This document shows positions 1 through 40,433 of a stretch of 40,433 bases of DNA, piece after piece. Made by a program: the position numbers and the translations under genes. Location: positions 1-40,433 of the forward strand of contig CATNCF010000027.1 of the NCBI GenBank assembly GCA_950097145.1, written 5' to 3'. Every line of letters starts with the position of its first letter. Position 1 is the first letter of the stretch. This DNA is from an uncultured Lachnospiraceae bacterium (GTDB lineage: Bacteria > Bacillota > Clostridia > Lachnospirales > Lachnospiraceae). The notes under the pieces were generated by a model. It searched no databases. It saw only the letters and a list, made by a program, of their open reading frames with translations, and had not been told where the DNA came from.

Positions 1-74
1 GTAGATAGGGCAGAGGTGGAAGTGCAGCAATGCATGGAGCTGACTGTTACTAATCGGCCGAGGGCTTGACCTTA
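1..74 (+). rRNA. 23S ribosomal RNA, 3' end (partial)
   Basis: The first bases match the conserved 3' terminus of bacterial 23S rRNA: an AGCTGAC...TACTAAT...GGCCGAGGGCTTGACC pattern, which forms the last helix with the 5' end of the molecule. The rest of the gene lies upstream of the window. The exact end is approximate. No 5S rRNA gene follows before the first tRNA, so the 5S copy of this operon must be elsewhere (for example upstream of 16S) or missing. Confidence 0.93.
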
Positions 75-134
75 AGGAAGCAGGGAAGACAGCAGGATCG
101 TCTGTGTGAATTTTTGAAGGTATAGAAATTGGTC

Positions 135-163
135 TTTACAAAATGTGGAAGATCTGTTATACT
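135..163 (+). promoter_or_regulatory. promoter of the tRNA cluster
   Basis: TTTACA at 135-140, a 17-base spacer, and TATACT at 158-163 make a near-consensus housekeeping promoter. The predicted start lies a few bases before tRNA-Asp at 173. It suggests that the tRNA cluster can be transcribed independently of the upstream rRNA operon. Confidence 0.75.
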
Positions 164-172
164 TTGATAAAT

Positions 173-246
173 GGCCTAGTGGCTCAGTTGGTTAGAGCGC
201 CGCCCTGTCACGGCGGAGGTCGAGGGTTCGAGTCCCTTCTGGGTCG
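173..246 (+). tRNA. tRNA-Asp (GTC)
   Basis: Complete cloverleaf: acceptor GGCCTAG pairs with CTGGGTC (239-245), discriminator G. The anticodon loop carries GTC. The TTCGAGTCC T-arm is present. CCA is not encoded. Confidence 0.97.
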
Positions 247-254
247 TTAAATAT

Positions 255-327
255 GGGATCTTAGCTCAGCTGGGAGAGCATCTGCCTTACAAGCAGAGGG
301 TCACAGGTTCGAGCCCTGTAGGTCCCA
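255..327 (+). tRNA. tRNA-Val (TAC)
   Basis: Acceptor GGGATCT pairs with AGGTCCC (320-326), discriminator A. The anticodon stem CTGCC/AGCAG frames a loop with TAC. Second gene of the cluster, 8 bases after tRNA-Asp; CCA is not encoded. Confidence 0.96.
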
Positions 328-335
328 TTTTTAAT

Positions 336-408
336 GCCGATGTGGCTCAATTGGCAGAGCAGCTGATTTGTAATCAGCAGGTTATCGGTTCGAGTCCGAT
401 CATCGGCT
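336..408 (+). tRNA. tRNA-Thr (TGT)
   Basis: Acceptor GCCGATG pairs with CATCGGC (401-407), discriminator T. The anticodon loop TTTGTAA gives TGT, threonine. The T-arm GGTTCGAGTCC is present. CCA is not encoded. Confidence 0.96.
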
Positions 409-422
409 TTTGATAATAATAT

Positions 423-504
423 GGATGGATTCCCGAGTGGCCAAAGGGGGCAGACTGTAAATCTGTTGGCAACGCCTTCGAAGGTTCGAATCCTTCTCCA
501 TCCA
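423..504 (+). tRNA. tRNA-Tyr (GTA)
   Basis: An 82-base class II tRNA with a long variable arm. Acceptor GGATGGA pairs with TCCATCC (497-503), and the anticodon loop carries GTA. The T-arm and acceptor 3' half (483-506) are copied twice more immediately downstream in a 49-bp tandem array. Confidence 0.96.
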
Positions 505-605
505 TTGGGATAAGTGGGATAAAACCAAAACGGTTCGAATCCTTCTCCATTCATTAGGATAAGTGGGATAAAGCCAAAACGGTTCGAATCCTTCGCTATC
601 CATTA
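483..605 (+). repeat. 49-bp tandem repeat built from the tRNA-Tyr 3' end
   Basis: Three copies start at 483, 532 and 581, exactly 49 bases apart. Each copy begins with the tRNA-Tyr T-arm (GGTTCGAATCCTTC) and runs through its acceptor 3' strand. Copies one and two then carry an AT-rich spacer with GGGATAAGTGGGATAAA-type sequence. Copy one is the functional tRNA end. Copy two differs at the acceptor (CCATTCATT) and copy three has CGCTATCC. The extra copies have no 5' half, so they cannot be tRNAs. Slippage or serial integration and excision at the tRNA 3' end could both produce this. Confidence 0.9.
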
Positions 606-637
606 GATAGACAATGTCTTATCTGATTAAATTTTGT

Positions 638-711
638 CGCGGGGTGGAGCAGTCTGGAAGCTCGTCGGGCTCATAACCCGAAGGTCACAGGTTCAAATCC
701 TGTCCCCGCAA
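638..711 (+). tRNA. initiator tRNA-fMet (CAT)
   Basis: The first base C faces A at position 72 (C1 x A72 mismatch), and three G:C pairs border the anticodon loop in the TCGGG/CCCGA stem. Both are hallmarks of initiator tRNA. The anticodon is CAT. The genomic 3' end is CCCCGCAA without CCA. Confidence 0.96.
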
Positions 712-725
712 TTTATTGATTAATT

Positions 726-798
<73 letters not shown>

Positions 799-821
799 CT
801 TATGATATGTTATCATACTGT

Positions 822-894
822 GGGATATTAGCTCAGTTGGTAGAGCACTTGACTTTTAATCAAGTTGTCCGGGGTTCGAATCCCCGATGTCTCA
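822..894 (+). tRNA. tRNA-Lys (TTT)
   Basis: Acceptor GGGATAT pairs with ATGTCTC (887-893) with wobble pairs, discriminator A. The anticodon loop CTTTTAA carries TTT. It is the last tRNA, 7 bases before the terminator stem. Confidence 0.96.
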
Positions 895-901
895 TGAATT
901 T

Positions 902-954
902 AAGAACGGCGGAAACCCAGCAGTATCAGGGGTTTCCGCTGTTCTTCTTATTTT
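902..954 (+). terminator. intrinsic terminator of the rRNA-tRNA transcript
   Basis: A 17-bp stem (902-918 with 930-946, one G:T wobble, 11-base loop) is followed by a T-rich tail, CTTATTTT. A TATAAT at 959-964 just beyond could be the -10 of the next gene, but no -35 is recognisable. Confidence 0.9.
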
Positions 955-1000
955 AGAGTATAATAAAAAGGTGAGAATTTTTGAAAGGAATGAATGTGAA

Positions 1001-1870
1001 ATGAAACTGGGAATTACCATGGAGGGTGGGGCAAGCCGTACAGTATTTAGCTGTGGGGTATCTGATGCTTTTTTAGAAGAAAATATTATGCCGGATTATT
1101 TTATCGGTGTATCGGCCGGAATTGCTTACGGAATATCCTATTTATCGAAGCAAAAGGGCAGAAATTTGAAGATTATTCAGAAATATATGCAAGATAAGCG
1201 GTATATGGGTGTCCGGCATTTACTAAAGAGTAAAAATTTTTATAACATTCCCTTCGTATTTGGGGAAGTGCCAAATAAGCTGGAAGCATTTGACTATGAG
1301 GCATTTGCTGAATTTCCAGGAAAAGTGGAAGCATGTGTTACCAATATCCATACTGGAAAACCCGAGTATTTAGAGGTGCCCAGAAGAGATGAACAGTTTG
1401 AAGTACTTGTGGCAAGCTGCGCCCTGCCTATTTTGTTTCAGCCAGTAAAAGTAGGTAAACATTATTATCTGGACGGCGGTTTATCTGATTCGATCCCATA
1501 TCAACATGCAATTGAGGAAGGTTGCGACAAGAATATTGTCGTTCTTACCAGGGAGAGGGGATATATAAAGAAACCAGAACGTGCCGGGGACATCACCAGC
1601 AGATTGTATAAAAAATATCCTAAGATCGTGGAAGATATTAAAACAAGACCAGAAAGATATAATGCTTGTATAGAAAAACTCATGGAGAAAGAAAAGTCAG
1701 GGGAGATTTTTGTCATTGCGCCAGAGACCACTTATGGTGTTGGCAGAACAGAGTCGGATCCAGACAAACTCACCAGGCTTTATGAGGAAGGCTATCAGCA
1801 GGCAAAAAGACAGATGGGAGATTTGAAACGTTATCTGGAAATAGAACAAGACAAACATCAGGCAGGTTAA
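1001..1870 (+). CDS. patatin-like phospholipase family protein
   Basis: Predicted serine lipid acyl hydrolase of the RssA/YchK patatin type, 289 residues. The nucleophile elbow GVSAG lies near residue 33, the oxyanion stretch EGGASR near residue 8, and the dyad aspartate in LDGGLSDS near residue 164. These form the Ser-Asp dyad of the family. No signal peptide or membrane segment is seen, so it is probably cytosolic or peripheral. I chose ATG 1001 because an upstream GAAAGGA can serve as ribosome site; the longer open frame runs back into the tRNA-Lys gene and its terminator and is not credible. The phosphatase gene follows 9 bases later in the same direction. The natural substrate cannot be told from sequence. 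Confidence 0.88.
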   Translation: MKLGITMEGGASRTVFSCGVSDAFLEENIMPDYFIGVSAGIAYGISYLSKQKGRNLKIIQKYMQDKRYMGVRHLLKSKNFYNIPFVFGEVPNKLEAFDYEAFAEFPGKVEACVTNIHTGKPEYLEVPRRDEQFEVLVASCALPILFQPVKVGKHYYLDGGLSDSIPYQHAIEEGCDKNIVVLTRERGYIKKPERAGDITSRLYKKYPKIVEDIKTRPERYNACIEKLMEKEKSGEIFVIAPETTYGVGRTESDPDKLTRLYEEGYQQAKRQMGDLKRYLEIEQDKHQAG

Positions 1871-1879
1871 GGAGGAGGA

Positions 1880-2482
1880 GTGTCTTTGAAATGCTATCTG
1901 ATTCGCCACGGCGCCACTAAGGGCAACCAGGAGGGACGCTATGTGGGCAGCACCGATGAGCCAGTGCTGTCTGAGCAGTTGGAAAAACTAATAAAATTAA
2001 AAAGCATTCTTTCTCCTGTGGACTATGTATTTACAAGTCCGTATTTGCGGTGCCGCCAAAGTGCGCAAGAAATATTTTCAGGTTTTATAACTGCACCTGA
2101 AGTCATTTGGGATTTCAGAGAAATAGATTTCGGAGAATTTGAATATAAAAATTATCAAGAATTGAATGGAAATATAGATTACCAAAGGTTTATTGACAGT
2201 GGCGGCACTATTGCATTTCCAGGAGGCGAGGAACCAGAACATTTCAAAATACGATGCTGCTATGCCTTTCTATCATGTGTCAGGAAAGCAAGAGATCAGG
2301 GCTTTACAGTTTTAGGATTTAGCCTGCATGGAGGAACCATTATGGCAGTGATGGAGGCCCTGGGGATTCCATCAAAGGATTATTTTGCATATCAGGTAAA
2401 AAATGGGGGCGGCTATGAGGCAGAAGTTGTATGGGAACCCAGGCTACAGCTATTGACGAAAACGACGATTTCTATACTATAG
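1880..2482 (+). CDS. histidine phosphatase family protein (CobC/phosphoglycerate mutase-like)
   Basis: A branch 2-type phosphohydrolase fold. An N-terminal RHGAT motif supplies the phospho-accepting histidine, FTSPYLRC is the conserved arginine segment, FREIDFGEFE holds the acidic general acid region, and SLHGG near residue 150 supplies the second histidine. The length (about 200 residues) and REIDFGEFE motif resemble alpha-ribazole phosphatase, but there is no cobalamin gene nearby, so the substrate is open. The ribosome site GGAGGAGG (1871-1878) is only a few bases from GTG 1880; TTG 1886 has better spacing and may be the true start. It probably shares a transcript with the patatin gene. 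The last 6 bases overlap the convergent acetyltransferase gene. Confidence 0.85.
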   Translation: MSLKCYLIRHGATKGNQEGRYVGSTDEPVLSEQLEKLIKLKSILSPVDYVFTSPYLRCRQSAQEIFSGFITAPEVIWDFREIDFGEFEYKNYQELNGNIDYQRFIDSGGTIAFPGGEEPEHFKIRCCYAFLSCVRKARDQGFTVLGFSLHGGTIMAVMEALGIPSKDYFAYQVKNGGGYEAEVVWEPRLQLLTKTTISIL

Positions 2483-2959
2483 GTCCAGCCTCATAAAAAT
2501 AGAATTACTCATGGGGCTGTTATTATAGCTTTCTGTTTCATAGAAACCAAATTTCTGGTACATTTTAATTGCGCTTTTCAGAAAAGGCAGTGTATCCAGC
2601 AGCATATGGGAATAACCGATTACTTTTGCATCCTGAATAATCTGCTGGATTAATTGTGACCCGATAGCTCGTCCACGGAACTTAGGTCTGACATAGAGCC
2701 GTTTCATTTCACAATTTTGTTCATTTATTTTTCTTAAGCCAATACAGCCGGCTAATTTGTCTTTATCGTAAGCAAGATAAAGCCTTCCCCAAGGCAAGCC
2801 GTACTTTTCTTCTAAATGTTCTATTTCTTTGTCGTAATTTTGGAGTTGAAGATACTTTTGGAAGGAACTGTCGTTTGCAATTAGCATATTGGTATATTCT
2901 GAAAACAATACAGCCGTTTCCTTAGGATGAGCATAAGCAGGAATTATTTTTATGTCCAT
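2477..2959 (-). CDS. GNAT family N-acetyltransferase
   Basis: A 160-residue single-domain acetyltransferase. Motif A is recognisable as MKRLYVRPKFRGRAIGSQL (acetyl-CoA pyrophosphate loop, here R-G-R-A-I-G), and the C-terminal NMYQKFGFYE-like segment (MYQKFGFYETE) is the usual helix-strand that ends the CoA site. The substrate is unknown. ATG 2959 is preferred over the longer reading from 2992 because AAAGAAAGGAATC precedes it and the family starts at the first strand (MDIKII). The 3' end overlaps that of the phosphatase gene tail to tail. Confidence 0.88.
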   Translation of the reverse strand: MDIKIIPAYAHPKETAVLFSEYTNMLIANDSSFQKYLQLQNYDKEIEHLEEKYGLPWGRLYLAYDKDKLAGCIGLRKINEQNCEMKRLYVRPKFRGRAIGSQLIQQIIQDAKVIGYSHMLLDTLPFLKSAIKMYQKFGFYETESYNNSPMSNSIFMRLDL

Positions 2960-2997
2960 GATTTTTGATTCCTTTCTTTTGAAATGTGCCATTTTAT

Positions 2998-3026
2998 AGT
3001 ATAATATTTGTGGATATAAAAAGCAA
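2998..3026 (-). promoter_or_regulatory. promoter of the GNAT gene
   Basis: On the minus strand TTGCTT (3026-3021), a 17-base spacer and TATACT (3003-2998) form a good sigma-A type promoter. Transcription would begin near 2990, about 30 bases before the ATG at 2959. Confidence 0.65.
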
Positions 3027-3045
3027 TAAAATGATGTAAAATTTA

Positions 3046-3345
3046 GAGTGTGTTAGAAAAATCATTCCCAACATCTGCCAGAAAGCTTTTTTCAAACACG
3101 CTTTAGTACCCAATTCGGCTAGAAATCAAATTTGTGAACCGCCTGTTTTACACCATTGCGCTGTTAAACTTTCTAGACGATGCCATCGCATCATCGTCAA
3201 AATTTTGCCTGGCACTGATGCACACCATACAGCCGTCAAGTCTAGTTTCTAGCTGCGGCCACCGCTGCGCCGTCGAAAATCCGCCTTGGAGATGAACGAA
3301 TATTCTGCGGAGTTTCACCAGATATAATGCGGTCGGCACACTAAG
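3046..3345. repeat. structured intergenic element, probable dispersed repeat
   Basis: This 300-base stretch has no credible gene. It opens with an inverted repeat (AGTGTGTTAGAAAAA near 3046 against TTTTTTCAAACACGCT ending near 3105), a shape seen around many Lachnospiraceae genes. Inside are further stems, for example GACGATG...CATCGTC (3177-3199) and a GCGG/CCGC stem near 3253. It is richer in GC than its flanks. A 63-codon open frame (3148-3339, minus) spans most of it but has no ribosome site. I read it as a noncoding repeat or structured RNA. Copy number elsewhere cannot be seen here. Confidence 0.5.
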
Positions 3346-3359
3346 CAGGGAGGATGATC

Positions 3360-3917
3360 ATGAAAAAAGCTGCTGTAATTGGAAATATTATCTTTATCTA
3401 TCTGGCAGCACTTCTGCCAGTGCTTTTATTTGCCAATGGGAAGAGTATAATTGTTACATTTTTGTGGGAGAATTTGTTTTCTAACAATATCTTTGTCCCA
3501 CTGATTCTGCTTCTGTTCTTCGGCATCCTTATGTATATCATTAACATTTTGTTTCTACTGCAGGCAAGACAGGGACGTTGGAGTGCAAGGGAACTTGCCA
3601 GGACGAATATGATCGTAAAACTTGCTCAAATACCCGCATATGTTTTTATTTTTGTCGTGGGAGTAATCTGTATGATTATGATATTTACGGTGGGTATAAC
3701 TTTTATGTTCGCGCTTTTGGATGCATTCAGTTTGGGGATGACGGGGTTGTACGCCTTGGCAGTGTTTTATAGGTTAAGAAAAGAGTACATAATTTCCACA
3801 AAAATGCAGATATGTTATGCCCTGGCGTCTTTTGTATTTTGTGCAGATGTAATTGCCGCCATTCTAGGATATCGGATTTGTGCGAATGCTGAGCAACAAA
3901 AGAACTGCAGCATATAA
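3360..3917 (+). CDS. putative integral membrane protein, unknown function
   Basis: A 185-residue hydrophobic protein that I do not recognise. Four or five transmembrane segments are visible: near residues 6-27, 44-67, 88-112, 113-136 and 150-170. A basic loop (QARQGRWSARELART) lies between the second and third. There is no signal peptidase site and no catalytic motif. The start at ATG 3360 is 8 bases after GGGAGG; ATG 3354 is too close to that site. It stands alone between the repeat element and the dehydrogenase gene. Confidence 0.75.
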   Translation: MKKAAVIGNIIFIYLAALLPVLLFANGKSIIVTFLWENLFSNNIFVPLILLLFFGILMYIINILFLLQARQGRWSARELARTNMIVKLAQIPAYVFIFVVGVICMIMIFTVGITFMFALLDAFSLGMTGLYALAVFYRLRKEYIISTKMQICYALASFVFCADVIAAILGYRICANAEQQKNCSI

Positions 3918-4026
3918 AAGGAAATAAGAAAAACGAAGGAAGGATGAAATACAGACACATATTGTTCAATTATGTGTTTGTGCCTCAAATAAAAATTTAG
4001 GTATTTTTCGAGGCTTGGTACAAATT

Positions 4027-4968
4027 ATGAAAATAGTATTTTTAGATGCAAAATCCATTGGAGAAGACATGGATTTATCTAGTTATGAGATATTAGGAGA
4101 AGTGGTCAAATATGATTTTTCCACACCACAGGAGGTGGGATCACGAGTGCAGGACGCAGACGTAATTGTGCTCAATAAAGTTCCTGTCAATGAGGAGACC
4201 ATTGGAACAGCAGAAAAACTGAAATTGGTGTGTGTCACCGCAACAGGAACCAATAATTTGGATAAAGAATACTTAGACAGCAGGGGAATTGCCTGGCGGA
4301 ATGTGGCGGGCTACTCCACAGAATCCGTAGCCCAGCATACCTTTGCCCTGCTGTTTTATCTGTTGGAGCATCTTCCATATTATGATGATTATGTAAAATC
4401 GGAAAAATATGTGGGGGATCGGATGTTTACCCATTTTGACCGGAAATTTTCAGAAATTAACGGTATGACATGGGGAATTATCGGTATGGGGGCTATCGGC
4501 AGGCGGGTGGCAGAGATTGCAAAACTGTTTGGGTGCAGAGTCATTTACTATTCTACCACTGGCAAAAATCATCAGCCTTTGTACCAGCAGGTATCTTTTG
4601 AAGAGCTGCTGGAAAATTCTGACATTGTATCTGTCCATGCGCCTCTGACAAAAGAGACAGAAAACCTTATGGATGAGAATGCATTTGCCAGAATGAAAAA
4701 ATCAGCGATTTTTCTCAACTTGGGCAGGGGTCCCATTGTATCAGAGCAGGCGCTTGCAGAAGCTCTAAACCAGGGACAGATTCGTGCAGCGGGGCTGGAT
4801 GTACTCTGTATAGAACCTATGAGTAAAGATAATCCGCTGCGGGGCATCAAAGACAGTGACAGGCTGATGATAACGCCTCATATTGCCTGGGCAAGCGTGG
4901 AGGCGCGGACAAGACTGATGGAAATTATTCTGGGACAGATCCGGGAATTCTTTGAACTGCAAAATTAA
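4027..4968 (+). CDS. D-2-hydroxyacid dehydrogenase (NAD-dependent)
   Basis: Cytosolic NAD(P)-dependent reductase of 2-keto acids, such as hydroxypyruvate or glyoxylate. The Rossmann motif GMGAIGRRVAE (about residues 153-163) binds the nucleotide. LNLGRGPIVSE carries the catalytic arginine region, the acidic partner is in CIEP, and the catalytic histidine is in TPHIAWAS. The 313-residue length and motif order match the glycerate dehydrogenase/HprA group, but the exact substrate is not decided by sequence. The start at ATG 4027 gives the usual MKIVFLD opening; TTG 4015 in the same frame is possible, and the GAGG at 4010-4013 does not settle it. Confidence 0.9.
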   Translation: MKIVFLDAKSIGEDMDLSSYEILGEVVKYDFSTPQEVGSRVQDADVIVLNKVPVNEETIGTAEKLKLVCVTATGTNNLDKEYLDSRGIAWRNVAGYSTESVAQHTFALLFYLLEHLPYYDDYVKSEKYVGDRMFTHFDRKFSEINGMTWGIIGMGAIGRRVAEIAKLFGCRVIYYSTTGKNHQPLYQQVSFEELLENSDIVSVHAPLTKETENLMDENAFARMKKSAIFLNLGRGPIVSEQALAEALNQGQIRAAGLDVLCIEPMSKDNPLRGIKDSDRLMITPHIAWASVEARTRLMEIILGQIREFFELQN

Positions 4969-4976
4969 TACTCCAA

Positions 4977-5942
4977 TTAGCTGGGGATTCTGGAATCCAG
5001 GCCGCTGTGATAAGAGTAGTTTCCCAGTTTTTCCAGCAGGGCTTTCGTCTGCCGCTGGTAATTCGCCCCATGACAAGGCGTCAGAATCAGACGGTTTAAG
5101 CGGCTGAGAATTTTCAGATAATCTGACTGTGCCTGTTCCATCAGGTCGAAAAAGGAGTCATTGGAAATTCTTGATTTGTCCCAAGGATTGCACCAGGGAC
5201 TTTTTAAGATGTTCAGTGGATCTATGTGTACAGTTACGGAATCACTGGGTATCAGAGTAGATAGCAGAGGATAACCTAATAAAATCTGTTCCAGCCTGCC
5301 GGCAAATTTTTTCTTTTTTCCAGAAGGATCGTGCATCCATTTGGTGCCAAGCTGCATAGAGCGGATGGAAGCCCGTATCGTAGGAGATAAAATGCCAAGT
5401 TCTGGATAAGTATTACGATAGATATCATGTAAAATGGAAGTGATGGTGCGAAGCTGCAGGGGCGTCAGTAAAATGGTAGAACTCTGACGGAACGCTGAGG
5501 GCGGGCAGTGTTTGTAAAACTGTAACAGTTCTGTGTCAATGTCTGATTCCAGACTCATGTGGCGGCCGTGGTAACGGCTGCTTTTTTTCGTGAAATTTGT
5601 TTTCCAGTAGACATAGGGGTGGCAGTGAGTATCCAAAATGTAGTGGCCCAAAAATCCAGCAATATATGCGTTGGCAATTTCCTGTTGTTTTGTGTTAGAG
5701 AATAATGTTCTGCTGTTTAGAAGGTGGCGCAGGAATTTCCCCGTGTGTTCAGTATGCGCCACGGATCCAATATTATTGGTGTGAATAGTATAGGAGGGCA
5801 GGAAATAAAAGAAGATGTCCGGTCCCTGCAGCCCCAAGCTGTAAGCAGCGTGATGATTTCGAATCGTTTGTTTTAAGATGGTATGGTTAAGCTGTCTATA
5901 AGTATTTAATCCGAACAGGTAATGTGTGGTAAACCCAGGCAT
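4977..5942 (-). CDS. zinc-dependent phospholipase C family protein
   Basis: A 321-residue protein of the zinc-dependent phospholipase C/S1-P1 nuclease-like family. The family opening MPGFTTHYLFG is present. Metal-binding histidines and aspartates occur in GLQGPDIFF, HTEHTGKFLRHL and GFLGHYILDTHCHPYVYW. No clear signal peptide is seen, as is common for this group in Clostridia, whose substrates are mostly untested. Start: ATG 5942 follows GAGGA at good spacing. The gene converges with the dehydrogenase gene, with 8 bases between stops. Confidence 0.85.
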   Translation of the reverse strand: MPGFTTHYLFGLNTYRQLNHTILKQTIRNHHAAYSLGLQGPDIFFYFLPSYTIHTNNIGSVAHTEHTGKFLRHLLNSRTLFSNTKQQEIANAYIAGFLGHYILDTHCHPYVYWKTNFTKKSSRYHGRHMSLESDIDTELLQFYKHCPPSAFRQSSTILLTPLQLRTITSILHDIYRNTYPELGILSPTIRASIRSMQLGTKWMHDPSGKKKKFAGRLEQILLGYPLLSTLIPSDSVTVHIDPLNILKSPWCNPWDKSRISNDSFFDLMEQAQSDYLKILSRLNRLILTPCHGANYQRQTKALLEKLGNYSYHSGLDSRIPS

Positions 5943-5983
5943 AGTAAGTCCTCTTTTCTAAAATTTGAGTAGCAATGTTCTAC

Positions 5984-6060
5984 GCCGTTTGTAAAAGCAT
6001 TTTGAGGCGTGTTTTGACTGCTTTTTGTTTATAAAACAGCATTCCGCCTTACAGAACGGC
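5984..6060. repeat. imperfect inverted repeat in the 5943-6127 intergenic stretch
   Basis: GCCGTTTGTAA (5984-5994) pairs with TTACAGAACGGC (6049-6060) apart from one bulged base. The intervening 54 bases could form smaller stems. It lies between two divergent genes. No T-run follows either arm, so it is not a standard terminator. The rest of the 246-base gap holds only the promoter at 6128. Confidence 0.4.
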
Positions 6061-6127
6061 TATTTATAGTATATCTATTTTTTTCAGATTTTCATAGGAA
6101 AAATGAAAAAACTTTTAAAGAAATTTA

Positions 6128-6156
6128 TTGCATCCATTCGGGCAAAAAGTTATACT
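6128..6156 (+). promoter_or_regulatory. promoter of the SNF2 helicase gene
   Basis: TTGCAT at 6128-6133, a 17-base spacer and TATACT at 6151-6156. The ribosome site GAGGAAAGGA (6171-6180) follows at a normal distance before ATG 6189. Confidence 0.75.
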
Positions 6157-6188
6157 AAATAGATAAATTAGAGGAAAGGAATTCATGC

Positions 6189-9100
6189 ATGACAGAAAAT
6201 GGGGTCAACAGGGAAAAGGGTGAGAAAAACAGTGGATTTACCAGAGAGGTTCAGAAACTGATGAATCTTGATTCATCATCAAGTCATGGGATGCTGCCGG
6301 CGCGCAGCAGCAGTTCAGGGGTATCCATGCTGATGAAACAATATAAGGAAAAAGAACGTTTGAACCTGCAGCAGAACCATATCAATGGAACCATGGAACT
6401 GGTTCCGTTTTTGAGAATATCTTACGGTCAGATTCATGTGGAATTTACAATCGGTAATAAGAGAAAATATGTGTTGAAAAATACTCAGATTTTTGCAGAT
6501 GCTTTAAGACGCGGAGAATTTGTCACCTATGGGAAAGAGCTGGAATTTTATCACACTCTGGAAGCATTTTCTGATAAGAGCAGGCCCCTGGCAGAATTTC
6601 TCCTGCAGGAAGCGGAGATCCGGAAATCTACAGGCAGGAGTCTGGACTACTACGATAATAAAAAAGGACGCTACGTAGCTGTTCACAGCGGAAATATGGA
6701 TAATTTTTTTCGGGCTTTGGGGACTATGGAATTTGCTGTGGAACTGAATTACACACCCAGGAACATGTGGAAATTATCCAGGGAGGAACGTCCCTTGGAA
6801 ATGTGCATTCGGGCAGCAGAGGGCGGCGTGGTGCTGGAGACGGAAACATTTTTCTATACCTGTGGAAGAGAATATGTGTATTTGTGGAGAGATGGGGAAG
6901 TGTTTTCCATACCTGTGGAGAAAGCAAGGGAAATCCAGCCTTTTTGGGAATATTTGGATAGATACAAATACGATGAGTTTTTTGTGGAACACGCTGAATT
7001 GCCTATGTTCTGCAGGGAACTGCTTCCCATTCTGGAACGGCATTATCTTGTGAAAAAGCAGCAATTTCATGAGGGTGATTATCTGCCTCCCAAACCCCAA
7101 TATGAGATTTATCTGGATTATCTGGAACCCGACACTGTGACCTGTGAAATGACTGCAGTATATGGAGATCAAAGGTACAATGTTTTTGAAAAACTGCGGA
7201 TATTGGACCGCCGGGATGAGCTGGAGGAGTTGAAAGCGAGAGAGCAGGTGAAAGCCTGGTTCCAGAACGTGGATCCTCAGAGAAATCAAATGATTCTTAC
7301 GGATGATGAGGAATGGTTGTATCAATTTCTCACACAGGGGATTTCAGAGATTTCAAAGGTTGGCACTGTCTATGTCAGTGATGCCATGAAGTCTTTGAAA
7401 GTCAGAGAAACGCCGCAGGTGTCTGTGGGGGTATCTCTGAAGGGAAATCTGCTGGAGCTGACATTGGAAAGCCAGGAGATGCCGTTGGCGGAACTGGTGG
7501 GAATCCTGTCTGCGTATAAAAGAAGGCGTAAATTTTTCCGCCTGAAAAATGGTGATTTTCTGAGTATGGAAGAAGGCGGCCTTTCGGTGCTTTCCCGTAT
7601 TCAGGAGACTGCAGGAATTCCAGCCAGGCAGTGGGCGCAGGGAAAAATATCATTGCCAAAATACCGGGCATTGTATCTGGATCGGGAACTGCGGAATCAG
7701 AATGGATGTTATACGGTAAAAGACAAAGGATTCCGGGCTTTGGTCCGGAATATGAAGACGGTGGAAGATAATGATTTTGAAGTGCCAAAATCTCTGGAAA
7801 AAATATTAAGGGAATATCAGAAACAGGGATTTTTGTGGTTGAAAACCTTGAAGGCCAATGGATTTGGCGGTATTCTTGCGGATGATATGGGATTAGGAAA
7901 AACGATAGAAGTACTTGCGTTTCTCCTTTCGGAATGGGAGGAAGGAATTTCAAGTCCATATTTTGCCCTGATCGTCTGTCCCTCTTCTCTGATCTATAAC
8001 TGGGAAAAAGAAATTCAGCGGTTTGCTCCCCACCTTCACGCTGTGGCAGTAACAGGAACTGCTTTGGAGCGCAAAGCTCTGATTGAAGGTACAGGTTCCG
8101 GGGAAATCCTAATCACTTCCTATGACTTGCTGCGCAGGGATATTGCCTGTTATAAGAATTGCCGCTTTGGGTATGAGATTATTGATGAGGCCCAGTATAT
8201 TAAAAATCACAATACTAAGGCCGCCAGGGCAGTAAAGGAGATTCAGGCAGATTTTCGTGCCGCTCTTACGGGAACCCCCATTGAAAACCGTCTCAGCGAA
8301 CTATGGAGCATTTTTGATTTTCTAATGCCAGGGTTTCTCTTTCAATATCAAAAATTCCGGGAAGAATTGGAGATACCCATTGTTTCGGCCAGGGAGGAAG
8401 AGGTGAAAGACCGCCTGCGCGGCATGATACGGCCCTTTGTACTGCGCAGGCTCAAACAGGATGTTTTGAAAGAACTTCCAGAGAAAATGGAGGAAGCAGT
8501 TTTTGCCAGGATGGAAGAAGAACAGGAGAAGCTGTACCGCGCGCATGTACAGCGAATCCGTTTGATGCTTCAGGGACAGTCGGATAAGGAATTCGCCTCT
8601 CAGAAAATTCAGATACTGTCAGAACTTACAAGACTGAGGCAGATTTGCTGTGATCCGGCTCTGGTGTATGAAAACTATCAGGAAGAGTCTGCGAAATCCA
8701 TGATGTGTATGGAATTGATTAAAAATGCAATGGCAGGCGGACATAAGGTACTGCTGTTTTCTCAATTTACCTCAATGCTGGACAGGCTGCAGCAGAAACT
8801 GCAGAAGGAGCATATTTCTTTCTTAAGTCTTACCGGGGCTGTGAGTAAGGAGAGGCGGGCGGAATTGGTGGAGAAATTCCAGAACGGGGGGATTCCAGTA
8901 TTCTGTATCTCCTTAAAGGCAGGGGGCACCGGACTGAATCTTACAGCAGCGGATATTGTAATTCATTATGATCCCTGGTGGAATGCGGCGGCGCAAAATC
9001 AGGCTACAGACCGGGCGCACCGGATTGGACAGAAAAATCCTGTGACAGTCTATAAACTGATTGCAAAGAATACCATTGAGGAAAATATTTTAAATCTTCA

Positions 9101-9212
9101 GGAGAAAAAAAGCCGTCTTGCAGAACAGCTTTTGGGGAATAAGGGCTTTGAGGGCGTGAGATTTACTAGAGAAGAAATGCTGAACCTGCTGGGACATTAC
9201 ACCGGCGGCTAA
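6189..9212 (+). CDS. SNF2-family DEAD/DEAH-box helicase
   Basis: A 1007-residue Swi2/Snf2 ATPase, a DNA translocase thought to remodel protein-DNA complexes. The N-terminal ~500 residues hold the bacterial SNF2-associated region. The motor follows: motif I DDMGLGKT (near 565), motif II DEAQ (near 665, in place of DEAH), motif III LTGTPIEN, then the C-terminal RecA lobe with KAGGTGLNL and motif VI ATDRAHRIGQ near 940. I see no CxC...CxH SWIM finger at the N terminus, which many relatives carry. The first 60 residues are serine-rich and look unstructured. Start ATG 6189 follows GAGGAAAGGA; ATG 6185 is in another frame. Confidence 0.93.
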   Translation: MTENGVNREKGEKNSGFTREVQKLMNLDSSSSHGMLPARSSSSGVSMLMKQYKEKERLNLQQNHINGTMELVPFLRISYGQIHVEFTIGNKRKYVLKNTQIFADALRRGEFVTYGKELEFYHTLEAFSDKSRPLAEFLLQEAEIRKSTGRSLDYYDNKKGRYVAVHSGNMDNFFRALGTMEFAVELNYTPRNMWKLSREERPLEMCIRAAEGGVVLETETFFYTCGREYVYLWRDGEVFSIPVEKAREIQPFWEYLDRYKYDEFFVEHAELPMFCRELLPILERHYLVKKQQFHEGDYLPPKPQYEIYLDYLEPDTVTCEMTAVYGDQRYNVFEKLRILDRRDELEELKAREQVKAWFQNVDPQRNQMILTDDEEWLYQFLTQGISEISKVGTVYVSDAMKSLKVRETPQVSVGVSLKGNLLELTLESQEMPLAELVGILSAYKRRRKFFRLKNGDFLSMEEGGLSVLSRIQETAGIPARQWAQGKISLPKYRALYLDRELRNQNGCYTVKDKGFRALVRNMKTVEDNDFEVPKSLEKILREYQKQGFLWLKTLKANGFGGILADDMGLGKTIEVLAFLLSEWEEGISSPYFALIVCPSSLIYNWEKEIQRFAPHLHAVAVTGTALERKALIEGTGSGEILITSYDLLRRDIACYKNCRFGYEIIDEAQYIKNHNTKAARAVKEIQADFRAALTGTPIENRLSELWSIFDFLMPGFLFQYQKFREELEIPIVSAREEEVKDRLRGMIRPFVLRRLKQDVLKELPEKMEEAVFARMEEEQEKLYRAHVQRIRLMLQGQSDKEFASQKIQILSELTRLRQICCDPALVYENYQEESAKSMMCMELIKNAMAGGHKVLLFSQFTSMLDRLQQKLQKEHISFLSLTGAVSKERRAELVEKFQNGGIPVFCISLKAGGTGLNLTAADIVIHYDPWWNAAAQNQATDRAHRIGQKNPVTVYKLIAKNTIEENILNLQEKKSRLAEQLLGNKGFEGVRFTREEMLNLLGHYTGG

Positions 9213-9234
9213 AGAGCCACAAAGGAGGAATGTT

Positions 9235-9521
9235 ATGGAATTGTTATATGGTACTGCCAACCAGGGGAAACTGCTTGTTATGCGGCGTGCTCTGTCCCCT
9301 CTGGGTATTAGGGTGAAAGGTCTTATGAACAGAAAAGAAAAGATTCCAATTGTGCCGGAGACAGGCCATTCCCTTCTGGAGAATGCCAGGCTGGTATTCC
9401 CATAGACCGGCTGTCCGTTCAGATTTCCAGCGGGACATATTATTATGACCTGCCGGAATATGCCCAGGACGAAGTGGCATTGGATGAAGGATTTAAAAAT
9501 TTTTTCAATCATATATTTTAG
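9235..9521 (+). pseudogene. broken RdgB/HAM1-type XTP/dITP diphosphatase gene
   Basis: ATG 9235, behind a good AAAGGAGGAA site, opens a reading frame that begins MELLYGTANQGKL, the substrate-binding N terminus of non-canonical purine NTP pyrophosphatases (TxNxxK). It continues through ETGHSLLENARL and stops at TAG 9403, only 56 codons in, against about 190-200 in the family. Another frame (from about 9393) then reads GIPIDRLSVQISSG...DEGFKNFFNHIF and stops at 9521. That second piece may be the C terminus of the same gene after an internal deletion, or of a different one; I could not place it. The metal- and phosphate-binding middle of the enzyme is missing, so it is inactive. Confidence 0.7.
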
Positions 9522-9548
9522 TGACAGAGCAATTGTTTTGTCTGCATA

Positions 9549-10829
9549 TCACAGAGTCACCACAAAAGAAGTACCGCCTCCCGGCGTGTCCGCCACCCAT
9601 ATTTTTCCTTTGTGCATATGAATGATTTCCTGGGCTATGCATAGGCCCAAACCAAAGTGTTTCTTGTCTTTATGAGATTTATCACAGCGGTAAAAACGAT
9701 CAAATACTGCCTGTTTTTCAGAATCAGGAATTCCCATTCCACTGTCGGATACCCGAAGAATAAATTTGTCAGAAGGAACCTCCAGAACAAGGTGGATCCT
9801 GCCGCCGGAAGGCGTATAGCACAAAGCATTGTCCAGCAGAATAGATAGAACCTGTTCTATGCGTTCTTTGTCACAGCAGCAAGGCGGCACCAGCTTGTCC
9901 GGTAGAATAACGTTTAAGGAAATGGATTTTTTTTGTGCCAGAAGTTCAAACTTTTCATACACCGACAACAGAAGAGTATCTAGTTCCACCTGTGTTTTCT
10001 GTATGGTGAAATGAGAATTGTCAGCGCTTGAGAGTGTAAGCATATCATCGATGAGACGTCCCATCCTTGTCCCTTCCTGTTTTATGGTCTCTGAAAAATG
10101 CGCGGTTTCTTCTGGTGAAGCGTACTGCATAGCTGAAAGGGCAGAAAGCATAACAGTAAGAGGGGAGCGCAGTTCATGGGAAGCAGAAGCTATAAATTCA
10201 GTCTGCTTCTCACGGCTTTTTTGGATCGGCTGTATGATGCGCCAGGTAAAGAACCAGAAAAACAGCCCTAAAAGAAAAACCCCCAGAATATCCATACCTG
10301 CAAAGAGCCGCCTTTGGGATACCATAGATTTGTTCAAATCAGTCAGAGGCAGCAGGACGGCAACATTTAATATGCCGCTTTTTTTGGGAATCAGGGCCAC
10401 AGAGGCATAATAGTCCTGTCCGTTCCAGTCCAACGGAAAGTCGGCATGGGTGGACAAAACAGAATTGTTTGGCATGGATTCCTCCAAAATGCCATACTTT
10501 TCCCGGGCCTGTTTTCTCGCCAAATTAAAAATATCCTCCTCTAAAGTCAAAGGAGACAGATTCTCAAATATTAATTTAGAGCCTTTGTCCCGGATATCCA
10601 TCTCAAATCGGGTATCTGCACGGAATTGCACCAGCCACTCCCGTGACAGGATAGACTGGCTGCCTAAGTGAGAGAATAATTGATTAGCGTTGACTTGAAA
10701 GTCAGAAAAATGGCTTTTTTTGGATTCTGATTCAGAGAAAGAGAGACAGATTAGGGACATAAAGATTAAAATAGCACTGCTGGCAAATGTACAGAGAAAT
10801 GTAAGCCAAATGTGTAGTTTTTCAAACAT
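9549..10829 (-). CDS. sensor histidine kinase
   Basis: A 426-residue membrane kinase. One transmembrane helix lies near residues 10-32 and a second near 168-192. Between them is an extracytoplasmic sensor of about 135 residues with no recognised fold. The HisKA dimerisation helix has SASHELRSPL with phospho-acceptor His218. The ATPase domain has N-box LLDNALCY, G1 DSGMGIP, F-box FDRFYRCD and G2 GLGLCIAQEI, all intact. No HAMP domain is evident. Start ATG 10829 follows GGAGG and sits 1 base after the end of the response regulator gene, so the pair is co-transcribed and surely cognate. Confidence 0.93.
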   Translation of the reverse strand: MFEKLHIWLTFLCTFASSAILIFMSLICLSFSESESKKSHFSDFQVNANQLFSHLGSQSILSREWLVQFRADTRFEMDIRDKGSKLIFENLSPLTLEEDIFNLARKQAREKYGILEESMPNNSVLSTHADFPLDWNGQDYYASVALIPKKSGILNVAVLLPLTDLNKSMVSQRRLFAGMDILGVFLLGLFFWFFTWRIIQPIQKSREKQTEFIASASHELRSPLTVMLSALSAMQYASPEETAHFSETIKQEGTRMGRLIDDMLTLSSADNSHFTIQKTQVELDTLLLSVYEKFELLAQKKSISLNVILPDKLVPPCCCDKERIEQVLSILLDNALCYTPSGGRIHLVLEVPSDKFILRVSDSGMGIPDSEKQAVFDRFYRCDKSHKDKKHFGLGLCIAQEIIHMHKGKIWVADTPGGGTSFVVTL

Positions 10830-10830
10830 A

Positions 10831-11502
10831 TCAGACCTCCAGTTGATAACCAATGCCCCGGATTGTTTTTAATTGTATGGAGCTTTGGACGCTTTTGAGG
10901 CGCCTGCGCAGAAAATAAATATAGTTGTCCAGATTGCCGTCCTCCACTTCAGCGTCAGGTCCCCAGACTTTAGCAAGAAGAGAGGATCTGGGGATAGTCT
11001 GCCCTGGATTGTGAAGGAAAAACTCCAAGAGATTCCCTTCTCGGGCAGATAGAGAGCAGGAACGATCCTGGCAATGGAGCTTTTTCTGCTCTCTGTTATA
11101 AGAAATGTCTCCCACTATCAGGGGCTTGCTGCCCTCCCATTTCTGGGGGCGCCTTAAGATGCAGCGGATTCTGGCGAGAAGTTCTTCAAAATCAAAGGGT
11201 TTCACCAGATAATCATCAGCTCCGCAGTCAAGTCCTGTGATTTTGTCATTTAGTGCGCCCAGTGCGGTGACAAAGATAATGGGGGTTGAAATATTTTTTT
11301 CCCGTGTGATTTTTAAAATTGAAATTCCATCCAGCACAGGAAGCATCCGGTCCAGCAGTATCAGATCATGAGACTGCTGTTCGATATAGTGCAGTCCTTC
11401 TTCCCCGTCATGGCACACATCTGTCTCAAACTGCTGCTGTTCTAATTGAAAGCGGAGTGTTTCTGCAAGGGATTTGTCGTCTTCAATGATCAGTATTCGC
11501 AT
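10831..11502 (-). CDS. OmpR-family response regulator
   Basis: A 223-residue DNA-binding response regulator. The receiver domain has acidic pocket Glu7-Asp8-Asp9, phospho-acceptor Asp51 in LLDRMLP, the conserved Thr in VTA and Lys in VKPF. The C-terminal winged helix ends in TIRGIGYQLEV, typical of OmpR/PhoB regulators. Start ATG 11502 follows TTGAGGAGGG. It is the first gene of a kinase operon and diverges from the solute-binding protein operon. The symmetric 11-bp direct repeats at 11720-11770 are the kind of site this family binds, so it probably controls both itself and the divergent operon. Confidence 0.94.
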   Translation of the reverse strand: MRILIIEDDKSLAETLRFQLEQQQFETDVCHDGEEGLHYIEQQSHDLILLDRMLPVLDGISILKITREKNISTPIIFVTALGALNDKITGLDCGADDYLVKPFDFEELLARIRCILRRPQKWEGSKPLIVGDISYNREQKKLHCQDRSCSLSAREGNLLEFFLHNPGQTIPRSSLLAKVWGPDAEVEDGNLDNYIYFLRRRLKSVQSSIQLKTIRGIGYQLEV

Positions 11503-11538
11503 GTTGTCCCTCCTCAAGAATGAAAAAGCGGAAAGAAG

Positions 11539-11702
11539 CATAAGGGCTCCTCCCAGCGAAGCTGGGTCCCTCCTCCAAATAGTTAAATACGTGAAAAAGC
11601 ATAAGGAATCCTCCCAGCGAAGCTGGGTCCCTCCTCCAAATAGTTAAATACGTGAAAAAGCATAAGGAATCCTCCCAGCGAAGCTGGGTCCCTCCTTATG
11701 CT
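11539..11702. repeat. three tandem 61-bp hairpin repeats in the regulator leader
   Basis: Units begin at 11539, 11600 and 11661, period 61 bases; the first copy differs slightly and the last is cut short. Each holds a perfect stem CCCAGC/GCTGGG with a 3-base loop, beside CCTCC tracts. Read on the minus strand, in the direction of the regulator gene, each stem is flanked by GGAGGG and AGGAT, like ribosome sites, and ends CCTTATGC. The two promoter-proximal units are followed by TTTTT. The promoter-proximal unit also carries the outer arm GCATAAGG/CCTTATGC, giving a 43-base hairpin at the predicted 5' end of the mRNA. The array could be an attenuator or stabiliser of the leader. Confidence 0.85.
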
Positions 11703-11704
11703 AA

Positions 11705-11785
11705 AGTATATCACAGTTATCTCTAAATTATCTCTAAAAAATTATTTTACAATTAGAGAAAGGTTAGAGATTTCTGTGATATTCT
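11705..11785. promoter_or_regulatory. symmetric operator with two divergent promoters
   Basis: TCTCTAA occurs at 11720-11726 and 11731-11737, and its reverse complement TTAGAGA at 11753-11759 and 11764-11770. Copies in each pair are 11 bases apart and the whole is exactly symmetric about 11745. TATCACAG (11709-11716) and CTGTGATA (11774-11781) extend the symmetry. A minus-strand -10 (TATACT, 11710-11705) and a plus-strand -10 (TATTCT, 11780-11785) each lie 9 bases outside the outer box. Neither has a -35 at the right place; the direct repeats occupy that position. This is the architecture of promoters activated by OmpR/PhoB-type regulators. Confidence 0.8.
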
Positions 11786-11826
11786 GTTTATAGGTTCCGA
11801 AACACAGAGCATGAAGGAGGTAACAT

Positions 11827-14127
11827 ATGAAACATAAAGCATTAAAACGGACTGCAGGATTTCTATTGTCATTGTTCTTGGTCTGCGGAAGTTTTGCCGG
11901 GTGCAGCGGCAAAGACCAGGCAGGGACTGGAACTGCAGACGGAACTGCAGAAAAAAACAACAAAGAAACCGCTATGGGAAGGTTCCTGGAAGAGGAGATA
12001 GATACGGGTATTGCGTTTGGCAATATTTATGATATGAAAAAACTGGAAGACGGGACTCTGCGGATTATCGGTTCTAATGGGGATGATGGAAAAGACGGGG
12101 TTTGGGATTCCAAAGACCAGGGGGTAAGCTGGGAGAAAACTTATGATTTTCCGGCAGAACTTGGAGATGGTGAGAAAGGATATATTGATCGTGCAGCCTT
12201 ATCGCCGGATGGCAAGGCAGTCTGCGTCTTTAATGAGTTTAAAGGGGACGGCGTAATTCAGCCGGTCTTGTATCTTCTGGATGCCAAAGGGACGGGGAGC
12301 CGCATTCCCTTTGAATTACCAGGCGCTTCCGAAAATTCTGCGGGAAACCTGATTATGTGGCTGAGTTTTGCAGGCAGCGGCCAAGTGCTGGCGGAAAATG
12401 CGTCTGACACAATTTATCAGATCAATATAGAAGACGGAAGCGTGAAACAGACCTATGAATTTGACGCTTCTTCAGACATTCATCTGAGTTATGCGGCAGG
12501 AGAAAAGCTGCTTGTTTTCAACAGCTCGGAGGCTCTTGTATATGATACAGGGACAGGGGAACAGATTCCGTCAGAAGAGACATTCCAGAAAGGAGCGGCA
12601 GAGGCTGGGCTGTTCCAGGCTGTGGACACCATGGATGCGGGGGAAAGCGTATTCTGCCTTTCCAGCGGCGGAGTTTATCACTATAAGTTTGGCGGAAGCG
12701 TGATGGAACAATTGGTTGATGGAAAGATGAATTCCCTGGGTGCTCCGGCTTTTTATCCCATAGCCCTCGCCATGCTGGATGAGCAGAATTTTCTGGTAGC
12801 GGCGAACGACACGAATTCTGACTCTCCCACAGGGATTGCATTACTAAAGTATACGTATTCGCCAGATACCCCCGCTATGCCGGAGAAAGAGTTAAAGGTA
12901 TATTCCCTGTATGACAACCGGGAAATGCGGCAGTCAATTACACGGTTCCAGAAGGAACACACAGATATCTATGTAAATTATCAGGCGGCTCTCACTGAGG
13001 AAAACGGCGTAAATATCTCCGACGCATTAAAAACCCTCACCACTGAGATTATGGCAGGAAAAGGGCCGGATCTGTTAATTTTAGATGGGATGCCTGTGAA
13101 AGCATATATGGAAAAGGGTATTCTGAAAGATATATCTTCTGTGGTAGGAAAAGAGGGCAATTATTTTGAAAAGATTTTGAACGCTTATCAGGATGAACAG
13201 GGACAGTTATTTGCAGCCCCGGCAAGGTTTATGATACCTATGGTTCAGGCTGGCGGCGCATGGTATCAGCCAGGAGAAGATTTTGATACTTTTACCGGGC
13301 GCAAAGATGCTCTTGTAAACATGGACCCAAAGACGGTGATAGAAAAATTCTGGTATACCTGTGGCGCGGCATGGCAGAAAGACGATGGCACTTTAGATCA
13401 GGTGAAGATGACGGAATTTCTTACCAAACTGAAGAATGCTTACGGGGAATACGATGAAGCAAGCCTGGAAAATATGGTTACAGCAATGGCGTTTAGCGAG
13501 GAAAAAGCCGGCAAAGCACAGGTAAATCTGCTCAAAAACAGTTCTCTTAGTGTTGGGCAGTTTGACCTGGCTTTTGGAAGGCTGAATACAAATGTTGGAT
13601 TATTGGACAGCTTGGATTATGGAATGATGAGTGCAGTAAATAAGAAGCTGAAAGATGGAGATTACGGTCTGATGCCGGGTCAGGCAGATCACGTTTTCGT
13701 TCCGGCTATGATCTTGGGGATCAGCAGTAAGAGCAGCGAAACAGAGACGGCAGAACAGTTCCTGCAGTATTTGTTTTCCACCGAAGCACAGAAAATTTCC
13801 CAGTCCGGCGGGCTTCCGGTAGAACAGGAGGCGTTCAAGAGCGTGATCGACGGACATCAGTATAAAGGAAAAGACAGTCTGGTCTGTGTGGGAAGCGACG
13901 GAACGAATGTAGATGAGACGCTGGATTATCCTATGGTTCCTACACCGAAAAAAGAAATTAAAAAAATTACAGAGCTTGCGGAATCTCTTGCCACTCCGGC
14001 ATTGCGGGATGATGTGATTATGGAGGCGGTGTCAGAGCAGGGGGAAAAGGTGTTAAAGGGTGAAATCAGCCCGGAACAAGCCGCTGACGCCATTATGCAG
14101 AAAGTCAATATTTATCTGGCAGAGTAG
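11827..14127 (+). CDS. lipoprotein: beta-propeller-like domain fused to ABC solute-binding protein
   Basis: A 766-residue exported lipoprotein. The signal peptide ends in a lipobox-like FAGC with Cys26 as lipid site, followed by a low-complexity linker. Residues about 60-345 are rich in repeated strand patterns such as GVWDSKDQGVSWEKTYDF (a BNR/sialidase-like hairpin) and LYLLDAKGTG, suggesting a propeller. From about 354 (ELKVYSLYDNREMRQSI) to the end it reads as a family 1 extracellular solute-binding protein with TEIMAGKGPDLLILDG and FAAPARF. Usual binding proteins are 400-450 residues, so the front domain is an addition. It is the first gene of the six-gene operon; AAGGAGG precedes ATG 11827. 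The ligand is unknown, possibly a sugar given its permeases. Confidence 0.85.
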   Translation: MKHKALKRTAGFLLSLFLVCGSFAGCSGKDQAGTGTADGTAEKNNKETAMGRFLEEEIDTGIAFGNIYDMKKLEDGTLRIIGSNGDDGKDGVWDSKDQGVSWEKTYDFPAELGDGEKGYIDRAALSPDGKAVCVFNEFKGDGVIQPVLYLLDAKGTGSRIPFELPGASENSAGNLIMWLSFAGSGQVLAENASDTIYQINIEDGSVKQTYEFDASSDIHLSYAAGEKLLVFNSSEALVYDTGTGEQIPSEETFQKGAAEAGLFQAVDTMDAGESVFCLSSGGVYHYKFGGSVMEQLVDGKMNSLGAPAFYPIALAMLDEQNFLVAANDTNSDSPTGIALLKYTYSPDTPAMPEKELKVYSLYDNREMRQSITRFQKEHTDIYVNYQAALTEENGVNISDALKTLTTEIMAGKGPDLLILDGMPVKAYMEKGILKDISSVVGKEGNYFEKILNAYQDEQGQLFAAPARFMIPMVQAGGAWYQPGEDFDTFTGRKDALVNMDPKTVIEKFWYTCGAAWQKDDGTLDQVKMTEFLTKLKNAYGEYDEASLENMVTAMAFSEEKAGKAQVNLLKNSSLSVGQFDLAFGRLNTNVGLLDSLDYGMMSAVNKKLKDGDYGLMPGQADHVFVPAMILGISSKSSETETAEQFLQYLFSTEAQKISQSGGLPVEQEAFKSVIDGHQYKGKDSLVCVGSDGTNVDETLDYPMVPTPKKEIKKITELAESLATPALRDDVIMEAVSEQGEKVLKGEISPEQAADAIMQKVNIYLAE

Positions 14128-14162
14128 GATGTTTGAGCAAGATAGAAAGATGTGGTGGGATC

Positions 14163-15044
14163 ATGAAATTTCCGTATCAAATACGCCGTATCCGGCGTAC
14201 AAAAACTGCTGGAAAACATAAGAACTTTCGTGGATTGTTGTGGATCCTGCCAAGCTTTTTGGGAGTGCTGGTATTTTATCTCCTGCCCTATGCAGACGTT
14301 GTCCGCCGTTCTTTTTTGGGAGCGGTGGACGGCAGTTTTGCGGGAATTGACAATTACCGGGCAGTATTGGAGAATATAGCATTTCTGCTGGCGGTAAAAA
14401 ATACGCTGCGGTTTACGGTATTGTGTATTCCAGCGCTGATACTTGCCGCCCTTCTATGTGCCGTTCTTTTGTACCGCAGCAAATATGGCGGAATCGTGAA
14501 AAGCGCTTTTCTTATGCCAATGGCATTGCCGGCGGTCTCGGTGGCGTTAATGTGGAGGCTGCTTTTTCATTCTCAGGGCATTGTAAACGGGTGGCTTGCT
14601 AATTTTCGCATTACGGGAAGCGATTGGATGAACAGCAAAAGCGCATTTTGGATTCTGGTGGGCAGTTATATCTGGAAAAACCTGGGTTATGATATTGTGC
14701 TGTGGATGGCAGGGCTTTCTGGGATTTCAGAAAATATTTACGAAGCGGCAAGGGTGGATGGAGCCGGGGAATGGCAGTGCTTTTGGAAAATTACCCTGCC
14801 AAACCTGAAAACTTCTTTTTATACCATTACCGTACTGTCTTTTCTCAATTCTTTTAAAGTGTTCCGGGAAGCTTATCTGGTTGCGGGAGATTATCCCCAT
14901 GAGAGTATCTATATGATGCAGCATTTGTTTAACAATTGGTTCCGGAATTTTTCTTTTGATAAGATGGCAGCCGCGGCAGTACTGGAAAGCCTGGTGCTTC
15001 TGGGATTGATTCTGTTATTTCAGAAAACTTTGGATAAGGAATGA
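14163..15044 (+). CDS. sugar-type ABC transporter permease (MalF/UgpA-like)
   Basis: An inner-membrane permease of 293 residues with six predicted helices. The cytoplasmic EAA loop YEAARVDGAGEWQCFWKI, which docks the ATPase, is present near residue 198. The basic N-terminal tail is followed by a first helix GLLWILPSFLGVLVFYLLPY, typical of carbohydrate permeases. Start ATG 14163 is preceded by GGTGGGA; an earlier TTG at 14133 in the same frame is possible and would be closer to the previous stop. It pairs with the permease that follows. The ATPase must be supplied from outside this locus. Confidence 0.9.
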   Translation: MKFPYQIRRIRRTKTAGKHKNFRGLLWILPSFLGVLVFYLLPYADVVRRSFLGAVDGSFAGIDNYRAVLENIAFLLAVKNTLRFTVLCIPALILAALLCAVLLYRSKYGGIVKSAFLMPMALPAVSVALMWRLLFHSQGIVNGWLANFRITGSDWMNSKSAFWILVGSYIWKNLGYDIVLWMAGLSGISENIYEAARVDGAGEWQCFWKITLPNLKTSFYTITVLSFLNSFKVFREAYLVAGDYPHESIYMMQHLFNNWFRNFSFDKMAAAAVLESLVLLGLILLFQKTLDKE

Positions 15045-15078
15045 ATGAGAAAGGCAGAAGAAAGGGACGGTGATAAAG

Positions 15079-15939
15079 ATGATAGATAGGGCAAAAATTT
15101 CAAAAATGGTTCTCTGGGTATTGTTGGGGCTGCTTGCTGTCCTGGCCCTTTATCCGGTGTGCTTTCTTATTATGGGTTCTCTGATGGGGAATGATGAGCT
15201 GGCAGGTTACCTGGGAGCGGTAATTTCAGGGGGCAAGGGCTATGCGGCTGTTCCGCTGCTGCCAGGATTTCCAACCTTAAAACATTATGTGGAAATTTTA
15301 CTGGATTCGCCAGAATTCTTTGTAATGTTCTGGAATTCCATAAAAATTACCTTTGGGGTTCTGGCAGGACAGCTTGTGGTGGGAACCATGGCGGCATGGG
15401 GATTTGCAAAATACGAATTTCCCTGGAAAAAAGGATTTTTTCTGATTTATATCATATTGATGCTGCTGCCTTTTCAGGTATTGATGTTATCTGATTATCT
15501 CATATTAGATAAGCTGAAATTGACAGACAGCCTGTGGGGAATTGTACTTCCGGGAGCATTCTCAACCTTTCCGGTTTTTATCATGTACCGCTTTTTTACA
15601 GAGATTCCAGACAGCTTGATTGAATCAGCGAAATTGGATGGCGCTAAAGGGTGCCAGTTGTTTGTATATATTGCCCTGCCCATAGGTTCTTCCGGGGTGA
15701 TTGCCTCTATGGTGCTGAGTTTTTTGGAATATTGGAGCTTGATAGAACAGCCCATGACATTTTTGAAGGACAAAAGCTTATATCCCCTGTCGATCTTCCT
15801 GCCGGATATTACAAGTACCGGAAAGTCCGGCATGGCATTTGCCACCTCAGTAATTACGTTCATCCCGGCATTATTGATATTTCTTGGAGGCCAGGATTAT
15901 CTGGAACAAGGGATTATGGCAGGCGCAGTAAAAGAATAG
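15079..15939 (+). CDS. sugar-type ABC transporter permease (MalG/UgpE-like)
   Basis: Second permease of the pair, 286 residues, six helices. The EAA loop reads IESAKLDGAKGCQLFVYIALP. Helix one is ALYPVCFLIMGSL, in line with the MalG side of the CUT1 family. A periplasmic insertion (ELAGYLGAVISGGKGYAAVP) between helices one and two is slightly long. The start is either GTG 15070 or ATG 15079; AAAGGGA lies at 15061-15067. The 34-base gap after the first permease, without a terminator, supports one operon. Confidence 0.9.
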   Translation: MIDRAKISKMVLWVLLGLLAVLALYPVCFLIMGSLMGNDELAGYLGAVISGGKGYAAVPLLPGFPTLKHYVEILLDSPEFFVMFWNSIKITFGVLAGQLVVGTMAAWGFAKYEFPWKKGFFLIYIILMLLPFQVLMLSDYLILDKLKLTDSLWGIVLPGAFSTFPVFIMYRFFTEIPDSLIESAKLDGAKGCQLFVYIALPIGSSGVIASMVLSFLEYWSLIEQPMTFLKDKSLYPLSIFLPDITSTGKSGMAFATSVITFIPALLIFLGGQDYLEQGIMAGAVKE

Positions 15940-15967
15940 AGAGAGATGGCTGGAAAGGGACAGAGCA

Positions 15968-17449
15968 ATGGACAGAAAAAAGATATTTGGAATATTCGGC
16001 GGTTTTCTGGCGGTGATGCTTGTATTTACCTTATTGTCAAGGGCAGTAAGCGGGGCGGCCATGGCGAAGGTGGAAACAGTTAAGATTTCTACCGGAACCA
16101 TTGAGCATAAGGTAATTGGAAGCGGCAGGACAGAAGCTGGAAAAGAAATTGCAGTTTATACAGAAGCAGGGCAGCGGGTGAAAGAAATCTGTGTTCAAGA
16201 GGGACAGTCTGTAGAGGAAGGAGAGGTACTGTTCCTGGTGGATTTACAAGAGCTGGAAGAACAGATTATGGCAGCCAGGCAGGAGCTGGAGAAGCTGAAA
16301 CTGCAGGGACAGGATACCCAGAGTGCCCAGAGTGTGGAACGGCAGAATCAGCAAAATGCCAGAAACCGGGCGGCAGAGGATTACAATACTGCTGTGGCGC
16401 AGGGAAATGAAGCTGTGGCAGAGGCAAAAGCAGCCTGGGACCGGGCGGAACAGGAATTGCAGCAATTCTTACAGACCAGCCTGGAAGCTGACAACTCCGG
16501 GAAGAATACCCTGATACCGCGGACAGACCTTAGCGCCCCAGAAGAAAAATATGAGAATTCAGAAACAGGAGAGGAAACGCAAAAGAAAGACAGTGAAGAA
16601 GACAGCGGGCAGGCACAGCCGGAAAATGATGCGGCAAATTGGGAAGCCAGAAAAAAAGAACTGGAAGAAGCAGCGTCACAGGCCAGAGCCGCTTACCAGG
16701 CAGCCCTTTCTTCCCGGACAGATAATGTAAAAAATGCGGCGAGGGCTTTAGAGGACGCGTCGCTTCCGAGAGCTTCTGACAGTACCGGGAAACAAAATGA
16801 GATTACCAGACAGCAGCAGGAACTGGCATTGAATAAACTTTTGAAACTGAAAGAGGCAGAGGGAACAGTGACAGCGCCAGTGGGGGGAATGGTGACAAAC
16901 ATTGCGATTACTACAGGAGATTTTACTACGGAGGGAACAGCCATACGTCTTGCCGATACTTCTAAGGGCTGCCGGATTACGGCTTCTATCAGCAAGGCAG
17001 ATGAGAAATATGTCAGCAAAGGAAGCCCGGTAATTATCACTGCTTCTGGAAGCAAGGATAAAATCAGTGATTACACGGTGTCTAACATTACAGAACATGA
17101 GGAAGATAAAGATTTACTGAATGTGTCCATTGATCTGCCAGAAGGGGTTCTGGAGGCAGGAATCTCTGTGGAGGTTGAGATCCAGCAGAAATCAAAAAAT
17201 TATAATACAGTTCTTCCGCTGGAAGCGCTTCATGAGGAACAGACGGGATATTATGTTTTGATCCTGCAGGAAGAGAAGGGCGTCCTGGGCTCAGAACTGA
17301 CGGCAAAACGTTTTGAGGTTGAGGTACTGGATAAGAATGATACGAAGGTCGCATTGGAGGAAGGAATGCTTACGGGAGATCAGGAAGTAATCAGTAGTTC
17401 CAGCCGCTTTATTGATGATGGAAGCAAGGTGAGAAGGAAGGCAGAATGA
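15968..17449 (+). CDS. HlyD/MacA-like periplasmic adaptor protein
   Basis: A 493-residue membrane-fusion protein. One N-terminal anchor (residues 7-27), then a lipoyl half-motif (VKEICVQEGQSVEEGEVLF), a long coiled-coil hairpin (about residues 85-285, rich in Glu, Gln and Ala) and the returning lipoyl half (GTVTAPVGGMVTNIAITTGDF), then a beta-barrel segment. The tip of the coiled coil holds an acidic insert (about 180-220). Such adaptors work with MacB or RND pumps; in Gram-positive bacteria with MacB-type ABC exporters. Here it follows importer-type permeases. Its stop overlaps the next ATG by 4 bases, which points to tight coupling with the membrane protein that follows. Confidence 0.87.
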   Translation: MDRKKIFGIFGGFLAVMLVFTLLSRAVSGAAMAKVETVKISTGTIEHKVIGSGRTEAGKEIAVYTEAGQRVKEICVQEGQSVEEGEVLFLVDLQELEEQIMAARQELEKLKLQGQDTQSAQSVERQNQQNARNRAAEDYNTAVAQGNEAVAEAKAAWDRAEQELQQFLQTSLEADNSGKNTLIPRTDLSAPEEKYENSETGEETQKKDSEEDSGQAQPENDAANWEARKKELEEAASQARAAYQAALSSRTDNVKNAARALEDASLPRASDSTGKQNEITRQQQELALNKLLKLKEAEGTVTAPVGGMVTNIAITTGDFTTEGTAIRLADTSKGCRITASISKADEKYVSKGSPVIITASGSKDKISDYTVSNITEHEEDKDLLNVSIDLPEGVLEAGISVEVEIQQKSKNYNTVLPLEALHEEQTGYYVLILQEEKGVLGSELTAKRFEVEVLDKNDTKVALEEGMLTGDQEVISSSSRFIDDGSKVRRKAE

Positions 17450-18594
17450 AAATGAAAAAGTATGCAGCCAGCGTGTTTTTAGCAGGACTGGCGGGGATTG
17501 TAATCTTATTTTTTTATTTATCCGCAGCGTGCTGGGGAAATCTTGATTGGAGCAGAGAGAACATCATGTTCTGTATGGATGAATCTGTCAGTGAAAATCA
17601 GGCGGTACTTATGGTGGAACAGCATTTGGAAAGATTAGAGGAGAATTTTCATGACAGGGAAGAACAAGAAGAGATACCAGGATTCTGCATTTGGGGGCAG
17701 AAAGAGCAGGTTTTATTGAAAAATGAGGAGTTATCCCGCAGTATTCAAAGAGATGTGATTATTTTTTGCGGCGCTCCAGAACTCTTGTTTGAAGAATGCA
17801 GGGTTCCTGGATGGGAAGACAGGCGGGGATGCCTGGTAGACGAAGAGACGGCATGGGAATTGTTCGGAAGTAAAGAGGCAGAGGGGCAGGAAATCACTTA
17901 TGAGGGAAATACCTATATTATAAGGAAGGTAATTTCTGGAAAAAGTGGAATTGCCGCATTTCCAGCAGCGGAACGAGAGCAAGATGCAGGAAAGGAAGTT
18001 CCGGCAGAAGAAGAACGGTTCCCGCTCATGCAGCCAGAGGAAAAGAACTTAAACAGAGTTACTATAAAAAAGCCAGAGAGCCAGTCTGTCAGTGAGCTGC
18101 AGACCGGCTGGTCTGGCTGGTCTGGTATGAGAATACAGATTCTGGATCTGGAGCTTCTGCGGGGATTGGGAGGTTTTTGTGTTCTTTTGTTCCCTGTGAC
18201 ACTCTGTTCTATTTTTCTGTTTTGCTTGTGCAGCCAGTATCGGAGAGAAAAAGGATGGAAAGCTAGGGCAGGGATGCTTGGGTTTGTTTTGGGATTTATT
18301 TTGACAGCGCTGTTTTTATCTGGAACATGGGTGCAGATTCCAGACGATTACATTCCGGCAAAATGGTCTGATTTTGAGTTCTGGTCCAGGTTGCTGGAGC
18401 AAAAAATAAATGCAGCGAAATTGTTGTCTAAGATTCCGAAGTCTACGGTTGATTTTGGCTGGCTGACTGATTTTTGGAAATGTACAGTTTCTGGAATCCT
18501 GGCAGAGATCCTGGCGGTTCTCTTGCTTTTCTCCTGGAAGTGTTCTAAAATAGAATTTATGTTTAGAAAATCTGACAGGAGGATATGGGATTGA
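17446..18594 (+). CDS. membrane protein with MacB-like topology, no ATPase partner
   Basis: A 382-residue protein with a helix near residues 8-27, an external domain of about 215 residues, then three helices near 245-268, 278-302 and 352-372. This helix-ectodomain-three-helix plan is that of MacB/FtsX permeases. The ectodomain has FCIWGQKEQVLLKNEEL and CLVDEETAWELFGSKEA, which resemble MacB periplasmic-core strands. The sequence is divergent and no family is certain. It overlaps the adaptor gene by 4 bases and the next gene by 10, so all three are translationally coupled. It may form an assembly with the adaptor; its function is not known. Confidence 0.7.
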   Translation: MKMKKYAASVFLAGLAGIVILFFYLSAACWGNLDWSRENIMFCMDESVSENQAVLMVEQHLERLEENFHDREEQEEIPGFCIWGQKEQVLLKNEELSRSIQRDVIIFCGAPELLFEECRVPGWEDRRGCLVDEETAWELFGSKEAEGQEITYEGNTYIIRKVISGKSGIAAFPAAEREQDAGKEVPAEEERFPLMQPEEKNLNRVTIKKPESQSVSELQTGWSGWSGMRIQILDLELLRGLGGFCVLLFPVTLCSIFLFCLCSQYRREKGWKARAGMLGFVLGFILTALFLSGTWVQIPDDYIPAKWSDFEFWSRLLEQKINAAKLLSKIPKSTVDFGWLTDFWKCTVSGILAEILAVLLLFSWKCSKIEFMFRKSDRRIWD

Positions 18595-18848
18595 AGATAA
18601 GAAGTTCTTGGATTATTGTTTTTGTCATGCTGACAGGGCTAATCATTGGAACAGTCATTGGCAGCTACTGCAGTGGGATCGGAGCATTGAGCTGGCTGAA
18701 TTATGGGCAGGTATTTGGGCTTACTACGCCCTTTGTATTAGATCTTGGGGTATTTGTGCTGACGCTGGGACTAACGATTAAAATTAATATCGCAAGTATT
18801 ATCGGAATTGTTATTGCATTTTTATGTTATAAGCTTCTGGTGAGATAA
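18585..18848 (+). CDS. small membrane protein, DUF4321-like
   Basis: An 87-residue protein with two transmembrane helices (about residues 9-28 and 53-83) around a GxxxGSYCSGIGALSWLNYG loop and LDLGVFVLTLGLTIKINIAS, the pattern of DUF4321 proteins of Clostridia. The function is unknown. AGGAGG at 18577-18582 is only 2 bases before ATG 18585 but 8 before TTG 18591, so the true start may be the TTG. It is the last gene of the six-gene operon, overlapping the previous gene by 10 bases. Confidence 0.75.
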   Translation: MGLKIRSSWIIVFVMLTGLIIGTVIGSYCSGIGALSWLNYGQVFGLTTPFVLDLGVFVLTLGLTIKINIASIIGIVIAFLCYKLLVR

Positions 18849-18880
18849 AATTAATGGAACAGAAAAAATGGTTTAAAAAA

Positions 18881-18909
18881 TTACAGACATGTTAAATTAT
18901 TGATATAGA
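18881..18909 (+). promoter_or_regulatory. candidate promoter of the arabinofuranosidase gene
   Basis: TTACAG at 18881-18886, 17 bases, TATAGA at 18904-18909. It would give a leader of about 90 bases before ATG 19005. The ribosome site AAAGGAGGATTGG lies at normal spacing. No terminator is visible between this operon and the preceding one, so read-through is possible. Confidence 0.5.
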
Positions 18910-19004
18910 AGTCCTCCAATTCTCTTTGTAAAATAAAGATACTAAGGTTTCATAAGGAAAGGATATTATGAAAACTGGTAAAAATTTTAAAGGAGGATTG
19001 GTTT

Positions 19005-22000
19005 ATGAAGAGAGAAAAGATGTTCCAGCGGGTGCTGGCATCCATTCTGTCACTGGCACTTGTTCTTACCAGTATTTCCCTTCAGGGATTTATGACCGTA
19101 CAGGCAGCAGAGACAGAAGAAGGATTGCTTGTTCATTATGACTTTGTGTCACAAAATGACCAGGCAGCGCAGATTCCCGACGCTTCCGGGCACAATAATA
19201 TTGCGGAGATTGAAGCAGTAAGCGGAAGTGCAAGAGGAAAGTATACAATTGTTGACGCCAATATTTATGGCAGGGCAGTAAAGGCTCTGGACTTAAAAGG
19301 CGGCGAGGATGGCGCATTTTTGATTCTTCCAGAAGGTATTCTGAGTGAATGTGATGCAGTTACTGTAAGTACCTGGGTAAAGCTCAGCACAGATAACGGC
19401 TACCAGAGAATCTGGGACTTTGGTTCAGGCACTTCACAGAATTTCTATCTGTGTTCTGACAATTGGAATGCTGGGTTTGAAGGATATTCCGCTATCATCA
19501 ATAAGGGAGAAGGAGAAGTTGGTATTGGAAAAGGCAAGAATGAAGATGAAAGCCTTAAGAATATCGATAAGAACCGTTGGGTATTGACCACAGTTGTTAT
19601 GAACGGATCTACTATGTCCTTATATGAGAACGGTGAGCTGGTTGGAACCAAGGATACGGGAATCACTGTAAAGGATCTGGGCGCAACCGACCAGAACTAT
19701 ATTGCATACAGTCAGTATGGAGATACTCCTACTACAGGGCAGTATGCAGACTTTAAGATTTATAACAAAGCATTAACAGCAGATCAGATTAAAGCAATGT
19801 ACAATGTGACAGATGAAGGCATTGTAACAGCAGATAACGGAGATCTGGATTTAGGTGATCTGTCTCAGGTAACAGAAGACATTACCCTTCCTACAAAGGG
19901 AGTAAACGGTTCTGATCTTACATGGACAAGTCAGAACAGTGCAGTTGTAATTCAGCAGCCGGATAAAGACGGTAACGTGATTGCAAAGGTAACCAGGCCT
20001 GCAAAAGGCGCAGAGAATGTAACTGGAACCATTACAGCGAGAATCTCTTATGGCACGGCAGCTCCTGTAGACAAAGTTTTTCCTGTAACAGTAATGTCAG
20101 AATATACGGATAAGCAGATTGTAGATCATGATAAAGAAGCTGCTGCCAAGACAGTAGGCGATCTTTCTACAATTATTGACAAGACCCTTGTACTGCCTGC
20201 TAAGGGAGAATGGGGTTCAAAAATTACCTGGAGCTGGACAGGAAAGACCGGCGCAAAAGGCAGCATTGAGATTCCAGCAGAAGCCGATGAAAAAGGCAAT
20301 GTAACTGCGAAAGTAACCAGACCGCCTATTGGTTCTGAAAGTGAGACAGGGACATTGAAAGCTGCCATTACTTCTGGCAGTGAGTCTGTAGAATTACCAT
20401 TTGAAGTAACTCTGCTTGCATACAGCGATTCTATCCAGATCACAAAAGTTGAACCAGTGAATGTAACTACTTTAGTAGGGGTCAGCCCCACAATGCCTAA
20501 GTTTGTAAAGGTAACATATTCTAATAACAGCACAAACAAGGTACAGGTGAGATGGCCGGATGATATTGAAGCAGAGAAATATGCCGCGGAAGGTGAATTT
20601 ACTGTAGAAGGTACTCTGGTAGGAGAATATGAAAAAGCAACAGCAACCGTTAAGGTTGTAACTGGCGATGATGTTGAGAAAGTAGTAGTATCAGACAGCT
20701 TCGATCTGAATGATATTACATTGGATAAGATTGGAACAGACGGTTCTATTCTGACACAGAACCGTGACCGTGACATTGAATATCTGAAACTTCTTGACAA
20801 TAAGCGTATGCTTTACAATTTCTATAAAACATTTGGAGAAACAGATACAATCAAAGATGTGAAGCCTCTGGGCGGCTGGGATGAGCCGGGCGGACTGCTC
20901 CGCGGACATTCCACTGGACATTATATGTCAGCATTGGCTCTTGCTTATGCGTCCACCAAAGATGCAGAAATCAAGGCAAAACTGGATGAAATGGTAACAG
21001 AGCTTCATACATTGCAGCAGAAATCCAAGGGCGATCCGGCTGCATTTAAGACCAAAGGCGTATTGGTAAAAGACTGGAGTACAGATCCAAATGAATGGGG
21101 CGAAGGCTTTATCAGCGCATATTCCCCAGACCAGTTTGCACTGCTGGAGCAGTATGTTCCTTACGGAAGCCCGGATTCTGGTATTTGGGCGCCTTACTAC
21201 ACCTTACATAAGCTTTTGGCAGGATTGATTGACGCTTATACTTATACTGGCAATGAAGAAGCATTGGTGGCTGCAAAGGCCCTTGGCAAATGGGCTTACA
21301 ACCGTCTGAGAGTACTGCCGCAAGAACAGCTTACCAAGATGTGGGCAATGTATATTGCAGGCGAGCTGGGCGGAATCAACGAGTCTATGGCGCAGCTTTA
21401 TATCTATGCCAAGGCAGACGGCGATGCAGATGCAGAGGTATTCTTAAAGGGTGCAAAATTATTTGACAATACTATTTTCTTTGACAATCTGGCTAAAAAT
21501 GTGGACGATATCCGCAACCGCCATGCAAACCAGCATATTCCTCAGGTTATCGGTGCGCTGAAGATTTATGAGGCGACAGTAGCAGAGGGAAAGCCAGATA
21601 TGCATTACTTTAACGTAGCGCAGAACTTCTGGCAGATGACAGTTTCCAGATATGCATATTCCATCGGCGGCGTGGGCGTAGGAGAAGCATTCCCGAAAGA
21701 TCCATATGCACTTGCAGCCAACATTATGAGTGACAGAAACTGTGAGACTTGTGCAGCATACAATATGATGAAAATGACAAAGATGCTGAACAACTACGAT
21801 CCGGATAATGCGGAATACATGGATTATTATGAGAGAACTCTGTACAATCAGATTCTTGCATCCCAGACACCAAATACAACCAGTAAGATGCATAACGGAA
21901 CCACCTACATGCTTCCAATTGGACCTGGCGCAAAAAGAGATTTCGGTGATGACTACAATGCATTTACCTGCTGCCATGGTACAGGTATGGAGAATCATGT

Positions 22001-24440
22001 AAAATATCAGGAAGCAGCTTATGCTAAGACAGAAAACGACTTATATGTAGGCCTGTATCTTCCTTCTACCCTTACTTGGAAAGAAAAAGGCGTGAAGGTT
22101 GTTCAGGAGACAACATTCCCCTCTGAGACTACAAAATTAACAGTAGTGTCAGCATCTGACGGACAGGAAGCCCCAGGACAGAAGGCAGATCCCGAAGGAA
22201 CATTTAACATGAAACTGCGTGTTCCTTATTGGGCAACCAAAGGATTCACAGTAACAGTAAACGGCGAAGAAAAAATGACGAGTGCAGAAATCAGCACTTA
22301 TGTGACAGTAGAAAATGTTAAGATTGGCGATGTGATTGAAGTTAATATGCCATGGAGCATCCATCTTGACAAGACGCCTGATACTCTGGAAGATTCCACA
22401 GTAGCTAGTATCATGTACGGCCCATTTGTTATGGCGTCAAGGAACAGCAGCACAGAGTGGCAGAACCTGACATTGCCAGAGAATTTAGAGAACTACATGA
22501 AAGTTTCCTTCAACGAAAAGAACGGCTTCCCGATTCTTACCGGAGCTGGATATGATTTTGTTCCTATGTTCGCACCAGAACTTGCATCTGAAGGATATCA
22601 TGCATATTCCAAAGTTGCCGTAATCCCGGATGATGGAAGCGAATGGTATCAATTAAAAGTTAATAATAAGACACCGTTAAATGGAGGCATCAGCACAACT
22701 GCAAAGGGCGTTATGATGAGAGAAGGTTCTGACCTTGTGGTTACCTTAAAGCCCAATGAAGGTTATGCAGTGCGTAAGCTGATTGTCAATGGAACAGATG
22801 TAAAAGACCAGGTTAAGGATAATGTATACACACTGAAAAATGTAAGCGGTGATGTAGAATTGACAGTAACTTTCCGTCCGCCAACAGATAATCCAATGAA
22901 TCTGGAGTATTCTGCAACCATCGCTTCTGACCGTCCCAATGATCAGGATAACTGGTACGGCGAAAAAGAAGACGCTCAGAGAGACTGGGAGCCAAAAGCA
23001 TCTGACGGACAGGGCAAGAAAGGCTGGGTAAATTGGTATACAGCGCCTGGAGCAGAGTGTAAACTCTGGTACACCTGGGATGATCCGGTTACCATGAATG
23101 CTTTTGATGTATTCTGGCGTGCTAATAATGCATGGATGAAGGTTCCAGGCAGCCTTGAGGTTTCTTACCTGGATGCTGATGGAAACTGGCAGAAAGCAAA
23201 TCTGAAGACAAGTTATGAAGATTGTGTAAAGATGGATCAGTATAACAGAATCCTCTTTGATGAGATTACAACCACAGCAGTACGGCTTGATATGACCATC
23301 AACACAAGCGAAGAAAATGAAGCTGCCGGATGTACCGGCGTATACCGCTGGAAGGTTATGAAACTGGAGCCAGTTGCAGTTACAGGTGTAACATTAGACA
23401 AAGAAACCCTGGCGCTGAAAGTAGGCGAAAGCGATACTCTGACAGCAACAGTAGCTCCAGATGATGCAGCCGATAAGAGCGTAACCTGGACAAGTGACGC
23501 TGAAGAAGTAGCAAGTGTAGAAAATGGAAAAGTAACTGCTAAGAAAGCAGGAACAGCCAAGATAACAGTTACCAGCGTGGAAGATAATACCAAGAAAGCA
23601 GAATGTACAGTAACCGTAACAGAAAGTACCGGAACAGATAACGTAGCGGTTACAAATGTGACATTGAATAAAATTGCCCTGGCTCTGACAGAAGGCGGAA
23701 GTGAAACTTTGACAGCAACAGTAGCTCCGGCAAATGCAACCAACAAGAATGTGACTTGGGTAAGCGATAAACCAGAGGTAGCAAGTGTAGAAAATGGAAA
23801 AGTAACTGCTAAGAAGGCAGGAACAGCAACCATCACTGTTACCAGCGCAGCAGACAGTACCAAGAAGGCATCCTGTGTTGTAACTGTAAAGGCTAAGACT
23901 GTCACAGTTCCAGAGGTAAGAGTAAGCAGCGTAACACTGAATGTGAAGAATCTTACTTTGGGTGTAAAGGAAACTTTCACACTGAAAGCAACAGTGAAAC
24001 CTTCCAATGTGAAGAATAAGAAAGTAACTTGGAAGTCTGATAAGACGAAGATTGTGGCAGTAAAGAACGGCAAACTTACAGCTAAGAAAGCTGGTAAGGC
24101 AAAGATTACCGCGACCAGCCAGGCTGATAAGACCAAGAAAAAGACCATTACCGTAACTGTGAAGAAAGCTCCGGACAAGAAGGCTAAGGTTACTCTGAAT
24201 AAGAAGAAAGTAACCATGAAGACCAAAGGAAAGAATAAGACCTTCCAGATTAAGGCTAAGATTTCCTCCAAGTACGGAAGCAATTCCTTCAAATACACCA
24301 TCGACAAGAAAGGCAAGAAAGCTGTAAAAGTTGATAAGAACGGAAAGGTAACTGCTAAGAAGAAAGGAAAAGCAGTCATTACTGTGAAACCTTATAACGG
24401 CAAAGGAAAAGCAGCAAAGCTTACGATTACTGTAAAATAA
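19005..24440 (+). CDS. secreted modular GH127-type beta-L-arabinofuranosidase with Ig-like domains
   Basis: An 1811-residue exported enzyme expected to release L-arabinofuranose from plant or glycoprotein glycans. Modules in order: signal peptide ending VQAAE (~35); LamG-like lectin fold (40-270); two atrophied Ig domains (about 275-370 and 378-470); a Big_4-like domain (475-555); GH127/DUF1680 catalytic domain (about 560-1205); a small repeat domain (1210-1290); an F5/8-like carbohydrate-binding jelly roll (1300-1450); and four Big_2 Ig domains (from 1457, 1546, 1639 and 1726), the last two very lysine-rich. In characterised GH127, zinc is held by a Glu-x-Cys and a Cys-Cys pair, one Cys being the nucleophile. 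Here they are Glu914, Cys916 (NCETC) and Cys989-Cys990 (TCCHG). No LPXTG anchor or SLH domain; the basic tail may bind the wall electrostatically. Confidence 0.92.
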   Translation: MKREKMFQRVLASILSLALVLTSISLQGFMTVQAAETEEGLLVHYDFVSQNDQAAQIPDASGHNNIAEIEAVSGSARGKYTIVDANIYGRAVKALDLKGGEDGAFLILPEGILSECDAVTVSTWVKLSTDNGYQRIWDFGSGTSQNFYLCSDNWNAGFEGYSAIINKGEGEVGIGKGKNEDESLKNIDKNRWVLTTVVMNGSTMSLYENGELVGTKDTGITVKDLGATDQNYIAYSQYGDTPTTGQYADFKIYNKALTADQIKAMYNVTDEGIVTADNGDLDLGDLSQVTEDITLPTKGVNGSDLTWTSQNSAVVIQQPDKDGNVIAKVTRPAKGAENVTGTITARISYGTAAPVDKVFPVTVMSEYTDKQIVDHDKEAAAKTVGDLSTIIDKTLVLPAKGEWGSKITWSWTGKTGAKGSIEIPAEADEKGNVTAKVTRPPIGSESETGTLKAAITSGSESVELPFEVTLLAYSDSIQITKVEPVNVTTLVGVSPTMPKFVKVTYSNNSTNKVQVRWPDDIEAEKYAAEGEFTVEGTLVGEYEKATATVKVVTGDDVEKVVVSDSFDLNDITLDKIGTDGSILTQNRDRDIEYLKLLDNKRMLYNFYKTFGETDTIKDVKPLGGWDEPGGLLRGHSTGHYMSALALAYASTKDAEIKAKLDEMVTELHTLQQKSKGDPAAFKTKGVLVKDWSTDPNEWGEGFISAYSPDQFALLEQYVPYGSPDSGIWAPYYTLHKLLAGLIDAYTYTGNEEALVAAKALGKWAYNRLRVLPQEQLTKMWAMYIAGELGGINESMAQLYIYAKADGDADAEVFLKGAKLFDNTIFFDNLAKNVDDIRNRHANQHIPQVIGALKIYEATVAEGKPDMHYFNVAQNFWQMTVSRYAYSIGGVGVGEAFPKDPYALAANIMSDRNCETCAAYNMMKMTKMLNNYDPDNAEYMDYYERTLYNQILASQTPNTTSKMHNGTTYMLPIGPGAKRDFGDDYNAFTCCHGTGMENHVKYQEAAYAKTENDLYVGLYLPSTLTWKEKGVKVVQETTFPSETTKLTVVSASDGQEAPGQKADPEGTFNMKLRVPYWATKGFTVTVNGEEKMTSAEISTYVTVENVKIGDVIEVNMPWSIHLDKTPDTLEDSTVASIMYGPFVMASRNSSTEWQNLTLPENLENYMKVSFNEKNGFPILTGAGYDFVPMFAPELASEGYHAYSKVAVIPDDGSEWYQLKVNNKTPLNGGISTTAKGVMMREGSDLVVTLKPNEGYAVRKLIVNGTDVKDQVKDNVYTLKNVSGDVELTVTFRPPTDNPMNLEYSATIASDRPNDQDNWYGEKEDAQRDWEPKASDGQGKKGWVNWYTAPGAECKLWYTWDDPVTMNAFDVFWRANNAWMKVPGSLEVSYLDADGNWQKANLKTSYEDCVKMDQYNRILFDEITTTAVRLDMTINTSEENEAAGCTGVYRWKVMKLEPVAVTGVTLDKETLALKVGESDTLTATVAPDDAADKSVTWTSDAEEVASVENGKVTAKKAGTAKITVTSVEDNTKKAECTVTVTESTGTDNVAVTNVTLNKIALALTEGGSETLTATVAPANATNKNVTWVSDKPEVASVENGKVTAKKAGTATITVTSAADSTKKASCVVTVKAKTVTVPEVRVSSVTLNVKNLTLGVKETFTLKATVKPSNVKNKKVTWKSDKTKIVAVKNGKLTAKKAGKAKITATSQADKTKKKTITVTVKKAPDKKAKVTLNKKKVTMKTKGKNKTFQIKAKISSKYGSNSFKYTIDKKGKKAVKVDKNGKVTAKKKGKAVITVKPYNGKGKAAKLTITVK

Positions 24441-24449
24441 ATAGTAATG

Positions 24450-24490
24450 ATACAGGAGGCTGTCCCGGATTCGGGGCAGCCTTCTTGTAT
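24450..24490 (+). terminator. terminator after the arabinofuranosidase gene
   Basis: ATACAGGAGGCTGTCCC pairs with GGGGCAGCCTTCTTGTAT across a 6-base loop, with small mismatches; core GGCTGTCCC/GGGGCAGCC. The T-run on the right is short. Confidence 0.7.
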
Positions 24491-24560
24491 GAAAAAGTAA
24501 AAGGTTGTATGGCACGAGTTCCTATAGCAGCTAAAATATAGGGATTTTGCCTATAGTAAA

Positions 24561-24589
24561 TTGAATTATCCATAAAGATATGTTAAAAT
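24561..24589 (+). promoter_or_regulatory. promoter of the Spx/ArsC-like gene
   Basis: TTGAAT at 24561-24566, a 17-base spacer, TAAAAT at 24584-24589, then GAGGAGG before ATG 24618. It probably also serves the acylphosphatase gene. Confidence 0.65.
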
Positions 24590-24617
24590 GTCATAAAGAA
24601 TATGAGGAGGTAAGAAG

Positions 24618-24974
24618 ATGAAGGCTCTGTTTGTGGAATATCCCAAATGTTCTACCTGCCAGAAGGCGAAGAAATGGCTGCTGGAGCATCAGGTGGAGTT
24701 TACAGAACGTAATATTAAAGAAGAAAATCCATCCAGTGAAGAATTAAAAGAATGGCATGAAAGAAGCGGCCTGGATATCAAACGTTTTTTCAATACCAGC
24801 GGGATATTATATAAGGAAATGAAGTTAAAGGAGCGTCTGCCGGAACTGACGTTAGAAGAGAAGTATGAACTGCTTGCCACAGACGGAATGTTGGTAAAAC
24901 GTCCGGTTCTTGTGACGGAACAGGGTGTGCTGACAGGATTTAAACCGGAAGAATGGGAGAAGCTGACAGAGTAA
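24618..24974 (+). CDS. ArsC/Spx/MgsR-family protein
   Basis: A 118-residue thioredoxin-fold protein of the arsenate reductase-like family. The CSTC redox motif (residues 12-15, PKCSTCQKA) matches the CxxC of Spx and MgsR. The family segments NTSGILYKEM and DGMLVKRPVLV (cis-Pro active-site loop) are present. The group includes glutaredoxin-coupled arsenate reductases and RNA-polymerase-binding regulators; without arsenic genes nearby a role in redox response or as orphan reductase is as likely. Start ATG 24618 follows GAGGAGG. Its stop overlaps the acylphosphatase start (TAATG). Confidence 0.88.
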   Translation: MKALFVEYPKCSTCQKAKKWLLEHQVEFTERNIKEENPSSEELKEWHERSGLDIKRFFNTSGILYKEMKLKERLPELTLEEKYELLATDGMLVKRPVLVTEQGVLTGFKPEEWEKLTE

Positions 24975-25249
24975 TGGCTGTGAAACGGGAACATTTTATT
25001 TTTACCGGAAAAGTACAGGGTGTTGGATTTCGGTACAAGGCCGGCCGGCTGGCACGCCATTATGGGATAACTGGCTGGATTAGAAATTGTGCAGATGGTT
25101 CTGTGGAAGCGCAGCTTCAGGGAAGGGAGGAATCGCTGGATCTGGTGCTGCAGGGACTGCATCAGGACACTTACATCCGCATAGACTGGATTACAAGGAA
25201 TCCTATGGAACTGGATATGGGAGAACGGGGATTTTCAGTGAGGTATTGA
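24974..25249 (+). CDS. acylphosphatase
   Basis: A 91-residue cytosolic enzyme that hydrolyses the carboxyl-phosphate bond of acylphosphates. The catalytic arginine is in VQGVGFRY and the catalytic asparagine in GWIRNCADGSVEA, both at standard positions; the C-terminal FSVRY strand completes the ferredoxin-like fold. I chose ATG 24974, which overlaps the preceding stop codon by one base and gives the normal family length; ATG 24953 in the same frame would add seven residues. It is translationally coupled to the Spx/ArsC-like gene. Confidence 0.92.
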   Translation: MAVKREHFIFTGKVQGVGFRYKAGRLARHYGITGWIRNCADGSVEAQLQGREESLDLVLQGLHQDTYIRIDWITRNPMELDMGERGFSVRY

Positions 25250-25319
25250 TTATCTGTAAATAAAATACTGCAGCAAGCTGCAGGATATGGATTCGTACGA
25301 AAATGAAGGAGGAGAAGGT

Positions 25320-26786
25320 ATGTTAAGAAATTGGAATAAACCAGAGAAACCGGATGGAGCAGAACTGGATGAACGGCTGGAAGCAGCCAGAATGAAATTA
25401 AGAGTGCAGCAGATGCTGATTAAAGAACGCAAGATCCCGGTATTTGTATTGTTTGAGGGCTGGGGGACTGCAGGCAAGGGAAGCATATTGGGAAAATTGA
25501 TTCTTAATATTGATCCCAGGTTTTTCAAAGTTGCAACTATGGATATCCCTACCGAAGAGGAGAAGAGGAAACCCTTTTTATATCGTTACTTTGTTAAGAT
25601 TCCAGAGGCAGGCAAATTTTGTTTTCTGGATTCTGGCTGGATGGATGAGATTACAAAGGGCTGCCTGCATGGTGCAATGAAGGAAAAAGAGTATAAGAAA
25701 CGGATCGACAGTGTCAAACGGTTTGAACGCCAGCTCACAGATAACGGCTATCTGGTAATGAAGTTCTTCTTCCATATCAGCCAGAAAGAACAGAAGAGCA
25801 GAATTAAATCCTTGGAGAAAGAGCAGAGTACAAGCTGGAGAGTCAGCAATGATGATGTGTGGCAGAACGAGCATTATGATAAATGCCTGAAAGTATATGA
25901 CCAATATCTGGACGATACCAATGCCTCTACTTCACCCTGGTATATCGTAGATGCCCAGAGCCGTAAATGGGCGCAGCTTCAGGTACTTGAGACATTGGTG
26001 AATGGGATAGATACTGCATTGCAGAATAGCGCTATGGCGGTGCCGCTTTTGCAGAATGTATTCCCATTGGAGAAACTGCCGAGACTGTCGGAGATTCCAT
26101 TGGATAAAACGGTTGAGGATCAGGAGTATAAGATTGAGCTTAAGGAGCTTCAGGATAAACTCAGGGGACTGCACAATGAGCTGTACCGCAGGAAGATTCC
26201 AGTAATCATAGCCTATGAAGGATGGGATGCAGCAGGCAAGGGAGGCAACATTAAGCGTATTACCGGGGCGCTGGACCCCAGGGGTTATGAAGTACACCCC
26301 ATTGCAAGTCCGGAACCACATGAGAAGGCAAGACATTATTTATGGCGTTTTTGGAACAGGCTTCCCAAGACGGGACATGTTGCAATTTTTGACAGGACCT
26401 GGTATGGGCGGGTAATGGTGGAGCGCCTGGAAGGTTTTTGCAGTGAAAATGACTGGAAACGCGCTTATAATGAAATCAATGAATTTGAAAAGGAATTGTC
26501 TGATTGGGGAGCAGTCATCATCAAATTCTGGGTACAGATCGATAAGGATGTACAGCTGGAACGTTTTACGGACCGCCAGAATACGCCGGAAAAGCAGTGG
26601 AAGATTACGGATGAAGACTGGAGAAACCGGGAGAAATGGGATCAGTATGAGGAAGCTATTAATGAAATGATGAAGAAGACCAATACATCCTATGCACCGT
26701 GGCATGTTCTTGAATCCAATGATAAAAAATATGCGCGGCTGAAAGCTTTAAAAATTGTAATTAAAGAGATTGAGAAAGTACTATAA
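25320..26786 (+). CDS. polyphosphate:AMP phosphotransferase (two-domain PPK2 family)
   Basis: A 488-residue cytosolic enzyme with two tandem PPK2 P-loop domains, expected to transfer phosphate from polyphosphate to nucleotides (AMP to ADP in two-domain homologues). Walker A motifs are GWGTAGKGS (from residue 47) and GWDAAGKGG (from residue 301). Lid segments with DRTWYGR and the downstream QRFTDR-type region are complete in the second half. In the first half the lid reads DSGWMDE, so it has lost the DRSWYxR residues; in known two-domain PPK2 enzymes the C-terminal half is the active one. Start ATG 25320 follows AAGGAGGAGAAGG; ATG 25287 has no site. A short palindrome (CTGCAGCAAGCTGCAG, 25268-25283) lies upstream. 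Confidence 0.92.
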   Translation: MLRNWNKPEKPDGAELDERLEAARMKLRVQQMLIKERKIPVFVLFEGWGTAGKGSILGKLILNIDPRFFKVATMDIPTEEEKRKPFLYRYFVKIPEAGKFCFLDSGWMDEITKGCLHGAMKEKEYKKRIDSVKRFERQLTDNGYLVMKFFFHISQKEQKSRIKSLEKEQSTSWRVSNDDVWQNEHYDKCLKVYDQYLDDTNASTSPWYIVDAQSRKWAQLQVLETLVNGIDTALQNSAMAVPLLQNVFPLEKLPRLSEIPLDKTVEDQEYKIELKELQDKLRGLHNELYRRKIPVIIAYEGWDAAGKGGNIKRITGALDPRGYEVHPIASPEPHEKARHYLWRFWNRLPKTGHVAIFDRTWYGRVMVERLEGFCSENDWKRAYNEINEFEKELSDWGAVIIKFWVQIDKDVQLERFTDRQNTPEKQWKITDEDWRNREKWDQYEEAINEMMKKTNTSYAPWHVLESNDKKYARLKALKIVIKEIEKVL

Positions 26787-26860
26787 TAGAAACATCAGGA
26801 AGGGTGCGGAGAAATCAGAAAGAGAAACCTGCACTGGACGAAAGGATGGGACAGCATAAA

Positions 26861-27640
26861 ATGGAACTAAAAGAATTTATGGACTTATCGAAATTGCAAA
26901 AGATTCAGGATGATTTCTCTAATGCCACAGGTCTTGCAGCTATTGCGGTAGGAATGGATGGGCAGTACCTGACAGAGGGAAGCAATTTTACGGATTTCTG
27001 CATGAAGTATACCAGGGGTTCCCAGGAGGGAAAACGACGTTGCGTGAAATGTGATAATGAGTGTACAGGTACATATTTCTGCCACGCGGGTCTGATGGAT
27101 TTTTCCGTGGATATTATGGTAAACGGAGAGCAGGTGGGGGCTATCATTGGCGGACAGGTACTGCCTGGGCCGCCGGATGAAGATAAATTCCGCCAGACCG
27201 CCCAGGAATTGGGAATCAATCCAGATGAGTATATTAATGCGCTGCGGAAGGTTCCTGTCAGTACGGAATCTAAAATACGAGCCTCAGCAAATTTGCTGGG
27301 GATTATTGTGAACCAGCTTGTGAACCTGGAGTATTTTAAGTACAGTAATGCAGATCGGCTCAGCGGGGTGCAGAAGGGCGTGGAAGAGTCCAATGAACTA
27401 ATTCAGACGATCAACGATAATACCAGCTACTTAAAAGCCATCGCCAAAAAGCAGAATATTTTGTCATTAAATGCAAGTATTGAAGCGGCTCGGAGCGGGG
27501 AAGCAGGAGCAGGATTTGCAGTTGTTGCAAAAAATATGCAGGAGCTTTCTTCACAGTCAGCCGTAATTTACACGGATATTGAGAAATCAGTGGCAGAAAT
27601 CACAGAGCGGATATCTTCTTTGGTATCCCTGTTTGATTAA
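26861..27640 (+). CDS. PocR-domain soluble chemoreceptor-like protein
   Basis: A 259-residue protein with no membrane segment. An N-terminal PocR ligand-binding domain (about residues 5-160) carries the cysteine cluster GKRRCVKCDNECTGTYFCHAG, which may bind metal or a small organic ligand. The C terminus is a shortened methyl-accepting signalling hairpin whose tip LNASIEAARSGEAGAGFAVVA is close to the CheA/CheW-binding consensus, but only about 60 residues of coiled coil follow. It may feed a cytoplasmic chemotaxis array or act alone. Start uncertain: GTG 26804, ATG 26846 and ATG 26861 are all in frame and none has an ideal ribosome site; I chose the last because the core domain begins MELKEFMDL. 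Confidence 0.85.
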   Translation: MELKEFMDLSKLQKIQDDFSNATGLAAIAVGMDGQYLTEGSNFTDFCMKYTRGSQEGKRRCVKCDNECTGTYFCHAGLMDFSVDIMVNGEQVGAIIGGQVLPGPPDEDKFRQTAQELGINPDEYINALRKVPVSTESKIRASANLLGIIVNQLVNLEYFKYSNADRLSGVQKGVEESNELIQTINDNTSYLKAIAKKQNILSLNASIEAARSGEAGAGFAVVAKNMQELSSQSAVIYTDIEKSVAEITERISSLVSLFD

Positions 27641-27702
27641 AATATTTCGAATGAAATTTATCATTAAGGACTCTTAATTTATAGAAGGTTCTATACAAGA
27701 AT

Positions 27703-27745
27703 AAAGATCAGATTGGAAGATACCGTTCCGTCTGATCTTTTTCAC
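27703..27745 (+). terminator. intrinsic terminator after the PocR gene
   Basis: AAAGATCAGA (27703-27712) pairs perfectly with TCTGATCTTT (27731-27740), with an inner GGAA/TTCC pairing and a T-tract at the end. It closes the PocR transcript. Confidence 0.85.
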
Positions 27746-27796
27746 TATTTCTTAATAAAAAACAGTTTTAAATTAATACATGACATTCTTGATATT

Positions 27797-27805
27797 TGGT
27801 ATAAT
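27797..27805 (+). promoter_or_regulatory. extended -10 promoter of the YdcF gene
   Basis: TGGTATAAT fits the extended -10 consensus TGnTATAAT exactly. No good -35 is visible. AAAGGAG at 27825-27831 precedes the gene. Confidence 0.6.
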
Positions 27806-27843
27806 GATTGACAAGAGTGATACGAAAGGAGTACAAAAAGAAC

Positions 27844-28590
27844 ATGAAAAAAATTAGCTTGATTCTCGGCAGTTTGTGCCTGCTGTATTTTGCCGCGTAT
27901 GCAGTACTTACTGGCCTGACGAATTTATTTACATATTTTTGGTGCCTGCTGGGGATGATTCTTATTTCGGCGTCTGTTTTTTGGGAAACACTGATGAGAT
28001 GGATAAAAATTCTGCCAAAATGGATTAAGATCCCAACATTCAGCATTGCCGGCATTTGTATTGCTGCACTATTGATAGCGGAAGGAATCTGCATTTTTTA
28101 CAGTGTTAAGAAACCAGATCCGGGCGCCGATTATATGATTGTTTTGGGAGCGCAGGTTCGGGGGAAAACACCTTCTTACAATCTTGCAAGGCGTCTGGAT
28201 GCAGCCTATGAATACTTGCTGGAGAGTGAAAATACAGTAGCGATTCTGTCTGGCGGGAAAGGGCCGGGAGAAGAACTCCCAGAGGCCCAGGCTATGGCAG
28301 AATATTTGGTGGAGAAAGGTGTTCCCATGGAGCGGATGATTTTGGAAGAACAGTCCAGGAATACCGACGAAAATATACGGTTTTCCAAGAAAAAGGCAGA
28401 TCTGGAGAATGCCTCTGTTGTGGTTGTTACCAGTAATTTCCATGTTTTCCGTGGTGTTTCGATTGCCAAAAAGCAGGGACTTACCAGAGTGGAAGGCCTT
28501 GGGGCAAAGATTATGTGGTTTACCATTCCCAACCTTTATTTGCGGGAGGCTGCTGCAATTTTGAAATACGCAGTCTGCAGGCAAATTTAA
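27844..28590 (+). CDS. YdcF family membrane protein (DUF218)
   Basis: A 248-residue protein with three N-terminal helices (about residues 4-22, 28-48 and 60-82) and a C-terminal DUF218 domain. The domain's hallmarks are YMIVLGAQVRGKTPSYNLARRLD, AILSGGKGPGEELPEAQAMAEYL, EEQSRNTDENIRFS and VVTSNFHVFRG. The family is linked to ElyC and SanA envelope proteins, and some members bind S-adenosylmethionine; the reaction is not known. The start at ATG 27844 is 12 bases after AAAGGAG, a long but usable spacing. Promoter and terminators on both sides suggest a single-gene transcript. Confidence 0.88.
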   Translation: MKKISLILGSLCLLYFAAYAVLTGLTNLFTYFWCLLGMILISASVFWETLMRWIKILPKWIKIPTFSIAGICIAALLIAEGICIFYSVKKPDPGADYMIVLGAQVRGKTPSYNLARRLDAAYEYLLESENTVAILSGGKGPGEELPEAQAMAEYLVEKGVPMERMILEEQSRNTDENIRFSKKKADLENASVVVVTSNFHVFRGVSIAKKQGLTRVEGLGAKIMWFTIPNLYLREAAAILKYAVCRQI

Positions 28591-28622
28591 AGTATCTCAG
28601 CAAATATGTTGAAATAAAAGTA

Positions 28623-28678
28623 TAAAATTCCTCTATTTACAAATACTAACGGCAGAAAATGTAAATGGAGGAATTTTA
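28623..28678 (+). promoter_or_regulatory. 19-bp inverted repeat covering the spoVT ribosome site
   Basis: TAAAATTCCTCTATTTACA (28623-28641) is complementary to 28660-28678 over all 19 positions, with one T:G wobble, across an 18-base loop. The right arm contains GGAGGA, the ribosome site for ATG 28682, so the folded RNA would hide it. As DNA it could instead be an operator. No convincing sigma-G or sigma-A promoter can be fixed upstream. Confidence 0.75.
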
Positions 28679-28681
28679 TTT

Positions 28682-29230
28682 ATGAAAGCAACGGGAATTG
28701 TTCGAAGAATAGATGATTTAGGGAGAGTAGTAGTGCCAAAAGAAATCCGCCGTACCCTGCGGATCAGGGAGGGGGATCCCCTGGAGATCTTTACCGATCG
28801 GGAAGGCGAAATAATTTTGAAAAAATATTCTCCCATTGGGGAACTGGGACAATTTGCAGGATTATATGCGGAAAGCCTTGCCCAGACCAGCGGCTGTCTG
28901 GTATGCATTACGGACAGGGATCATGTGATTGCCGCGGCAGGCACAGGGAAAAAGGAATTTGACGGCAAGCCCATCAGCAAGCAGCTTGAAAATGTCATCA
29001 CCGACAGGGAAACCTTCTGCGCCCGCAAAGATGACAAAGGATTTGTGAAGATCACTCTGGATGATGCCGGAGAATTTCAGTCTCAGGTTGTGTCCACCAT
29101 TATCTGTGAAGGAGACGCCATTGGCTCAGTAGTGATGTATAACCGGGATGATAACGGCGGCGTTGGCGAGACAGAAAGTAAACTTGCCAGGGTTGCGGCA
29201 GGTTTCCTGGGGCGGCAGATGGAACAATAA
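28682..29230 (+). CDS. spoVT: stage V sporulation protein T, AbrB-family regulator
   Basis: A 182-residue transcription factor. The N-terminal 50 residues are an AbrB/MazE-type DNA-binding domain (MKATGIVRRIDDLGRVVVPK, then REGDPLEIFTDREGEIILKKY), followed by a GAF-like sensor domain (about 55-180) that is diagnostic of SpoVT. In Bacillus it tunes sigma-G-dependent forespore genes and so spore quality. It implies that the host forms spores or descends from spore-formers. GGAGGA lies 9 bases before ATG, within a long inverted repeat. It converges with the deacetylase gene, with 10 bases between stops. Confidence 0.95.
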   Translation: MKATGIVRRIDDLGRVVVPKEIRRTLRIREGDPLEIFTDREGEIILKKYSPIGELGQFAGLYAESLAQTSGCLVCITDRDHVIAAAGTGKKEFDGKPISKQLENVITDRETFCARKDDKGFVKITLDDAGEFQSQVVSTIICEGDAIGSVVMYNRDDNGGVGETESKLARVAAGFLGRQMEQ

Positions 29231-29240
29231 GCTCCATCTG

Positions 29241-30236
29241 TTAGCGGTAATGTACGGGCGGAACGTTCTTATCCAGTGAACGGAATTCGTATCCTGCACT
29301 TGACAGATTCTCCAGTACAGTGGGGAGCGCGGCAAGGGTGGCATTTTTTCCGCTGCCGTCATGCATCAGCACCACCGGATTCTCCACATTTCCAATGTTA
29401 TTGCAGATATTATCTATGATGTTTGCCCGGGTAGTAAGGCTGCTGCCGTCCCCGGAACTGACATTCCAGTCAAAGTATTGAAAGCCGCGGCGTTCCAGTT
29501 CGTCAATAATATCATTGACTACATAGGAGGAACCGTTGTTGCTGCCTCCGGGAAACCGCAGCAGAGAGGGGGTATATCCGGTATGTTCCACTACCCAGTC
29601 AAAGACTTTTTCAAGATCAGACAGGAATGCGTCTTGGGAGGCATAGATTTGACTGTAATTGTGACTGTAAGAATGGAGGGCAAGGGCATGCCCTCTTTTT
29701 ACAATTTCAGGTAAATATTCGGCATATTCTTCATTATTTTTACATACCACAAAAAATGTTGCCTTGGCATTATACTGGTCCAGCAAATCCAGTACCTTGG
29801 GGGTTAAACTTGAGGGACCGTCATCAAAGGTGAGGTAAGCAATTTTTTCTTCATTTTCCGCCTGTTCATCTTCACTATCTGCATAGAGATTGGGATAAGG
29901 ATCTGTGCTGTTGTCTTCATAGTCATTGTCTTCTTCTGTGTCGGAGCCGTTGGAATCTTCAGAATCTTGTTCCTGGCTGATGGAATCAATTTGCTGGGAT
30001 AATTCAGAAATATATTCCTTCTGCCCTTCCAGATAAGCTTCCTTTTCTTCCAATTCTTCATTGCTGTGTGTCAATTTTGAGCTTAATTCAGAATTGTTTT
30101 GCTGAAGCTGAGATGCCTGAGTCTCTAATGTCTGGCAGCGTCCGTTTAGATTCAGGTATTGAAAGCCAAAAAATCCGATGCTGCACAGGAGCAGAACAGA
30201 GAAGATTAGTATAGGGATAAATATTTTTTTCTTCAT
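29241..30236 (-). CDS. polysaccharide deacetylase (NodB/PgdA-like), membrane-anchored
   Basis: A 331-residue cell-surface enzyme predicted to remove N-acetyl groups from peptidoglycan or a related glycan. One N-terminal anchor helix (about 5-26) leads into a coiled coil (35-85), then a very acidic linker (about 88-130, Asp/Glu/Ser-rich), then the NodB domain. Its five motifs are complete: TFDDG (Asp138-Asp139), HSYSH (metal histidines), RFPGG, DWNVSSGDG and VLMHD. Start ATG 30236 follows AAAAGGAGAA; the longer frame from 30299 runs over the promoter. The catalytic residues are intact, so it should be active. Confidence 0.92.
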   Translation of the reverse strand: MKKKIFIPILIFSVLLLCSIGFFGFQYLNLNGRCQTLETQASQLQQNNSELSSKLTHSNEELEEKEAYLEGQKEYISELSQQIDSISQEQDSEDSNGSDTEEDNDYEDNSTDPYPNLYADSEDEQAENEEKIAYLTFDDGPSSLTPKVLDLLDQYNAKATFFVVCKNNEEYAEYLPEIVKRGHALALHSYSHNYSQIYASQDAFLSDLEKVFDWVVEHTGYTPSLLRFPGGSNNGSSYVVNDIIDELERRGFQYFDWNVSSGDGSSLTTRANIIDNICNNIGNVENPVVLMHDGSGKNATLAALPTVLENLSSAGYEFRSLDKNVPPVHYR

Positions 30237-30270
30237 GTTAAATTCTCCTTTTGTATTTCGTTCCTGTATT

Positions 30271-30299
30271 AGTATACAAAAAGAAAAATATTTCAACAA
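30271..30299 (-). promoter_or_regulatory. promoter of the deacetylase gene
   Basis: On the minus strand TTGTTG (30299-30294), a 17-base spacer and TATACT (30276-30271) precede the gene by about 35 bases. Confidence 0.7.
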
Positions 30300-30349
30300 G
30301 CCCCTAATCTTAATTTATAGAAAGTTAATTAAGATAGCCATGAAACGAC

Positions 30350-30378
30350 TTGTATATTTTATTTATTTGAAATATAAT
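30350..30378 (+). promoter_or_regulatory. promoter of the YhaO/YhaN-like operon
   Basis: TTGTAT at 30350-30355, 17 bases, a perfect TATAAT at 30373-30378. The leader is about 57 bases and ends in AAAGGAG before ATG 30442. Confidence 0.75.
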
Positions 30379-30441
30379 AAAATTTAGACATGAAATCAGC
30401 AAAAGAACCAATTAATTAGAAAACACAAAGGAGAAACTTTC

Positions 30442-31482
30442 ATGAAGTTTATTCATATAGCCGATATACATTTAGGAGCAAAGTCTGGCAGAGAGAGAAA
30501 AAAAGCAATGGACAGTTATAGCTGGCAGGCATTTTCAGATGTAATCCGAAAGGCCGGGGAAGAACAGGTGCAGATACTTTTAATTGCAGGAGACCTCTTC
30601 CACAGGCAGCCGCTGGTGCGGGAATTAAAGGAAGTAAATTACCAATTTTCCAGGATTCCCCAGACCCAGGTTGTATTGATGGCCGGCAATCGCGATTATC
30701 TTGCGCCTGAGTCCTGCTACCGGACCTTTCCCTGGGGGGAAAATGTACATTTTCTGAAACAGGAACATATGGACTATGTGGAGTTGGAAGGAATGGACAC
30801 CAGAGTGTATGGGTTCAGCTATTATCATAAAGAAATAACAGAGCCGTTATACCAGAACATTAAGGTAAAGAAAGACGGTTTTTGTAATATTCTGCTTGCG
30901 CATGGAGGGGATGAGAAGCATGTCCCGTTCCGAAGCAATGATTTTGTTCAGTGTGATTTTGATTATGTGGCGTTAGGGCATGTTCATAAGCCAGTGGAGA
31001 TTGTGAAAAATAAGGTTGTGATGGCAGGGGCTCTGCAGCCCATTGAATTTAGCGACACTGGGGAACATGGCTGCTTTCTGGGTGAGATAAAGGAACATAA
31101 GTGTACGGTGGAGTTTATACCGCTGCATTATTGTGAATATGTGCCTCTGAACCTGAAAGTCAGCCCGGAAATCGGCCAGAGTGCATTAAAAGAATTTATA
31201 ACTGCACGGCTGCGTGTGGCGCCGGAGTATCAGAAATTCAAGATTACTTTAAGTGGGTTCTGTGATGAGGAACATCCGGTGGATGCAGAGGAATTAAAGA
31301 AAATGGACCGGGTAGTACAGGTGGTGGATAAGTGCCGTGCAGATTATGATTTTGAGAAGCTGAAGCTTAAGTATGGACAACAGATTTTGGGAAGGTACAT
31401 CAGAACGTTGGAGGAAATGCCTCAGAACGAAGTTACGAAGAAAGCACTATATTATGGCGTGGAGGCGTTGATGGCAGAATGA
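30442..31482 (+). CDS. SbcD/Mre11/YhaO-like metallophosphoesterase (DNA repair nuclease)
   Basis: A 346-residue calcineurin-fold protein. Metal motifs DIHLG (8-12), GDLFH and GHVH are intact, as is HGG. The motif normally GNHD reads GNRD: residue 84 is Arg (CGC, 30691-30693) instead of the histidine that in Mre11/SbcD enzymes stabilises the transition state. One base change from CAC would explain it. The partner ATPase follows with a 4-base overlap (ATGA), the standard SbcCD/YhaON arrangement, so the complex probably acts on DNA ends, but this subunit may have reduced or changed activity. Confidence 0.9.
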   Translation: MKFIHIADIHLGAKSGRERKKAMDSYSWQAFSDVIRKAGEEQVQILLIAGDLFHRQPLVRELKEVNYQFSRIPQTQVVLMAGNRDYLAPESCYRTFPWGENVHFLKQEHMDYVELEGMDTRVYGFSYYHKEITEPLYQNIKVKKDGFCNILLAHGGDEKHVPFRSNDFVQCDFDYVALGHVHKPVEIVKNKVVMAGALQPIEFSDTGEHGCFLGEIKEHKCTVEFIPLHYCEYVPLNLKVSPEIGQSALKEFITARLRVAPEYQKFKITLSGFCDEEHPVDAEELKKMDRVVQVVDKCRADYDFEKLKLKYGQQILGRYIRTLEEMPQNEVTKKALYYGVEALMAE

Positions 31483-33125
31483 AAATAACAGAGATTCAGA
31501 TTAAAAACTTTGGAAAGCTCCATAATATCAATGTACGCCCATTACCGGGGCTGAATGTGATTTATGGAGAAAATGAGACAGGAAAATCTACCATGCAGCA
31601 GTTTATTACCGGAATGCTGTTCGGTATGGAGAAGCAGGAGAAAACCGGAAAAAATGACAGTTACCAGCAGTATGAACCCTGGAACAGCAGTTCCTTTTAT
31701 GCAGGAGCAATGAAATTTACAGTGGGAGGCAAACCATTTTTTCTGGAGCGGAATTTTTATCATAAGGAGAAATCTTCAAGTCTGGTAAATGAAATGGACG
31801 GAGAAAAACTTTCCGTGGAGCAGGGGGATCTGGAAATGCTTCTGGGAGGGATGAAGAAAACCACCTATGAAAATACATACTGTATCCGGCAGGCAGAAAT
31901 AGAAACAAAAGAAGAATTTGCAGAAGTTCTGCAGAATTATTTTGTAAATGCTTCTACTGGAAGTGAAAGTGACATAGACTTGACAGGTGCAAGAAAGCGC
32001 CTGCTGGATAAGAAGAAGGGAGCAGAGCAGCGCTACCACGAAGAGACAGGGCAGCGGAAGGAAGAATTGGAAAAAATACGCTTGGAAGAGAATATCCTTA
32101 AAAAGGATATTGAGCAGTTAAAAGGACAGCAGACAGAGAGTGTTGTAAATATTCCAGGACAGCCCATTAATATGATTATACCAGAGCGCGATACCAATCA
32201 GATGGCAGAGTATCTGCGAGATCTGCGTCAGAAGAAAAAGCAGCAGGGGTATCTTTGGCGGGGCGGCATATCTCTTGTAATAGCGCTGGCAGGATTGCTT
32301 CTGGGTATCTTAAATGCAGTACGTCATCCACTGGGGCAGGGAGCTCCAGGATGGATGGTGCTTCAGTTATTTTTGCTGTTTGTGTTTTTGGGAGGGGCGG
32401 GCAGCGTATGCCATTGGTTCCAAAAGGAACGAAGACTGAAAAAGCTCCGCAGGCAGCAGCAGGAAGAGGCAAAGGAACTTACAATTTCTGCTTCCAGGGA
32501 TATGGAGTGGAAACGTGTTCATGAGGAGCAGGAGAAGCAGGCGAAACATCAGGCAGTAGAAGCGCTGCTTCATGAGCAGCTTGCAGAAAAGCAGGCTATG
32601 CTGATAAATCTCCAGGAAGAAATAGAAGAAGCTCTGGAAGCAGCAGAGGAAGAGAAAGAGCTGGAACAGCAGATACAGGCTTATGAACTGGCCTATACCA
32701 CACTTCAGACTTTGTCCCAGGATATCTATCAGGATAATCGAAACCAGTTGGAGGAGGTAATGTCTCAGATCCTGGCAGAAATGACCCATGGAAAATATAA
32801 TACCATAGGGCTGGATGACCAGATGAATCTTATGGTAGAAAAGGATAATCGTTCTCTGCATCCCTGGCAGGTGAGCCAGGGCGTTATGGAACAGATGTAT
32901 GTAGCGCTTCGGTTTGGGGCGGGCGGAATGTTTACCCAGGAGGAATCTATGCCGATTATTTTGGATGAGGTGTTTGCGGCCTTTGATGAGAAGCGTCTTG
33001 AGGCGGCACTTCAGTGGCTAGGCAGGCAGAACGGACAGATTTTTCTGTTTACCTGTCAGAGAAGGGAGATGGAGATTCTGGAGCGGAATCATATTCCCTA
33101 TGGTAAAATTATGTTAAGCAGATAG
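31479..33125 (+). CDS. YhaN/SbcC-like AAA ATPase with membrane segments
   Basis: A 548-residue SMC/Rad50-like ATPase. Walker A is GENETGKST (about 31-39). A short coiled coil follows, then two transmembrane helices (about 265-285 and 290-312), a second coiled coil (about 320-400) and the C-terminal half with signature-like VSQGVMEQ and Walker B MPIILDEVFAAFD. YhaN-type proteins are commonly 750-1000 residues; here the coiled-coil arms are short. The helices inside the arms are typical of YhaN and would hold the complex at the membrane. The ATG overlaps the preceding stop; the penicillin-binding protein gene follows 9 bases on. Confidence 0.87.
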   Translation: MKITEIQIKNFGKLHNINVRPLPGLNVIYGENETGKSTMQQFITGMLFGMEKQEKTGKNDSYQQYEPWNSSSFYAGAMKFTVGGKPFFLERNFYHKEKSSSLVNEMDGEKLSVEQGDLEMLLGGMKKTTYENTYCIRQAEIETKEEFAEVLQNYFVNASTGSESDIDLTGARKRLLDKKKGAEQRYHEETGQRKEELEKIRLEENILKKDIEQLKGQQTESVVNIPGQPINMIIPERDTNQMAEYLRDLRQKKKQQGYLWRGGISLVIALAGLLLGILNAVRHPLGQGAPGWMVLQLFLLFVFLGGAGSVCHWFQKERRLKKLRRQQQEEAKELTISASRDMEWKRVHEEQEKQAKHQAVEALLHEQLAEKQAMLINLQEEIEEALEAAEEEKELEQQIQAYELAYTTLQTLSQDIYQDNRNQLEEVMSQILAEMTHGKYNTIGLDDQMNLMVEKDNRSLHPWQVSQGVMEQMYVALRFGAGGMFTQEESMPIILDEVFAAFDEKRLEAALQWLGRQNGQIFLFTCQRREMEILERNHIPYGKIMLSR

Positions 33126-33134
33126 GAACAGCCT

Positions 33135-35285
33135 ATGAGTGAAGATAAGCAGAAAAAAAATCAAAAGAAAAGTCAAAAGAAAAAAAAACATAAGAAAAAA
33201 TACCGCGCATTTTGGATTTTAATAAGGCTTCAGGTTCTATTTCTAATTCTTGTAGCGGCTGGTCTGGGCTGGTACTTTTTTGGAGGTTATGCCCAGAAAG
33301 TAAGCGCATTGCAGCAGGAGGCTAAGAAGCTGGTCCGGGAATCGAATGAAGATACCTTCCGTTCTGTGCAGACCAGCCTGGTATATGATGCCAATGGAAC
33401 CCTGGTGTCCACCCTTAAGGGAGAAAAGGATGTGTACTATCTGGATTATGAAGATATTCCTCCTTATGCGGCGGCCGCAATGGTTAGTATTGAGGATAAG
33501 AAGTTTTACAGCCATAATGGAATTGATGTGAAAGCTATTATGCGTGCCGCTAAGGCCATGCTCCAGAATGGAAAGGTTACCCAGGGAGGAAGTACCATTA
33601 CCCAGCAGCTTGCAAGAAATATTTTTCTGAACCATGATGTCAAATGGGAACGGAAGATTGAAGAGATGTTTATAGCCGTGGAGCTGGAAAAAGTCTACAG
33701 CAAGAATAAGATTATGGAATTCTACCTGAATAATGTTTATTTTGGAAATGGCTACTATGGCATACAGGCTGCAAGCAAAGGATATTTCAGTAAGGAAGTG
33801 AAAGATTTGGATTTGTCACAGATTGCTTTTTTGTGTGCTATTCCAAATAATCCAAGTCTGTATGATCCGGTGGTGCGCATCAAAAATACTATAAAACGCC
33901 GGAACCGTATTCTAAATCAGATGCATGAGGACGGCAAGATCAGCCAGGACACCTGCAAAAAAGCAAAATCACAGGAAATTGTGCTGAATCCATCCCAAAA
34001 GACCAAGAATGATTATGTGGAAACTTATACCTATAACTGCGCCATCCGTGCTTTGATGGCAGAAGATGGATTTGAGTTCCGCACGGAATTTGCTTCCGAG
34101 GAGGAGAAAAATGCTTACCAGGAAGAATATGATCTGTTATACAGTGAATGTCAGAAAAGCCTTTACAGTAAAGGATATCGTATCTATACTTCCATTGACC
34201 TGAACATGCAGCAGATGCTTCAGGCTACTGTGGACAGCGGCCTTGCAGAATTTACAGAGCAGACAGAGGATGGAATTTTTACACTGCAGGGATCGGCGGT
34301 CTGTGTGGATAACCATACGGGATATGTGAAAGCCATTGTGGGAGGCAGGAACCAAAATCTTCCAGGCTATACATTAAACCGTGCTTATCAGAGTTACCGT
34401 CAGCCAGGGAGCGCCATTAAGCCATTGATTGTATACACTCCTGTGTTAGAGCGGAATTATACGCCGGATACGGTGGTTTCGGATGTGAAGACAGAGGATG
34501 GGCCGTCTAATGCCGGAGGGTCATATGAGGGAAATATCAGTATGCGTTATGCTGTGCAGAAATCCAAGAATACAGTTGCCTGGAGTCTGTTGGAGGAATT
34601 GACTCCGCAGGTGGGTCTGGAATATTTAAAAGCTATGAATTTTGCAAGACTGGATGAGAAGGATGAGCAGCCGGCAAGTGCGCTGGGGGGATTTACCAAC
34701 GGTGTTTCTGCTGTGGAAATGGCGTCTGCCTATGCGGCCCTTGTAAATGATGGCAAGTTCCGGGAACCTACCTGCATTATGCGCATTACGGATGCTCAGG
34801 ATAATGTTATTCTGGAAACACAGAATGAAGAAAAGGAAGTATATAAGGTCAATGCTTCCAGAATGATGACAGATATGCTGGTTTCCGTTATTCAGGAAGG
34901 TACCGGGCGGGGGCTTGCACTAAATAGTATGCCTTGTGCCGGCAAGACAGGAACCACCAATGATAATAAAGACGGCTGGTTTGTAGGATATACCAGTTAT
35001 TACACCACAAGCGTGTGGGTAGGGTATGATATGCCGAGAGAACTGCCGGGATTATCCGGTTCCAGTTATCCGGGAAATATTTGGAGAAGCTTTATGGATC
35101 AGCTCCACCAGGGTCTTCCTCCTGTGGATTTTCTGCCCTATATGGACGAACAGAAAGCTCCATTGGATAATCAGGAATATACTACGGAGGTATCTCCTCA
35201 GGAAGGAATCCCTGAGCCGGAACTTCCAGAAGGAGGAATGGCGCCGGAAGGAGAAGTTCCAGTTGATCCAGCGCCAGGATTTTGA
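33135..35285 (+). CDS. class A penicillin-binding protein (PBP1A-like)
   Basis: A 716-residue bifunctional cell-wall synthase. A lysine-rich cytoplasmic tail (KKNQKKSQKKKKHKKKYR) precedes one anchor helix (about 28-50). The GT51 transglycosylase domain has catalytic Glu120 in EDKKFYSHNGID and the QGGSTITQQLARN motif. The transpeptidase has the active serine Ser426 in the SAIK motif (PGSAIKP), SKN at 477-479 and KTG at 604-606. The tail ends in a Pro/Glu-rich stretch. It polymerises and cross-links peptidoglycan outside the membrane. It follows the YhaN-like gene by 9 bases, so it is probably in the same operon. AGGA precedes ATG 33135. Confidence 0.95.
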   Translation: MSEDKQKKNQKKSQKKKKHKKKYRAFWILIRLQVLFLILVAAGLGWYFFGGYAQKVSALQQEAKKLVRESNEDTFRSVQTSLVYDANGTLVSTLKGEKDVYYLDYEDIPPYAAAAMVSIEDKKFYSHNGIDVKAIMRAAKAMLQNGKVTQGGSTITQQLARNIFLNHDVKWERKIEEMFIAVELEKVYSKNKIMEFYLNNVYFGNGYYGIQAASKGYFSKEVKDLDLSQIAFLCAIPNNPSLYDPVVRIKNTIKRRNRILNQMHEDGKISQDTCKKAKSQEIVLNPSQKTKNDYVETYTYNCAIRALMAEDGFEFRTEFASEEEKNAYQEEYDLLYSECQKSLYSKGYRIYTSIDLNMQQMLQATVDSGLAEFTEQTEDGIFTLQGSAVCVDNHTGYVKAIVGGRNQNLPGYTLNRAYQSYRQPGSAIKPLIVYTPVLERNYTPDTVVSDVKTEDGPSNAGGSYEGNISMRYAVQKSKNTVAWSLLEELTPQVGLEYLKAMNFARLDEKDEQPASALGGFTNGVSAVEMASAYAALVNDGKFREPTCIMRITDAQDNVILETQNEEKEVYKVNASRMMTDMLVSVIQEGTGRGLALNSMPCAGKTGTTNDNKDGWFVGYTSYYTTSVWVGYDMPRELPGLSGSSYPGNIWRSFMDQLHQGLPPVDFLPYMDEQKAPLDNQEYTTEVSPQEGIPEPELPEGGMAPEGEVPVDPAPGF

Positions 35286-35325
35286 AATAAGCTCCGTGTC
35301 ATTTGTTAAGACACGGGGCTTATTT
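35285..35325. terminator. bidirectional terminator between convergent operons
   Basis: AAATAAGCTCCGTGTC (35285-35300) pairs with GACACGGGGCTTATTT (35310-35325) with one G:T wobble. A/T runs on both sides allow it to work for the plus-strand PBP gene and the minus-strand ABC exporter genes. Confidence 0.88.
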
Positions 35326-35327
35326 AG

Positions 35328-38120
35328 TCAAAGATTTTCATTTTTTAAGGCATCAATCGTATTTTCTCTGCGGATTCTTCTCATGGAGTAAATCATGGTA
35401 GTGAATACCACCAGAAATACGCTGCCAACGGCAATGGCAATGCTGTACCAGGGGATGAAGAATGCCATTTCCAGTCCTTCACCCACGGAGCGGTAAATCA
35501 TAAAGGTTACCAGGACAGATACAGGAAGCCCGTAAAGCAGGCCCTTAAAACCATACAGGAGACATTCAAAGTTCATCATTCTGCGAAAGGATTCCGGCGT
35601 CATTCCGATGGACTTCAGCATGGCAAATTCCCGGCGCCGCAGATTGATGTTGGTGGAGATCGTGTTAAATACATTTGCCGCGGCAATCAGTGAAATCAAT
35701 GTGATGAAGCCATAGGAAAAAATGTTGATTATGTTCACCATGGCACGGTTGCTTTCCTCAGAAGCGGCATAATCATATAAAGAGGAGGAAGAGAGATTCT
35801 TTTCCAAAAGTATATTTGTCATGCCGGTATAGGCGGCATTGTGGTCTTCACACTGAAAGAATAGTTCCGTACTATGATTTTCTGAGAGGGGCGGCTCTGA
35901 CATATCATAATAGGAAGTATCTTTTTCCAGTGCTGCAAATACATGATCCATCATACTGTATGGATAGAACAGCTGGACATGATCCGAGCGTTCGGGGAAC
36001 AGCTTTGGCGGTTCCTGAACGGCTGCGCCAATAGAGAAGGGAATTTCAAGGCCGTCTTCTAGGGGCACATGGAGTTCTTTGTCTGAAGTGTCATGGTATA
36101 GGCGGCAATAGGGGCGGCCATTTTCTTCCAGGTCTGTGCCAGCATAGCTGTAGCCCTCCATTGTTTCGGTAAGATATGTGCTTAATTTAGTCTCTGCCGC
36201 TTCTGTAAAGGCTGGGAACGTATAAAATTTATGCTCATTTTCCTGGTACAGGTGCAGGGAATCCATAATGACCGCCTTCGGTTCTGCAGTGTTAAAGTAT
36301 TCTTTTTCTGGAAGATTCTCTTTCTTCAGGCAGGCCTTGAAATCATCATCTGCAAGGAAAATAACAAATAAATCCAGGAGTGTCGTGTCATATTCCTGAT
36401 AGTTTTCTCCAGATTGTTCCTTTTGCTCTTTGGCGTAATCCCGGAAGTTCTGGCTTAACGCGCTGGTATTGACTGCAGAACTGAAATAGAACCTGGCGGC
36501 ATAGGAAGCGTCTGTAACGCTTTCTGCCTCCGACAGTGCAGATACCAGTTCCTCTGGCGTATAGCCTGTTATGTGATTGTAATAGACAATGTCATAGCCA
36601 TTGTCGTTTGTTACATTCCTGGCGGAATTTGTCAGGTAGGCGCAAAAGCTGCTGGCAGAGATAAAGAGCACGATGCTCAGGAACAGGGAAATTACGGTGG
36701 CGCGGTATTTTTTGCGGCTCCGTTTATAATTTTTTGTGGCAATCATTCCCTCAAAGCCAAAGAATTTCTGGGTAAAACGGGAGGTTTTTACTTTGCGGGA
36801 ACGGATGGAAATATCATCGCTTTGCCGGATGGCGTCTATGGCAGATTTTCTCATAGCGCGCCGTGCCGGAATGTAGGCCGAGATGATGACCGTCAGCAGG
36901 GAAACCAGGGCGGCAATGGCAACGGCCTGGAAGGAAAGCTGAAGTTTCAAAGAGACTTCTTTGGCGGGCCCGAAAATCATGGAGAGACGCATCATGGCAT
37001 AGCCGCTTCCGCCGTCCAGGACATTTGATATTAGGTCACGGGTTAAAAATAAAGTAATGCCAATGCCTGCCAGTCCTGCAAGGATACCTGCGGGGATGCC
37101 GATAATGCTTAAAAACAGCGCCTCAAAGAGTACGCTTCCAGTCAACTGCCGTTTGGTGGCGCCAATGGAGGCAAGCAGCCCAAATTGTTTGGTGCGTTCA
37201 CTGACAGAAATAGAAAAAGCATTATAAATCAGTGCGATGGATCCAAACATTATGATTAGAATAAGGATGATGCCAAGCCGGAATATCACCCGGTTAAAAC
37301 TGCTTTCTTCGGAGTAGCCGTGATATCTAAGAAGAGAGGTATTCATTTCATAGTCTGCGGCTCCTGCCTCTTCAAACATCTGCTCCAGTAGAGAAACGGT
37401 ATTTTTGCCGGACTTTGTAAGTAAATAAGTATTATAAAAATGATTTCTGCTGTTATCGCCTATGGTCAATGCAGTATAACCCGGCGCATCGTACCCTTCA
37501 AAGGAAGGGCGTTCATAGAAGCCTACGACTGTGTAAGTGCGGGTGTCTGTTGGGACAAATTTTTCTGTGAAGCCGTTATTGTCATCCAATAGATTCAGAT
37601 AGATATCCCTGTTTGACAATGTGTTTCCGCTGCTGTCTATGCGGGTTCCGAGAGTAAGAGTGAAAGAGTCCTTTACTGCACAGGAGATTCCCCCATTTAC
37701 TTTAAGATGCTCTGGAAGCAGAAGTTCCTGGCTGTTTTTTGGCAGACGTCCCTGGGTAAGATGGAGGGGCATCATGTCTGTAAAGTCGGACTGGATTCCG
37801 TAAACGCATAGAAACGGTTTTTCTTCATTTGCGGTTTTTTTGAGCTGCGCAAAGCCCAGAAGCTCCATGGAGACAGCGTCTTTTGTGCAGGAATCCGAAA
37901 TAAGGGAATCTTTGCTTTTGGCAGATAGTTCATATCCAGCGCCATACCAGTTTCCGTCGTTGTATATGGTAGAATCAATCAGGTATTGGCTGAGAGAGGA
38001 AACCATGGTGGTTACGGCGGTGAACATGGAAGCTGAGAGAATAATTCCAATAATGGTTACCAAGGTACGGGTACGGTTTTTCAGCAGGGATTTTAAGGTG
38101 ACTTTTTGAAAAATATTCAT
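35328..38120 (-). CDS. ABC transporter permease, MacB/FtsX type
   Basis: A 930-residue membrane protein with the duplicated FtsX-type layout: a first helix (about 20-42), a ~225-residue ectodomain, three helices (about 275-300, 330-360 and 395-420), then a second unit with its own first helix (near 470), ectodomain (about 490-770) and three helices up to the C terminus. Two FtsX cores are visible ([20 protein letters not shown] and [19 protein letters not shown]). Such single-chain permeases serve antimicrobial peptide or lipoprotein exporters. The 3' gene of the pair, overlapping the ATPase gene by 4 bases. Confidence 0.92.
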
Positions 38121-38800
38121 GACCGGATCACCTCGTCTCTTGTAATTTTTCCATCTTCTATGGTAAGAATCCGGTTCGCCTGCAGGGCAATATTTTCATC
38201 ATGTGTGATGACGATCAAAGTCTGTTTGTATTTTTCATTGGAATATTTCAACAGTTCCACGATTTCCTGGCTGTTTTTAGAGTCAAGATTTCCCGTAGGT
38301 TCGTCAGCAAGGACGACCGCGGGGGCATTCATAAGAGCACGGCCAATGGAAACACGCTGCTGCTGGCCCCCGGAAAGCTGATTGGGCAAATGGCCTTCCC
38401 TGCCGTTCAGTGAAAGAAGGTTTAAAAGTTCTGACAAGCGTTCTTCATTTACAGGGCGTCCGTCCATAAGTACAGGAAGCGTCATATTTTCTGTTACATT
38501 TAAAACCGGAATCAAGTTATAGAATTGGTAAATCAGTCCCACCTGCCGTCTGCGGAAAATGGCAAGCTGGCTTTCATTTTGTGCATAGACGTCGCTGCCC
38601 TCCATATAGACCTTGCCGGAGGTTGGAATGTCCACGCCGCCCAGAATATGCAGCAGGGTAGATTTACCGGAACCAGAGGGGCCGATGATGGCCAGAAATT
38701 CGCCCTTGTTTACGGAAAATGACACATCGTCCAGAGCTTTTACCTGATTCTCACCAGTACCATAGATTTTTGTCACATGTTCTGCTTTTAATATTTCCAT
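38117..38800 (-). CDS. ABC transporter ATP-binding protein (MacB/LolD-like)
   Basis: A 227-residue ATPase. Walker [10 protein letters not shown] (about 39-47), Q-loop region [10 protein letters not shown], signature LSGGQQQR and Walker [13 protein letters not shown] with a following TLIVITHD switch histidine are all intact, so it should power the adjacent FtsX-type permease. This is the first gene of the two-gene operon. AAAGGAG lies upstream of ATG 38800. Three TGAC boxes upstream suggest control by a response regulator that is not in this window. Confidence 0.95.
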
Positions 38801-38830
38801 AATAGTAACTCCTTTGCTTTGATAATTCTA

Positions 38831-38876
38831 AGTATATCCAGCCTTAATGACAGAGCAGTGACTTTTATGTGACAGT
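38831..38876 (-). promoter_or_regulatory. promoter with three 11-bp-spaced direct repeats
   Basis: On the plus strand TGAC occurs at 38848, 38859 and 38870 (exact 11-base period; GTCA on the transcribed strand). Downstream on the minus strand is TATACT (38836-38831) as -10, about 30 bases from the ATPase start. No -35 hexamer fits. The layout resembles sites for PhoB/OmpR-type activators. Confidence 0.6.
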
Positions 38877-39009
38877 TTTGTAAGGTTCAGAAGATTAGAG
38901 TATCTTTGCAAATATCTGCAAAAGACTGTAAACAGAGAGGTACAAGAAATTAGGGAATGTGGTTGTAGAGTTTGTTTTCTCATAATTTTGCATATTTTTT
39001 CAGTGAAAT

Positions 39010-39062
39010 GGTGTAAAAGTGGTGTAAATTTAAGGTGGTTTTGGTGTACAGAATGGTGTAAA
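39010..39062. repeat. array of GGTGTAAA repeats, probable integrase arm sites
   Basis: GGTGTAAA is at 39010 and 39021, GGTGTACA at 39043 and GGTGTAAA at 39055, with a weaker GGTGGTTT at 39034. Spacing is about 11-12 bases. They lie directly past the 3' end of the integrase remnant, where Tn916-family elements keep short repeats bound by the integrase N-terminal domain. The 38801-39009 stretch otherwise holds only the exporter promoter and nothing coding. Confidence 0.6.
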
Positions 39063-39089
39063 TCATTTTTACAATTACCTTCCATATTC

Positions 39090-40049
39090 TCAAACTTTGC
39101 TTTTACCATCCCGCTTCGCATCAAACTTCTCAATTTCATCCCGCATACGCTTGTCGTCCGCATGATTGTATACTTTCATGGTAATTGCCAGATTGCTGTG
39201 CCCCATAATCTCCTGCAACGTCCTCTGTTCCATCCCTGCCTCTGCCATTCTGGTGCAAGCAGTATGCCGCAGAATATGTGCCGTAATGTTTGGCAAAAGC
39301 TCTGGCTCCCTGTCCTCAATAATGGCATTTGCCACCTCAATGCTGTTATAATCATATACAATTCTGTGAAGTATAATATCCAGTTGTGCAGCACTCCAAA
39401 GTTGGAATCTCTTTGTAAGGAACACAAAACCACTGTGGGAATCCATCATAAAATTCTTCAGCATTCCATGCTTTAACATATATTCTTTCTGTTTCTTTAA
39501 GGCATGCATTGCTTTTGTTATTGTAAATGCCAAGTTCTTTGGTACAGCCGTGGGCATAATTCCTACGGATATAGTCTTCAGAAACAGCATGTTGAACATC
39601 GCTGATAAGACTTTATGGATAAGGGTAATACTTCCATTCCCCACGCCGTCCCCCAGCATTTCCTGATAACAGTCCAAAATATGAGTTTTCCTTACTGCCT
39701 GAATCTGCATCCCTGCAAACTTCCGTTTCCGCATGTTTTTATTCCATATCTTTGTATAATTCTCAATGGTACGGACAGTGATTTTTCCACGCTTCTGTTT
39801 CATTTTGACATAGAAATCAGATAATTCATTGACTGTCATGCTGCCATACGAAGTAGAAATCATGTCATACTTGTCCTGCTCGATTAAGGCTTCTTTTTCA
39901 CGCAGGGATAATTCCCTTTTCCTGCCCTGCGGCTGCGGATCACTCTCCACCAGCCGCCAACTGTATTCTACTTGACGTTCGCCGCTCATATTCGTGTAGC
40001 GGTACATATAACGTCCGTCACTTCTCTGCAGCTCTCCTTTCCTTAAGAA
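39090..40049 (-). pseudogene. Tn916-family tyrosine integrase, N-truncated and internally deleted
   Basis: From ATG 40007 the frame reads 305 residues, and without a start codon it stays open back to 40049 (LRKGELQRSDGRYMYRYT), which is the arm-binding N-terminal domain of Tn916-type integrases missing its first part. A SAM-like core-binding domain follows. Then the frame jumps from VGIMPTAVPKN straight to KAMHALKKQKEYM. The stretch with the first catalytic arginine (TGxRxGE) and the catalytic lysine, about 100 residues in relatives, is absent. The C-terminal HILRH, GHSN and VYNH box (His, Arg, His, Tyr) is intact. Without Arg I it cannot recombine DNA. No ribosome site precedes ATG 40007. 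Confidence 0.85.
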
Positions 40050-40308
40050 TCAAAAGCTTCGCCACTTCAAACGCATAACCCTTTCTCATATATTCTTCTA
40101 CAATAGCAACATCTACTTCTATTTGCCTTGAATCACAAAAAGTAAAGTTAATATATCCAACGGATTTTGACAAACTATTTTCTATTATTAAAAATCGTCT
40201 ATTTCCCACCTGTATATATTCGTTTTCCACATCTTTTCTCGCAGAATTCCATAAATCATCATTTTTTTCATACATTTCTGCAAAAGGAGATGCCTTTTTA
40301 TAAATCAC
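40018..40308 (-). pseudogene. truncated GNAT acetyltransferase fused to integrase sequence
   Basis: A 96-codon frame starting at GTG 40308, directly after an in-frame TGA. It reads an acetyltransferase core strand pattern (GNRRFLIIENSLSKSVGYI, then VDVAIVEEYMRKGYAFEVAKLLI as motif A). GNAT domains need about 140-170 residues, and the CoA-closing C-terminal half is gone. The last ten codons (LKERRAAEK and stop) are integrase DNA read in another frame, so a junction lies near 40050. It may still be translated but should be inactive. Confidence 0.65.
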
Positions 40309-40391
40309 TCAAACTTCCCACACCATTTTGGTGTGCTGAACCTTGAAAAATCAATACTTTAGCCCATAAAAAGGCATAAACCACTTGCATG

Positions 40392-40433
40392 TGGTATAAT
40401 TGAGTTATCCAAAAACAATTACACAGCAAGGAG
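40392..40433 (+). promoter_or_regulatory. promoter and ribosome site of a gene beyond the window
   Basis: TGGTATAAT (40392-40400) is a consensus extended -10. A leader of about 25 bases ends in AAGGAG (40428-40433) at the last base, so a gene should start just outside the window. A small stem CACACC/GGTGTG (40319-40335) precedes it. The gene could be a further mobile-element gene, but nothing of it is visible. Confidence 0.65.

Follow-up and report, generated by a model that had tools for sequence, protein, structure and literature searches.

Recurrence of CUT1-type importer permeases with a HlyD/MacA-type adaptor and a MacB-like protein in gut Clostridia

Introduction

HlyD/MacA adaptors are textbook exporter parts, and it is normal for CUT1 permeases to lack an ATPase gene in their operon. 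A 40,433-nucleotide stretch of DNA from an uncultured Lachnospiraceae bacterium, here called the window, carries both kinds of gene in one operon, together with a MacB-like gene. Do these genes encode one machine, and if so, does it import, export, sense or merely hold a ligand?

Results

Gene content of the locus

Every gene named in the initial annotation was found in its place, and no ATPase gene lay in the operon. The features were as follows.

9549..10853, minus strand: sensor histidine kinase (HisKA 2.5e-16, HATPase_c 1.2e-24)
10831..11541, minus strand: OmpR-family response regulator (Response_reg 2.5e-28, Trans_reg_C 1.7e-17)
11720..11737, minus strand: predicted operator 1, a TTAGAGA-N4-TTAGAGA direct repeat with an 11-base period (exact match)
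11753..11770, plus strand: predicted operator 2, the operator 1 motif in the opposite orientation
11827..14127, plus strand: predicted lipoprotein, an all-beta N-terminal domain followed by a sugar-type solute-binding domain (SBP_bac_1)
14133..15044, plus strand: CUT1-type permease 1 (BPD_transp_1 5.6e-17), EAA loop EAARVDGAGEWQCFWKITLP
15070..15939, plus strand: CUT1-type permease 2 (BPD_transp_1 3.4e-12), EAA loop ESAKLDGAKGCQLFVYIALP
15968..17449, plus strand: HlyD/MacA-type membrane fusion (adaptor) protein (TIGR01730 RND_mfp; HlyD_3 9.3e-7)
17446..18594, plus strand: MacB-like protein (predicted-fold match; no Pfam match above the cut-off)
18585..18848, plus strand: DUF4321 protein (PF14209 8e-20)
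19005-24440: GH127
38117-38800: LolD-type ABC ATPase, elsewhere in the window

Three starts probably differ from the open reading frames. The kinase frame opens with TTG, and an ATG eight codons downstream is the likelier start; the response regulator probably starts at about 11502 and permease 1 at the ATG at 14163. The last three genes overlap as described initially, by 4 nt (adaptor and MacB-like) and 10 nt (MacB-like and DUF4321), and the latter overlap is not conserved in the related loci L002, L004 and L006. Terminator-like matches on both strands of 11400-19100 numbered 11, a slight excess over the 7.5 (sd 2.6) in shuffled sequence.

Binding lipoprotein and permeases

In the lipoprotein, SBP_bac_1 spans residues 366-656 within a solute-binding domain (352-766) of the sugar type, as in CUT1 importers. 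The N-terminal domain (residues ~50-349) was predicted to be all-beta, and it contains one stretch that we take to be Asp-box-like. Both features are compatible with the propeller proposed for this domain in the initial annotation. Pfam, however, gave nothing above its cut-off for the domain, and a PDB fold search covering lipoprotein residues 298-766 yielded no confirmation of a propeller.

Both permeases of the window combine BPD_transp_1 with an EAA loop, and the PDB relatives of permease 1 were a sugar permease (7cad), SugA, AlgM1 and MalF. Among relatives, the strict EAA pattern was present in 51/73 copies of permease 1 and 70/76 of permease 2. The 22 permease 1 copies without it belong mostly to subfamily B, and three of them show EVA or ETA variants. 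In a permease tree, 82 adaptor-linked permeases were split from 12 others by one change (SH-aLRT 100), with the outside group small and in part long-branched. In that tree, the permeases of L110, L117 and L159, which merely lie near a module, were labelled outside, those of the split locus L152 inside, and L113 was omitted.

MacB-like protein

The MacB-like protein of the window had no Pfam match above the cut-off (MacB_PCD E 0.27) and no FtsX match. Its AlphaFold2 model (mean pLDDT 91.7) matched MacB, the extracellular domain of YknZ and structure 5xu1 (Streptococcus pneumoniae Spr0694-0695). The protein has four helices, with the extracytoplasmic MacB core lying between membrane helices, and the family shares the motif PAKWSDFEFW. 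In subfamily B, hydropathy indicated two membrane helices in 17/19 proteins. Among six relatives scanned, MacB_PCD was above the cut-off in four B-type proteins and below it in two A-type proteins, and FtsX was matched in none; both canonical controls matched MacB_PCD and FtsX. Given the two membrane helices of subfamily B, the protein is better described as a MacB core that lacks any recognisable FtsX transporter half than by its earlier label of an ATPase-less MacB.

Recurrence of the gene set

The adaptor scored 97.3 bits against TIGR01730 RND_mfp (cut-off 94.9), was related to MacA in the PDB (1.6e-8) and begins with a hydrophobic stretch that is likely a membrane anchor. An adaptor census returned 100 genes above 100 bits in 99 loci; L013 and L113 proved to be one stretch, leaving 99 distinct genes in 98 distinct loci. 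CUT1 permeases lay within four co-directional genes of the adaptor in 77/99, and 71 of these 77 loci also had a MacB-like gene. It was not found in the other six (one at a contig edge), nor in most relatives with a short adaptor, and is therefore not indispensable.

The reciprocal census, from the permeases (E 1e-45), gave 77 places in 65 of the 250 genomes of the family sampled, all of which were mapped. A nearby adaptor frame of at least 400 aa was present at 65 places and a short adaptor-like frame of 218-240 aa at six, one of which scores only 18 bits. The remaining places comprised four at contig edges, one split system and one without an adaptor. The short forms would suit a holder more than a tube, as expected if the adaptor and MacB-like protein served as a scaffold that keeps the binding lipoprotein out in the wall, or attached to a surface partner, with no conduit role. 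We consider such a scaffold quite unlikely, given the full-length adaptor at most permease places and the Gram-positive relative Spr0693, which is reported to form a hexameric tube (PMC5768738).

The gene set and its order recur across genomes of the Lachnospiraceae type and extend to several families besides, and the adaptor and permeases remain together despite rearrangements of gene order. Carriers of the module include the culturable commensals Petralouisia muris (L004) and Schaedlerella arabinosiphila (L017). Among the best-ranked places, a subset of all places, 80 relative regions were inspected. In the split genome G152, one contig carries SBP-P1-SBP with regulators and a second carries P2-adaptor-MacB-like. 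An alignment search with the MacB-like protein in 391 genomes of the class gave 14 matches, including that of the window; of seven regions inspected, L163 and L164 held A-type modules, L165, L167 and L170 B-type modules, and L166 and L168 ordinary MacAB. The combination of importer permeases and adaptor therefore extends beyond the locus of the window and is found in many gut Clostridia. Seen from the adaptor side and from the permease side alike, the adaptor genes were not scattered at random beside the permeases. The recurring set and order support the coupling of the parts into one assembly, as was first proposed, and that the permease pair, binding lipoprotein, adaptor and MacB-like protein form one predicted unit is well supported.

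DUF4321, GH127 and other neighbours

The DUF4321 gene, initially counted as the sixth member of the operon, did not hold that place. It was near the module in 5/99 loci only (the window, L002, L004, L006 and L058), all close relatives, and in some of these other genes or gaps intervene. From its distribution we judge it to be a chromosomal neighbour outside the module, which therefore consists of five genes, plus the two-component pair in many loci.

We also considered GH127 as proof of an arabinan ligand and rejected it. By similarity, GH127 was not beside the module in near relatives with sequence there, and its only trace among them was a weak 38% match in L007. Sugar importers frequently adjoin glycoside hydrolases. 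A census of 121 neighbouring frames showed no theme, and no glycoside-hydrolase family was among the 25 commonest Pfam families; the frames came from 236 candidates, of which 137 were drawn at random and 16 dropped by hand as duplicates, end fragments or short frames, with no strict rule. A sugar ligand is thus not supported.

ATPase

The host genome encodes an MsmX-type ATPase outside the operon. In the rearranged operons of L013 and L111, an MsmX/MalK-type ATPase gene lies 3' of permease 2 (349 and 348 bits, respectively, against the host MsmX); the L111 protein has MalK OB and TOBE_2 domains, with MsmX/MalK structures among its matches. MsmX-type ATPases were present in 51/52 genomes with the module; since they were also found in 8/8 genomes without it, their presence does not discriminate. 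The ABC proteins that lie upstream of the module in L011 (740 aa) and L064 were rejected; they do not adjoin the adaptor and are unlike MacB/LolD ATPases in size.

An ATPase gene lay beside none of the 77 CUT1-linked adaptors, in contrast to 16/22 other adaptors, where it was of the LolD type, as in MacAB pumps. This census contradicts chance proximity of adaptor and permeases. It also argues against two machines in one operon, one a conventional importer driven by MsmX and the other an exporter of the MacAB kind, with a LolD-type ATPase supplied in trans. In favour of such an arrangement, these genomes also contain true MacAB adaptors of the same family, and they are rich in ABC ATPases, the LolD-type one of the window among them. 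A LolD ATPase would have little to act on, however, because the MacB-like protein has no FtsX match and only two helices in subfamily B. Further, the adaptor and permeases co-occur through reorderings, in other families and in the split locus, whose halves have a common operator motif. We regard two machines as very unlikely.

Regulators and operator motif

An OmpR-type response regulator and histidine kinase lie near 36/52 loci with an A-type MacB-like gene. The regulator of the window is 86-91% identical to its counterparts in L002-L006, and its kinase has, judged from the sequence, a region of ~150 residues between two N-terminal hydrophobic stretches. No such pair was nearby in 18/19 B-type and 16/52 A-type loci, some of which are cut by contig ends.

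With up to two mismatches, TTAGAGA-N4-TTAGAGA occurred in 30/34 intergenic regions between regulator and operon against 0.2 expected, the motif having been derived from the same loci in which it was then counted. The two predicted operators are the only matches with up to one mismatch in the 40-kb window, and both lie within a 33-nt inverted repeat (11705-11737 / 11753-11785). Across eight genomes, 8/9 exact matches were at the module. With up to one mismatch, the same genomes had 30 matches against 60 for the reversed control; the motif is thus rarer than its control genome-wide, and the operator evidence is positional. Each half of the G152 system has the motif, with two mismatches, in its upstream intergenic region. 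Five regions lacked the motif: the module region L163, L010, L017, L069 and L085.

Transporters signal to kinases in BceAB-BceS and Pst-PhoR. The frequent kinase/regulator pair and the exact operator matches at the module would likewise fit a sensing complex that does not transport, in which binding protein, permeases, adaptor and MacB-like protein detect ligand occupancy and signal to the paired kinase. This is unlikely, in our estimate: the assembly seems to do without the pair, because most B-type loci and 16/52 A-type loci have none nearby, and the ATPase-coupling EAA loops are mostly retained.

Discussion

We propose that the locus encodes an importer that draws its power from MsmX and whose HlyD adaptor reaches out into the wall, a predicted role to which we give a probability of about 0.5. 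The predicted lipid-anchored binding protein and the CUT1 permease pair would take up the ligand. The adaptor may form a ring on the membrane that passes or positions the ligand in the cell-wall space, and the MacB-like core would be its docking base, by analogy with MacB and MacA. Pumping would run through the permeases and an MsmX-type ATPase encoded elsewhere in the genome, and the two-component pair would probably be the on-switch of the unit. A broader view is tentative and, to us, somewhat short of even odds: a class of Gram-positive ABC importers may have taken over the HlyD/MacA nanotube from efflux pumps, with the outer core of MacB as a motor-less dock, for uptake across the thick wall driven by a shared MsmX-type ATPase.

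If HlyD/MacA adaptors do belong to a type-I importer in this lineage, which is widespread by its permease relatives in 65 of the 250 genomes sampled, envelope-spanning adaptors could work in uptake also where a cell has a single membrane, much like the Mce proteins of mycobacteria. MacB would then also be reducible to its outer core and yet be retained. The conserved predicted operator predicts kinase-responsive genes and offers a reporter for finding the ligand. Among the matches listed in a search of the open-licence literature, no title described the combination of importer permeases and adaptor.

Comparison with known systems

The module resembles the MsmX-type CUT1 importers of Bacillus subtilis in its SBP_bac_1 lipoprotein, its two BPD_transp_1 permeases with EAA loops and an operon devoid of an ATPase gene, with an MsmX-type ATPase encoded elsewhere. 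Unlike these, it adds a HlyD-type adaptor (nearly always) and a MacB-core membrane protein (usually), its binding protein carries an all-beta N-terminal domain, OmpR-type regulators are present at many loci, and its commonest neighbours include no glycoside-hydrolase family. With the Gram-positive MacAB-type pumps (Spr0693-0694-0695, YknWXYZ) it has the adaptor family and the extracytoplasmic core fold of MacB/YknZ in common. In contrast to those pumps, its adaptor has no adjoining ATPase, its MacB-like protein gives no FtsX match and, in one subfamily, has only two membrane helices, and both go with importer permeases. BceAB-BceRS likewise pairs a membrane protein of the FtsX/MacB superfamily with a two-component system, whereas the operon of the module lacks a BceA-type ATPase and has importer permeases, and its kinase has the long region between hydrophobic stretches.

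No MCE family match was obtained with Pfam up to E 0.5 in nine window proteins scanned. The proposed importer would work like the Mce1/Mla importers, in that an ABC importer is joined to an envelope-spanning structure that is not an ATPase. Mce1 is described as an elongated ABC importer (PMC9882608), and it has the ATPase MceG in common with Mce4 (PMC9947336). The module differs from Mce1/Mla in having CUT1-type permeases and a sugar-type binding domain.

Gene content of the locus

The source genome of the window (3.05 Mb, completeness 82.8%) has named relatives that are for the most part Lachnospiraceae. The gene content claimed in the initial annotation, a regulator pair divergent from six genes, was present as described, and the operon encoded no ATPase, as had also been claimed. 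The features were as follows.

9549-18848, whole gene group: kinase and OmpR-type regulator on the minus strand; divergent from them, genes for a binding-protein lipoprotein, two CUT1-type permeases (P1 and P2), an HlyD/MacA-type adaptor, a MacB-like membrane protein and a DUF4321 protein
11720-11737 and 11753-11770, between regulator and operon: two perfect TTAGAGA-N4-TTAGAGA motifs that face each other
19005-24440, directly downstream: GH127 beta-L-arabinofuranosidase, 1811 aa, with Laminin_G_3 and Ig-like repeats

The adaptor scored 97.3 bits against TIGR01730, above the curated cut-off of 94.9, and its nearest solved relative was MacA. The nearest relatives of P1 were sugar permeases, e.g., SugA, AlgM1 and MalF.

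The adaptor family has two classes of partner

Two sets of loci were collected: 18 from named genomes, reached via the MacB-like protein, and 80 regions surrounding the top-ranked adaptor hits in 250 genomes of this bacterial family. With the window, these amounted to 99 loci and 100 adaptor genes above 100 bits; L013 and L113 were one stretch, leaving 98 distinct loci and 99 distinct adaptor genes. Both permeases lay within four co-directional genes of the adaptor in 77 of these 99. No ATPase adjoined any of the 77 permease-linked adaptors, whereas a LolD-type ATPase directly adjoined 16 of the other 22, which is the ordinary MacAB arrangement; thus, one adaptor family has two classes of partner. 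An ATPase was somewhat more distant in two of the 22, and the remaining four were at contig ends (L012, L060 and L115) or on a fragment (L091). The MacB-like gene was also present in 71 of the 77 permease-linked loci, and 55 of the 77 had the order lipoprotein-P1-P2-adaptor-MacB-like.

The association also held when tested from the permease side. A search of the 250 genomes with P1 (E 1e-45), with every match placed on fetched loci, gave 77 places in 65 genomes. Near 65 of these lay an adaptor ORF with a length of 400 aa or more; six others had a shorter, adaptor-like ORF (218-240 aa; that of genome G232 matched at only 18 bits). At four places (G100, G170 and two in G147), the contig ended short of where the adaptor would lie; one place was split (G152), and only that of G245 had no adaptor. 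In a permease tree, 82 adaptor-linked and 12 other CUT1 permeases fell on opposite sides of one branch (SH-aLRT 100) and a single change suffices between them; the 12 are few and some are long-branched, and four labels were assigned by hand.

At L173, L178, L180 and L186 (also L154 and L155), the ORF after the permease pair was short and adaptor-like (approximately 230-255 aa), and no MacB-like gene was found; such loci may represent the module in an ancestral or a reduced state. A single open frame at L092:10090-11763 joined the MacB-like core to a haloacid-dehalogenase-type hydrolase (Pfam Hydrolase, 1.8e-14). Two or three binding-protein genes per module occurred at L059, L073, L086, L094 and L164, which suggests ligand diversification.

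We consider it very probable (about 0.9) that the gene set is one functional unit; this figure, like our gradings of the motor and of the conduit or scaffold below, is a judgement and not a measured value.

Neighboring genes

The DUF4321 protein, which the initial annotation had counted as the sixth operon member, was near the module in just five of the 99 loci, all close relatives, and we rejected it as a part. GH127 was likewise rejected as local to the window; the other loci showed no close relative of it next to the module. Among 121 neighboring ORFs scanned of 236, no common enzyme theme was found; the commonest family, PPK2, had four members. At 35328-38800 on the minus strand, a LolD-type ATPase gene is overlapped by that of a 930-aa protein; together they probably encode a separate ABC transporter of the FtsX/MacB superfamily.

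A shared predicted operator motif

OmpR-family sites are usually direct repeats approximately 11 bases apart. The two TTAGAGA-N4-TTAGAGA copies were the only matches with at most one mismatch in the 40 kb. With at most two, the motif occurred in 30 of 34 divergent regulator/operon intergenic regions (0.2 expected from shuffles), the same regions in which it was first spotted. A repeat spacing of 11 was found in 30 of the 34, and spacings of 8-10 and 12-15 in only 0 to 11. In eight genomes, eight of nine exact matches were located at the module; at one mismatch, there were 30 matches versus 60 for a reversed control pattern. Ten canonical MacAB loci had two matches altogether, and none was found at L010, L017, L069, L085 or the module region L163.

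In rearranged loci, the site travels with the module genes. At up to two mismatches, it stood separately 5' of the regulator and of the lipoprotein gene (L062, L064, L087 and L089), 5' of the lipoprotein gene and of P1 (L104, L097 and L076), or 5' of the adaptor gene itself (L164). In G152 (L066 and L152), one contig carries two binding-protein genes flanking P1, with the regulators, and another carries P2-adaptor-MacB-like; both have the motif (two mismatches each) at the expected intergenic position. The two halves of the module, permease and adaptor, are therefore linked by this site. The P2-adaptor-MacB-like part of G152 is preceded by a pyruvate-formate-lyase-like glycyl-radical enzyme and a radical-SAM protein.

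Also between regulator and operon of the window, at 11524-11706, a 61-nt unit with the palindrome CCCAGCGAAGCTGGG is repeated three times head-to-tail. Partial copies at nine further places in the genome indicate a dispersed repeat element.

Proposed energy source and mechanism

Both window permeases have EAA loops, and the strict EAA pattern was found in 51 of 73 P1 and 70 of 76 P2 relatives. The window genome encodes an MsmX-type ATPase (496 bits; curated cut-off 432). By similarity (E 1e-100), such an ATPase was present in 51 of 52 module genomes, yet also in eight of eight module-free genomes. More telling is the reordered operon of L013 and L111 (lipoprotein, adaptor, MacB-like, P1, P2), where an MsmX-type ATPase gene directly follows P2; its identity in L111 was checked with Pfam and PDB. 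MsmX of B. subtilis is described as the ATPase for many importers (PMC5730181, PMC7658222). An MsmX-type motor quite probably drives the module.

The system is likely an importer. The lipoprotein would capture the ligand, and the permease pair with MsmX would move it inward. An adaptor ring seated on the MacB-like core might guide or hold ligand or lipoprotein within the wall space; we give even odds to the adaptor assembly being a conduit or scaffold for uptake.

Comparison with known systems

We did not class the module as a MacAB pump because it lacks the ATPase and FtsX features of MacAB. None of the titles listed by searches of the open-licence literature concerned an HlyD adaptor that works for a CUT1 importer. 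Spr0693, an adaptor from a Gram-positive bacterium, is reported to form a hexameric tube, and the assembly modelled with it is approximately 154 Å high (PMC5768738). Mce1 is presented as an example of how an ABC importer can bear an envelope-spanning structure (PMC9882608), and one ATPase is reported to be common to different Mce systems (PMC9947336). Although the module has no MCE domain, it may by analogy resemble Mce as an ABC importer with an envelope-spanning structure and a shared ATPase.
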